Positions 1 through 42,566 of a stretch of DNA of 42,566 nucleotides are shown here, in pieces; within the stretch, counting starts at the first letter, position 1; each line of letters begins with the position of its first letter. This stretch comes from a virus. The notes beneath the pieces were generated by a model. The model saw nothing but the letters and a program-made list of their open reading frames with translations. It was not told the origin of the DNA and did not search any database. The position numbers and the translations under genes are program-made. The stretch lies in the IMG/VR virus record IMGVR_UViG_3300042868_002685, positions 1-42,566 of that record. One strand, 5' to 3'.

Positions 1-105
1 ATATCTTAGTTGATTGGCGTCTTCGCCTGATAATAATATCCCTGACGAGGTAGTAACCTCTTCATCTACGATTGTAATGATGATATTCTTGCCGATTGCT
101 TTCAT
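1..105 (-). CDS. groS: GroES-like co-chaperonin, 5' part only
   Basis: This is the first 35 codons of a gene that runs off the left edge of the window. The predicted protein starts MKAIGKNIIITIVDEE and continues VTTSSGILLSG, which fits the N-terminus of GroES proteins (usual form MKPLGDRVLV...ek.t.GGIILP), including the mobile-loop region around the GGI/SGI motif. GroES caps the GroEL ring during protein folding. The ATG at 103-105 overlaps the TGA of the upstream endonuclease gene by 4 nt (ATGA), so translation is probably coupled. The same phage strand carries a full groEL at 3658-5274, which supports the call. The rest of the gene cannot be seen. Confidence 0.72.
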   Translation of the reverse strand, partial: MKAIGKNIIITIVDEEVTTSSGILLSGEDANQLRY

Positions 106-440
106 AATTTTGATTTGATTATATATTCTATTGCACTTTGTAATAATTCAATATTATCTTTAAAGTGACCAACCCCTAAATTACAATTAATGCAGAGTAG
201 TCCTCTCACTTTCATTGTTGTGTGGCAGTGGTCTATATTTAACTTAACTGACTCTGTAAATTCAGTGCTGCAAATATAACACTTGTTATCTTGTTCTTTT
301 AATATTTGGTCAACTATTTCTTGTGTTATACCATACTTATCGTACTTTCTTTTTTCATATCGCTTCTTTTCATAACCAACAAAGCGGTGCTTGTTCTTCT
401 CCTTCCACGCACGCATATATTCGGTTTTGTTGGTAGCCAT
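102..440 (-). CDS. Recombination endonuclease VII-like HNH protein
   Basis: The 112-residue protein has the zinc/HNH signature of the phage T4 endonuclease VII family: CYIC near residue 54, then NIDHCHTT near residue 68 and a second zinc pair CINC near 83, followed by the typical NLGVGHFKDN segment. Members resolve branched DNA before packaging or act as free-standing homing nucleases. The first 35 residues are rich in Lys, Arg and Tyr and are probably DNA-binding. The gene is last but one in a minus-strand run; its stop overlaps the GroES start and its own start abuts the stop of the 440-883 gene. Family membership is firm; Holliday resolvase versus homing nuclease cannot be decided. Confidence 0.85.
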   Translation of the reverse strand: MATNKTEYMRAWKEKNKHRFVGYEKKRYEKRKYDKYGITQEIVDQILKEQDNKCYICSTEFTESVKLNIDHCHTTMKVRGLLCINCNLGVGHFKDNIELLQSAIEYIIKSKL

Positions 441-883
441 TATATGAATATAACAAACAAAACTATTACTGATATAAATCCTATTGTCGTAACAATTACA
501 TCTCTTTTGGTAGCTGAATCGTCTACAGCCTTTGCTGTAACCACAGAGTTAGGGTCTAACTCGTACTTATTCTCACGCTCATTAAAATTGTATAGTAAGT
601 AATTACCATTTGGAATTAGAATAGAGCCACGCTTGTACACCGTATCTCTAACCAAGGTAGGCTTAATTTTAGTAATGGAGTCAATCTCTATTTTAAGTTT
701 ATCAATCTGCGTCTTTGTATTTTTAAAGACCATATTAATATTCTCAGCCTGCTTCTTGGTCATTACCACTACCGTATCTTTTCCCTCAATTCGTTGAGTC
801 GGATACGATTGGCTCAAGGTTAAAAGGGGTAGACTTATCAACAGAGTTATACTCAACAATAGCCTTAGTTTCTTGTAGTTCAT
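440..883 (-). CDS. Secreted/membrane protein with N-terminal signal and C-terminal TM helix (spanin-like)
   Basis: This 147-residue protein has a hydrophobic N-terminal segment (residues 7-23, LLLSITLLISLPLLTLSQ), a charged middle with predicted helix (residues 45-75), and a strong C-terminal transmembrane helix (residues 129-147, ending VIVLFVIFI). A signal at one end and a membrane anchor at the other resembles unimolecular spanins, but I see no lipobox cysteine. Its first 98 nt lie inside the 3' end of the 786-1091 gene in another frame, an arrangement seen for Rz/Rz1. The neighbours are small membrane proteins including a likely holin. A lysis role is inferred from architecture and context only. 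Confidence 0.6.
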   Translation of the reverse strand: MNYKKLRLLLSITLLISLPLLTLSQSYPTQRIEGKDTVVVMTKKQAENINMVFKNTKTQIDKLKIEIDSITKIKPTLVRDTVYKRGSILIPNGNYLLYNFNERENKYELDPNSVVTAKAVDDSATKRDVIVTTIGFISVIVLFVIFI

Positions 884-1091
884 TTTTTAATTCCTCAATA
901 CTTTGTTTCATTCCTGATACCTTGCTCGAAGATATTTTATCTATCTGCTTGGCAAGAACGTCAATCTTCTTTAACCTTTGCTGCGATTTTTGCATAAGAA
1001 TTTCTAACTCCTGCTCTTTAGGGGCTATCATCTTTGGCGGCTGCGCAAGCACAACAGTCATCAAAAGTATAAGTATAATTGTTATTCTCAT
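786..1091 (-). CDS. Small exported coiled-coil protein, lysis block
   Basis: The 101-residue protein begins with a signal peptide (residues 1-17, ITIILILLMTVVLAQ), followed by a long helical, coiled-coil-like stretch (about residues 25-80, rich in K/E/Q/L). There is no second membrane segment. The start overlaps the stop of the 1088-1372 gene by 4 nt, and its last 98 nt overlap the 440-883 gene. It could be the periplasmic partner of a two-component spanin with the 1088-1372 product as inner-membrane partner. No sequence family is recognised, so the role is inference. Confidence 0.6.
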   Translation of the reverse strand: MRITIILILLMTVVLAQPPKMIAPKEQELEILMQKSQQRLKKIDVLAKQIDKISSSKVSGMKQSIEELKNELQETKAIVEYNSVDKSTPFNLEPIVSDSTN

Positions 1092-1372
1092 TTTAATATC
1101 TGTAACATTTCAACTTTAGAAATCATATATCCTAAAGTAGAGTCACTCTTTCTAATATGCTCGGTTAACTTGTCTATTTTTTGGTTTAGAACAATCACCT
1201 CCTCATTACATTTATCTATCTGCTTGGTGTAATTCATCTTACCGTCCACATATAAATACCCAATTGCAACCAATACAATAAATAATAACCCTTTAACGGG
1301 GTCCTTACTAAACTGTTCAAATGATATTGGCATTGCCGAAGGAACCTTTACCTCAGTTTTTTTAATAGCCAT
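1088..1372 (-). CDS. Single-TM protein with periplasmic coiled coil (i-spanin-like)
   Basis: The 94-residue protein has a soluble, charged N-terminus, one transmembrane helix at about residues 28-44 (GLLFIVLVAIGYLYV) and a heptad-like helix (residues 50-90, CNEEVIVLNQKIDKLTEHI). This is the layout of inner-membrane spanins such as Rz, although Rz normally has its TM helix at the very N-terminus. The start ATG shares one base with the stop of the holin-like gene 1372-1620. It lies between the holin-like gene and a secreted coiled-coil gene, which favours a lysis role. No endolysin is seen nearby. Confidence 0.6.
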   Translation of the reverse strand: MAIKKTEVKVPSAMPISFEQFSKDPVKGLLFIVLVAIGYLYVDGKMNYTKQIDKCNEEVIVLNQKIDKLTEHIRKSDSTLGYMISKVEMLQILK

Positions 1373-1620
1373 TATTCTTCTCCTTCTTTTTTCTTACCCC
1401 AAATTTTATCTACCGAGGATAAACCTAAACACCCAAATGCCAATAATGCTACCGCATCAACTAATTCTCTCGACGGTGCAAAGTGCGCCTCTGTAAATGA
1501 GTTAGAGTACATAGTAACGCAAAGCGTTAGTGCACATATGACACCTACAACTCTCTTTGACGATGGATTTCCTGACTCATCTTTGAGCACTTCTGATAAC
1601 CAAGTAATAATGTTTTTCAT
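1372..1620 (-). CDS. Holin-like small membrane protein
   Basis: This 82-residue protein has two candidate membrane helices, about residues 24-40 (VVGVICALTLCVTMYS) and 54-70 (LVDAVALLAFGCLGLSSV), and a highly charged C-terminus (KIWGKKKEGEE). Two helices plus a basic/charged tail and an N-terminal amphipathic segment (MKNIITWLSEVL) is the usual class II holin plan. It is the first gene of a four-gene set of overlapping membrane or secreted proteins. Holins open the inner membrane at the end of infection. The assignment is from topology and context, not from a recognised family. Confidence 0.6.
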   Translation of the reverse strand: MKNIITWLSEVLKDESGNPSSKRVVGVICALTLCVTMYSNSFTEAHFAPSRELVDAVALLAFGCLGLSSVDKIWGKKKEGEE

Positions 1621-1632
1621 AAAGCAAAGGTA

Positions 1633-2013
1633 CTAAAATATTTTTTTAGCAATCTTAATATCTAAATACCCAACAATCTTCTTAATTAAATTATTATTCT
1701 CAAATTCGGTAGTCTTTGGTAAATCTTTCTCGCTCCATTCAGGCTCCATAACCAATTTAAATGCATACACTCCATTAGGAGTTGAGTTGATGTAGTATGG
1801 CGTATAGTTCTTTTGTGCGGCTAACTCTATTAGTCTGTCGTACTTATACTTCTCAATCATTAACTTATCGTAGTGCGCGCCTCTGCATTTTAATTCTACG
1901 AACATTTTAAATATTTTGGAGTAGCAGTCAAAATGGGAATAGGTATTCTCGGACTTGGTTAAGTCCTGAACATATTTGTTCTTTAACAATTCAAATAATT
2001 CAGACTCCTTCAT
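1633..2013 (-). CDS. Small protein with PD-(D/E)XK nuclease-like core
   Basis: The protein (126 residues from the chosen start) carries FDCYS and then FVELKCRGAHYDKLMIEKYK, spaced like the acidic residues of a PD-(D/E)XK core (D...ExK), followed by a YTPYYI...GVYAF strand pair. These features suggest a small nuclease or resolvase-like fold, not a named family. I chose the ATG at 2011-2013 because an A-rich leader (ATAATAAAAAAT) precedes it; an upstream ATG at 2047-2049 sits one base from a stable hairpin (2050-2068). It is separated from the holin-like gene by 12 bp. The function is uncertain. Confidence 0.55.
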   Translation of the reverse strand: MKESELFELLKNKYVQDLTKSENTYSHFDCYSKIFKMFVELKCRGAHYDKLMIEKYKYDRLIELAAQKNYTPYYINSTPNGVYAFKLVMEPEWSEKDLPKTTEFENNNLIKKIVGYLDIKIAKKIF

Positions 2014-2049
2014 ATTTTTTATTATGATAGTTTCTATATTTGGAAACAT

Positions 2050-2068
2050 TAGTTCCCATTTTGGGAAC
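2050..2068 (-). other. Leader hairpin before the PD-(D/E)XK-like gene
   Basis: A perfect inverted repeat AGTTCCCA-TTT-TGGGAACT (8-bp arms, 3-nt loop) ends one base before a potential ATG at 2047-2049. If transcribed it would hide that ATG and favour initiation at 2013. It could equally be an operator. Confidence 0.5.
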
Positions 2069-2069
2069 T

Positions 2070-2097
2070 TGTCACTATTATTTTAAATATTGTGACA
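2070..2097. promoter_or_regulatory. Inverted repeat TGTCAC...GTGACA, possible operator
   Basis: TGTCAC (2070-2075) and GTGACA (2092-2097) form a 6-bp inverted repeat around a 16-bp AT-only spacer. It lies upstream of the 1633-2013 gene. The size and symmetry fit a repressor dimer site; no matching repressor is identified. Confidence 0.3.
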
Positions 2098-2143
2098 CTT
2101 AACTTGTCATAAAACAACTTTAATTGCATTATTTATCCCTTTT

Positions 2144-2195
2144 AAAGCTCATTATTCGTATAAATGCGTATCCATACGGCTAACTTTTGAGCTTT
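2144..2195 (-). other. Stem-loop directly downstream of the tRNA
   Basis: AAAGCTCA (2144-2151) pairs perfectly with TGAGCTTT (2188-2195) and encloses a smaller CGTAT/ATACG pairing. On the minus strand the structure begins 5 nt after the tRNA 3' end. It may define the tRNA 3' end or slow transcription. There is no long U-run, so it is not a standard terminator. Confidence 0.4.
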
Positions 2196-2200
2196 ATTTG

Positions 2201-2285
2201 TAGTCAGGACAGGAATCGAACCTGTAACCTCTTTGGGCGAGCTGTTCTTGCGGGAAGCCCTCGTCTACCATTCCGCCACCTGACT
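2201..2285 (-). tRNA. tRNA of class II length with abnormal anticodon arm
   Basis: Read on the minus strand, a 7-bp acceptor stem (AGTCAGG with CCTGACT), U8, a D-arm with GG in the loop (GAATGGTAGA), a variable arm with CTC/GAG, and a perfect T-arm (ACAGG, loop TTCGATT, CCTGT) are all present in 85 nt, as in Leu or Ser tRNAs. The discriminator is A and no CCA is encoded. The anticodon region (GGGCTTCCCGCAAGAACAG) does not form a 5-bp stem with a 7-nt loop, and no U33-anticodon-purine37 arrangement fits a paired stem. I therefore give no anticodon. It is either a decayed tRNA or a tRNA-like RNA with another job. Confidence 0.7.
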
Positions 2286-2290
2286 ATTTA

Positions 2291-2340
2291 TTCCACCATT
2301 GCGCCTATTTTTCTTGCATTGCGCCTATTTTTTCCACCAT
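2291..2340. repeat. Tandem 20-bp repeat with GCGCCTATTTTT core
   Basis: CATTGCGCCTATTTTT occurs at 2297-2312 and again at 2317-2332 (20-bp period), and TTCCACCAT flanks the pair at 2291-2299 and 2332-2340. The repeat lies just upstream of the tRNA on the minus strand, where it could carry promoter or protein-binding sites. No known motif is recognised. Confidence 0.6.
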
Positions 2341-2375
2341 AAGGCTAAAATTAGATATTATTTTCCATTATTAGA

Positions 2376-2419
2376 GTCAATCTAAAGGCTTACATTTTTC
2401 TTTTGTTTGTCATATTATA
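2376..2419. repeat. Direct repeat, copy A, right of a two-gene cassette (transcription sense)
   Basis: This segment begins GTCAATCTAAAGGCTTAC and ends TTTTGTTTGTCATATTATA. It matches 3217-3261 almost base for base, differing only in the short AT stretch between the two blocks. It overlaps the last codon and stop of the 2415-2855 gene. On the minus strand it contains a mini-ORF ATG...TAA (MTNKRKM). The two copies flank genes 2415-2855 and 2891-3166, as expected for a cassette gained or lost by recombination. Confidence 0.7.
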
Positions 2420-2855
2420 GCTTACCTCCAAATGTTTCTTTGTAGTATTGTTCTGCTGTTTCGTATGGCTTATCTCTAAAATGCCACGATTGATTATAGG
2501 AATTGATGATTTGTTCCTTCTCCATTTCTTTGGCTTGTCTTACAACCTCTGCTGCAATTGTTAAATTTTCCCTACTTATTAATTTATCTATATCTAATTC
2601 TGTTAATAAAAAGTCTAATGCCGTTTGTTTTTCCATTTTGTTAAATGTTTGTTGCCCTTTTAAAAATTCTCGCAAACCATCAACAACTTCTTTGTCATTT
2701 TCTACAAGTTTGCCATTTACAAAAATGTCTCCGTTTTCACAAAGTTTTAAAAGCTCTTTTGTCCCATTATTTTTTAAAAAAACAACATTTTGTTCTGATA
2801 TTAATAATGGACTTGTCATTAGACTTGTTTTACTTTTAGTGTTAAATGTTTTCAT
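2415..2855 (-). CDS. Phage hypothetical protein with GDIFVNGKLVEND motif
   Basis: The 146-residue protein has the segment ENGDIFVNGKLVENDKEVV at about residues 40-58. A similar GDI-V-GKL-END pattern is common in uncharacterised proteins of Bacteroidetes phages. A helical C-terminal half follows (residues 70-146) ending EQYYKETFGGKL. No enzymatic motif is visible. The start ATG is preceded by GACAAACAAAAGGG, a leader block shared with the flanking repeats. It forms a pair with the 2891-3166 gene (35 bp apart), and both lie inside direct repeats. The function is unknown. Confidence 0.7.
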   Translation of the reverse strand: MKTFNTKSKTSLMTSPLLISEQNVVFLKNNGTKELLKLCENGDIFVNGKLVENDKEVVDGLREFLKGQQTFNKMEKQTALDFLLTELDIDKLISRENLTIAAEVVRQAKEMEKEQIINSYNQSWHFRDKPYETAEQYYKETFGGKL

Positions 2856-2890
2856 TTCCCTTTTGTTTGTCGTTTAAGTTATATAATTTT

Positions 2891-3166
2891 TTAAATAGTT
2901 TTTTGGCCAATTGAATAATTCTCTATTTGCTCCCTTGCAAATATTTTAAATTCATTTCCTTTGGCATCCTTAAAAATAATATTAGAACTTTTTTTATTGC
3001 TAATATGAATACTTAATGTTTTTGTCCCTTTTTTTGGGGTTGCTAATAAAACTGGCTCATCTTCATTAAACTGAAATGCCCATTCAACATTTTTAAATTC
3101 TGGATTTTCTATTTTTACTTGTTCTTTAGGTTTTAATAACCTTAAAAGTGCTTGTATTGGTGTCAT
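2891..3166 (-). CDS. Small hypothetical protein, cassette gene
   Basis: A 91-residue protein with a basic N-terminal helix (ALLRLLKPKEQVKI) and alternating strand-like segments (LSIHISNKKSSNIIFKD, KIFAREQIENY). No known motif or membrane segment is found. It is first in the two-gene cassette flanked by direct repeats at 2376-2419 and 3217-3261. Function unknown. Confidence 0.6.
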   Translation of the reverse strand: MTPIQALLRLLKPKEQVKIENPEFKNVEWAFQFNEDEPVLLATPKKGTKTLSIHISNKKSSNIIFKDAKGNEFKIFAREQIENYSIGQKTI

Positions 3167-3216
3167 AGTTTTATACTCGGTTTACCTATTACCGAAAGGT
3201 TTTGTTAAAGTTTTTT

Positions 3217-3261
3217 GTCAATCTAAAGGCTTACTATTTTATTTTGTTTGTCATATTATAC
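3217..3261. repeat. Direct repeat, copy B, left of a two-gene cassette (transcription sense)
   Basis: This is the second copy of the 44-45 bp repeat described at 2376-2419 (GTCAATCTAAAGGCTTAC ... TTTTGTTTGTCATATTATA). It lies in the 260-bp non-coding gap between the cassette and the 3426-3674 gene. On the minus strand it encodes the mini-ORF MTNKIK. Because a shorter version of the GACAAACAAAA block also precedes gene 2415-2855, part of the repeat may be a transcription or translation leader. Confidence 0.7.
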
Positions 3262-3425
3262 ACATACAAATGTTAAATGTTTTTTTGGTGCTTGTTAAAT
3301 GTTTGCATAATTTTTTAGTAAAGTTTCATTCACTTTGTCCAGTTAATTCGTTAAAAAACAAGACATTACATCCTTTGTAAATATTGCAGGTGTTAAATCT
3401 TATCAATTCCACCTATAGATGTTTT

Positions 3426-3674
3426 CTATAACAGCTTAACCCAAATGGGGGTTTTAGCCCCCATCCAAGTTCCACGTACATTACAATCAAAAAAATTTAA
3501 GGCTTTATCATACTCTATCCCCTGACTCATCAAAATCTCAATGCATTTATCTACAGAATAAACTAATCGCATTTCCTCCTCCTCTATGCCAATAACCGCA
3601 TTGTCAAAACCATCAGCCTTGACAAACTCTTCGTTGGGATAGGTATGTATAATTTTATTAAGAACCTGCTTCAT
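3426..3674 (-). CDS. Conserved small phage protein (AVIGIEE...RLVYSV...NVRGTWMGAKTPIW type)
   Basis: The 82-residue protein matches, from memory, a widespread uncharacterised family in tailed phages with the order DNAVIGIEEE, RLVYSVDKCIEILM, FDCNVRGTWMGAKTPIW. The family has no agreed function. The chosen ATG at 3672-3674 gives a 17-nt overlap with the end of groEL; a longer start at 3701 would overlap 44 nt and lacks the conserved N-terminus. It follows groEL in the same operon but is not a GroES. Confidence 0.7.
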   Translation of the reverse strand: MKQVLNKIIHTYPNEEFVKADGFDNAVIGIEEEEMRLVYSVDKCIEILMSQGIEYDKALNFFDCNVRGTWMGAKTPIWVKLL

Positions 3675-5274
3675 ACGTCCTTGACATCGTAATGATAGCA
3701 TTCGTACTTAGTATAGTTATTGCAACTGAGACTGCATTCTGTAGTGCACTTCTCGTTACCTTTAATGGGTCAATAACACCCATCGCAATTAAATCCCCCA
3801 TCTTACCATCTTTCAGGTTATAACCCCAACCCTCTTTTTTCTCACCGCTATAAATATCTTCAGAACTTAATCCTGCATTAGTTAATATTTGCTTTAGTGG
3901 TGACTCAATTGCAAGCTGAATAATTAAACTCGCAATCTTATATTCGTCAGATGCGTCTTTTTCTACAAACTCTGAGCAGTTAATCTCGTACAACGCCTTA
4001 CCTGCACCCGACAATATCCCTTCCTCCAAGGCTGAACGTACCGCGCATACCGCGTCGTCTACTCTATCAAATAATTCCTTCTGCTCCAAGTCAGTGTTAC
4101 CACCAACGTAGATTACACCAACACCACCCGTGAGTGATGCGATTCTCTCTAAGATAAAGTCCTTGTCCGTCTTTCTCTTTGCCATTGCGTGAGCGTCCCA
4201 CAACTGTGCAACTCTCTCCCCAATTAATGTCTCGTCCGCCTTTGCAGTTGACTTAACAAGTACCGTGCTGTCTCTACCAACAATTACTCTACTTGCGTGA
4301 CCTAAATCAGCGTAACTGATATGAGACAAATCATCTCCGGTTTTCTCGCTGAAGTACGTGGCTCCGACGCTAATAGCAATATCTTGCATCAGCTCGTGCT
4401 GCTTGTACCCAAAGTTCGGTGGTTGAATTGTGCATATCTTTAAGTTGTTCTTCATTACGTTAGCGGCAATAGTGTTAACCACATTGGTAGAGCACGGTGC
4501 AATGATTAGTAATTTTTTACCCTCAGATATAATTGGTTTTAATACGTTCTCAATCTGCAAGATGTTACTAATATCCACATCTGCTACCATTACCATCACG
4601 TCCTCGAATATACACTCGTCCTTCTTTTGGTTATTGATAAACAGCTGAGACGAGTAACCTCTCTCAATCTTTAATCCTTTAGTGGTTTCTGCGTAGGTGT
4701 CCGCAGTCTGCGACCTTTCGACGGTCACGATACCATTCTTACCCACCTCTTTATATACCTCAGAGATAATCTTACCTATCTCCTTGTCATTGTTTGCCGA
4801 TATAGTTGCCACATCGGACAACATTGCGTTACTTACCTTCTTACTTTTCTTGACCAACTTGTCCACCACCTTAGTGGTTATGTCCGATAGCGCTCTTAGC
4901 ACCTCCGTTCTGTTGTGCCCTTCTTTAATTGAATCAAGCCCCCCTAATACCAAAGCCTCAGTTAAGACAATTGCAGTAGTCGTACCGTCACCGGCACTTG
5001 TAGCAGTTCTGTCTGCCGCCTCTTTCATAATCTTAACCGCAAGGTTTTCTACAGGGTCTAACAAGTCAATAGACTTTGCTACTGTTACCCCGTCCTTTGT
5101 TACCGTAATACCGTGTGTGTGATTTGGTGATTCAATTAACACCGTGTTTCCACTTGGACCTAATGTGCTCTTGACAGCCTTCGCCATCAACTTAACACCA
5201 TTAGCTAATTTTTCCCTACCCTGCTCGTCGAACTGTAAGTTCTTAGGAGAGTACCCTAAATTTTCTGTTTGCAT
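3658..5274 (-). CDS. groL: Phage chaperonin GroEL (Hsp60)
   Basis: The 538-residue protein has the hallmark segments of group I chaperonins in order: the LGPSGNTV nucleotide-site start (near 39), TKDGVTVAKSI (near 59), AGDGTTTAIVLTEAL (near 93, ATP hydrolysis loop), and DDAVCAVRSALEEGILSGAG (near 405, with the conserved Asp). Length is close to the bacterial 545-550. The usual C-terminal GGM repeat tail is missing; the protein ends SRTYEAGS. It probably folds virion or replication proteins, with the GroES-like product at 1-105 as lid. A TATATTTG box lies 28 bp upstream. Divergence from host GroEL (for example LGPSGN instead of LGPKGR) argues for a phage lineage. Confidence 0.95.
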   Translation of the reverse strand: MQTENLGYSPKNLQFDEQGREKLANGVKLMAKAVKSTLGPSGNTVLIESPNHTHGITVTKDGVTVAKSIDLLDPVENLAVKIMKEAADRTATSAGDGTTTAIVLTEALVLGGLDSIKEGHNRTEVLRALSDITTKVVDKLVKKSKKVSNAMLSDVATISANNDKEIGKIISEVYKEVGKNGIVTVERSQTADTYAETTKGLKIERGYSSQLFINNQKKDECIFEDVMVMVADVDISNILQIENVLKPIISEGKKLLIIAPCSTNVVNTIAANVMKNNLKICTIQPPNFGYKQHELMQDIAISVGATYFSEKTGDDLSHISYADLGHASRVIVGRDSTVLVKSTAKADETLIGERVAQLWDAHAMAKRKTDKDFILERIASLTGGVGVIYVGGNTDLEQKELFDRVDDAVCAVRSALEEGILSGAGKALYEINCSEFVEKDASDEYKIASLIIQLAIESPLKQILTNAGLSSEDIYSGEKKEGWGYNLKDGKMGDLIAMGVIDPLKVTRSALQNAVSVAITILSTNAIITMSRTYEAGS

Positions 5275-5301
5275 TTAATTTGATTTAATGTTATGTGTTT
5301 G

Positions 5302-5309
5302 CAAATATA
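5302..5309 (-). promoter_or_regulatory. Bacteroidota-type -7 box TATATTTG upstream of groEL
   Basis: On the minus strand TATATTTG matches the TAnnTTTG consensus of the Bacteroidetes primary sigma factor and ends 27 bp before the groEL ATG. A clear -33 TTTG at the right distance is not seen, so this is a candidate only. Confidence 0.4.
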
Positions 5310-5354
5310 ACAAATATCGCTAATACAGAAAAAATATTTTACTTATTTTTGGAT

Positions 5355-5762
5355 ATGAATAATATCATTGCCACTTACCGCTATATACCATATGGTACGA
5401 AAGTTAATGTAGTCGTTACCAATGACATCGCCTCGTCAATTTTACAATACGACTCAGACTACGACGAGTCGGTAGACTACAGCGGTTGGGTGGCATCCTT
5501 CGTAGAAGGCAAATTAAATACTTGTTATATTATTCTTAAACAAGAGGCGACCATTAGCGACATCATTCACGAGGTCACGCACCTTGTGCAGTACGTTCTA
5601 AAGTATCACAATGTAAACATTGCAGACGAATTAGATGAGAATATGGCTTATGGTATATCTTTTTGGTCTGAGCTAATATTAGCCTCTGTGAGACCCGATA
5701 CTCCATATCTAACAGATTGGGTTAAAGAGCAGGCTCAAACTTCTCAGAGCCCTTCAAATTAA
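5355..5762 (+). CDS. Zincin-like protein with HExxH motif
   Basis: The 135-residue protein carries IIHEVTHLVQYVL at about residues 74-86, an HExxH zinc-protease motif, and a downstream acidic helix (NIADELDENMAYGISFW, near 92-108) that could give the third ligand. The size and the ADELDEN-AY pattern recall small phage metallopeptidase-like proteins encoded near structural or lysis genes. I chose ATG 5355 because the upstream extension starts with GTG inside the groEL promoter region. It is the only plus-strand gene in the left 6.3 kb and its 3' end overlaps the convergent 5722-6309 gene by 41 nt. The target is unknown. Confidence 0.65.
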   Translation: MNNIIATYRYIPYGTKVNVVVTNDIASSILQYDSDYDESVDYSGWVASFVEGKLNTCYIILKQEATISDIIHEVTHLVQYVLKYHNVNIADELDENMAYGISFWSELILASVRPDTPYLTDWVKEQAQTSQSPSN

Positions 5763-6309
5763 ATTTAAAGGCTGCTCCTACTCTCATTTGTCCCGTCACT
5801 AAATCATACCCAACAAAGTAAAAGTGCGGCTGATAAGCCGGGGTAAATACTCCGTCGACAGATAGACTCACTCCTTTTTTACCAAATAGCACCGAACCAC
5901 CTACACCAATAGATGCCTGCTTGCGGTGAATCATATAATTGGTCTTAGTAATTTGAGCCTGCGTCATTTTTAGCGAAGCCAATCTTGATTGAATAGCGTT
6001 CTCAGAAATGCGCTCCGTTAAAAATAATTTAGCTCCCGTAAACTCTATACTATCTTCGTAGGTCTTTGTAGCGTAATAGTCACCTATCACGTATGATGTG
6101 TCGGTTATATTATTAATAATGGTATCATTTTTAATTATGGTCTTTGGGACCAACTTAGTGATGTATTTGGTCTGCGCAGGCAACTCAACGTACTGCGTGT
6201 CGATTTTTATAGTGTCTAATGTTAGATTATTGGCACCATCGTGACAACCATTTCTAAGTAATGCGATAGCAAAAACTATTGCTAAAGCCCATCCAAGCGT
6301 GTTTTTCAT
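5722..6309 (-). CDS. N-terminally anchored envelope protein, unknown
   Basis: The 195-residue protein starts with a membrane anchor or signal (residues 4-19, TLGWALAIVFAIALLR), followed by a strand-rich middle with repeated Thr/Ile/Asp (IKNDTIINNITDTSYV), a helix (SRLASLKMTQAQI) and a C-terminal half of alternating hydrophobic strands (ASIGVGGSVLFGKKGVSLSVDG), ending with a phenylalanine near the C-terminus. This suggests an exported protein with a small beta domain. Similar proteins occur near lysis genes of Bacteroidetes phages, in my recollection, but no function is known. It overlaps the zincin gene tail to tail. Confidence 0.6.
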   Translation of the reverse strand: MKNTLGWALAIVFAIALLRNGCHDGANNLTLDTIKIDTQYVELPAQTKYITKLVPKTIIKNDTIINNITDTSYVIGDYYATKTYEDSIEFTGAKLFLTERISENAIQSRLASLKMTQAQITKTNYMIHRKQASIGVGGSVLFGKKGVSLSVDGVFTPAYQPHFYFVGYDLVTGQMRVGAAFKFNLKGSEKFEPAL

Positions 6310-6312
6310 ATT

Positions 6313-6495
6313 TATGTCGTTATGTCGTTTTTTAATCTCCCTATATATATATATATATTTCCTCCTTTTATATATTTATTTTCTATTAGAAACTAACTTT
6401 AAAATTGACATTTTCGACATTCTATTAATAATCAATTAGTTAACTATTAAAAATCGTCGTAAAATCTAACATCTTAATGTCGATAATCTAACATT
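6313..6495. repeat. AT-rich element with CGACAT repeats, copy 1 (candidate origin or control region)
   Basis: The segment has a tandem TATGTCGT (6313-6320, 6321-6328), a run of TA dinucleotides (6341-6358), then TTGACATTTTCGACATT (6405-6421), related sequence through AATCGTCGTAAAATC, and AATGTCGATAAT (6476-6487). The order TA-run, AT-rich spacer, TTAAAATTGACATTNTCGACATT, TAATCA, AGTTA, AAATC..CGTAAAATC is repeated at 17262-17389. Repeated short sites beside an easily melted AT tract fit a replication origin or a master promoter. It is non-coding. Confidence 0.6.
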
Positions 6496-6520
6496 GTAAT
6501 TACTTTGTTATTACTTTGAT

Positions 6521-6550
6521 AAAAAAAAGAGGAGCCTAACTAAAGACTCC
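6521..6550 (-). terminator. Rho-independent terminator for the 6586-6956 genes
   Basis: On the minus strand GGAGTC (6550-6545) pairs with GGCTCC (6536-6531; one G-U) around an 8-nt loop and is followed by TCTTTTTTTT. It lies 36 nt after the stop of the 6586-6729 gene and separates this small unit from the candidate origin. Confidence 0.75.
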
Positions 6551-6585
6551 CCTAAACCAAAACATATAACTATAACAAACAAATA

Positions 6586-6729
6586 CTATTTCATCAATTC
6601 TTGTTTCTTCAATTGGGTTATGTTCTTAGCCTTAGCAGCCTTAACAGCTAATATAGACTTACCCTTGTCCCCTTGAAAATATTTCTTTACACCAAAGGCA
6701 CTATTGCCTTTATCCTTAGCACCCATCAT
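6586..6729 (-). CDS. Very small basic protein, 47 residues
   Basis: This reading frame (MMGAKDKGNSAFGVKKYF at the start, ending KKQELMK) is Lys-rich with a helical C-terminal half (AVKAAKAKNITQLKKQELM). The start overlaps the stop of the 6729-6956 gene as TAATG, a translational-coupling arrangement, and a terminator follows. The coupling and the absence of other genes on this stretch support it as real. No family or function is recognised. Confidence 0.6.
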   Translation of the reverse strand: MMGAKDKGNSAFGVKKYFQGDKGKSILAVKAAKAKNITQLKKQELMK

Positions 6730-6956
6730 TACTTAATGAATTTTACGTACTCAGGACCCTCAGACATTTCAGACCTTCTGTTGCCCATAGCAACCGCCTC
6801 AGCCATCATCTCAATCTTATTAGCCTTCTTTAATTCTTTTCTTGCAATACAAGCAGCAGTTACTCCGGCAATACCCATATTAGGTCTGTCATTAATTAAT
6901 CTACCGTTCTTTACTGTCAAACCACTTAGGTTCGCACTGTTTTTAAAATTATCCAT
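6729..6956 (-). CDS. Small hypothetical protein, 75 residues
   Basis: From the ATG at 6954-6956 the protein reads MDNFKNSANLSGLTVKNG... and includes a possible short amphipathic helix (GIAGVTAACIARKELKKANK) and a second helix (IEMMAEAVAMG). A TATCTTTG promoter box lies 27 bp upstream. The open frame continues upstream without support because it enters the GC-rich non-coding stretch. It is coupled to the 47-residue gene downstream. Function unknown. Confidence 0.6.
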   Translation of the reverse strand: MDNFKNSANLSGLTVKNGRLINDRPNMGIAGVTAACIARKELKKANKIEMMAEAVAMGNRRSEMSEGPEYVKFIK

Positions 6957-6982
6957 ATGATATATAATAAGGTTTAATAATA

Positions 6983-6990
6983 CAAAGATA
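6983..6990 (-). promoter_or_regulatory. Bacteroidota-type -7 box TATCTTTG
   Basis: TATCTTTG on the minus strand fits TAnnTTTG and ends 26 bp before the ATG of the 6729-6956 gene. It drives the two-gene unit that ends at the terminator 6521-6550. No clear -33 TTTG is seen. Confidence 0.45.
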
Positions 6991-7223
6991 TAAAAAAATA
7001 TCAGATGATAGTAGTGTTTGGGCTGTATAGCGGTTCTGCGAGCCGACCCCCGCGACGGAAACGACTTTTTTTTCGGCAGGGGGGGGTGCAATTCCTCCGC
7101 GCGCCTCCGATTTTTTGGCGTTTTTGTGTGGGTACCTTAGCACCTGAATGAATGCCCGCGCGCAATAAGATAAGCAACAAAGGCACCGCGCAATGTGGGT
7201 GCACCAATTCGCGACACGTCCGC

Positions 7224-7243
7224 GCACCGCACCGCACCGCACC
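7224..7243. repeat. Four tandem GCACC units
   Basis: GCACC is repeated exactly four times (7224-7243) inside the GC-rich non-coding stretch. It could be a protein-binding array or slippage product. Confidence 0.75.
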
Positions 7244-7324
7244 GAAAAAATACAAATTGAATACAGGACGCAAAAAAGAAAAAATAAATAAATGCAAAGA
7301 AAATCGCTGAAAGCCTTTGCCCGC

Positions 7325-7340
7325 GTGTCTTTGAAGACAC
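7325..7340. repeat. 16-bp palindrome GTGTCTTTGAAGACAC, copy 1
   Basis: Near-perfect palindrome GTGTCTTTGAAGACAC, one of seven close copies in the window (others at 8216, 9906, 12890, 16561, 22110, 32754). This copy is in non-coding DNA, not next to a stop codon, which argues that the element can act as DNA and not only as an RNA hairpin. Confidence 0.75.
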
Positions 7341-7484
7341 AAAGCAAATTTAAAAAGGCACCTCGACAAAGGCGGTTACGTCCGTCCGCCCGAAAACATT
7401 GTAAACCTGAAAAAAAACTTTGCGCCTGAAAGCCTTATAAACATTGACGATTAAAAATAATTGTAAAAAAAAGTAAAATATATT

Positions 7485-7512
7485 TTGATATTAAATAGTA
7501 TTGCAGTATAAT
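7485..7512 (+). promoter_or_regulatory. Candidate promoter TTGATA-16-TATAAT for the plus-strand gene run
   Basis: TTGATA (7485-7490) and TATAAT (7507-7512) are spaced by 16 bp, the classical sigma-70 pattern, and lie 61 bp before the first gene of the plus-strand run (ATG 7574). Bacteroidota normally use TTTG/TAnnTTTG boxes, so this could reflect a foreign-type promoter or chance in AT-rich DNA. Confidence 0.4.
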
Positions 7513-7530
7513 TGCATACCTAATGCATAC
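7513..7530. promoter_or_regulatory. Direct repeat TGCATAC x2, possible operator
   Basis: TGCATAC occurs at 7513-7519 and 7524-7530, spaced by 11 bp or one helical turn, right at the expected transcription start of the promoter at 7485-7512. This position suits a repressor or activator bound on one face of the helix, perhaps the product of the adjacent gene. Confidence 0.4.
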
Positions 7531-7573
7531 GGCAAAGGGATAAAAAAAACGTAACTAACTAACAATCAAACAA

Positions 7574-8212
7574 ATGACAAATTTACTTAACATTGAGTCG
7601 GCATTCTTAAGTATGCCTGAGGTAAAACAAGGTTTAAACCTATTAGAAATTAAAAGATTAAACGCTACACTAAGTAACGGGCAAAAAAAGAAATTCGCTA
7701 CCACGTTAACATTGAGCGCGGTGGTATTAAAGGCGTTCGAATGGTATAGCAGTGACGCGGGCAAGGCGCTAATGAGCAATGAGGGCATAACGTGGACGGC
7801 GGAGGATTTTGCAAATAAGGTTTTCGGGTGGGGTAAAAGCTATTTCTATAAAGTAGTTAAGGCGGGCAAATTAGCGCCTGAGGTGATAGAAAGTTTTAAT
7901 TTAAAATGTGATGACATCGAGGCGAGCGGAGACGAGCCGAATAGAACATTAGAGGGTTTATTGAAATTCGCAAAGGCGGTGGACGAAAATATCAATGTAG
8001 GTGGAGAAAATGAAGGCGAAGGCGAAGGCGAAGGAGCCGACGTTGAGGTGCGCGTACCTACTATATTGACGTTCACGTTCAAACCTGAAAACGACAAAAA
8101 CGTATCGGTACGTATAGACGCAAACGGCGTAATAAAGACCACTAATAGCAACGACGAAATTTATAGCGCCTTGCAAGTATTAATGAACAAATTAGCAGAA
8201 AACCAAAATTAA
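7574..8212 (+). CDS. Putative DNA-binding protein with GE-repeat linker
   Basis: The 212-residue protein has a helical N-terminal half; FANKVFGWGKSYFYKVVKAGKL at residues 83-104 resembles a helix-turn-helix in which a short sequence is followed by a recognition helix. A low-complexity linker GENEGEGEGEGADVEV at about 143-158 is encoded by repeated GAAGGC units (8012-8034). The C-terminal part is a small strand-rich domain (VPTILTFTFKPENDKNVSVRID). It is the first gene after the control region and may regulate it. Its DNA is less AT-rich than most of the window. No family is recognised. Confidence 0.6.
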   Translation: MTNLLNIESAFLSMPEVKQGLNLLEIKRLNATLSNGQKKKFATTLTLSAVVLKAFEWYSSDAGKALMSNEGITWTAEDFANKVFGWGKSYFYKVVKAGKLAPEVIESFNLKCDDIEASGDEPNRTLEGLLKFAKAVDENINVGGENEGEGEGEGADVEVRVPTILTFTFKPENDKNVSVRIDANGVIKTTNSNDEIYSALQVLMNKLAENQN

Positions 8213-8215
8213 TCA

Positions 8216-8231
8216 GTGTCTTTAAAGACAC
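8216..8231. repeat. 16-bp palindrome GTGTCTTTAAAGACAC, copy 2
   Basis: Perfect palindrome starting 4 nt after the stop at 8212. In RNA it would form a 6-bp hairpin with a UUAA loop capping the end of the first message. The next gene starts at 8250. Confidence 0.75.
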
Positions 8232-8249
8232 ATAAAACCCCCAAAAAAT

Positions 8250-9182
8250 ATGAAAACTACAAAAAAACAAATTGGTATCGAGTACACATTAACGGGCTCA
8301 ATTGAGCGCGGACAGGTTACGGGCTACCATCGTAAACCTGAGGCGCTAAAATTAAATAAGACGCCTTATAGAGTGGATATATCAGGTTTAAAAACTGCGG
8401 GCGTGCGACAAGCTATAAAAATTGATGGCGCGGTTTACGAGTCTAAATTTACGATAGGTATGGAGGTGGAAAAAAATAATTTGCATAGAGGCGCGGTGCG
8501 TGAATATGAATTGTTTTGCGGGTTCGAGCGCGACGGGTCGTGTGGGTATGAGGCGGTGACACATATACTGCCTTTGATACCTGAAAGCAAATGGCGTACA
8601 AAAATTTACGATATGATGCATAAAGCGGAGAAAATTATAGATGACCGCTATAGTCCCTCGAATAGCAGTTGCGGTGGTCACATTACCTTAGCGGTGGACG
8701 GGTTAACGGGCGCGCAATTAAACGCGGAGGTGCGCGAATATTCGGGTATCGTATTGGCAATGTTTCGAAATAGACTAAAAAACGTGTACTGCGGTGCCAA
8801 TCGTCGAATGCAAGCAAGCGGATTAGATGGGATGTATAATAGCGCGCCCGCGGGACGTGGCACGTATGATTATAACGGGTGGCACTATAAATACCAAACT
8901 GCATTGGTTAAGGGTAATTTATTAGAATTTAGATTGCCGAGCCGATTTGAGTCGGTTAAACAAATGATGCGTAGGTACGAATTGATGTATGAATTGGTAA
9001 ACTTTGCGGTGAACGTGCAAGGGACGCAAAAAGCATTCTTTGCGAAAATACGCCCTATTATCCTATCAATGTATAACGGAGAAACGGAGAAAACCGACAA
9101 AATTTTTCAATTAGCAAAAGATTTCCAGAATTTCATAAATACGGGGGTAATTAGTGAGGAAATATCGGTCTACCTTAGGTAG
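8250..9182 (+). CDS. Amidoligase-like (COOH-NH2 ligase) protein
   Basis: The 310-residue protein shows the motif order of the amidoligase family, which is related to glutamine synthetase and ATP-grasp-like ligases that join carboxyl and amino groups: FTIGMEVEK near 68-76 (paired Glu for metal/ATP), ERDGSCGYEAVTHILPL near 92-108, SCGGHITLAV near 139-148, and GNLLEFRLPSRFES near 221-234. The C-terminal third is helical. Family members form amide or peptide bonds and occur with glutamine amidotransferases and cyclotransferases in phage and bacterial gene sets; such a fusion lies 2.6 kb downstream at 11786. Its substrate is unknown; cell wall or peptide tag modification is possible. Confidence 0.7.
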   Translation: MKTTKKQIGIEYTLTGSIERGQVTGYHRKPEALKLNKTPYRVDISGLKTAGVRQAIKIDGAVYESKFTIGMEVEKNNLHRGAVREYELFCGFERDGSCGYEAVTHILPLIPESKWRTKIYDMMHKAEKIIDDRYSPSNSSCGGHITLAVDGLTGAQLNAEVREYSGIVLAMFRNRLKNVYCGANRRMQASGLDGMYNSAPAGRGTYDYNGWHYKYQTALVKGNLLEFRLPSRFESVKQMMRRYELMYELVNFAVNVQGTQKAFFAKIRPIILSMYNGETEKTDKIFQLAKDFQNFINTGVISEEISVYLR

Positions 9183-9190
9183 TCGGTATC

Positions 9191-9210
9191 GGGGGCGCTC
9201 AGGCGCTCCT
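9191..9210 (+). other. Hairpin capping the amidoligase message, upstream of hammerhead 1
   Basis: GGGGGCGC (9191-9198) pairs with GCGCTCCT (9203-9210) around TCAG; 8 bp including two G-U pairs. It starts 9 nt after the stop at 9182 and ends against ribozyme stem III. After ribozyme cleavage at 9216 it would protect the 3' end of the upstream mRNA. It lacks a U-run, so it is not a terminator. Confidence 0.65.
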
Positions 9211-9262
9211 GACGTCGTGGGATGAGTGTCCCACCTGATGAGTCCTAAAGGACGAAACGGCA
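9210..9262 (+). ncRNA. Type III hammerhead ribozyme 1
   Basis: All core positions are present. Stem I is GTGGGA (9217-9222) with TCCCAC (9229-9234), loop TGAGTG. The CTGATGA box is at 9235-9241. Stem II is GTCC (9242-9245), loop TAAA, GGAC (9250-9253). The GAAA box is at 9254-9257. Stem III pairs G9211-T9215 with A9257-C9261 with one mismatch (A9212/G9260), plus T9210-A9262. The predicted cut is after C9216 (GUC). It lies in the 102-bp gap between the amidoligase gene and the 9285 gene; cleavage would leave a 68-nt leader with a 5' hydroxyl. No activity is shown here, but the agreement with the family is complete. Confidence 0.88.
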
Positions 9263-9284
9263 AACCTTTAAACCAATAAACAAG

Positions 9285-9506
9285 ATGGACTTAACAAAAT
9301 TTACAAAGGAAAAAATTACTGACGAAAATTTAATAAACGCAATTACTTTTCAGGGTATTGACGTTTGGGAAAGCGCCGACGGGAACCAATGGGTTTCAGA
9401 TTGGAACGGCAATTTAATATTGTGCAAAAACGAAGATTTGTGGTTAGGTGATGAGTGGGGAAGCACTGAAACGGAGATGTTTATTTTAAAACCTTTAAAC
9501 CAATAA
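9285..9506 (+). CDS. Small hypothetical protein behind hammerhead 1
   Basis: A 73-residue acidic protein rich in Trp (VWESADGNQWVSDWNG, DLWLGDEWGS). No family is recognised. The start codon is 68 nt after the predicted ribozyme cut site and is preceded by AAACCAATAAACAAG, a leader that recurs in this region. Being the first gene after the ribozyme, its translation is the one most likely to be affected by cleavage. Confidence 0.65.
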   Translation: MDLTKFTKEKITDENLINAITFQGIDVWESADGNQWVSDWNGNLILCKNEDLWLGDEWGSTETEMFILKPLNQ

Positions 9507-9510
9507 GACT

Positions 9511-9675
9511 ATGAAAAAACTAAAGATGGCTAAGTTGTGGGCAGTGGACTGCTTTTGCTTAGGTAAGTACGTTCAGATGTACACGTTCAAAAAGTGTTCA
9601 GATGCGGTAAAGATGGCGCTAACGATTGAGGGGGCTAAGGTAGAGCGTAGAGAGTGTTTAACGGACAAGTATTAA
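9511..9675 (+). CDS. Very small hypothetical protein, 54 residues
   Basis: The frame reads MKKLKMAKLWAVDCF at the start and ends VERRECLTDKY. It sits 4 bp after the previous stop, with an AAACCAATAAGACT leader, and the next ATG follows 5 bp after its stop. The tight spacing and the leader support it. It is basic with one Cys-rich stretch (DCFCLGK). Function unknown. Confidence 0.6.
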   Translation: MKKLKMAKLWAVDCFCLGKYVQMYTFKKCSDAVKMALTIEGAKVERRECLTDKY

Positions 9676-9680
9676 AGCAT

Positions 9681-9905
9681 ATGGACAAGTTCAGAGTGTG
9701 CGGAATAACCTCAGAGGGATACCCGCAAGTAGAGGTAAGCGATTTATCGTACGATGAGGCGGTAAAGGAGATGAATAGGCGAAAGAGTTTCTTTCCTGAT
9801 GTGGATTTTTATATTGATGTAGCTCCTGATGAGGCACCAATGCGTAGAATAAATACAAGGGAGGTGGCTGATGGTTGGGAGGATTTCTTTCCTGATTATG
9901 AGTGA
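9681..9905 (+). CDS. Small hypothetical protein, 74 residues
   Basis: I start the gene at ATG 9681 (MDKFRVCGITSEGYP) because a longer GTG start would overlap the previous gene. The product is acidic with the pattern YDEAVKEMNRRKSFFPDVDFYIDVAPDE, suggesting an alpha/beta mini-domain, and ends WEDFFPDYE. A 16-bp palindrome begins at the first base after the stop codon. Function unknown. Confidence 0.6.
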   Translation: MDKFRVCGITSEGYPQVEVSDLSYDEAVKEMNRRKSFFPDVDFYIDVAPDEAPMRRINTREVADGWEDFFPDYE

Positions 9906-9921
9906 GTGTCTTTAAAGACAC
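9906..9921. repeat. 16-bp palindrome GTGTCTTTAAAGACAC, copy 3
   Basis: Perfect palindrome that starts immediately after the TGA at 9903-9905 and is followed by a tRNA-like minihelix. The stop-hairpin-structured RNA-start order matches the hammerhead 2 gap. Confidence 0.75.
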
Positions 9922-9922
9922 G

Positions 9923-9964
9923 GCTATGTATGGTATAAACAAGAGTTCGAGTCTCTTGCATAGC
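9923..9964 (+). ncRNA. tRNA-like acceptor/T-arm minihelix
   Basis: GCTATGT (9923-9929) pairs with GCATAGC (9958-9964; 7 bp, one G-U). The 3' strand directly follows a T-arm: AAGAG (9941-9945), loop TTCGAGT, CTCTT (9953-9957). The loop fits the TTCRANY consensus, and the two stems have the 7+5 bp geometry of a tRNA top half. The linker ATGGTATAAAC replaces the D and anticodon arms and still contains GG. The 3' sequence is GCGA, not CCA. It could be an RNase P substrate, a tRNA remnant or a 5' leader structure for the gene at 10003. Confidence 0.55.
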
Positions 9965-10002
9965 GCGAGCAATATTGCTTAATTAAACCAATAACAAATA
10001 AG

Positions 10003-10308
10003 ATGAACAAAAAAATGTATGTTGTAAAGTACAACGATGCCCACGGAAATGGGGACAATCAAAATTTAGAAGTTATAGTTGAAAATCGTAATCAATTTTT
10101 AAGTTGGTTGGATGAACATAACGAGAGTAGAGATGCCGAGCCTGAGACAGAAGATGAGTTCGAGCTTATACCTTTAAATGTATATTCCTCAGGGAGTATA
10201 ACTATTCCTATTTATTATTACGAGGACGACGACAACGAAAAGGTTTACGACGTCGAGGAAATGACCAAAGAATTTGAGACGGCAATTTATCAATTAGAAA
10301 GAAAGTAA
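10003..10308 (+). CDS. Acidic hypothetical protein
   Basis: A 101-residue protein, strongly acidic (EPETEDEFELIPL, YEDDDNEKVYDVEEM) with a strand-like N-terminus (MYVVKYNDAHGNGDNQNLEVIV). This resembles small phage inhibitor or DNA-mimic proteins only in charge. The leader AAACCAATAACAAATAAG precedes the ATG, 38 nt after the tRNA-like minihelix. The next gene starts 1 nt after its stop. Function unknown. Confidence 0.65.
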   Translation: MNKKMYVVKYNDAHGNGDNQNLEVIVENRNQFLSWLDEHNESRDAEPETEDEFELIPLNVYSSGSITIPIYYYEDDDNEKVYDVEEMTKEFETAIYQLERK

Positions 10309-10309
10309 G

Positions 10310-10498
10310 ATGAAAAAAAGAACAATTTTATTAGCCTTAGGTGGCGTGATTTATTCGGGTGTGATAGTCTACCTGATGAGTATTTTAAACAGCCTCAATC
10401 CATTTGAGTGGGTGGTGCTGATGTGTACAATGTTTTTATCCTTAGGCGCAGTAGCGTACGGGTGTAATAGATTAGATAACAATTTAAACAACAAGTAA
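10310..10498 (+). CDS. Small two-helix membrane protein
   Basis: The 62-residue protein has two membrane helices, about residues 5-24 (TILLALGGVIYSGVIVYLMS) and 33-52 (FEWVVLMCTMFLSLGAVAYG), and a polar Asn-rich tail. It is co-transcribed with acidic small genes on both sides. It could act on the host membrane early in infection, but nothing more can be read from the sequence. Confidence 0.65.
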   Translation: MKKRTILLALGGVIYSGVIVYLMSILNSLNPFEWVVLMCTMFLSLGAVAYGCNRLDNNLNNK

Positions 10499-10499
10499 G

Positions 10500-10646
10500 A
10501 TGGAGATTTACATCGAGTACCTAAACAAAGACAACGGCTACAAGGTAGCACGTAAAGACTTTGGTTCGTTCGAGAGCGCTCGCAGTTGGGGACAGCAGAA
10601 CATTGACAATTTTATTTTGGATATGATTAAAATTAAAGTATTATGA
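10500..10646 (+). CDS. Very small hypothetical protein, 48 residues
   Basis: The frame MEIYIEYLNKDNGYKVARKD... ends MIKIKVL. It starts 1 nt after the previous stop (TAAGATG) and its TGA overlaps the next ATG (ATGA), so it is almost certainly translated as part of the run. The pattern FGSFESARSWGQQNI suggests a small alpha/beta fold. Function unknown. Confidence 0.65.
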   Translation: MEIYIEYLNKDNGYKVARKDFGSFESARSWGQQNIDNFILDMIKIKVL

Positions 10647-10876
10647 GAGATTTAGATTTATTAATCAGACAAGCAATAGCAAAATCTGATAAAGACCAAT
10701 ATGGTCAGTGTGTTACAAGACATACAACAATTTATGGTTTATTCAGGAATGAAGGTGATGAGTTTCGAGCAGAAATAGAGGCACATTTAAAAAGCGGGAA
10801 TAGTAAATATGTATTACAATGCTACGGAGGAAGTCTCGGTGTGTTCTATGCAATTAATCCTTGTCCTAAAAAATAA
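10643..10876 (+). CDS. Small hypothetical protein, 77 residues
   Basis: The product begins RDLDLLIRQAIAKSDKD, a helical segment, and ends YGGSLGVFYAINPCPKK with a strand-like hydrophobic stretch. It overlaps the previous gene by 4 nt. The 29-bp gap to the next gene carries the A-rich leader AATTTAAACAAATAAAAAA. No family is recognised. Confidence 0.65.
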   Translation: MRDLDLLIRQAIAKSDKDQYGQCVTRHTTIYGLFRNEGDEFRAEIEAHLKSGNSKYVLQCYGGSLGVFYAINPCPKK

Positions 10877-10905
10877 TTAATTAAACAATTTAAACAAATA
10901 AAAAA

Positions 10906-11268
10906 ATGGGTAGATATTATAGAGGCGACATCGAGGGCAAGTTTTGGTTCGGGTTGCAAACAAGTGATTGCGCAAGTAGATTTGGTGGTCAGGCAAATGA
11001 ACCACAATACATCGAGTATAAATTTGATGAGGACGATTTAGATGGTATTAAAAAAGAGATTGCAAAAATTCAGGAGTCACTGGGAGAAAACCTCAAGAGA
11101 ATTAGTGACTATTTTAAAAACAATAACGGCTATACTATGGAGGAATTTCAGGCTATGGGTATAACTGATGAGATGCTATCTGACTACGCTGACTTAGAGT
11201 TGGGTATTCAAATTAGAGATTGCGTGATAGCAGAGGGTAGTTGTAATTTTGATGCAGATTTAAACTAA
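10906..11268 (+). CDS. Conserved hypothetical protein (GRYYRGDIEGKFWFG family)
   Basis: The 120-residue protein starts GRYYRGDIEGKFWFGLQTSDCASRFGG, a pattern I recognise from uncharacterised phage and bacterial proteins that start with (Y)YSGDIEGKFWF-VQSSD. The middle is a charged helix (residues 40-70) and the C-terminus is acidic. No catalytic motif is assigned. The leader AATTTAAACAAATAAAAAA before its ATG is duplicated before the next gene. Confidence 0.7.
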   Translation: MGRYYRGDIEGKFWFGLQTSDCASRFGGQANEPQYIEYKFDEDDLDGIKKEIAKIQESLGENLKRISDYFKNNNGYTMEEFQAMGITDEMLSDYADLELGIQIRDCVIAEGSCNFDADLN

Positions 11269-11290
11269 AACAATTTAAACAAATAAAAAA

Positions 11291-11491
11291 ATGGAGCAAA
11301 AAGTAGACGTGTACCAAGAGCGACAAGAGTTGTTGCAAGAGGTGATTGATAGATTGATTTACCTACCGAAGTATCGTAGGAGTTCTTTCAAAGATAAGTT
11401 AGATATACTTATCAGAATGTACCCGATTGAGTTCAGGGAAGTTAACGGAGTGAGAGTGTTTGAAATAGTAAAGGAGACGTGTGATGAATAA
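11291..11491 (+). CDS. Small hypothetical protein, 66 residues
   Basis: A helical, charged protein (VYQERQELLQEVIDRLIYLPKYRR) with a short C-terminal strand (EVNGVRVFEIV). It follows the leader duplicated from gene 10906 and overlaps the next gene by 8 nt. The family is unknown. Confidence 0.6.
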   Translation: MEQKVDVYQERQELLQEVIDRLIYLPKYRRSSFKDKLDILIRMYPIEFREVNGVRVFEIVKETCDE

Positions 11492-11681
11492 GAAAATTGT
11501 ATGGAGCGTGGTCGAGGTGCCGACGAATTACGCCAAAATATTCTACAAGAAAACAAACTTAGTAGTGGCGCAGTTCGATACCAAACAACAAGCTAACGAG
11601 TTTACGGAGGTCAACAATATTGACGCGTACCACGATGAGATGATTGAGTGCTTCGCTATCAAACCAAGCTATAAAGATTAA
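11484..11681 (+). CDS. Small hypothetical protein, 65 residues
   Basis: From ATG 11484 the protein reads MNKKIVWSVVEVPTNYAKIFY and has the alternating pattern of a small alpha/beta fold (LVVAQFDTKQQANEFTEV). Its start lies within the previous gene (8-nt overlap). It is the last gene before a new promoter and leader at 11693-11785. The similarity in layout to the 9511 and 10500 gene products is only general. Confidence 0.6.
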   Translation: MNKKIVWSVVEVPTNYAKIFYKKTNLVVAQFDTKQQANEFTEVNNIDAYHDEMIECFAIKPSYKD

Positions 11682-11692
11682 ATTAAATTAAA

Positions 11693-11724
11693 TTTGGATA
11701 TGTGCAATATATGTGCTATCTTAG
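11693..11724 (+). promoter_or_regulatory. Promoter TTTG-20-TATCTTAG before the amidotransferase fusion gene
   Basis: TTTG (11693-11696) and TATCTTAG (11717-11724) are 20 bp apart, matching the Bacteroidota -33/-7 pattern with one mismatch in the -7 box (TAnnTTTG). This puts the start near 11730 and gives a leader of about 55 nt with a hairpin. Confidence 0.5.
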
Positions 11725-11741
11725 TGTTTTATTAACAAACC

Positions 11742-11769
11742 GAGTTCTCCGCCTTGTTAGGTGGTGCTC
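11742..11769 (+). other. 5' leader hairpin of the amidotransferase fusion gene
   Basis: CCGCCT (11749-11754) pairs with AGGTGG (11759-11764; one G-U) around TGTT, with an outer GAG/CTC pair across an internal loop. It ends 16 nt before the ATG at 11786. It may stabilise the mRNA or regulate its translation. Confidence 0.45.
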
Positions 11770-11785
11770 ATAAACCAAACAAACT

Positions 11786-12880
11786 ATGTGCGTAATTATC
11801 GTAAAGCAAAACAAAAACAAGATGCCAATTGATGTGGCTAAAACGTCATCAAAAATTAATCCTCACGGATTGGGAGTGATATGGTTGGATACCTACGAGG
11901 TATCGCACCATACCTCTAAAGAGTACAAGATTCTCGACACCGACAGACCATTCATTGCGCATTTCAGATACGCTACAATTGGTGCAGTAGGTTTAGATAA
12001 CACACACCCATTTAAGTGTGGTAAAAACAAAGCAGAGTGGCTAATGATGAACGGGACGATTCGTGGGTTGGGTGACACCAAGAAGTGTGACTCAAAAGTT
12101 CTTGCCGAGCAGATTGGCTCCAAGCCACGTCACACGTGGAGGGAAGTATTGGAGCAGTACGATAGCAGATTCGTAACTATCAACACACGTAACCGCACGT
12201 TTCAGATGTACAACAAAGATATGTGGCACAAGAAAGACGGCATATGGTACAGCAAAGATAACGTGTTGCAGGATAATTTAGTGGCTGTGTACGGCACGCT
12301 CAAGAAAGGCGAGAGTAATTACTATTCATACCTTACCGACTCAAAGTTAGTCGGTAAGGGTGAGACCAAAGACAAGTACCCACTAATAATCAAGGGATTG
12401 CCTTACCTGATAGATGACATTGGAGTGGGACATAATGTAGAGGTGGACGTGTTCAAAGTTACTGATGCTACGCTTGCCCGATTAGATGCGTTGGAGGGAC
12501 ACCCACATTGGTACCAAAGAAAGTTGGTGCCTATCAAGACCGCTAAAGGTAACGAGTTGATGTGTTGGGTATACTTTAATATAGAAGAGAAAGTTAACGG
12601 GCAGAAGATGCACAAGACATTCAAGCGGGAGCCCGCACCATTAAAAAAGATTGAGAATAATTATTGGAGTTCTAAATTCCATAAGCCATACGAGTTGCAG
12701 TGGGACGAGAGGCAGAGTATAATGCAAGACGAGGAGCAACAAGAGTACAATATAGATGAAGAGACACCAATGTGTGTAGAATGTTATAACGATTTGAAGT
12801 TCGATGGGTTCGCAAACTATCATTGCGGGGGTTGTGGTAGTTGGTTCACGGAGACTGAAATCGTCAGGTTTAGACCATAA
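11786..12880 (+). CDS. Fusion of class II glutamine amidotransferase, gamma-glutamylcyclotransferase-like domain and zinc ribbon
   Basis: The 364-residue protein has three parts. Residues 1-160 look like an Ntn-type glutamine amidotransferase: after removal of Met1, Cys2 (MCVI) would be the nucleophile, with FIAHFRYAT near 54, THPF near 73 and WLMMNGTIRG near 87. Residues 168-275 are an AIG2/GGCT-like domain: VYGTLKKG binding loop near 169 and LDALEGHP near 233 with the probable catalytic Glu. The C-terminus has CVEC near 328 and CGGCG near 349, a zinc ribbon. The first domain would release ammonia from glutamine and the second opens gamma-glutamyl amides. With the amidoligase at 8250 it probably forms one amide-making and amide-editing pathway. 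Hammerhead 2 follows. Confidence 0.78.
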   Translation: MCVIIVKQNKNKMPIDVAKTSSKINPHGLGVIWLDTYEVSHHTSKEYKILDTDRPFIAHFRYATIGAVGLDNTHPFKCGKNKAEWLMMNGTIRGLGDTKKCDSKVLAEQIGSKPRHTWREVLEQYDSRFVTINTRNRTFQMYNKDMWHKKDGIWYSKDNVLQDNLVAVYGTLKKGESNYYSYLTDSKLVGKGETKDKYPLIIKGLPYLIDDIGVGHNVEVDVFKVTDATLARLDALEGHPHWYQRKLVPIKTAKGNELMCWVYFNIEEKVNGQKMHKTFKREPAPLKKIENNYWSSKFHKPYELQWDERQSIMQDEEQQEYNIDEETPMCVECYNDLKFDGFANYHCGGCGSWFTETEIVRFRP

Positions 12881-12884
12881 AAAG

Positions 12885-12912
12885 CGGGAGTGTCTTTAAG
12901 GACACTCTCCCG
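12885..12912 (+). other. Hairpin with GTGTCTTTAAGGACAC palindrome, competing with hammerhead 2 stem III
   Basis: CGGGAGTGTC (12885-12894) pairs with GACACT and CCCG (12901-12906, 12909-12912) with a two-base CT bulge; the loop is TTTAAG. The inner 16 nt (12890-12905) are copy 4 of the palindrome family. The hairpin begins 4 nt after the stop at 12880. Its CCCG (12909-12912) is also the 5' strand of ribozyme stem III, so the two structures cannot form together. Confidence 0.75.
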
Positions 12913-12960
12913 TATCGAGATGAGTTGTCTCGACTGATGATTCCTAAAGGATGAAACGGG
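12909..12960 (+). ncRNA. Type III hammerhead ribozyme 2
   Basis: Stem III is CCCGT (12909-12913) with ACGGG (12956-12960), 5 bp. The predicted cut is after A12914 (GUA). Stem I is TCGAGA (12915-12920) with TCTCGA (12928-12933), loop TGAGTTG. The CTGATGA box is at 12934-12940. Stem II is TCC (12942-12944), loop TAAA, GGA (12949-12951). The GAAA box is at 12953-12956. The usual first G-C pair of stem II is replaced by a U/U apposition (12941, 12952), which may slow the reaction. Stem I differs completely in sequence from hammerhead 1 but stays fully paired, while loops and core are kept. Cleavage would leave a 71-nt leader before the ATG at 12986. Confidence 0.87.
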
Positions 12961-12985
12961 ATTTAAAAAACTAAAACAAAAACAA

Positions 12986-13216
12986 ATGACAAAAGAATTT
13001 AAGTTTAATATCGACGTAAAGTACGTACGATATGAAAGAGAAGAGTTTTCAGTAAGTTGCAATACTGAGGAAGTAGCTATTCAGTTAGCGAAAGAGTACG
13101 TATCAGGTATGAAAAAAGAGTTCTCTGATGGGGAGTACGTTGAAGACATAACGATTAGCGACTCTAATGGAGACTACATTGAAGACGTAATGGCGGAAGG
13201 AGATATGATAGTATGA
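12986..13216 (+). CDS. Small hypothetical protein behind hammerhead 2
   Basis: A 76-residue acidic protein with strand-rich N-terminus (FKFNIDVKYVRYEREEFSVS), a helix (TEEVAIQLAKEYVSGMKKEF) and an acidic end (YIEDVMAEGDMIV). It starts 25 nt after the ribozyme with an A-rich leader (AAAACAAAAACAA). The next gene overlaps it by 4 nt. The family is unknown. Confidence 0.65.
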   Translation: MTKEFKFNIDVKYVRYEREEFSVSCNTEEVAIQLAKEYVSGMKKEFSDGEYVEDITISDSNGDYIEDVMAEGDMIV

Positions 13217-13539
13217 AAAAGCTAAAGCTATCGGAGCTAAAGGATTGGGTACAAGAAAATCAATTCCCAACAATCGACCTCGAAATTTTTGAGGTCAACA
13301 ACAAATCTATATTGGTGTATTCTATTCAGATGAAAATCAACGAGGTGGACATTGAGATGCTCATTCATTGGAGCGAAATCGAGCAGTATTTTATCGAGGA
13401 TTTTGGTGCAGTAAATATGAACCTATTCGGTGAGCAGACGCTATGCCTACCCGACATTGACTTTCCCGTTGACATTTACTTTCAAGATGGGAAGTTTGAA
13501 ATTATCGAGAGTTTAATAACTAAAACAATAACAAACTAA
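13213..13539 (+). CDS. Hypothetical acidic protein, 108 residues
   Basis: The product has a helical start (LKLSELKDWVQENQFP) followed by strands (TIDLEIFEVNNKSILVYSIQMKI, VDIYFQDGKFEIIESLI). It overlaps both neighbours (4 nt upstream; the stop TAA shares a base with the next ATG). No motif is recognised; the tight coupling suggests a functional unit with 12986 and 13539. Confidence 0.65.
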   Translation: MKKLKLSELKDWVQENQFPTIDLEIFEVNNKSILVYSIQMKINEVDIEMLIHWSEIEQYFIEDFGAVNMNLFGEQTLCLPDIDFPVDIYFQDGKFEIIESLITKTITN

Positions 13540-14027
13540 TGGCAAATTTTACAGCACAATACGTCGTATTCGAAGGAAGTAGAGTAGGCGAAGTAATGGA
13601 GGCGTTCAAGGACGCCTCTGAAAGAGAGCAGAAAGAGAACAAAGGGCAGTGGATAATTGATAGTGAGTTCACGAGTGCGTTGTTTAGTATCGAGGTGAGC
13701 GAGGAGAACGAGGGAGAAGTAAGATTCCTAACGAAGTACAATCCAGACTTGTTCCAGATGGGGTTAATCGCTCAGCAGTATGACGTGAGGTTCAAGTGTT
13801 TCTATGAGGACGAGATGCAAAACTATGTGGGCTATGCAGAATACAAGGGTGGGCAGTTGCACGATTTTTTTCTTGATGATTCGGAAATAAAATCACATAT
13901 TACAAGCGTAGACAAGGCGCACACCTACAACGGAAAAGATTATGAGTCCTATGCAGAAGCATTGGAGAAAGTTCTATACGATAAGGTGCGTAATGAGAGC
14001 GAGGGAGAAATATATTTTGACATTTAA
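13539..14027 (+). CDS. Hypothetical acidic protein, 162 residues
   Basis: A strongly acidic protein (EREQKENKGQWIIDSEF, VSEENEGEVRFLTKYNPD, FYEDEMQNYVGYAEYKGG) of mixed alpha/beta pattern. Small acidic proteins of this kind in the early region of phages sometimes block host nucleases or restriction, but nothing here shows that. It is translationally coupled to the gene at 13213 through TAATG. A GAGGCGT/ACGCCTC hairpin lies within codons 21-27. Confidence 0.65.
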   Translation: MANFTAQYVVFEGSRVGEVMEAFKDASEREQKENKGQWIIDSEFTSALFSIEVSEENEGEVRFLTKYNPDLFQMGLIAQQYDVRFKCFYEDEMQNYVGYAEYKGGQLHDFFLDDSEIKSHITSVDKAHTYNGKDYESYAEALEKVLYDKVRNESEGEIYFDI

Positions 14028-14037
14028 ACCAAAACAT

Positions 14038-14430
14038 ATGAAAGTATCTATTAACATTGAGTTGACGAGGGAAGTCTTGGAAGACATCTTTGTAACCGCA
14101 TTAGAGGGCGGAAGTAATTATTGGTATCTAATTCAGGAGCAAGCCATCAAAAAAATCAGGGAAGTTGTGCCCGATAGAACCATACCAATCAGTGAGGCTT
14201 TATTCTCAGCAGTGTACGACCACGACGTTGACATTGAGATACACGACCTTGAGGAGTCTGAAAAAGTTATTGGAACCATCAGTATGACTACGATGAATGA
14301 AAGAATACAGCAGTGTGCTACCGACGATAATAGTTGGGCAATCCTAAACGAAATAAACGAAAATGGAGATGCCACAAGTTCAGATGTAATATTCCAATAC
14401 ATTGTAATGGGCGAGGTAGTTTTTGGATAA
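14038..14430 (+). CDS. Hypothetical protein, 130 residues
   Basis: I start at ATG 14038 (MKVSINIELTREVLEDIFVT), preceded by AAACCAAAACAT; a longer frame upstream would overlap the previous gene by 86 nt. Motif-like segments are ALEGGSNYWYL (near 22), DRTIPISEALFSAVYDHDVDIEI and FQYIVMGEVVFG at the C-terminus. The EGGSNYWY pattern is shared, in my recollection, with uncharacterised phage proteins. Function unknown. Confidence 0.68.
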   Translation: MKVSINIELTREVLEDIFVTALEGGSNYWYLIQEQAIKKIREVVPDRTIPISEALFSAVYDHDVDIEIHDLEESEKVIGTISMTTMNERIQQCATDDNSWAILNEINENGDATSSDVIFQYIVMGEVVFG

Positions 14431-14463
14431 TAAAATATTGTTTAACAATTTAATAAAAATAAA

Positions 14464-14835
14464 ATGAGCTTAATAGCAGAAGAAATCCTAAAGGAAAAAT
14501 TAAAAGACAAACCCGATAAATTGTACATCCAAACATTGCAGAAGATGCAAGATGGAGAGATGAGTTTAGAGTTGTTTATTAACACGGGCAGAATAACACC
14601 AAGAGAGTTGTTTATACGCTACAATCCAAAGGCAAGACTCAGACCTGATTGTATGGACGTGGTAAGATACGTTGGTGGATTCTACATTCAAATCTTAAAG
14701 ACGGGAGAGTTCTTGCTTGAGATTAACGACGCAGACCAATCAGACGAGATGAACAGCATCATCAAAGATAAGTCGCTCGATTTAGTAGAAGAAGAGTTGT
14801 GGCACAGAGTCGCAAGAAAATTTATTTCAAAATAA
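14464..14835 (+). CDS. Hypothetical protein, 123 residues
   Basis: The protein is mostly helical in its first half (IAEEILKEKLKDKPDKLYIQTLQKM) with strands in the second (MDVVRYVGGFYIQILKTGEFLLEI) and a helical end (LVEEELWHRVARKFISK). It has no recognised motif. It ends 26 nt before a new -7 box, so it closes the transcription unit of small genes. Confidence 0.62.
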   Translation: MSLIAEEILKEKLKDKPDKLYIQTLQKMQDGEMSLELFINTGRITPRELFIRYNPKARLRPDCMDVVRYVGGFYIQILKTGEFLLEINDADQSDEMNSIIKDKSLDLVEEELWHRVARKFISK

Positions 14836-14860
14836 TTGCACGAGTAATGCATATAATATG

Positions 14861-14868
14861 TATATTTG
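14861..14868 (+). promoter_or_regulatory. Bacteroidota-type -7 box TATATTTG before the DnaA-C-like gene
   Basis: TATATTTG fits TAnnTTTG and ends 27 bp before ATG 14896. A TTG at 14836-14838 could be the -33 element, with a 22-bp spacer that is slightly long. Confidence 0.5.
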
Positions 14869-14895
14869 TGACCAATCAAATTTAATTACAATAAA

Positions 14896-15198
14896 ATGAA
14901 AAAAGATATATTTAATGAGTGTGTGGAGAAGGTAGTTCAGACATTTCGTATAGAGAGAAAACACCTATTTAAAAAATCAAAAGTTCAGGAGTATGTAGAT
15001 GCAAGACATTTGTTATACTATCTATGTTCAGTAAGACCAATGCCTTTGGCAACAATCAATAACTATATGAACCAAAATGGCTATGAGACAAGTTGGTCAA
15101 CAATATATAGGGGCGTATCTTCATTTGAAAACAAGATGAAACAAGATGCAGACTACAAAAGATTAGTAAGAGACATTCAAAATTCAATCACAATTTAA
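14896..15198 (+). CDS. DnaA domain IV-like DNA-binding protein, short
   Basis: The 100-residue protein resembles the C-terminal DNA-binding domain of DnaA: RIERKHLFKKSK, then DARHLLYYLCSVRPMPLATINNYM and YETSWSTIYRGVSSFENKM follow the helix-turn-helix plus basic loop pattern (in DnaA, AR.iamyL...lt..slp.IG..fg.rdHsTV). The AAA+ ATPase part is absent. It is the first gene after a promoter and precedes the recombination genes, so a role in origin binding or control of replication genes is likely. A second such protein is encoded at 22806. Confidence 0.6.
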   Translation: MKKDIFNECVEKVVQTFRIERKHLFKKSKVQEYVDARHLLYYLCSVRPMPLATINNYMNQNGYETSWSTIYRGVSSFENKMKQDADYKRLVRDIQNSITI

Positions 15199-15209
15199 TC
15201 CAAAACAAA

Positions 15210-15827
15210 ATGGCAACAAACACAACAGCAGTTTTGAGCACCAACGAAGTGTTCAAAAAATTATCAGCAATCAGTATCAAGGACAAGATTGAGCGCAAGG
15301 GCAACCTTGACTACTTATCTTGGGCTAACGCTTGGTCTTTATTAAAGACCCACTATCCAAACGCTCAGCGTAAGATTTACGAGCACGAGCACACGGGCTT
15401 AAATTATTTCACTGATGGAACCACAGCCTACGTTAAGGTTGGTATCATAGTAGATAACATCGAGCACATCGACTACTTACCCGTGATGAATTTTCGTAAC
15501 GAGGCAATTCCAATTGGGAAGTTAACGTCGATGGACGTAAACAAAACAATTCAGCGCTCGACGGCTAAGGCTATCGCTATGCACGGATTGGGTTTAAGTT
15601 TATGGACAGGCGAGGACGTGCCTGAATTAACGACGGCTCCAGTGGCTCCGCCAGTAACAAGTGAGTTGGAAGAGTTGAAGAAAGATTCAGCAAGTTGGGC
15701 TAAAGTTTGTTCGTATATCGAAGCAAATAAATCACTTGGTATTGAGGCAATTGGAAAACAATTGAGTAGAAAATACAAAATGAGTCCCGCAGTTAAGAAA
15801 GAGATTGCTAATTTAGTAAATTCTTAA
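15210..15827 (+). CDS. DUF1071-type single-strand annealing protein
   Basis: Residues 10-140 match the DUF1071 family of phage recombination proteins: LDYLSWANAWSLLKTHYPNA near 29, YEHEHTGLNYFTDGTTAYVKVGI, MDVNKTIQRSTAKAIAMHGLGLSLWTGEDVPE near 108. These proteins anneal complementary single strands (Rad52/Erf-like). The C-terminal 60 residues are a Pro/Thr linker (TTAPVAPPVT) and a helical tail. The next gene, a RecE-like exonuclease, starts at the last base of its stop codon (TAATG), so the two form a classic exonuclease/annealing pair. Confidence 0.82.
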   Translation: MATNTTAVLSTNEVFKKLSAISIKDKIERKGNLDYLSWANAWSLLKTHYPNAQRKIYEHEHTGLNYFTDGTTAYVKVGIIVDNIEHIDYLPVMNFRNEAIPIGKLTSMDVNKTIQRSTAKAIAMHGLGLSLWTGEDVPELTTAPVAPPVTSELEELKKDSASWAKVCSYIEANKSLGIEAIGKQLSRKYKMSPAVKKEIANLVNS

Positions 15828-16558
15828 TGATGGACATCATCGAACAATTGCGAGATGACAATAACTACTACGGAGTATTAGGCAAGCAGTACCTATCCAA
15901 TTCGGATATAGGTACTCTGCTTAATAATCCTCAGAGTTATGGTAAGTCGAGACCTGATAGTAAAAATTTATTGGAGGGTAGGTATTTTCATCAGTTGCTA
16001 ATAGAGCCTGAGAAAGCGCAAGTGATTCCCTTTGTAGACGTGACGACAAGGACGACGAAAGAGTACAAGAATTACTGCGAGGAGAATAACTTAGAAATGT
16101 GTATGCTTAAAAAAGAGAAGGAGGACATCGAGAGATTAGTGAGCGTGATGAAGCGTAACATTACATTCTATGATGAGATTTATAGAGATGGTAACTTGTT
16201 TGAGACTCCCGCAATCACGGAGATTGCAGGGTTGAAGTGGAAGGGTAAGGCGGATATTTTAACTAACGATTCTATTATTGACCTAAAGACTACGGCAGAT
16301 ATTCAGAAGTTTAAATATTCTGCGAGGTCTTATAATTACGATTCGCAGTGCTACATATACCAAACATTATTTGGAAAGCCATTGGTGTTCTATGTGGTCG
16401 ATAAGGCAACGGCTCAGCTTGGTATCTTTAGACCGACTGAGGAGTTCGTACGAGGCGGAGAGGCTAAAGTAATTAGGGCTGTAGAGGTATACCAAAAGTA
16501 TTATGGTGCAAACCCTACGGACGACATTGCAAATCATTACATCGAGGACACGCTATAG
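15827..16558 (+). CDS. RecE-like PD-(D/E)XK exonuclease (DUF3799 type)
   Basis: The 243-residue protein follows the RecE/exoVIII family plan: YLSNSDIGTLLNNPQSYG near 21, LLEGRYFHQLLIEPEKA near 46, LKWKGKADILTNDSIIDLKTT near 138 with the Asp and DLK catalytic core, SYNYDSQCYIYQTLFGKPL near 165 with the conserved Gln-Tyr helix. It would resect double-strand ends to give substrate for the annealing protein encoded just upstream. Start and stop are tightly set by the coupling at 15827 and the hairpins after 16558. Confidence 0.82.
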   Translation: MMDIIEQLRDDNNYYGVLGKQYLSNSDIGTLLNNPQSYGKSRPDSKNLLEGRYFHQLLIEPEKAQVIPFVDVTTRTTKEYKNYCEENNLEMCMLKKEKEDIERLVSVMKRNITFYDEIYRDGNLFETPAITEIAGLKWKGKADILTNDSIIDLKTTADIQKFKYSARSYNYDSQCYIYQTLFGKPLVFYVVDKATAQLGIFRPTEEFVRGGEAKVIRAVEVYQKYYGANPTDDIANHYIEDTL

Positions 16559-16576
16559 GCGTGTCTTCAAAGACAC
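16549..16576 (+). repeat. Tandem hairpins at the end of the exonuclease gene; 16-bp palindrome copy 5
   Basis: CACGC (16549-16553) pairs with GCGTG (16559-16563) across the stop codon, and GTGTCTTCAAAGACAC (16561-16576) is the fifth palindrome copy. The two hairpins share three bases, so only one can form fully at a time. They lie 10 nt before the next ATG. Confidence 0.65.
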
Positions 16577-16586
16577 TTAGACCAAT

Positions 16587-16811
16587 ATGAAAAAGAAAGA
16601 TACAGCAAGATTTATTATTGAAAAAATTGGTGGATTCCCTTTTAGCTTAGTTAGAAATAATAGGAGTAGACCATTAAAAGTTGCAGTATTGTTATTTAAC
16701 TTTTTTTGGTTTGTAATAGTAATGACTATATTTATACCCTACTTTTTTTATGCTATGACAATGGAAATAGTAAATGGAATTATAGATGATAATGATAGTC
16801 ATAAAAAATAA
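16587..16811 (+). CDS. Small membrane protein
   Basis: The 74-residue protein has a basic N-terminus and a long hydrophobic region, about residues 30-60 (VAVLLFNFFWFVIVMTIFIPYFFYAM), probably two short helices or one long helix, with an acidic tail (GIIDDNDSHKK). It sits between recombination and SSB-like genes. No family is recognised. Confidence 0.62.
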   Translation: MKKKDTARFIIEKIGGFPFSLVRNNRSRPLKVAVLLFNFFWFVIVMTIFIPYFFYAMTMEIVNGIIDDNDSHKK

Positions 16812-16826
16812 TGCCCAATCATCAGC

Positions 16827-16867
16827 TTAACCTTAGAGGTTGGTGGTCGGTTAAAACAGACTAAGGT
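16827..16867 (+). other. Structured 5' leader with alternative pairings before the SSB-like gene
   Basis: ACCTTAG (16830-16836) pairs with CTAAGGT (16861-16867), 7 bp. The overlapping TTAACC (16827-16832) can instead pair with GGTTAA (16849-16854), and AACC (16829-16832) with GGTT (16838-16841). The pairings exclude each other, and the closing stem ends 19 nt before ATG 16887. Such overlap fits an attenuator or translational switch, perhaps autoregulation by the SSB-like protein. Confidence 0.45.
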
Positions 16868-16886
16868 AAATTTTAAAAAAAGTAAA

Positions 16887-17174
16887 ATGTCACAAGACGA
16901 AAAAATTTTTGCAGACGGATTCTCTTTCAAACGTCAAGAGAATGCACCCGATTTTGTTATCGGAAGAGTATCAATCAAGGTAGACGATGCAATTGCATTT
17001 ATGCAGAAGCATCAAAAGGGTGGATGGGTTAACCTGAACGCCAAGTACGCAAGAAGCGGTAACGCTTACTTGGAGTTGGACACATTCGAGCCTAAAGGCA
17101 AAGGTGAAGTACCATCGGTAAAGTCAGCACCCGCTCCTGCTCCTGAAGAGGACGGGGAGGTGTTGCCATTCTAA
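16887..17174 (+). CDS. SSB-like single-strand DNA-binding protein
   Basis: The 95-residue protein starts with an aromatic, basic strand-rich domain (IFADGFSFKRQENAPDFVIGRVSIKV, GGWVNLNAKYARSGNAYLELDTF), then a Pro/Ala linker (KSAPAPAPEEDG) and ends EVLPF. An acidic tail with a terminal Pro-Phe copies the C-terminal tip of bacterial SSB (DDDIPF) that recruits repair and replication partners. I recall closely similar small proteins in Cellulophaga-type phages. It sits between the recombination pair and the primase-helicase, and a terminator follows. Confidence 0.7.
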   Translation: MSQDEKIFADGFSFKRQENAPDFVIGRVSIKVDDAIAFMQKHQKGGWVNLNAKYARSGNAYLELDTFEPKGKGEVPSVKSAPAPAPEEDGEVLPF

Positions 17175-17190
17175 AACCAATTAAAGGCGA

Positions 17191-17218
17191 GGGGAGGGGC
17201 ATTCTCTCCCCTTTTTTT
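17191..17218 (+). terminator. Rho-independent terminator after the SSB-like gene
   Basis: GGGGAG (17191-17196) pairs with CTCCCC (17206-17211) and is followed by seven T. It ends the recombination/SSB transcription unit and isolates the AT-rich element before the primase gene. Confidence 0.85.
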
Positions 17219-17261
17219 GGCTCTAATCGGTGACGAAAATGCTAAATTATTCTCCTCTATA

Positions 17262-17392
17262 CTCTATATATATATATTCTATTATTATTATTATTTATTA
17301 ATTATAAAGGAAAGTTAAAATTGACATTATCGACATTAGTATTAGTAATCAGCAAGTTATCTAATCAAAATCTATCATAAAATCGACATACA
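17262..17392. repeat. AT-rich element with CGACAT repeats, copy 2, before the primase gene
   Basis: This is the second copy of the element at 6313-6495: a TA run (17264-17277), ATT repeats (17280-17310), TTAAAATTGACATTATCGACATT (first base near 17315), TAATCAGCAAGTTATC, and ATCGACAT (17382-17389) just before the ATG at 17393. The 12-mer ATTATCGACATT (17326-17337) is the exact reverse complement of 6476-6487. An AT tract with repeated sites next to the primase gene fits an origin or a regulatory site for the primase. Confidence 0.6.
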
Positions 17393-19816
17393 ATGACACA
17401 TAATATAACAATCTTCCAAAATATCAGGGACACGGACACTCCGTTCTATCGTGACGTGCATATAATCCTTGAAAGAATAAAGAATGGAGCAACAAAGGAG
17501 TTAGTAAAGAAGATTCGTTTAGAGAAAAGAAAACCTGAGCGAAATGAATTGAAGAAACAATTGCCCGCGATATGCTTTAGCGGAGAGTTCAATAAGAGAG
17601 CCGACAGCGCATTAATTGTTCATAGTGGACTCATATGCTTAGACTTTGACGGATACGTTAAACAGAAGGAGCTATTGCAGGATAAGGAGAACCTATCAAA
17701 GAACAAGTATGTGTTCTCGGTATTTATATCTCCATCAGGTAACGGACTTAAAGTTTTAGTAAAGATTCCCGCAGACGCAGAGAACCACGTAAACTATTTT
17801 AATTCCCTTGAGAAGTATTTAAATTCACCATACTTTGACAAGACAAGTAAAAACATTTCAAGAGTATGCTACGAGTCTTACGACCCGCTGTTGCACATCA
17901 ACGAAAATTCGTCAATTTGGGACAGCATCGAGGAGGCAGAGTATACCGAAGTAAGTAAGTACAAAGACAAGCCAACCATACCAATCACGGACGAGAACAA
18001 GATAGTGGAAATACTTGTGAAGTGGTGGACATCAAAATACCCAATGGCTGAGGGACAAAGAAACCATAACGCATTCATACTTGCAATGGCGTTCAATGAT
18101 TTTGGAGTAAACAAAAGTCTTGCATCGTACGTACTAAACCAATACGCAACACAAGACTTTACCATATCAGAGATTCAAAGGACAATAGATTCGGCATACG
18201 TGCACACTACAAACTTTGGTACGAAGTATTACGAGGACGAGGAGAAGGTAAATCAAATCAAAGCAAAACTTAGAAGAGGTGTTTCAAAAAAAGAGATTCG
18301 CTATCAGTTACAAGATTCCCATTTGGATAGCGAGATTATAGAGGCTGTACTGAATAAGGTTGAGGAGGAGAATGAGAAGCAAACTTTTTGGAACAAGAAC
18401 GATAAGGGAGTCATCAAGATAATTCATATTCTATTCAAGCAGTTCTTGGAGGATTCAGGATTCTATAAATATTGCCCTGAAGGTGGTAAGAATTATGTAT
18501 TTGTAAAAGTAACCAATAACCTGATAGACCATACATCAGAGAAAGAGATTAAAGATTTCGTGCTTGCGCACCTATTTGAGTTGGACGACATCAGCGTTTA
18601 CAATTACTTTGCGGACAACACGAGGTTCTTTAAGGAAGAGTTTTTATCTATGCTTTCAACAATAGATATTTATTTTATTGAAGATACGAAAGACTCTGCG
18701 TACCTTTACTACAAGAATTGTGCGGTTAAGATTACAAAGAGAGAAATTATACCAATAGACTACTTGGACTTGGGCGGTTACGTTTGGAAAGACCACGTAA
18801 TTGATAGGAATTTTAATATTTGTGATGTTACGGATAGATGCGATTACAAGAAGTTTGTATCAAACATTTGTGGTAACGATGAGGCAAGGACAAGTTCAAC
18901 GGAGAGTACAATAGGATTCCTACTGCACGCTCACAAGAATTTATCATTCTGCCCCGCAGTAATTTTAAATGACGAGGTTATAAGTGATAACCCCGAAGGT
19001 GGTACAGGGAAGGGATTGTTTATGAATGCGCTTAGTTGTATGAAGAAGTTAGTCGTTATAGATGGGAAGTCGTTTACATTCGAGAGGTCGTTTGCCTATC
19101 AGTTGGTGTCAGCAGATACGCAGATACTATGTTTCGATGACGTGAAGAGATACTTTGACTTTGAAAGATTATTCTCAGTTGTAACTGAGGGGCTAACGCT
19201 TGAGAAGAAGAACAAGGATGCGATTAAGATTCCATTCAGTAAGTCTCCTAAGATAGCTATCACAACAAACTACGCTATCAAGGGTTCAGGTAATTCATTC
19301 GCAAGAAGGAAGTGGGAGATTGAATTGCATCAGCACTATAACAAGACCCACACTCCGCTTGATGAGTTTGGTAAGTTAATGTTTGGAGATTGGAATGATG
19401 ACGATTGGTGCGAGTTTGATAATTATATGATTGGTTGCCTGCAAGGATTTTTAAATACGGGATTAGTTAAATCTAAATTTGTAAACTTAAAGATTCGTCA
19501 GCTGTCAGCAGAAACGTGTCACGACTTTATCGAGTGGTGTGGATTGATTGATGGTCAAGAGACATACAGACATCTTGAGTCAGAGAGAAGATTGTACAAG
19601 CAAGACTTGTATCAAGACTTTATCAATGAGTATCCTGACTACGGACCAAAGGCAAAGATGACAATCAGCAGAACAAGATTCTATAAGTGGTTAATTGCTT
19701 ACGGAATATTTAAAGAAGGCATAATGCCCGAAGAGGGAAGAGACCAACAAGGGCGTTGGATAATAATTAAAAAGAAACAAGATTCAGTTAATCAAAATAT
19801 TTTAAACAATGAGTAA
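17393..19816 (+). CDS. Primase-helicase (BT4734-like primase domain plus SF3-type helicase)
   Basis: The 807-residue protein has an N-terminal BT4734/VirE-N-like domain (residues 1-195) with ICFSGEF, LICLDFDGYV near 83 and VFISPSGNGLKVLVKIP near 109, consistent with an archaeo-eukaryotic-type primase core. A helical linker follows (200-320). The C-terminal helicase has Walker A GGTGKGLF near 534, Walker B QILCFDDV near 577, and a sensor-like ITTNYAIKGSGNSFARRKWE near 622-641. It would unwind phage DNA and make primers. The end overlaps the DUF3310 gene by 8 nt. Copy 2 of the CGACAT element directly precedes the start. Confidence 0.85.
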   Translation: MTHNITIFQNIRDTDTPFYRDVHIILERIKNGATKELVKKIRLEKRKPERNELKKQLPAICFSGEFNKRADSALIVHSGLICLDFDGYVKQKELLQDKENLSKNKYVFSVFISPSGNGLKVLVKIPADAENHVNYFNSLEKYLNSPYFDKTSKNISRVCYESYDPLLHINENSSIWDSIEEAEYTEVSKYKDKPTIPITDENKIVEILVKWWTSKYPMAEGQRNHNAFILAMAFNDFGVNKSLASYVLNQYATQDFTISEIQRTIDSAYVHTTNFGTKYYEDEEKVNQIKAKLRRGVSKKEIRYQLQDSHLDSEIIEAVLNKVEEENEKQTFWNKNDKGVIKIIHILFKQFLEDSGFYKYCPEGGKNYVFVKVTNNLIDHTSEKEIKDFVLAHLFELDDISVYNYFADNTRFFKEEFLSMLSTIDIYFIEDTKDSAYLYYKNCAVKITKREIIPIDYLDLGGYVWKDHVIDRNFNICDVTDRCDYKKFVSNICGNDEARTSSTESTIGFLLHAHKNLSFCPAVILNDEVISDNPEGGTGKGLFMNALSCMKKLVVIDGKSFTFERSFAYQLVSADTQILCFDDVKRYFDFERLFSVVTEGLTLEKKNKDAIKIPFSKSPKIAITTNYAIKGSGNSFARRKWEIELHQHYNKTHTPLDEFGKLMFGDWNDDDWCEFDNYMIGCLQGFLNTGLVKSKFVNLKIRQLSAETCHDFIEWCGLIDGQETYRHLESERRLYKQDLYQDFINEYPDYGPKAKMTISRTRFYKWLIAYGIFKEGIMPEEGRDQQGRWIIIKKKQDSVNQNILNNE

Positions 19817-20093
19817 CGATTACGATTACATAAACCCTTCCCACTACAAGGTTGGTGGGAAGGAAGTCTACGAGATGATGATAGACATTTGGGGTAAAGA
19901 AAAATACATTTCTTATTGCGAGATGAATGCGTTCAAGTATCGTATGAGATTGGGGCATAAGCCCAACCAACCCGTCGATAGAGATTTAAGCAAGGCGAGA
20001 TGGTACGAAGAGATGGCATCAAATTTGAAAAGTGAATTAGATAAGCAAGAGAAAATTAAAAATAATTTTGGACCAATAATAAATAGACTATGA
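19809..20093 (+). CDS. DUF3310 protein
   Basis: The 94-residue protein has the family core: INPSHYKVGGKEVYEMM near 9, WGKEKYISYCEMNAFKYRMRLGHK near 29, DLSKARWYEEM near 64. DUF3310 proteins are common in phage replication regions, sometimes fused to nucleotide kinases; their activity is not established. It overlaps the primase-helicase gene by 8 nt and the next gene by 4 nt. Confidence 0.85.
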   Translation: MSNDYDYINPSHYKVGGKEVYEMMIDIWGKEKYISYCEMNAFKYRMRLGHKPNQPVDRDLSKARWYEEMASNLKSELDKQEKIKNNFGPIINRL

Positions 20094-20260
20094 GAACAGG
20101 AGTTGAATTATTAAGAGAGATAGTTGAAACTAAGGCTAACGAGTTAGACGCAGATTTCAACCAATACCAAGCGGGTGCTAAGAATGCATTAGTAGAGGTA
20201 TTAGAAATTATTAATGAGTTATTTTTTATAGAAGTTAAACAAGAAACAGAAAAGTTATGA
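20090..20260 (+). CDS. Very small hypothetical protein, 56 residues
   Basis: The frame MRTGVELLREIVETKANEL... ends FFIEVKQETEKL. It overlaps both neighbours by ATGA, which makes it very likely to be translated. The product is predicted to be fully helical and acidic, possibly a coiled coil (VELLREIVETKANELDADF). Function unknown. Confidence 0.7.
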   Translation: MRTGVELLREIVETKANELDADFNQYQAGAKNALVEVLEIINELFFIEVKQETEKL

Positions 20261-20628
20261 GCGTAATATTTATAATACTCGCAGCGTTTTGCAACGCGGT
20301 AATGGATGTGCTATCAACGAGATACTACATTTCAATTTTTAGTATTCCAAAGAACCGCCAGTTCTGGGATTGGAATATGTCGTGGAGAAATAAATGGCAG
20401 TGGGGCGAAAAAGCAAACGGAGAGAGATTTTTATTCTCAAGTACGATGCTATCGTTCCTTACGGACGGATGGCATTTGGCTAAGGCTATTATGTTAATGT
20501 TCATTTCATTTGCAATTATTTTTTACAAGCCGATGTTAGGCGTGTTGGATGTATTTATATTTTCAATTGCGTGGGGATTAACATTTGAGTTTTGTTATAA
20601 CAAATTATTAATTAAAAAAATAAGATGA
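20257..20628 (+). CDS. Membrane protein, about four helices
   Basis: The 123-residue protein has hydrophobic segments at about 2-20 (VIFIILAAFCNAVMDVLS), 75-95 (LAKAIMLMFISFAIIFY) and 97-115 (MLGVLDVFIFSIAWGLTF), with a central soluble loop rich in Trp (FWDWNMSWRNKWQWGEK). Similar small membrane proteins with WDW...K...W loops are found in phages, in my recollection, but no function is known. Overlaps its neighbours by 4 nt on both sides. Confidence 0.65.
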   Translation: MSVIFIILAAFCNAVMDVLSTRYYISIFSIPKNRQFWDWNMSWRNKWQWGEKANGERFLFSSTMLSFLTDGWHLAKAIMLMFISFAIIFYKPMLGVLDVFIFSIAWGLTFEFCYNKLLIKKIR

Positions 20629-20966
20629 CAGACGAACAATACATTCACGTTGCTATGTTAAATTCATTTAATGTAGTTACGGGTAAGATTTCAATAGAGG
20701 ACTTATTGTATTCAGGTTTGAATATGGTGGTTCACTTGCCAAGTGAAGATATAGAGGAAGACAAGCTATTGATTATGATTTCATACTTTGAACAAGAGGA
20801 GATGTATGAGGAGTGTATTGAGTTGCGTAAAATATATGACGAAAAATTTTCGGAGATAACTATTCCAAAGCCCGTTGTAAAAAATATATGCGATTGTAAG
20901 AAACCAACAATAACAAAATATAGCAGAAGTGTAAGATGTGGAACGTGTAACAAACAAATAATCTAA
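20625..20966 (+). CDS. Hypothetical protein with C-terminal zinc-binding cysteines
   Basis: The 113-residue protein has a helical acidic body (SEDIEEDKLLIMISYFEQEEMYEECIELRKIYDEKF, a UvrB/UvrC-like or zinc-hook-like helical hairpin) and a C-terminal tail ICDCKKPTITKYSRSVRCGTCNKQII with four cysteines in C-x-C...C-x2-C spacing, likely a small zinc ribbon. It is coupled to both neighbours; its TAA shares its last base with the helicase ATG. It may bind nucleic acid or the helicase. Confidence 0.6.
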   Translation: MTDEQYIHVAMLNSFNVVTGKISIEDLLYSGLNMVVHLPSEDIEEDKLLIMISYFEQEEMYEECIELRKIYDEKFSEITIPKPVVKNICDCKKPTITKYSRSVRCGTCNKQII

Positions 20967-22384
20967 TGGACATACTCGAAAGAATACCATCATACTCAGA
21001 TGAGATGATGTGGAAATATTGTGAGTCACTAAAAAATATTGTTCTCACAAAGAAACCAAATAAAGACGCATTAAAATACTATACACCAAAAGAAATAATT
21101 GATAGAGTTGTTTTGAGTTGTGATTACTATAAAAATAATATGACAGGTTCAGATAAGTTTAAACTACGAGATTACCAAGAGAACATTATTCAGTGGGGCT
21201 CAGAGATTCTATCTGCAAAAGGATTCGTGTATCTTACTATGGAGGTTAGAACGGGTAAGACGCTAACAAGTTTAGGTATAGCAAAGGCTATAGGTGCCGA
21301 GAATGTTTTATTTATCACAAAGAAGAAAGCAATTGACTCTATTGAACGTGATTACAATCTAATGAATGGTACGTTCAATTTAAAAGTAATTAATTACGAG
21401 AGCCTACACCTTGTAGCCAACGAATGTAAGTGGGATTTAATCGTATGCGACGAAGCGCATTCAATGGGGGCTTTCCCAAAGCCAAGCAATCGTGCTTCGT
21501 TGGTGAAGTCGGTGATTCAAAAATACAAAAGCAAAGTAATTTTATTGTCAGGCACACCAACACCTGAGTCATTCTCTCAGATGTATCATCAAGTGTATGG
21601 TATTCCTAATAACCCGTTCAGCGAGTTTGTAAACTTTTATAAGTTTTGCGCCAAGCACGTTAAGATAAAGCAGAAAAAAATTGGCAGTATGTTCATTAAT
21701 GATTACAGCGAAGGCTTACCAAGCATTCTCGATGTGATGAGACCATACACCATAAACTACACGCAGGCTGACGCAGGATTTAAAGTTGTAACGACAGAGA
21801 ATGTTTTACAAGTAGAGTTGAAGCAGTCTACGTATGAGCTGATTAAAAGACTTAAAAAAGATTTAGTGATAGAGGGTAAGGAGGAGTTGATATTAGCTGA
21901 CACAGCAGTGAAGTTAATGAGCAAGCTACACCAATTATATTCAGGGACGGTAAAGTTTGAGAGTGGTAAATCTATGGTAATAGATAACACCAAGGCAGAG
22001 TTTATCAATTCACATTTCAAAGGCAAGAAGATTGGTATCTTCTATAAGTTTAAAGAGGAATTGAATGCGCTTAAGGATGCGTTTGGTGATGAGCTAACAA
22101 CAGAGCTTAGTGTCTTTGAAGACACAGACAAAAGTATAGCACTACAAATTGTATCAGGCAGAGAAGGAATTTCTTTAAGGCAAGCATCGTGCCTTGTTTA
22201 TTACAACATTGACTTTAGCGCAACAAGCTACTGGCAGAGTAAAGACCGAATGACCACCAAAGAACGTCTTGAGAATGACGTGTATTGGGTCTTCGCCAAG
22301 GATGGTATTGAATATGACATCTACAAAGCAGTAACAAAGAAAAAAGATTATACAGTTTCACATTTTAAAAAATTATTATTATGA
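20966..22384 (+). CDS. SNF2/SSL2-type DEAH helicase
   Basis: The 472-residue protein has superfamily 2 motifs: LRDYQENIIQWG near 68 (Q motif-like), MEVRTGKT near 92 (Walker A without the usual leading GxG), INYESLH near 137, DEAH near 161, LSGTPTPES near 191, and in the second domain GKKIGIFYKFKEEL near 350, ALQIVSGREGISLRQASCLVYYNID near 391, and ARG-finger-like QSKDRMTTKER near 425. This is the single-chain phage helicase often found beside a VRR-NUC nuclease. It overlaps the next gene by 4 nt. Copy 6 of the 16-bp palindrome lies within its codons at 22110-22125. Confidence 0.85.
   Translation: MDILERIPSYSDEMMWKYCESLKNIVLTKKPNKDALKYYTPKEIIDRVVLSCDYYKNNMTGSDKFKLRDYQENIIQWGSEILSAKGFVYLTMEVRTGKTLTSLGIAKAIGAENVLFITKKKAIDSIERDYNLMNGTFNLKVINYESLHLVANECKWDLIVCDEAHSMGAFPKPSNRASLVKSVIQKYKSKVILLSGTPTPESFSQMYHQVYGIPNNPFSEFVNFYKFCAKHVKIKQKKIGSMFINDYSEGLPSILDVMRPYTINYTQADAGFKVVTTENVLQVELKQSTYELIKRLKKDLVIEGKEELILADTAVKLMSKLHQLYSGTVKFESGKSMVIDNTKAEFINSHFKGKKIGIFYKFKEELNALKDAFGDELTTELSVFEDTDKSIALQIVSGREGISLRQASCLVYYNIDFSATSYWQSKDRMTTKERLENDVYWVFAKDGIEYDIYKAVTKKKDYTVSHFKKLLL
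22110..22125. repeat. 16-bp palindrome GTGTCTTTGAAGACAC, copy 6, inside the helicase gene
   Basis: The sequence is identical to copy 1 and lies in frame as part of SVFEDT. Being inside a coding region, it is better explained as a site kept for DNA binding than as a 3'-end hairpin. Confidence 0.7.
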
Positions 22385-22599
22385 CAAGTTTGACAGATTA
22401 CTTGTTCCATTACAATGAGCACACCGACTTATGGAACGCATTCACAAGAGAGGACAGCACTACTTACTTTAATGACATCAAAAAATGTAAGTCATTACTT
22501 GCAAGTGAGAACCTTAAAGTGTTAGTTGATTATATTGCTACCGAGAAACATATTTATGACAGAGCAACAGATACAAACAAGAAGAATAAAAGAGCTTGA
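22381..22599 (+). CDS. Small hypothetical protein, 72 residues
   Basis: A helical protein (TSLTDYLFHYNEHTDLWNAFTRED, IKKCKSLLASENLKVLVDYI) with a basic tail (NKKNKRA). It overlaps the helicase end by 4 nt and its last 44 nt overlap the VRR-NUC gene in another frame. No family is recognised. Confidence 0.6.
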   Translation: MTSLTDYLFHYNEHTDLWNAFTREDSTTYFNDIKKCKSLLASENLKVLVDYIATEKHIYDRATDTNKKNKRA

Positions 22600-22795
22600 G
22601 GAGCAGGGGTACTACGTTATTAAATTAATGAAGACCAATAAGAATGGTATACCTGACTTGATAGCAATACCACGTGACTCAGACGTACTCTTCAGCGAAG
22701 TAAAGAAGCCTGATGGGAAGTTGTCAAAGCTACAGGAGTACAGAATAAAAGAATTAGAATCATACGGGATAAAAGTAGAAGTGTTTAAAGGATAA
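22556..22795 (+). CDS. VRR-NUC domain nuclease
   Basis: From ATG 22556 (MTEQQIQTRRIKELEEQGY) the 79-residue protein is a minimal VRR-NUC fold of the PD-(D/E)XK superfamily: NGIPDLIAI near 34 with the Asp, VLFSEVKKPDGKLSKLQEYRIKEL near 48 with the Glu-x-Lys and the following Gln. Stand-alone phage VRR-NUC proteins are structure-specific nucleases and are usually beside an SNF2-type helicase, as here. I reject a longer start because its extra residues come from the overlapping gene. Confidence 0.85.
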   Translation: MTEQQIQTRRIKELEEQGYYVIKLMKTNKNGIPDLIAIPRDSDVLFSEVKKPDGKLSKLQEYRIKELESYGIKVEVFKG

Positions 22796-22805
22796 ATTAA
22801 ATTAA

Positions 22806-23330
22806 ATGGAAAAGATTTTAGATGTAAATGTAGATTTAGAGATAGTAACAAAAATTATTAGAGATAAATTTAATGTAGAAATTTTTGATAAGAAAAGAAA
22901 TAAAGAAATTGTAGAGGGTAGATTGATTTGCGCTAAGTTGCTTCATTCAGCAGGCTATACCTATGCCTCTATTGGTAAAGCAATGAAGAGAGACCACAGC
23001 TCAATTATATATTATGTAAAGACTTTAGATAATTTAGTTATACAACCAAATGAGTTGAGGTATAAATACCACCAATGCAAGGATATATATTTTAAAGAGA
23101 GTAATGACTTATTAGATAAAATAAATAGAACACATTACGCAGACGAAGTCCTTTTGCTAAGAAAGCAGTTGCATAACTTATCAAACAACGTGCACAGATT
23201 GTCATCATTTTACGATAAGTACAAAAGACTTGAAGATATTGTATTGTTGGTAAACGAAAGAACTGAGTTTGGTAAAGAAGATGAAGTAAGAAAAAGAATA
23301 ATGAGAATGTTCAATACTATAGAAAAATGA
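22806..23330 (+). CDS. DnaA domain IV-like DNA-binding protein with helical tail
   Basis: Residues 35-80 follow the DnaA C-terminal pattern closely: EIVEGRLICAKLLHSAGYTYASIGKAMKRDHSSIIYYVKT, where KRDHSSI corresponds to the GRDHTTV recognition helix. The remaining hundred residues are helical and probably dimerise (LLLRKQLHNLSNNVHRLSSFYDKY). No ATPase domain is present. As the second DnaA-like protein in the window it could bind DnaA-type boxes or the CGACAT repeats. Confidence 0.68.
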   Translation: MEKILDVNVDLEIVTKIIRDKFNVEIFDKKRNKEIVEGRLICAKLLHSAGYTYASIGKAMKRDHSSIIYYVKTLDNLVIQPNELRYKYHQCKDIYFKESNDLLDKINRTHYADEVLLLRKQLHNLSNNVHRLSSFYDKYKRLEDIVLLVNERTEFGKEDEVRKRIMRMFNTIEK

Positions 23331-23331
23331 A

Positions 23332-23529
23332 ATGAGTATAGAAAACTTTAAAGAGGAGAACGACAGAGCGTTTAGAATCTTCTTCAGTATAGACAGCTGT
23401 CATAAGACGTTGACCGTTGTCTACGAGAAATTAGTAGACAGAGAGTTTGATGCAGTAAAGAATGATATTAGAAGTATTATTACTGAACTGAAAGGAATTA
23501 TTAAATCAGTTGATGATGACGACTTTTAA
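23332..23529 (+). CDS. Small hypothetical protein, 65 residues
   Basis: An acidic, helical protein (SIENFKEENDRAFRIFFSIDSC ... DIRSIITELKGIIKSVDDDDF). It starts 1 nt after the stop of the DnaA-like gene and overlaps the next gene. No family is recognised. Confidence 0.6.
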   Translation: MSIENFKEENDRAFRIFFSIDSCHKTLTVVYEKLVDREFDAVKNDIRSIITELKGIIKSVDDDDF

Positions 23530-23932
23530 AACAGATGAGGATAAAATAAGAGAACTTAAATCCGTAACAACATTTGTAAATATTTTTGGTGGTTCATTCA
23601 AAAGACTTGATGCTAATGACGTGAACTTTAAGATATTCGATAAGGATAAAAACTTAATTGCGTATGTTGAGGTTATACCAAGATTACGCTCAATGAGAAT
23701 GGCTTACCCATTAATTGTTCCAGTAAAGAAAATGATTAAGCTGATTGATAAGCGACTAAACCCAACACTTATATGGTGTTGTGAGGATGGTATTATTTAT
23801 GGTAGGATTGAGCATCTTAACGGAACTATAAGTTTTGATGGGCGCACCCCAAGTGCAGGTACGCCCAATAATTCAGAGTTGATGGCTTACTTTGATAAGC
23901 AGAAGTCTTTAAAGTATATACGCTTTACCTAA
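23513..23932 (+). CDS. Hypothetical protein, 139 residues, last gene of the plus-strand run
   Basis: The protein starts MMTTFKTDEDKIRELK and has a strand-rich alpha/beta middle (KSVTTFVNIFGGSFKRLD, FKIFDKDKNLIAYVEVIPRLRSM) that looks like a restriction-fold or CRISPR-like RAMP scaffold only superficially; PTLIWCCEDGIIYGRI follows. Similar EVKPR/IPR-containing proteins of phages are uncharacterised. It overlaps the previous gene by 17 nt and meets the giant gene tail to tail with a 4-nt overlap. Confidence 0.6.
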   Translation: MMTTFKTDEDKIRELKSVTTFVNIFGGSFKRLDANDVNFKIFDKDKNLIAYVEVIPRLRSMRMAYPLIVPVKKMIKLIDKRLNPTLIWCCEDGIIYGRIEHLNGTISFDGRTPSAGTPNNSELMAYFDKQKSLKYIRFT

Positions 23933-26900
23933 GAACCAAATCTTTTAGTTTTACCCTTACCGCTTGCTCCAAACCTTTGAGTTTTCTTTGTTCCGCTTGC
24001 CCCAAATCTTTTTACGCTTCCGTCAGAGTTTCTACCTGTATAATTCATCTTCTCGTCCTTCATCTGTTGAACTTTCTTTCTAAGAAGACTCTCTACCTCT
24101 TTTTCTTCCTTGTGACTCTCATACCAATCAGACCCCTCACCAAAATTTTGTTCCCACAAATCTTTATTGTATCTTTTTAGGTCTGACTCGCTGTCGTACT
24201 CCTCACCCGTATCAGGGTCTACCAATAACTTTTTCTTTGCTTGCTTTTCTTGAGCGTTCTCTTGCTTAATTGCTTTTTTCTCTTCGCTATCAGCATCTAC
24301 CTCATCAATCTTTTCTCGTGCCTGTTTAATGATGGCTTCATCATTAGATTCCTCGATGATACTTTTAAGTGCGTTAATTTTTTCTTGCTTATTAGACTCT
24401 CTCTCCTCTTTATTTTCTTTAGCCTGAGCTTTCTCAGCAGTCGACTTTGTATTCTTCTTAGCATACTTAACAGCATTCTTAACCACCGTGTTTACCTCCG
24501 AAGGAGCAAGACCCATATTTGATAACATTGCAAATGGCAATAAATATGTTATTTGTTCTTGTCTTTCACTTGAGATGGTGTGTTTCTTATTAAAGTCATC
24601 AGTGTACTCTCCTGTTGCCGCTAACTTAGTCATATCATAAAGCTCCGTAGCTCTTTGCGCTGATATACCAAACGTCCCCAAGTTAGAGGTCCAATCAGAT
24701 TTTCTTACACCAAAAGTAGATACAGGTAAACCTGTTCCTTCTTCTAATAAAGTGGAAACTGTTTCTACTGCTGCTTGAATTGGTTTATCTACAATAGGAA
24801 GCGGAGATATAATATCCGTAATCGTACCAGTCCACTGACCCTTGATTATATCATTCATACGCTTATCTTTTTCTTCCTCGTCCTCATCTTCTCCCATTCC
24901 CATCTTAGTTAATGTACCTAATGTAATAGCGATACCTGCACTAATCATTTTAAATGTAGCTAACTCGACTCCAAAACCTGCAACAGATTTTGCTGCAATT
25001 TTTTTATCTTCTGCAGTTGCAGTCTTGTCGGATAATGTTGCAAGGTCCGCACCTAATCTTGCCGATTGATTCATTCTAAAACTTGCAAATGGCATTAACA
25101 TTTTCACAAGAACTTGATTAGCCGATTCCTTACTTGCAAATAATTTACCTGATAAATCTACATCAGATATATTCTGCTGTCTGTCAACCATACGCTGAGC
25201 GTAGTTTGCCGCCTTCTCATTTAACTCGTGAGTATTATAATCAATCCCCTTTGTATCTACTCCTTGCTCCTTTAAAGACTTTTCGTAATAAGTCATCCAA
25301 GATGCTCTTGCTATAAATACATCAGGGTTAACTAAAAATAATTCTAAGTATTCTTGATTTACTTTTTCAATAGTTTTTATTGTCTTATCAAAATTACCTT
25401 TAGATGCAATATCAATTAATTTATTAAGAGATTCAATTTGGGCTTGAGATTCAACACCTCTATTTGCAATTCCGTAACCCGACTCGCTTATAAACTTTTG
25501 TTTAGCCGCATCAAATGCACCCATCACATCTAAACTACCCGCATTAATTAATGTGTTTGTACCAACGGATACCGTCTGCTTGATAGGTTGCGTAACACCA
25601 CCTAAAGCCTGACCTACACCAAAAGCTGCAAGTCTATTTAATCTTCTAACAGCCTTAGAGAATTGGTCGTCTGTATAAGGGTTTTTATTTCTAATGTTCC
25701 TTATATATAATTGTATCCTATCTTTTAATATTTTAGCATCGTCAGCTGTAGGTACAATCTTTTCAAAATCTTCTGAGTTTTCAAATGCCTCTATTTGTCT
25801 GATAGGTGCTGCAGTTTTTATATCAACAAGAGCATCGTACATTGCATTTGAATTGTTCTTATCAAAAGATAGCTCAATATAAGATGTAGGCTTACCATTC
25901 TTTTTATTGGTAGGTAAAGTTTCAGGCTTAGTTGCCTTCATTAATACGCCTGTTTCTTTTTTATAGATTGTACCATTATTATTATGAAATGCAGATTCAT
26001 CGTTTGCTAAATCAACTTCGCCTGTATCAGAACTTATCTTTGCAAATCTATCAGGGCTACTATAATTAATATCTTTTTCTAATATTTTATTATATATATT
26101 CTCAGATACGTCAGATAACTCTTGGTATATATTAGCCCACTCGTTCATCCAAAAATCAATAGCCTCTAAGTTAGTCTTGTCGGTTTTGTTTTTTATTTCT
26201 TGGATATTATTAGTATCTGCTAAAATCTTATCGTATGCCTTTTGATATAACTTACCCTTTTGTTTTTCTACGTCGTTACCTTTAGATAAAACTTCAATAG
26301 ATTCTTCAAGTAAATTCTTTCTTCTGTTGAACTCACTTTTCATTTCCTGCTCAGTACCAATAACATTCCTCATCATAAATGAAGACATATTTCTTTCTAC
26401 GTTATTATATTCGGTATTAAACGCCTCACCATTAGCTTTTTTGTTAAAGAACTGCTTTACGTAGTTATTAACAATAATATTTGATTTAGTTTGAGCATTA
26501 GATTTACCATTAATAAGATTGGTAACACCCATCATATCCTGTACCTCACCCGACCTATTAAACCCTTTGAACATTTTTTCAAATAGGATAGGGAGCGTTG
26601 TAGTTTGTTCTGCTAAGAATCTACCAAATCCTTTTGAAAAATACTTCATTAAAGGTTGAGCCTTAATACCTGATTTCGCTAATTTACGCGCGTTTAATCT
26701 ACCAGTATAGTCAGAAACAACCGTCTGCATTTTTGCAGTAGATTGGTTTTGAATAAAGTTAGCAAGAGCATCTACAGCTTGAAGAGATTCTTTAGGAGTA
26801 AGAATACTTAGGTCCATATCCATAAATTGCTTTATTAAAGTTTTTTGGTTTTTAGTCAGCTCAACTTTTTCTCCTGTATAGAATGCATCGTAATTTGTCT

Positions 26901-29900
26901 TTAATATCTCATTTATTACTCCTGAGTAAGCCTTAAATGCTTTATCTAAAAGACTTCTTACAATTGACTCGTTATACTTTGTTACTTTAGCTTCGCCTTC
27001 GCCTTCTAATAAAATCCTTAATTGTTCAGGAGTCATATCTGATGCATCAATATCCATCAACTCCTGTATCTCTGCTCTTTGCTCTTCTAATATTTTTTTA
27101 TCTTGAACTCTTAACGTATCACTAATATATCTTGTGGCATCTTGAATACTTACAACGTCAGAGAATTTAACTTTCTCTCCTCTTAAAGTAGAACCCTTTA
27201 CAGAACTCTTAATTTGAGAAGCCATCTCATTATACGCATAAATATCCTCCACCATTGATGGGTCAATATTTATAAACTCTTCCGCTAACTTTCTAAAATC
27301 TGCATTCTTATCTTTATTCTTAGATAGTTTTTTAATATCTGCTTTAAGACCACTTGCTGTTTTTAACTGAGCACCGTACTCTGCATCTGCAAATACCTTA
27401 CCCATATAGTCAACAAATCTTGATACAGATGTAGGGCTTAACATATTTACTTTAGCAAACTTGCTTATAATAAAACCTCCCTGTCTTGCTGTAATATTAC
27501 CCGACTTCACAAGCGCTTTAATCTCTTGAGCCATTAATATAGCTGCTTTTTTTGTAGCTGCTACTGCTGTCTTTGCTCCCTCTTGTAGGTCTTTAAGTCG
27601 CTTAATATAAAGCTGCTTCTCGGTTAGCGTAAACTTCTTAACATCTTTTAGTGTACCAAATAACTTCGCTACGCTTGGCGCAGACTTTAGGTTGATACCA
27701 AATTTAGTCTTAATATCGCGGATAATTTTTTCGCGTTGTACGTCTGTGGCATTCTCGTAAACCTTAGACCCCATCACGTAACTAATTACGTTCTCAGTTA
27801 TCTTTGCTTGGTCTACATTACGTTTCTTAGACTTCTCTATAATACCCTCAACTTCACCCATCATCCTATCAAACCCTACAGATAACTTCTCAGAGATTTT
27901 TACTCTTGCAGATGCAGGAGTCTCAGGAGCCATAGCACTTTTAATCTCGGCTGCAGGTATACCTTCACCCTCTAAGAATAATTTAATAGCTTCCTCAGAA
28001 AATCCTTGTGCTCTCGCCTCTTTAACTACCTTAGTGGTTGAGTCTGTTAATTGAGCCTTTGATATAGGTGATTGTTTTTCTTTAATATCAAGAGCTTGTG
28101 CATTTAATACAGGATTATCACTATATAAAGGTCCTCCTATAAATTTTAATTTTCCTAAGTCTTTAATTTCAGAATTTACAATATAAAGTTCTTCTCCAAC
28201 GCTTTCTAAATTGCCTAAATTTTTAATTTTAGACTTTCTAAAATCAGCAGACCCACCAATAGTTTTTAAATTTCCTAAATCTTCTACATTAGAATTTATA
28301 AATTCACCACTTCCCCCAATAGTCTCTAAATTGCCTAATGATTTAACATTAGAATATCCAAAATCAGCAGAACCTACAATACTTTTTAAATTATTTAAGT
28401 TTTCAATATTTGAATATCCAAAATCAGCATCACCACCAATAGTTTTTAAATTACCTAAATTTTCAACTTTAGAATTAAAAAAATTAGCATTACGTCCAAT
28501 AGTCTCTAAATTGCCTAATGATTTAATATTAGAATCTGCAAAATCAGCATTATATACAATTCTTTTTAAATTACCTAATTCTTTTACTCTAGAATTTACA
28601 AACTCAGCATTCCCACCAATAAATTCTAAATTATTTAAGTTTTCAATATTTGAATATCCAAAATCAGCACCACCACCAATAGTTTTTAAATTACCTAAAT
28701 TTTCAACTTTAGAGTTTCTAAAATATCCACGTTTACCAATAGTTTCTAAATTACCTAAGTCTTCAATTATAGAACCTTCAAAATCTGCACTAGCACCAAT
28801 AGTTTTTAATTTCCCTAAATCTTTTACTCTAGAATTTTCAAAACCTGCATTCCCACCAATAAATTCTAAATTATCTAAGTTTTTAATATTTGAATTTCTA
28901 AAATCTACATTACCTCCAATGCTTTTTAAATTACCCAAGTCTTCTAAGTCAGAATTTTTAAAATTTGCATCACCACCAATAACTTCTAAATTACCTAATG
29001 ATTTAATTTCAGATTCTTCAAAATCTAAATAACCTGTAATAAGTTTTAAGTTTTTAACTTTTGATAAATCATCAAATGAAGCGCTTAAACTACCAAAAAA
29101 TATTTCGGTATTTTCATTAATATTAATTGAATTTTTTGCTACTTTCCCTTTTAAATCTTCAGTAAAATTATCTTGTTCAATTTTTTTATCAAAAGTTTCT
29201 TTTAATATACTTACTAAACCGTTTTCACCGTAATCAACAGAATATTTTTTAGCATCTTTTATTATATCTAAATATTCTAATATATCATTCTTAGATATAC
29301 TATTATTTTCAATCTTCTTAGTAAAGTCTTTTACTTTATTATTGTAAGCAATAGCGTCTAACCATTTTTTACCGCTATCGTTTGGTATACTTTCTTTTAA
29401 GAATTTATCAGCAACAGGTAGCATATCAGGTTCTAAGTCTTGCTTAGAAGAAGCATTACCTCTTACCTCACCAACCTTATCACCTTCCATTCTTACAGCA
29501 ATTCTTGGAACATATTCTCCATTTTTATCATCTGTAACATAAACATAAAAGTCACCACCTCTTAGTTGGCTTAGTGCATTTGTTTTTGTACACCAATAAG
29601 TATTTTGTACTAATTGAGATAATTTATTTGCCGTACCAGTTATATCTTTTGCATTTTCTCCACCGTCAAACTTCAACCACTTCCCTTCTTTAGTTGATAC
29701 CATAGAATTAGCACCAACAATATTATTTATATTATTGCTTTGTACTTCTACGTAATCTTTTAATAGAGCCTTACTCTCACTATCATAGATAGATGCAAGC
29801 GTACCTGCATCAAATGGCGTAAAGTTTCTAATTGTTTTATTACTTCTCTTAGTGTATGCTCCCGTTTTAAGGTCGTAGTTATTAGTAAGCACAGCATCTA

Positions 29901-32900
29901 AGATTATATATTTAAATGCATCACTGTAATCAGATTGGTTTAAATAACTCTTCCATTGGCTTAATGTTTCTTCTTGTGCTTTTGCGTACTGTGAGATAAA
30001 ATTAGCTCTCATAGGAGAGTTTTCATCAAGAGCAGACTTAGCGCTTTCTATCCTACTTAAAGATGCACCTTCGTCTTCTAATGTAGTAATCTCGGCTTTG
30101 ATAGCTTGCGTAATTGCAGGACTATCTTCGTTAATTATATAATTATCAGCATCCTTTATAAGTTTGTTAAACTCTTCGGTTATCTTTTTATCTACCTCTT
30201 CCTTAGTAAACTTCACTCCCGATAAACCAATTTGGTTCATTGCCTGAGCAGTTCTCTTGTCGTCTATACCAACTCTCTTGTATTTAAGTACATCATTCTC
30301 GGTAAGGTTTATTAATCCCTTCTGAGCCTTAGAAATAGGAACAGGGATACTTTGTTGCATTTGCTCCACCTCTTGCTGCACCTTTTGTGCTTTAGAAACC
30401 ACCACAGAATTAGTTTCGTACTTTGATTGTACTTCCTCTAAAAATCCTTCGCTTTCCCAACTTTTATAGTAATCAATAATACCTTCTGTATTACTTGATG
30501 TTTGTACAAAGTCAAGTAGTCTAACTTCTAATAATGCTAATTCATTTCTTAAATCTTTTATTATAGATTTTTCTGTTGCAGTATCAGAGTTACCATAAGC
30601 AATTATACTTACTGCTGTTGGTGTATCTATCATTGCATCAACAATAGTTTTAAACTCAAAATTATCTACCATTATATTGGCAATAATATCATTTGCTGAG
30701 TTTAAAATAAAAATACCCTTTTTAGGTAATGCAGAAAATCTCATTTGCTGTATCTTCTCAACAACATCATCAGCACTAAATACTCTTCCAATAGGTTTAC
30801 TTAGTACCTTATTAGAATCCATTTTCTCTACCTTATAAGGTTTTTCTTTACCTGTTGCTTCTTTAGCTCTTTGAAAACTTTCAAATGTATCGCCTTGTTT
30901 TAATACGGTATATTGTTCTTTGTAAGTATCAATTATAATATGCTCTAATTCTATTCCTAATCCTTTAAATCCTTCTTGAATCCTTTCGGTTAATCTAAAA
31001 TCTGCGCCACTTGGTTTTAAATTACCTGATGGATGGTTGTGAATTAAATATGTTTTTTTAGCTTTATATCTTTTTGCTCCTGTTGTTACAATCCTTGCAT
31101 CAACTTGGGCAGCTGTAACTCCACCTATCCCTAAAAATTGTATATGAGCAGTACCTTTTTCGTCAATATGAACCGCAAACGCGTGCTCAACACCTTTACT
31201 TTCCAGTGTCTTCATTACAAACGCTACGTCTGCGTGACTTTTTATTTTGGTATCACCTGAGAATTTAATATCTTTTACTTGACTCCAAACTTCTTCTAAA
31301 GTTTTTACGTCACCCTCTTTAACATTTTTATTTTCTATTGGGTAATTACCTTTAACTTCACTCTTATAAGGTAAACCATCTTTAGGTTCAAATACCATAG
31401 GTAATTGTGCCTTAGAAATAGGAGTAGAATTAACTTCATCCCAATTTTCTATAAGTTTTAATTTACCAAATTTACGAAGATTTGCTCTTGGTGACTTAAA
31501 TCTATCTAAGGTTTTATCTCCTATATTTTTTTCTCTTATACCATATTTTTTTGCATTTTCATTATTCCAAGTTCCAATATGTAAAATTTCTACATCTGCA
31601 TTAAAAAAATTTCCTTTTACCCAATCTACTTTTGGTATTTCAAGAAGTTTATATACAAATCTTTCCCCAAATATATCTCTAACATAAATATCGCCTACCT
31701 TTAATTCTTCGCCTTTTACTTCTTTTGTTTTATAATCTCTTAAATTTATTTTTTGTGCCTTAGAAATAGGAGTCTTGATAGCTTTTCTACCTTGCTCATC
31801 AACTAAGTAATATCCTCCACCAAATCCATCAGGTGTTACTTTTGCTTGTTTTACACCATAACCATATTGACGTAGCATATTATTCAGCTGAGATGGATTA
31901 GAATCCCTTTTAAAGAACCCTTTGTCATTCATCCCCATAGTATTAGCCACAGCGATAGCCTTGCTTCTATTGTCAACCTGTGACTTAGATGCTTGTGCTT
32001 TTTTTACAACATTTGATTTTTCAGTAATAGTTATCTCCTCACCCTTACGGATTGATTCAGATATGGTATTAAAGAAATCAACAATATCTTTAGTGTTCTT
32101 TATATCTTCAAATGGTTTTAATGCGCCATTAGTAATCTTTGCAACAAACTCATTAATGATTGCTGCAATTTTTTGTAGTGTGCTTGGAGATATAGTTTCT
32201 TCTTGTTGTTCTAATATACCACCTAACTCCGCAAGATATTCCTCGTACGTTACATCACCCTCGTATAGATTAGCAAATTCAATTAATTGTTTATTAGTGC
32301 TATCCTTTAATACTTTAGAAATTCTATCTTTAAATGCTTTAAATAACTTAGGATTCTCACCAAATGCCTTTAGCATTACACCGTGAAAAATCTCGTGTGC
32401 TACCGTTCTTCCGTCAGCCCTATCCAAGTTAATATCAATACGACCCGAATAACCACCATCAGCGGTTTCATACGCTTGAAAATTTCCTTTTGAACCTTGA
32501 GTAGCTCCCAATTTTTCCATTGCGGCATTATAACTACCTTCGTTTTCGTGGATAACAATATCAAAATTTGGAAGCACAGACCTCAAGGTCGTAAGACCTC
32601 TCTGAGCCGACTCAATAATTTTAGTCTTTGCCTTGTCAGCTAATTTTGTCTTAATATTATTTACAGTAGTCTTGTCAGATACAGAAATACCACTATCAGT
32701 AGTCGCTTCTTTTTTACCAAACAATCCCTTTAGTTCAGTTACTTCCTGTTCAGGTGTCTTTGAAGACACTTCAGTAGTAGGTTGTGAAATAGGATTTCTT
32801 GTCATAGTAGCACGACCTGAATCTTTTACAAACCCAAATTTTTCATAAAAATTTTGTAATTGTTTAGGAGTTTCAAACCCTTTAGCTTTTAAATCGCCTA

Positions 32901-35900
32901 TAAGATTTGGTGTAAGTGTAAGTGTTACATTATTTTTATCTGCATTATCTGTAACCATTTTCATTATTGCAGAACCGTTTCCTGTTCTTTCTCCTCTTTG
33001 TTCACTAACAACTTCGTCTATCTTTACAATATTATCATCAACCTTAGACATTTTTACTCTGCCTATTTGTTTCCCATCTTCATTAGTTACAGCATACCCG
33101 CCTCTAATATCATCATTTGGAAAAATAACATCTGCATCATCAAAAAATAATTCAGTTTTTGCTTTTACTTCTTCTTGCGGTTGCGCAGGAGTGACTTCTG
33201 TGGTCCCTTCGGTAGTTACTGGGGATTGTTTTTTTAATACAGGTAAATCTATTTTTACTGTTCCTTCAGTAAAATATACATTTTCCTCATTTAATCCTAT
33301 TTTATTTAAATAAGGTAATAGTCTTTCTTTAACTTTTTGAAATTCTTCTTCTGATTTTACTTTTATATTATCAAAATTTCCTTTATTAACTTCTATATCT
33401 AAATTATTAACAATAGCATCACCATTTATAGCAACTTTTTCAGTAATTAAATTACCATTTTTATCATATTGTAATTCATACCCTCTATTTAATTGTTGAT
33501 TCCATACTCTTAATCCATCGGTAGATATGCTTGTTGTTTCAGTATACTCGTGTCCTTCAGGTAGCAATGATTGAACGCTTGAAATCATTGTTTTAAAATC
33601 TTCTTTATTTCTTGATTGATTTTCAAACTTAGAACTCCATTTATTTGTAGCTTTACCATTTTCATAGATACGGTAAAAACTTACAAAATCATTATCAGAC
33701 TTAGCTGTAACAACTAAATCTATACTCCCTGTTTTAGGGTGTGCATATTCTAAAATTTCAATCCCATTATTTTCAGAATGAGATACAGGAACAGCTGCTC
33801 TATCACTTCCTCCTAATTTAGAATATTCTCCAGCTCCCTCAAAAACATCTGTTAATTTTATTTTTGATTCAGCTTCGGCTTGTCTTTCAGCAATAGGTCT
33901 ATCATCTACTTCTTTTTTCGGTTGCGCATTAACGACTTCTGTGGTCCCTGTGGTAGTTCCTTTAGGTTGGACGTTTCCTTCGCCCATTTTTGGCAATCCC
34001 ACTTTGGGCTGTTTGCCGCGTAGCAGGCTTTCATCTGTGCTTGGTTCTTGAATGGCATCTTCTTTAGGTTTAGTTGTTTCTAATGCAGCTTTTTCTGCTA
34101 TTTTTTTAGTTTCAAAATTATAAGTAGTCTTTGTAATACCCTGCTCTTCTCCATCTTGACCAAGTTTTTTAAAGTATTTACCATCTTTTTCATAATAAAT
34201 ATACTCTTTTGGTTTTTCTTCAATTACAACTTCAGCTTTTACTTCTTCTTGTAATTGATTCTCTTGAATATTTTTAATCTCTTGTCTTAAAGCCGCAGAT
34301 TTATCTTTACCTGTTTGGGTTTTATTACCTTCAAGGTCTTGTAATTGTTTCTCTAATTCAGTAATAGCATTTAAACTTGTCTCGTTTAAATTAGGATTAG
34401 CTTTTCTAACGTCTTCCTTAATTGAATTTGTAACTACTTTATCTTGGATGATTTTGTTGTATCCAACATTATCATTTTTAATCTCAAACTTAATAGTAGC
34501 AAGCTCAGCTCCATTAGCATTCTCTACAATATCTTTTACGGTTTGCTCTGTTACAGCCTCACCATTAATCTTAAATGTTGGTCTTTTTAAAACCTCTGTA
34601 TATAAAGATGGAATAGCCATAGGTCCTTCAGATATACCTTCAAGAATTATTTCTGCTTTGTCCATCTTTTGACCAATTGCAGCTCTTGCTGAAGCCTCAC
34701 CCCCTGACCCACCTACCATTTCAATACCAACTGCTGCACCACCCGCCTTAATTTTAGAAGCGGCAGTGTTTCCTAATAACTTAGCACCAACCTTACCTGC
34801 TACACGAGCTGTTAAACCATCAATCACACCAATAATTGCACCTCTTGATATAGAACGGATTCTAATAGAAGACAACGCCTTTTCATCTTCTAATACTTTT
34901 CTTACGCCTTCTTCAGTAAATGGTAAATTTCTTTTTGTTAATTCTTCTTGTAGTAATTCTCCAAAAGTAAGACCATTCTCAAGAACAGCACTCATTGTAC
35001 CCATTGCATAAGGCATAGAAGCTAAAGCCGCAGGTATCGCTCCTACCCCTGCTCCACCTACAAATCCTGCCGTAGCGGCACCACCAACAACAGCTGCACC
35101 CGCAGCTACTGTTGAAAGATTAGCCATTGTACTCATTGAACTTATTACAAGTTCAGGTAAAACCTGTGGGTTTTCAACTAAACCTTTTATTACACCAAAA
35201 GTGCTTTCACCTTCATCTTGATATGTTTTTGAAAATGCTTGCATATCTTTAGAAGGTCCAAATCTTTCTACGTCTTTGGTGGCTCTAATATATTTTTGAA
35301 TTGTTTCTGAAGAAGTATTTTTACCCAATGCTTCCATAGTTGTAGCAGGGGCAACAATAGACCCTTGCCTTTGCCCTTGGTCTATTGCTCTAAATGTATT
35401 ATCAAGAAATTTAACAGCACCTTTTGTTGTAGCGGGGAAAACTGCAGCAGCTGTAGGATTTAAGTATTGAATTTTATCAGCTAAAAAACTAACCGTTTTT
35501 AATTTATCAGAATACCAATCGTCATCTTCAGCTATTGTAGATATATTCTTTTCATCAGTAATTAACTTTTGAGTTTCTACATCAATAGCAGGAACCATTG
35601 GTGCTTTTTCTGTCACATCAATAGCAGGGACAGAGGTAGCCTCTGCCATTGGTTTAATAGCTTGCTGAGGGGCTACTGTTTTTGTAGGTTCAGGTTGAGG
35701 AATACCAACGGTATTCTTTGCAAATGGATTAAGATTCTGCTCTGACGATAAGCCCGAAGAAGTACCTGCCAAAGAAGATTCCGTAGTGGTTGGTTCTTTT
35801 TTTTTTAATGTCGGTTGAGCCCCAACTCCCATAAGGTTCTTATAGTCTTCTATACTTTTATTGTATCCTTCTTTTTGGAATAAATCAAAAGAATCATTTA

Positions 35901-36006
35901 AGGCATCAGGATTGGTAGAGATTAATTGCTTAAAATCATCAATACTTTTTTTGTAACCTTGTTGTACAAATAAATTATAAGAATCTTGTATTGCTTGCTC
36001 GTTCAT
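23929..36006 (-). CDS. Giant multidomain virion-associated protein, 4025 residues
   Basis: At 12 kb this gene takes over a quarter of the window. Visible parts: two N-terminal repeats (Y-x-LF-x2-GY-x-KSI-x-D-F/Y) in residues 5-60; a Gly/Ala hydrophobic stretch at about 290-345; a GNAT-like domain near 945-1075 (RGERTGNGSAIM, NFYEKFGFV); a zincin at about 1200 (HEIFHG, with downstream Glu); a RadC/JAB-like metallo-domain near 1655 (HNHPSGN...D); sixteen 20-residue repeats at 2319-2635; long helical regions; and a basic RFGASG-repeat tail. The sequence PISKAQ occurs four times between domains. This is the 'large polyvalent protein' plan of proteins injected with phage DNA. Virion location is inferred from the adjoining structural genes. 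Confidence 0.85.
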   Translation of the reverse strand: MNEQAIQDSYNLFVQQGYKKSIDDFKQLISTNPDALNDSFDLFQKEGYNKSIEDYKNLMGVGAQPTLKKKEPTTTESSLAGTSSGLSSEQNLNPFAKNTVGIPQPEPTKTVAPQQAIKPMAEATSVPAIDVTEKAPMVPAIDVETQKLITDEKNISTIAEDDDWYSDKLKTVSFLADKIQYLNPTAAAVFPATTKGAVKFLDNTFRAIDQGQRQGSIVAPATTMEALGKNTSSETIQKYIRATKDVERFGPSKDMQAFSKTYQDEGESTFGVIKGLVENPQVLPELVISSMSTMANLSTVAAGAAVVGGAATAGFVGGAGVGAIPAALASMPYAMGTMSAVLENGLTFGELLQEELTKRNLPFTEEGVRKVLEDEKALSSIRIRSISRGAIIGVIDGLTARVAGKVGAKLLGNTAASKIKAGGAAVGIEMVGGSGGEASARAAIGQKMDKAEIILEGISEGPMAIPSLYTEVLKRPTFKINGEAVTEQTVKDIVENANGAELATIKFEIKNDNVGYNKIIQDKVVTNSIKEDVRKANPNLNETSLNAITELEKQLQDLEGNKTQTGKDKSAALRQEIKNIQENQLQEEVKAEVVIEEKPKEYIYYEKDGKYFKKLGQDGEEQGITKTTYNFETKKIAEKAALETTKPKEDAIQEPSTDESLLRGKQPKVGLPKMGEGNVQPKGTTTGTTEVVNAQPKKEVDDRPIAERQAEAESKIKLTDVFEGAGEYSKLGGSDRAAVPVSHSENNGIEILEYAHPKTGSIDLVVTAKSDNDFVSFYRIYENGKATNKWSSKFENQSRNKEDFKTMISSVQSLLPEGHEYTETTSISTDGLRVWNQQLNRGYELQYDKNGNLITEKVAINGDAIVNNLDIEVNKGNFDNIKVKSEEEFQKVKERLLPYLNKIGLNEENVYFTEGTVKIDLPVLKKQSPVTTEGTTEVTPAQPQEEVKAKTELFFDDADVIFPNDDIRGGYAVTNEDGKQIGRVKMSKVDDNIVKIDEVVSEQRGERTGNGSAIMKMVTDNADKNNVTLTLTPNLIGDLKAKGFETPKQLQNFYEKFGFVKDSGRATMTRNPISQPTTEVSSKTPEQEVTELKGLFGKKEATTDSGISVSDKTTVNNIKTKLADKAKTKIIESAQRGLTTLRSVLPNFDIVIHENEGSYNAAMEKLGATQGSKGNFQAYETADGGYSGRIDINLDRADGRTVAHEIFHGVMLKAFGENPKLFKAFKDRISKVLKDSTNKQLIEFANLYEGDVTYEEYLAELGGILEQQEETISPSTLQKIAAIINEFVAKITNGALKPFEDIKNTKDIVDFFNTISESIRKGEEITITEKSNVVKKAQASKSQVDNRSKAIAVANTMGMNDKGFFKRDSNPSQLNNMLRQYGYGVKQAKVTPDGFGGGYYLVDEQGRKAIKTPISKAQKINLRDYKTKEVKGEELKVGDIYVRDIFGERFVYKLLEIPKVDWVKGNFFNADVEILHIGTWNNENAKKYGIREKNIGDKTLDRFKSPRANLRKFGKLKLIENWDEVNSTPISKAQLPMVFEPKDGLPYKSEVKGNYPIENKNVKEGDVKTLEEVWSQVKDIKFSGDTKIKSHADVAFVMKTLESKGVEHAFAVHIDEKGTAHIQFLGIGGVTAAQVDARIVTTGAKRYKAKKTYLIHNHPSGNLKPSGADFRLTERIQEGFKGLGIELEHIIIDTYKEQYTVLKQGDTFESFQRAKEATGKEKPYKVEKMDSNKVLSKPIGRVFSADDVVEKIQQMRFSALPKKGIFILNSANDIIANIMVDNFEFKTIVDAMIDTPTAVSIIAYGNSDTATEKSIIKDLRNELALLEVRLLDFVQTSSNTEGIIDYYKSWESEGFLEEVQSKYETNSVVVSKAQKVQQEVEQMQQSIPVPISKAQKGLINLTENDVLKYKRVGIDDKRTAQAMNQIGLSGVKFTKEEVDKKITEEFNKLIKDADNYIINEDSPAITQAIKAEITTLEDEGASLSRIESAKSALDENSPMRANFISQYAKAQEETLSQWKSYLNQSDYSDAFKYIILDAVLTNNYDLKTGAYTKRSNKTIRNFTPFDAGTLASIYDSESKALLKDYVEVQSNNINNIVGANSMVSTKEGKWLKFDGGENAKDITGTANKLSQLVQNTYWCTKTNALSQLRGGDFYVYVTDDKNGEYVPRIAVRMEGDKVGEVRGNASSKQDLEPDMLPVADKFLKESIPNDSGKKWLDAIAYNNKVKDFTKKIENNSISKNDILEYLDIIKDAKKYSVDYGENGLVSILKETFDKKIEQDNFTEDLKGKVAKNSININENTEIFFGSLSASFDDLSKVKNLKLITGYLDFEESEIKSLGNLEVIGGDANFKNSDLEDLGNLKSIGGNVDFRNSNIKNLDNLEFIGGNAGFENSRVKDLGKLKTIGASADFEGSIIEDLGNLETIGKRGYFRNSKVENLGNLKTIGGGADFGYSNIENLNNLEFIGGNAEFVNSRVKELGNLKRIVYNADFADSNIKSLGNLETIGRNANFFNSKVENLGNLKTIGGDADFGYSNIENLNNLKSIVGSADFGYSNVKSLGNLETIGGSGEFINSNVEDLGNLKTIGGSADFRKSKIKNLGNLESVGEELYIVNSEIKDLGKLKFIGGPLYSDNPVLNAQALDIKEKQSPISKAQLTDSTTKVVKEARAQGFSEEAIKLFLEGEGIPAAEIKSAMAPETPASARVKISEKLSVGFDRMMGEVEGIIEKSKKRNVDQAKITENVISYVMGSKVYENATDVQREKIIRDIKTKFGINLKSAPSVAKLFGTLKDVKKFTLTEKQLYIKRLKDLQEGAKTAVAATKKAAILMAQEIKALVKSGNITARQGGFIISKFAKVNMLSPTSVSRFVDYMGKVFADAEYGAQLKTASGLKADIKKLSKNKDKNADFRKLAEEFINIDPSMVEDIYAYNEMASQIKSSVKGSTLRGEKVKFSDVVSIQDATRYISDTLRVQDKKILEEQRAEIQELMDIDASDMTPEQLRILLEGEGEAKVTKYNESIVRSLLDKAFKAYSGVINEILKTNYDAFYTGEKVELTKNQKTLIKQFMDMDLSILTPKESLQAVDALANFIQNQSTAKMQTVVSDYTGRLNARKLAKSGIKAQPLMKYFSKGFGRFLAEQTTTLPILFEKMFKGFNRSGEVQDMMGVTNLINGKSNAQTKSNIIVNNYVKQFFNKKANGEAFNTEYNNVERNMSSFMMRNVIGTEQEMKSEFNRRKNLLEESIEVLSKGNDVEKQKGKLYQKAYDKILADTNNIQEIKNKTDKTNLEAIDFWMNEWANIYQELSDVSENIYNKILEKDINYSSPDRFAKISSDTGEVDLANDESAFHNNNGTIYKKETGVLMKATKPETLPTNKKNGKPTSYIELSFDKNNSNAMYDALVDIKTAAPIRQIEAFENSEDFEKIVPTADDAKILKDRIQLYIRNIRNKNPYTDDQFSKAVRRLNRLAAFGVGQALGGVTQPIKQTVSVGTNTLINAGSLDVMGAFDAAKQKFISESGYGIANRGVESQAQIESLNKLIDIASKGNFDKTIKTIEKVNQEYLELFLVNPDVFIARASWMTYYEKSLKEQGVDTKGIDYNTHELNEKAANYAQRMVDRQQNISDVDLSGKLFASKESANQVLVKMLMPFASFRMNQSARLGADLATLSDKTATAEDKKIAAKSVAGFGVELATFKMISAGIAITLGTLTKMGMGEDEDEEEKDKRMNDIIKGQWTGTITDIISPLPIVDKPIQAAVETVSTLLEEGTGLPVSTFGVRKSDWTSNLGTFGISAQRATELYDMTKLAATGEYTDDFNKKHTISSERQEQITYLLPFAMLSNMGLAPSEVNTVVKNAVKYAKKNTKSTAEKAQAKENKEERESNKQEKINALKSIIEESNDEAIIKQAREKIDEVDADSEEKKAIKQENAQEKQAKKKLLVDPDTGEEYDSESDLKRYNKDLWEQNFGEGSDWYESHKEEKEVESLLRKKVQQMKDEKMNYTGRNSDGSVKRFGASGTKKTQRFGASGKGKTKRFGS
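28130..29052 (-). repeat. Sixteen tandem 60-bp units encoding 20-residue LRR-like repeats
   Basis: Fifteen full and one partial unit follow each other with no change of length. The protein pattern is L-x-x-I-G-G-x-A-x-F-x-N-S-x-V-x-x-L-G-N. Regular Leu/Ile, Phe and an Asn-Ser turn every 20 residues predict a solenoid (leucine-rich-repeat or beta-helix type), usually a binding surface. Exact 60-bp spacing points to growth by unequal recombination. The antisense frame is also open here, which is a by-product of the repeat. Confidence 0.9.
32754..32769. repeat. 16-bp palindrome GTGTCTTTGAAGACAC, copy 7, inside the giant gene
   Basis: Identical to copies 1 and 6. It lies in the linker before the GNAT-to-zincin segment (encoding part of VSSKTPEQE). 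Its presence on the antisense side of a late gene supports a strand-independent DNA site. Confidence 0.7.
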
Positions 36007-36021
36007 ATTTTAATTATATTA

Positions 36022-37752
36022 TTAATTATACTTACCACCTACACCTTGAGTAGAACTACCAATGTTTTTCTTTATAAAATCTTCGATTACTTTTTTTGCT
36101 GCAGCTGCATCATCTTTATCTAATCTTGAATTATAAGTTTTTATTGCACCGCTTGGGGCAACAATATCAATATCATTTTTACCTGAACCTTCTTTTACAG
36201 AGAATCCTTGTGGTAATTTAGTTTGTATTAAATCTATTGATTTTGTATCATTACCAAAAAAATCACCTGTAGTAAACACCTCAAGAGGAATATCTACTTC
36301 TACAGGTTTTTCTTTTCGAGTTATGCCTTCAAATGAATCTTTTGTATTAACATTTCTTCCTTTACTAACTCTTGCAGCATTTTTTAAGATTAAATCTTCA
36401 GGTAAACCATTAACATTTAACGCTGATACAATTGCCTTTTCTAATTCTTGAGAAGATTTATTACCATAAGCATATGGAATAAAATTACCACTTTTATCTG
36501 AAACTTCAATTTGTGTTGTACCTCTTCTTAAATCTATACCTAAACCTGCAAAGTATTTAACAGCAGCATCAGCTTTATTTGCGTCACCTGAAACTAAGTT
36601 TGCTAATTGCTCACCAAAGTTAATTGCGTCTTTTTCTTTTTCAGCTTTATCAGCACGATATTTTGTACCTTCAGTGCTTAACTCTCCTGTTTGAGCAGTA
36701 GTAGTCATCTTAACCTCTGAATCAAGTTTAGCTAATAAAGAACTCTTAACCCACTGCTCAGCTTCTTTCTTTTGAGCAGCATAATTTGCACCACTCTCAT
36801 CTAATGTAGGTAATTGAGTAGACGTATTAATCTTTAATAAAATCTTACTTGAGTCAGCTTTAGCTTCTTCTTTATCGTAAGTAAAAGACTCAGAACTATA
36901 GTTACCTGTATTTTCAGTTAATACTGAAGATAAGTTATATGGGTTAGAAAACCAAGAAGCTACTTGATTATCTAATGCATTATTAAAATCTTTAATTACT
37001 CCTGCATATTGTGGGTATCTACCAATAGCACCTACACCCGTTAATTGAGTAATAGTTCCTGCACCTGTTATAGTAGCAGCTTTATATAAAGACTCAACTC
37101 TTGTGCCTAAACTTGCTTTGGTTTTATTCATTGCTTCTTCTACTTTAAAAGTAGGAATTTCTGCAAGGATTTTACCTCTAAGCACACTAACAGGGACAAT
37201 ATTATTAGTTACTTTTTTAAGACCTGTAGTGGGGTCAATCTCTAAACTTGCAAGATTTACTGTACCGTCCTTGGCATTAATAACTGCTTGTGTTTTTGAA
37301 AAATCAGCAAATCCTTCTACTGAAGAAAGATTAGCAATATTCATAGCTTGGAGTTCTCCTTTTTGAACACGCTCCATTCTTGATTTGTAGTTTTCTTGGT
37401 ATAATTTTGAAAGGTCAAATACTTGACTTGTTCCATCATTAAGATTTTGACGTTGTACAGTATAATCTTTTAAACTTAACTGTCCTGACCTTAATAATTT
37501 ATCTTGCAATAAACGCGCTTGCTGTGCATCAGATGCATATTGTAAGGTAAACTTATTACCATCTTGGAATTGACCTTGAGGAGCATTATCAATCTTAACA
37601 CCAAGTTGACGAGTATCCTCATCAATCTTGGCTTTTGTATCTTCTCTAAATTTTTTCTCTTTTAATAATGAATCAGAAACCTCTTTACCAATTGCACTCC
37701 AATCTACGTATGCATCTTCCTGACGTTCTGCGTATTTATAATATGTTGCCAT
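36022..37752 (-). CDS. Putative internal virion protein, 576 residues
   Basis: The protein is rich in helix, Lys, Gln and Asp and lacks enzyme motifs or membrane segments. Patterns such as YVDWSAIGKEVSDSLLKEKKFRE near residue 14 and long amphipathic helices resemble the core or ejection proteins of podoviruses. A 15-bp gap separates it from the giant gene, and it is 4 bp from the 298-residue gene. I infer it is a core protein carried with the giant protein. No family name can be given. Confidence 0.6.
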   Translation of the reverse strand: MATYYKYAERQEDAYVDWSAIGKEVSDSLLKEKKFREDTKAKIDEDTRQLGVKIDNAPQGQFQDGNKFTLQYASDAQQARLLQDKLLRSGQLSLKDYTVQRQNLNDGTSQVFDLSKLYQENYKSRMERVQKGELQAMNIANLSSVEGFADFSKTQAVINAKDGTVNLASLEIDPTTGLKKVTNNIVPVSVLRGKILAEIPTFKVEEAMNKTKASLGTRVESLYKAATITGAGTITQLTGVGAIGRYPQYAGVIKDFNNALDNQVASWFSNPYNLSSVLTENTGNYSSESFTYDKEEAKADSSKILLKINTSTQLPTLDESGANYAAQKKEAEQWVKSSLLAKLDSEVKMTTTAQTGELSTEGTKYRADKAEKEKDAINFGEQLANLVSGDANKADAAVKYFAGLGIDLRRGTTQIEVSDKSGNFIPYAYGNKSSQELEKAIVSALNVNGLPEDLILKNAARVSKGRNVNTKDSFEGITRKEKPVEVDIPLEVFTTGDFFGNDTKSIDLIQTKLPQGFSVKEGSGKNDIDIVAPSGAIKTYNSRLDKDDAAAAKKVIEDFIKKNIGSSTQGVGGKYN

Positions 37753-37756
37753 ATAA

Positions 37757-38653
37757 TTATATACCTCCTAATAACTTTAACAATTCTCCTCTACTCATTG
37801 CCCCTAATTGGGTTTTTGTTAAGCCGCCTAATGCAGGATTATTAAATGCATTTAATGGACTTGCTCCTTGAGCCCCACCAAATGGCATAGCAGTTCCAAA
37901 CGGTGTATTTTTAAATTGACTTGCTATATTAGCTTGTGCTAGATTACTTTGAGGCATAACAGCTCTTGTTGCTTGTGGCGCAATCTGTCCTAAGCCTAAT
38001 GCTGAAGGTGCAGCAAATGGTGTACCTTGAAATGTTTGATTTGAAGTTGCAGGTACTGTTCCTCCTGCACTTGCTGTTACATCTACGCCTGTATTTGGAT
38101 ATAAAGGAACTAAAGATGATATAGCTTGAGTTGCTGTATCTGCTATACCTTTAACTCCTGCTGTAGTAAATGCAGTAGCCGCCTGTTGAGCATCACGAGC
38201 TGCAAGTTGAGCACCCTCAGCTTCACTTAAATATAATTTTGATTGTTCTTGTGCTAATCTTGAACTTTCTGCTGCGGTTAATTTATCAAGATTTAACATC
38301 TCAGTTCCCATAGCTCCCGCTATTTCTCTTTGCCCTTGCTGTTGCGCCATCTGAATACGACCTGCCGTAGCAGCCGCTCCTCTTTCGCTTTCTTGTCCTG
38401 CTTGAATAGCCTGTGCACCCGCAGAAACTAAAGCCTCACGCTCTAATTCGTATGGTTCTTTGTTAATACCTAAACTTGCATAGTAATTAACGTCAAGTTT
38501 CTTGCGAGCTTCTGCTAATGCTTTTGCTGCTTCTTCTTCTGCTTGCTGTTGAAGTCTTCTTTGTTTGCCTGCCTGAGCAAATGATACTCCTGCTGACCCT
38601 GCTGTAGAAGTTACTGCTCCAATTACTAATGCGGTTCCAATTCCTATTCCCAT
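37757..38653 (-). CDS. Internal core protein-like, Ala/Gln-rich (T7 gp14-like layout)
   Basis: The 298-residue protein has an N-terminal Gly/Ala hydrophobic segment (residues 2-28, GIGIGTALVIGAVTSTAG) and a long Ala/Gln/Glu-rich helix (32-150; AGKQRRLQQQAEEEAAKALAEARKKL). This arrangement is typical of the smallest podovirus internal virion protein, which enters the host membrane during DNA ejection. The C-terminal third is rich in Ala, Pro, Phe and Gly and probably disordered. Gene order (tail, GNAT, this protein, core protein, giant protein) supports it. Confidence 0.6.
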   Translation of the reverse strand: MGIGIGTALVIGAVTSTAGSAGVSFAQAGKQRRLQQQAEEEAAKALAEARKKLDVNYYASLGINKEPYELEREALVSAGAQAIQAGQESERGAAATAGRIQMAQQQGQREIAGAMGTEMLNLDKLTAAESSRLAQEQSKLYLSEAEGAQLAARDAQQAATAFTTAGVKGIADTATQAISSLVPLYPNTGVDVTASAGGTVPATSNQTFQGTPFAAPSALGLGQIAPQATRAVMPQSNLAQANIASQFKNTPFGTAMPFGGAQGASPLNAFNNPALGGLTKTQLGAMSRGELLKLLGGI

Positions 38654-38655
38654 TG

Positions 38656-39066
38656 TTATAATATTTTTACTAATTCACACGTATGTTTATGACCCTCAAT
38701 ATATCCAAGTTGTTTATATGTTTCCACTAAACCATTATTTTGGATTACAGCATAACCATATTTATAACCTGCCTCTTTGCTACTATTAGTAAGCGTCTCA
38801 AGTAGAATATTAATAGCCTGCTTTCTATATGGTTTCTTTCTATATTGCTTGTTTGATATAATCCAATTTATCCAAACTATTTTAGAGTTTGTTGCGTACA
38901 TAAAGCCCGCACAAATTGGTACATCTCCATCTAATACCATAATACCACCCGTCCCCTCACTTGGTAAAAAGTCTTTTGCAGGAGGTTCAAACCCCCAATC
39001 TCTCCACCATCCTATAAGAATGTCCTCGTAATCGTTTGTATTTAAAGGTCGTATAGTAAATACCAT
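38656..39066 (-). CDS. GNAT-family N-acetyltransferase
   Basis: The 136-residue protein follows the GNAT fold: a first strand and helix (FTIRPLNTNDYEDILIGWW), the middle strands (GGIMVLDGDVPICAGFMYATNSKIVWINWIISNKQYRKKPYRK) where KQYRKKPYRK stands in for the usual Q/R-x-x-G-x-G/A loop, and EAGYKYGYAVIQNNGLVETYKQLGYIE. Stand-alone GNATs of this type are common between tail and core genes of podoviruses and are often called acyltransferases; the target is unknown. It lies 2 bp after the next core gene's start. Confidence 0.72.
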   Translation of the reverse strand: MVFTIRPLNTNDYEDILIGWWRDWGFEPPAKDFLPSEGTGGIMVLDGDVPICAGFMYATNSKIVWINWIISNKQYRKKPYRKQAINILLETLTNSSKEAGYKYGYAVIQNNGLVETYKQLGYIEGHKHTCELVKIL

Positions 39067-39087
39067 ATTACTACAAAGATAAAGTTT

Positions 39088-39897
39088 TTATGGATAACTT
39101 TTCATAATATCCGCCTCTGCAGCAAATAATTCTACCTTGTCGGTATTAGTATTCTGAAGGGTGAATGTGCAGTAGTGACCCAATACTCCGTGAGATTCAG
39201 CCACCGAGTTCTTAATGTATAAGAAATAAGCTGTTTGAGATGGTATAGGATAGACTGCCCCTGCAATTGTAGAGTCAATAGTTAACCTATTAACACCAAA
39301 AGGAGGAAGAACATAGTTTACTTCAATATTAGTTACTTGCCCTGCAAGCACCAACGCAGTTGAAGGAGGTATTGCATAGTACACGTAGTCGCCTATGCTA
39401 ATAATGCTTCCTATAACTACTAATGGGTTCATAGAGAAAAATATTACTTGTGCTGTATTAGGACCTGAAACTGCAATGCTTCTACCTATACCATTTAATG
39501 ACCTTAATGGGTATTGGTCTGGCGATGCCGGCACCGTTCCTGAGTTTCTGACAAATGCAAAATAAGACTGCTCCTTCTTAGAAAACCAACTATAATCAAC
39601 AAACCCTGTGGTTTGAATGTCAGTAGTTAAAGTTGCAGCCCAAGCGTCGTCACCCTCTAAGTTTAAAGTCTTAAATAATTTATTCTCAAGAGGAGCATCA
39701 TTAAATACACTTGTTAGTTGTGAAAAATATTGGTTCCCGTAGAAATTATTCCTAACCGCATTGACGTTATGACGATACAAATTACCTCCTTTAAATGTAT
39801 AGAAGTAATTGTTCATCCCAATCATCCAATCAGGTTGGAATGAGTAAAATGATACCCATCCTTTAGCCGATTCACTATATGTTAATGTATATTCCAT
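39088..39897 (-). CDS. Tail/nozzle stabilisation protein, C-terminal part
   Basis: The 269-residue protein starts EYTLTYSESAKGWVSFYSFQPDWMIGMNNYFYTFKGGNLYRH, a block I recognise from the C-terminal half of podovirus and crAss-like tail (nozzle or stabilisation) proteins, where it normally follows an N-terminal beta-propeller in the same chain. Here that N-terminal part appears to be the separate gene 40612-42566, with a Cys-rich gene between. The rest is strand-rich, consistent with a virion surface protein. Confidence 0.65.
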   Translation of the reverse strand: MEYTLTYSESAKGWVSFYSFQPDWMIGMNNYFYTFKGGNLYRHNVNAVRNNFYGNQYFSQLTSVFNDAPLENKLFKTLNLEGDDAWAATLTTDIQTTGFVDYSWFSKKEQSYFAFVRNSGTVPASPDQYPLRSLNGIGRSIAVSGPNTAQVIFFSMNPLVVIGSIISIGDYVYYAIPPSTALVLAGQVTNIEVNYVLPPFGVNRLTIDSTIAGAVYPIPSQTAYFLYIKNSVAESHGVLGHYCTFTLQNTNTDKVELFAAEADIMKSYP

Positions 39898-39907
39898 CTA
39901 TTTAATA

Positions 39908-40600
39908 TTAACTACAACAATTAAACGTATTAATAATTACACCGGCTAACACTTCATATGCTAATGGGCATTCGGGAATTTCTGAAATTGTAATATACCA
40001 ACCATCAGCTAAAACACTTGCTCCTCCACTATCTTGATATACTGCATCTCCTACTATTAATCCCGGTGTTACTGAGTTTGTATAATAAGTAGTTGGCATT
40101 TCTTGCCCACAAACGCCTTCAGAATTTGGTTGTGGTTCTGTACTTGAAACGTATGCTATAAGAGCACAGCAACTTAGAAATTCTGTTACAACTCCTGAGA
40201 CTACTTGATATGACATAGGGCACTCAGGGTCAATTGTAGGTATAGAATACCAACCATTATCTAATGGGATACTTGCTGTAATATCATAAAATACAGGGTC
40301 TCCTGCGGCAATACCATCATCTATACAGTCAACAGGCTGATAGTAGTATGTATTATCTATTGGTTGTGCGCACGCTGTATTTGAATTTTCTTGAGCTGAT
40401 GTAGTTGTAGTAAATGAAAAAATACAACAACTTGGGCAAGTTTGCGCTACTTGTAATACGCAACCTACTTGCCTTCTTCTAACAATAGTATCTGAATAAT
40501 ATCCATCAGAGGCACAAGTAAGTAATGTTGCGTCCGTAAAGACCGCAGTCGCTGTTGATAATGTTGGTCCGTTTAAGTAGTAATTTGTTGTAATCGGCAT
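39908..40600 (-). CDS. Cysteine-rich repeat protein, likely tail adhesin
   Basis: I start at ATG 40598-40600 (MPITTNYYLNGPTL). The 230-residue protein has three related units of 70-80 residues: each has YYxN/xxP, a VGDxVYxD or GDPVFYD block, LxDGWYxI, ECPxxYxVxxGV and a closing CC (CPSCC, LSCCAL, FNCCS). The CC at the end of each unit and the DGWY core suggest small disulphide or metal-stabilised domains on the virion surface. A host-binding role is inferred from its place inside the tail module. Confidence 0.65.
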   Translation of the reverse strand: MPITTNYYLNGPTLSTATAVFTDATLLTCASDGYYSDTIVRRRQVGCVLQVAQTCPSCCIFSFTTTTSAQENSNTACAQPIDNTYYYQPVDCIDDGIAAGDPVFYDITASIPLDNGWYSIPTIDPECPMSYQVVSGVVTEFLSCCALIAYVSSTEPQPNSEGVCGQEMPTTYYTNSVTPGLIVGDAVYQDSGGASVLADGWYITISEIPECPLAYEVLAGVIINTFNCCS

Positions 40601-40611
40601 AATTTTATTTT

Positions 40612-42566
40612 TTAAAGACTGCAATCACCTAATAAATCAAATCCTATAATACCACTAATTAAAAATGGAGTATAAGGTTTTAATACACATATAGTATTAT
40701 ATGGTAATGGAGTATCTCCTGTTATTGTTAAATTTTGACTGTCTCCATTGCAATCAATCCATTGAAATTCAGCACTTGGTGTTTCTAACCCTTCAGGATT
40801 AAATGTACGACAAGGCAATTCGCAATCACAACAAATAGTAGTGATGTTGTCATTTTCATCGTAACACAAAGGTACAGAAACTGAATCTCTAAAATCCCAA
40901 ATCAAATATAAGTATTCTCCTGTAGTTGGTACAGTAAAGTCTGCATAATTATAGGCACCACCTCCCAAATTAGGAGCAGCCGTACTTGCAACAAACAATA
41001 AAATCTGAATATCTACAGGGTTGTTAGCATACAATGTATTAGACCTGTAATACATAAACTTATTATTTGTAGGGTCAAAGTCAAATGTATCACTTGCATA
41101 CTTATTTGTACTAATAGTCATTGTACTTCCTGCAGGAGGAAATCCTCCAGACCCTACATAACCCGTTAGTATATTATAATATGAAACAAGAGGATTGGCT
41201 GTACCTGAAACAAATGATACCAAATTAGATTGTAATGGAGAAACAAAAGTCCCATTAGTGTATCTATATTGAGTATGAATAGTTTCTCCTGCTTGATAAT
41301 CATTAGTTACTACTACATTAACAATCTTTAATTCTTGTTGAGCAGGGCAATTAACAGTTAATTGAAGAGTTACGTTTCCACTTGATATTATTTGTATATC
41401 AACCGTACTTATATTTTGAATATCTTTATTAAAATTAAAGCTACCACTACCGCCAATATCTCCTGAACTATAAATTATATTATTATAATTTGCATTAATT
41501 GTAACTGTACCTACGCCAACAATTGAGTATGATATAATTACATCACCTACTAATTGACTTAAATCAACACAATAATTTATCTCATCTCCTATAGTTAAAA
41601 CAAATGTTTGAGTAATACCACAATCTAAACACTGAGGATTACTTGGTACTACTATATCATTAGATGATAATACATATTCATTTAAATAAGGGTCAAATCC
41701 TCCGAGCTTTTGAGTATTAAAAGATTCAATAAATAAATCTCTAAACCAAGACCTCATCCCACTCTCTGATACAACAGTTAGTTGACTTGAAGCAGAATCA
41801 TCTCCCGTTAATTGAATAACGGCACCTCTCTTAGTATCTGTAAAGTATCTATCTGTTCCCCACTGAACATAACTTTCAGGGTTAAAGCTAATACCATACT
41901 TCTCAGTACGAGCAATTTGAGTTCCTAATACTTCAGGAATAGACGTTAATGCGCCACCCCCCGAAGCATCAGATAATAAATTTTTATCTGCTAATACATA
42001 AGAAATTTTATCTTCTTGTAACACAAGAATATCAGTCTTCCTTGCATCCAGTAAATAGATTGGACCAAAAGATATTTCTAAATTCTTAAAGTTTAATAAG
42101 CCTAAATTAAATTCATTTAACTTATTAACATTTGATTCGTTATTAAATACACCGCTATAAGTAATGTCAGCAAATCTATTTACCTCGCTGTAGTCTTGAT
42201 TAGCTACAGACGTTACTCTATTGCCTAAGTTAAATGCTCTTCCTGTGATTGAATCACGAATCTTATAACTTTCAACACCATTACCAAAAGCAAAGCAATT
42301 AAAAAATTCTGTGTCTACAACAGCAGGGATACCAAGAGCAAAGTCTTGGCTAGTCACATTACCCGTATGCTCACCCGATGCATTAATACTAAATGATAAA
42401 TCATTCTCATACCAAATGTTTGGCTGTGCATCTTGAGGCTCTGTCTCAAATACAATTGTAGTCTCTGCCCTGTAAACAGTTATGTCAGCACTTGCCTTTG
42501 ACAATCTACCCTCACGACCTAACCAAGAAGCACACGTATATGTACCTGTAACAAGTAATCCTAAAT
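40612..42566 (-). CDS. Tail/nozzle protein, N-terminal part, 5' end outside the window
   Basis: The open frame continues to the window edge (reading ...YTCASWLGREGRLSKAS), so the true start is not visible and the TTG at 42504 is not a start. The 650 visible residues include NRVTSVANQDYSEVNRFADITYSGVFNNESNVNKLNEF, a block shared, as far as I recall, with crAss-like and related podovirus tail proteins, and GGFDPYLNEYVLS, which there is followed by the block seen at the start of 39088-39897. The C-terminus carries extra beta domains and a Cys-rich ending (TICCDCELPC). Confidence 0.65.
   Translation of the reverse strand, partial: LGLLVTGTYTCASWLGREGRLSKASADITVYRAETTIVFETEPQDAQPNIWYENDLSFSINASGEHTGNVTSQDFALGIPAVVDTEFFNCFAFGNGVESYKIRDSITGRAFNLGNRVTSVANQDYSEVNRFADITYSGVFNNESNVNKLNEFNLGLLNFKNLEISFGPIYLLDARKTDILVLQEDKISYVLADKNLLSDASGGGALTSIPEVLGTQIARTEKYGISFNPESYVQWGTDRYFTDTKRGAVIQLTGDDSASSQLTVVSESGMRSWFRDLFIESFNTQKLGGFDPYLNEYVLSSNDIVVPSNPQCLDCGITQTFVLTIGDEINYCVDLSQLVGDVIISYSIVGVGTVTINANYNNIIYSSGDIGGSGSFNFNKDIQNISTVDIQIISSGNVTLQLTVNCPAQQELKIVNVVVTNDYQAGETIHTQYRYTNGTFVSPLQSNLVSFVSGTANPLVSYYNILTGYVGSGGFPPAGSTMTISTNKYASDTFDFDPTNNKFMYYRSNTLYANNPVDIQILLFVASTAAPNLGGGAYNYADFTVPTTGEYLYLIWDFRDSVSVPLCYDENDNITTICCDCELPCRTFNPEGLETPSAEFQWIDCNGDSQNLTITGDTPLPYNTICVLKPYTPFLISGIIGFDLLGDCSL

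Follow-up and report, generated by a model that had tools for sequence, protein, structure and literature searches.

Stop-codon hairpins beside hammerhead ribozymes and a tRNA-like minihelix in gene gaps of a Bacteroidota-type phage

Introduction

Polycistronic mitochondrial RNA is cut at tRNAs that lie between the genes and are recognised by RNase P, and in the MALAT1 and MEN-beta RNAs a tRNA-like RNase P substrate comes immediately after a 3′-end triple helix. These tRNA-like elements have been named as substrates of RNase P, an enzyme that gauges the T-arm/acceptor stack from the elbow (PMC4919913). Earlier work showed that the distance from the elbow to the RNase P cut in such stacks is fixed. 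The non-tRNA RNAs on which RNase P acts include phage C4 antisense RNA, M3 RNA, T4 gene 32 mRNA, and operon mRNAs (PMC11143913). The role of hammerhead ribozymes in phage genomes has been a standing question since their discovery there. Hammerheads with the core considered here are known to cleave, and cleavage of phage hammerheads was seen both in vitro and in E. coli (PMC3088659). Gut phages of Bacteroidota and Bacillota also carry self-cleaving theta ribozymes, which are tied to tRNA processing (PMC10879173).

We analyzed a window of 42,566 nt, IMG/VR record IMGVR_UViG_3300042868_002685, in which a sequence-only reading had described ribozymes and structured RNAs between genes, without knowing of any phage system with such a layout. 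That claim of novelty holds only in part: the splitting of long transcripts into single-gene mRNAs by clustered phage hammerheads had been inferred earlier by Perreault et al. (2011, PMC3088659).

Results

The window is DNA of a Bacteroidota-type phage, and the hairpins, hammerheads, minihelix, leaders, and 310-amino-acid gene placed below lie on its plus strand. Three gaps of interest (9183–9284, 9906–10002, and 12881–12985, with folding z-scores of −3.6, −2.8, and −3.3, respectively) each ran, as the sequence-only reading had proposed, from a stop codon through a hairpin and an RNA fold to an A-rich leader and an ATG. The stop-near hairpins opening the gaps were located at 9189–9212, 9906–9921, and 12887–12908; none had a U-tract or the form of an intrinsic terminator. 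The three-gap pattern stood, but the reading had missed two further gaps, 8213–8249 and 16559–16586, in which the same hairpin occurs without a cutter (GUGUCUUUAAAGACAC at 8216–8231 and GUGUCUUCAAAGACAC at 16561–16576). The former precedes a conserved gene of about 310 amino acids (8250–9182), with a hammerhead in the gap 3′ of it in most relatives; the gene had no Pfam match, and its product is perhaps a very distant amidoligase relative. The structured gap at 11682–11785 was rejected as a fourth member, with a z-score of −1.8 and only a hairpin at that place in relatives. Elsewhere, a 4025-amino-acid protein was rejected as a virion RNA polymerase because the DxDxD motif was absent and a RadC-like domain was present.

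We propose that these gaps would be processing sites at which a long phage transcript is cut just downstream of individual genes. The constant part of each site would be the hairpin shortly 3′ of the stop codon, and the cutter would be exchangeable: a hammerhead would cleave itself, mostly 5–6 nt past the hairpin, or a minihelix would direct host RNase P to cut 0–2 nt past it. After either cut, the upstream message would have its 3′ end buried in the hairpin, and the downstream message would be structured at its 5′ end and carry a short A-rich leader. At other gaps in the same phage group, the hairpin stands alone or has a U-tract after it, the latter form serving as an intrinsic terminator. 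We consider this explanation, a hairpin and an exchangeable cutter splitting the phage transcript, to be probable, and we infer cutting of these copies in the cell, a role for RNase P as the second cutter, and slower 3′ decay owing to the hairpin.

The type III hammerhead ribozyme HHR1 (9209–9263; GUC, G10.1–C11.1) was found both by a descriptor and by Rfam RF00008 (42.6 bits, E = 9e-7), and the type III hammerhead HHR2 (12907–12962; GUA) matched RF00008 with 34.4 bits (E = 1.9e-4). Both matches were full-length but fell short of the gathering score (48.5), and a default Rfam scan therefore misses both. The two shared the core CUGAUGA...GAAA, three stems with stem III open, and an H17 residue, and their loops, UGAGUG/UAAA in HHR1 and UGAGUUG/UAAA in HHR2, were those already read from the sequence. 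The core pattern was expected 0.09 times per shuffled window. Cleavage was predicted after C9216 in HHR1 and after A12914 in HHR2, and A-rich sequence leads from HHR1 (9264–9284) to the ATG at 9285 and from HHR2 (12963–12985) to the ATG at 12986. Upstream, the hairpin UCGGGGGCGC-UCAG-GCGCUCCUGA (9189–9212) overlaps stem III of HHR1 by about 2 nt and would cap the upstream message at its 3′ end, and the hairpin GGAGUGUCUUUAAGGACACUCU (12887–12908) abuts stem III of HHR2; in the cleaved product the latter can grow to 12884–12913 at the expense of stem III, whose CCCGU strand it takes. HHR2 has a U-U mismatch at 10.1–11.1 (12941/12952), a point on which the earlier reading was silent, where HHR1 has a Watson–Crick G-C pair; stem III of HHR1 contains one G-A mismatch. 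These U-U and G-A mismatches could slow cleavage. A DNA search of annotated phages with the hairpin–hammerhead module gave no match, two other DNA queries gave short weak matches, real tRNAs, and unannotated faecal contigs, and a TAAA-loop hammerhead pattern had no match in bacterial genomes.

The fetched loci contained 176 distinct hammerheads, and the layout sought by the sequence-only reading in related phages did recur, with paired stems present. Among 101 nonredundant hammerheads all pairs of stem I varied, and loop I stayed UGNGUG-like and loop II NAAA-like, in agreement with the proposed selection for structure and loop contact. Chance similarity and recent copying, the latter already doubted from the window, were both rejected on covariation, and on sequence grounds HHR1 and HHR2 are real hammerheads. 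The mispaired U-U at 10.1–11.1 occurred in 38 of the 176 distinct hammerheads and in 20 of 46 relatives of the HHR2 gap; it is likely tolerated, because this subclass is conserved. As in described phage arrays, two or more hammerheads flanking genes on one strand were present here, and most hammerheads sat in the order stop, hairpin, ribozyme, about 23 nt, and ATG. A same-strand stop and ATG within 80 nt accompanied 59/75 hammerheads and 43/65 minihelices versus 31/589 random sites.

A strong hairpin ended at most 9 nt from the cleavage site in 54 of 63 nonredundant hammerheads (score of at least 15) versus 5.6% in shuffles, the loci having been fetched without use of the hairpin; the other nine mostly had a bulged hairpin on reading by eye. 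The spacing from hairpin to cleavage site had its mode at 5–6 nt, and the loops beside hammerheads included UUCG, GAAA, and UNRA types. The expected hairpin cap at the 3′ end was likewise borne out as a prediction: a hairpin closed the predicted 5′ product, leaving no more than 6 nt unpaired at the 3′ end and with an MFE of −10 or below, in 89/101 hammerheads versus 24% of shuffles. The hairpin might instead be a folding insulator that shields a cutting hammerhead from the upstream mRNA and gives no 3′-end protection, which would suit its position against stem III in most cases and the competition of the HHR2 hairpin and stem III for one strand. However, the same hairpin is kept in ribozyme-free orthologous gaps, sometimes with a U-tract, and so has its own purpose; we judge the insulator unlikely.

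The palindrome near the stop could also be a repeated DNA element, REP-like or a protein-binding site, with the ribozyme neighborhood incidental. Its core sequence is strongly conserved in the phage group, and 60 of 253 GUGUC...GACAC copies in these contigs, about a quarter, lay in called ORFs, indicating that the hairpin is not only a 3′-end element. Against this, TTCAAA and TTTGAA loop orientations stood at 51:11 after stop codons but at 13:10 inside genes, and a bias confined to stops is expected if RNA rather than a DNA palindrome is selected there. Moreover, the hairpins that other phage groups have at this place are unrelated, with UUCG or GAAA in their loops, and the distance to the cleavage site varies within narrow limits. 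We judge a DNA element quite improbable.

In the middle gap, the hairpin GUGUCUUUAAAGACAC (9906–9921) follows the TGA stop codon by 0 nt, and a tRNA-like minihelix follows at 9923–9968 (covariance model R1, 42.5 bits, E = 2.6e-8). It consists of acceptor strands (9923–9928/9959–9964), a D-loop-like linker with AUGGU (9929–9939), a T-stem (9940–9945/9953–9958) with the T-loop UUCGAGU (9946–9952), and a 3′ GCGA (9965–9968); a small hairpin, GAGCAAUAUUGCUU (9967–9980), lies just 3′ of it, weak in the window and of a kind enriched in the family. The fold at 9923–9964, recognized in the earlier reading as tRNA-like though no cutter was named for it, was conserved with compensatory changes in related loci (L006, L011, L032, L091, L221, L233, and L247). 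Having an acceptor/T-arm and neither a D-stem nor an anticodon arm, it is not a four-arm tRNA (RF00005); neither Rfam at gathering scores nor ARAGORN called a tRNA there, the family is absent from Rfam 15, and a literature search of open-licence papers found no description of it. Across the family 86.7% of pair cells were paired (52.7% when shuffled), and covariation was 0.783 versus 0.180, best at slide 0. The helical stack was 11–12 bp long (pairing of 0.96, 0.68, and 0.28 at levels 11, 12, and 13), its total length staying fixed while the acceptor/T-stem split varied (5+7, 6+6, or 7+5). This is the fixed-length T-arm/acceptor stack of RNase P substrates; the 3′ end showed a weak NCNA bias (C at 74, 57%; A at 76, 68%), which preserves the NCCA contact of RNase P only in part. 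The stack, AUGGU linker, and NCNA fit an RNase P substrate, and RNase P is the likely cutter, with a predicted cut before G9923.

The 5′ end of the minihelix lay a median of 9 nt from the upstream stop and about 34 nt upstream of the ATG. When minihelices from all phages were taken together, a strong upstream hairpin was present in only 22/69 (5.9% expected). Of 198 genomes sampled from the phylum to which a Paraprevotella genome belongs, one had a minihelix at E ≤ 1e-4, which indicates that the element is phage-linked. Bacterial genomes with a minihelix included those of Paraprevotella clara, Mediterranea massiliensis, and Parabacteroides massiliensis. Longer tRNA-like forms occur in similar gaps of L047 and L107. 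With these forms and the resemblance of the T-arm and acceptor to tRNA, the minihelices might be decaying tRNA genes or integration-site remnants, but the stems covary, AUGGU is kept in the linker, several copies stand between different genes of one contig (L278, L283, and L330), and the tRNA searches made no call. We regard such an origin as very improbable; the minihelix seems to be a widespread, undescribed phage RNA family.

In orthologous gaps, the hammerhead, minihelix, bare hairpin, and hairpin with U-tract replaced one another while the stop-proximal hairpin stayed. With occupancy counts biased because the loci were fetched through these elements, the gap before the 310-amino-acid gene held only a hairpin in 24 of 33 relatives, a hammerhead in 8, and a minihelix in 1; the gap after it held a hammerhead in 54, a minihelix in 1, and only a hairpin in 4; and the gap after the cyclotransferase gene held a hammerhead in 33, a minihelix in 2 (plus L221 by reading), a hairpin with T-tract in 3, and only a hairpin in others. 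Among loci fetched without a hammerhead query, 9/12 had a hammerhead after the 310-amino-acid gene. The structures, their covariation and position, and this exchange are established computationally. The exchange also bears on whether the minihelix stays uncut and acts in place, for example as a translation element or a site for a protein recognizing the tRNA elbow. Its distance from the ATG and imperfect 3′ NCCA would allow this; however, it is the upstream stop, not the start codon, to which its 5′ end lies close, the total stack length rather than each stem is fixed, and it can occupy a gap that in relatives holds a self-cleaving ribozyme. An uncut minihelix appears doubtful.

Discussion

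A hairpin fixed at the cut, with the ribozyme swapped for a tRNA-like element or a terminator, is natural evidence of one shared job, the making of defined message ends. On balance, we lean slightly towards a modular code of RNA punctuation, used by phages that infect Bacteroidota and other hosts, in which a stop-codon hairpin would be the common 3′ cap and a hammerhead, a minimal RNase P substrate, or a terminator would be interchangeable gene by gene. That many related phages exchange these devices at the same gaps suggests a general way of dividing long viral messages into single ones, each capped by a hairpin. As a natural RNase P substrate, the minihelix would rank among the smallest. The hammerheads with a non-Watson–Crick 10.1–11.1 position form, judged by their sequences, a new conserved subclass; as it is missed by Rfam thresholds and by an earlier published filter, phage ribozymes are under-counted.

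In the arrays of Perreault et al., as here, single genes or short blocks of phage or prophage DNA are bordered by several hammerheads. The part of that report drawn on here, however, makes no mention of an adjoining hairpin, a tRNA-like partner, or exchange in orthologous gaps, and it describes the rejection of matches mispaired at 10.1–11.1, a subclass common in our phages. New here are the constant hairpin partner, the family of minihelices, and the minihelix–hammerhead exchange. Theta ribozymes have an HDV-like fold and sit at the 3′ ends of tRNAs rather than between protein genes. The non-tRNA targets of RNase P likewise include tRNA-like or helical elements cut in phage RNAs and polycistronic messages, but they are single cases, whereas a covarying minihelix recurs here between many genes and phages. 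Mitochondrial punctuation uses real tRNAs, in contrast to a minimal element that lacks the anticodon arm and is swappable with ribozymes. MALAT1 and MEN-beta share with our gaps the order of a stabilizing 3′ structure and then a tRNA-like element; they are eukaryotic nuclear lncRNAs with a triple helix, and their tRNA-like fold is complete and is set free as a small RNA, whereas in the phage gaps a hairpin takes the place of the triple helix.

Gap elements in the window

The window, a 42,566-base IMG/VR virus record, encodes virion structural proteins on its minus strand, among them one with a crAss-type muzzle protein domain, and carries small, densely packed genes on its plus strand from 7.6 to 23.9 kb. 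In gap 9183–9284 (plus strand), a hairpin at 9189–9212 is followed by HHR1, a type III hammerhead at 9209–9263 (RF00008, 42.6 bits, E 9e-7); in gap 12881–12985 (plus strand), a hairpin at 12887–12908 is followed by HHR2, a second type III hammerhead at 12907–12962 (RF00008, 34.4 bits, E 1.9e-4). Gap 9906–10002 opens with GUGUCUUUAAAGACAC directly 3' of the stop codon, and next to it lies a minihelix, a tRNA-like acceptor/T-arm element, with an acceptor of 6 bp, linker UAUGGUAUAAA, a T-stem of 6 bp, and T-loop UUCGAGU. The ordered layout with two hammerheads and a minihelix claimed in the sequence-only reading was confirmed and extended. The hairpin GUGUCUUYAAAGACAC also stands 3' of two other stop codons, at 8212 and 16558, where no cutter (an adjoining hammerhead or minihelix) accompanies it. 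Seven copies of GTGTC-N6-GACAC were seen in the window and 0.00 were expected from shuffles; for the hammerhead core pattern CTGATGA-N-GAAAC, 0.09 were expected per shuffled window.

The gene at 11786–12880 (plus strand) encodes a class-II glutamine amidotransferase-like part fused to a gamma-glutamyl cyclotransferase (GGACT) domain and is kept together with the 310-aa gene in related phages. A phage-encoded GroEL-type chaperonin (3658–5274, minus strand; Pfam Cpn60, E 2.8e-54) is likewise annotated beside the homologous operon of the uncultured phage MW202828. The 4025-aa protein at 23929–36006 (minus strand) has a RadC-like domain, matches GNAT and receptor-L-domain weakly, and looks like a polyvalent phage protein. 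Rfam gave a tRNA at 2201–2285 (minus strand, 36.3 bits) that ARAGORN did not report.

Hammerheads and their hairpin partner

When viral contigs were pattern-scanned for type III hammerheads, with the hairpin no part of the query, nearly all of the many hammerheads obtained read stop, hairpin, hammerhead, leader, ATG; the layout recurs in related phages. In 54 of 63 nonredundant hammerheads, no more than 9 nt separated the end of a strong hairpin from the cleavage site (5.6% in shuffles), the spacing being exactly 5 or 6 nt in 39 of the 54; visual inspection showed a bulged hairpin in most of the other nine. Addition of the mismatch subclass brought the nonredundant hammerheads to 101, and the predicted 5' product ended in a fold (no more than 6 nt unpaired, MFE of −10 or lower) in 89 of them, compared with 119/505 shuffles. 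A same-strand stop and ATG, both within 80 nt, flanked 59/75 hammerheads and 31/589 random sites. The pairs of stem I vary freely while loops I and II stay UGNGUG-like and NAAA-like, which upholds the proposed selection for structure and loop contact. In other phage groups, the equivalent place is taken by hairpins that are unrelated to this one and have UUCG or GAAA loops, which favours RNA stability over a DNA motif as the explanation. In a separate phage group (L016, L017, L020, L021, L037, L048, L053, and relatives), GGGGCUUCGGCCCC or GAAA-loop hairpins accompany the hammerhead, and downstream genes have GGAG-type ribosome sites.

The loop of the GUGUC...GACAC hairpin had a preferred orientation 3' of stops (TTCAAA 51, TTTGAA 11) and none inside genes (13 and 10, respectively), a difference that argues for action of the hairpin as RNA, an account that would not extend to the copies inside genes. 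Copies of GTGTC...GACAC apparently not 3' of a stop codon occur in the window (7325–7340, 22110–22125, and 32754–32769) and in contig L231 (2556, 4814, 9032, and 10060), several of them within called genes.

Phage hammerheads fell into three classes by 10.1-11.1, the base pair next to the core (window 12941, 12952, and 12914; L003, L008, L019, L030, L031, L127, and others). Residue 17 was complementary to 10.1 in all three: mostly C17 with G10.1-C11.1, A17 in 36/38 with U10.1-U11.1, and U17 in 4/4 with A10.1-A11.1. This complementarity may reflect either a real contact or common ancestry.

The minihelix family

A T-loop minihelix search that set no linker condition recovered the element in hammerhead contigs, where short-linker forms carry AUGGU or ACGGU. 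Most of the later set came from a scan on linker and T-arm only; acceptor pairing lay outside that pattern but was made a requirement for entry into the set, and with that requirement paired cells amounted to 86.7% (52.7% in shuffles; n = 63). The covariation score was 0.783 (0.180 in shuffles; n = 63) and fell to 0.21–0.29 when the partner was slid by one column. The stack is 11–12 bp regardless of the acceptor/T-stem split; pairs were required up to level 10, and the drop after level 12 was not imposed. Helical stack length is the quantity that RNase P measures (PMC4919913). The 3' end shows an N-C-N-A bias, and a small hairpin lies directly 3' in 33/71 (6% expected).

A covariance model found the window copy at 42.5 bits and further copies in six contigs from the window's phage group (L011, L032, L047, L091, L112, and L221); real tRNAs of isolate phages scored about 20 bits at most. 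Rfam 15 holds no family for the minihelix, and only 1 of 198 sampled bacterial genomes had one; by sequence and predicted structure it is a new-looking RNA family. Longer tRNA-like elements occupy similar intergenic places at L047 7143–7198 (D-arm-like part, anticodon arm not clear), L107 2232–2274, and L110 4863; they are perhaps intermediates between tRNA and minihelix.

Exchange in orthologous gaps and a proposed mechanism

Gaps were treated as orthologous when the proteins upstream of their elements clustered together. Counts of gap occupancy are biased by the way loci were fetched: among 59 relatives with a median identity of 47%, the gap 3' of the 310-aa gene contained a hammerhead in 54, a minihelix in L091, and the hairpin only in four; 5' of that gene, 24 including the window had the hairpin only, eight a hammerhead, and L032 a minihelix. 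Under the same bias, 33 of 46 relatives had a hammerhead in the gap 3' of the cyclotransferase gene; a minihelix stood there in L233 and L247 (and in L221, as judged by reading), a hairpin with U-tract in L151, L155, and L156, and the hairpin only in L096, L204, and L231. Where loci had been fetched by queries other than a hammerhead, 9/12 had a hammerhead in the first gap, and the second gap was mixed. In the corresponding operon of MW202828, GTGTCGTTAACGACAC lies 3' of many stop codons, and no hammerhead was found there. The exchange of hammerhead, minihelix, and hairpin is independent of the biased counts, and we regard it as the strongest evidence of function that this comparison of sequences offers.

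The simplest reading would be a single job done in several ways, namely setting a 3' end just past the stop-proximal hairpin. Hammerhead cleavage would leave the upstream message with a 2',3'-cyclic phosphate, mostly 5–6 nt past the hairpin, and the next message with a 5'-OH. RNase P acting at the minihelix would leave a 3'-OH 0–2 nt past the hairpin and a 5' phosphate within the acceptor helix, and at the U-tract version of the hairpin transcription would end. The HHR2 strand CCCGU is predicted to pair alternatively in stem III or in the hairpin foot, so that cleavage could allow the hairpin to close fully, which would free the product. The interpretation given in the sequence-only reading is partly supported.

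Comparison with known systems

The sequence-only reading knew of no described phage system of this kind. In Perreault et al. (2011, PMC3088659), however, clustered phage hammerheads were proposed to split transcripts and cleavage was seen in vitro and in E. coli; the filter used there discarded mispaired 10.1-11.1 matches. Known RNase P targets include phage C4 and M3 RNAs and some mRNAs (PMC11143913), and theta ribozymes work beside phage tRNAs (PMC10879173). Searches of open-licence papers turned up no account of the hairpin rule, the minihelix, or the exchange, a negative that is weak evidence of absence. The concept of ribozyme cutting of phage transcripts has been published before; what appear to be new are the hairpin as a partner, the minihelix, and the exchange of these elements.
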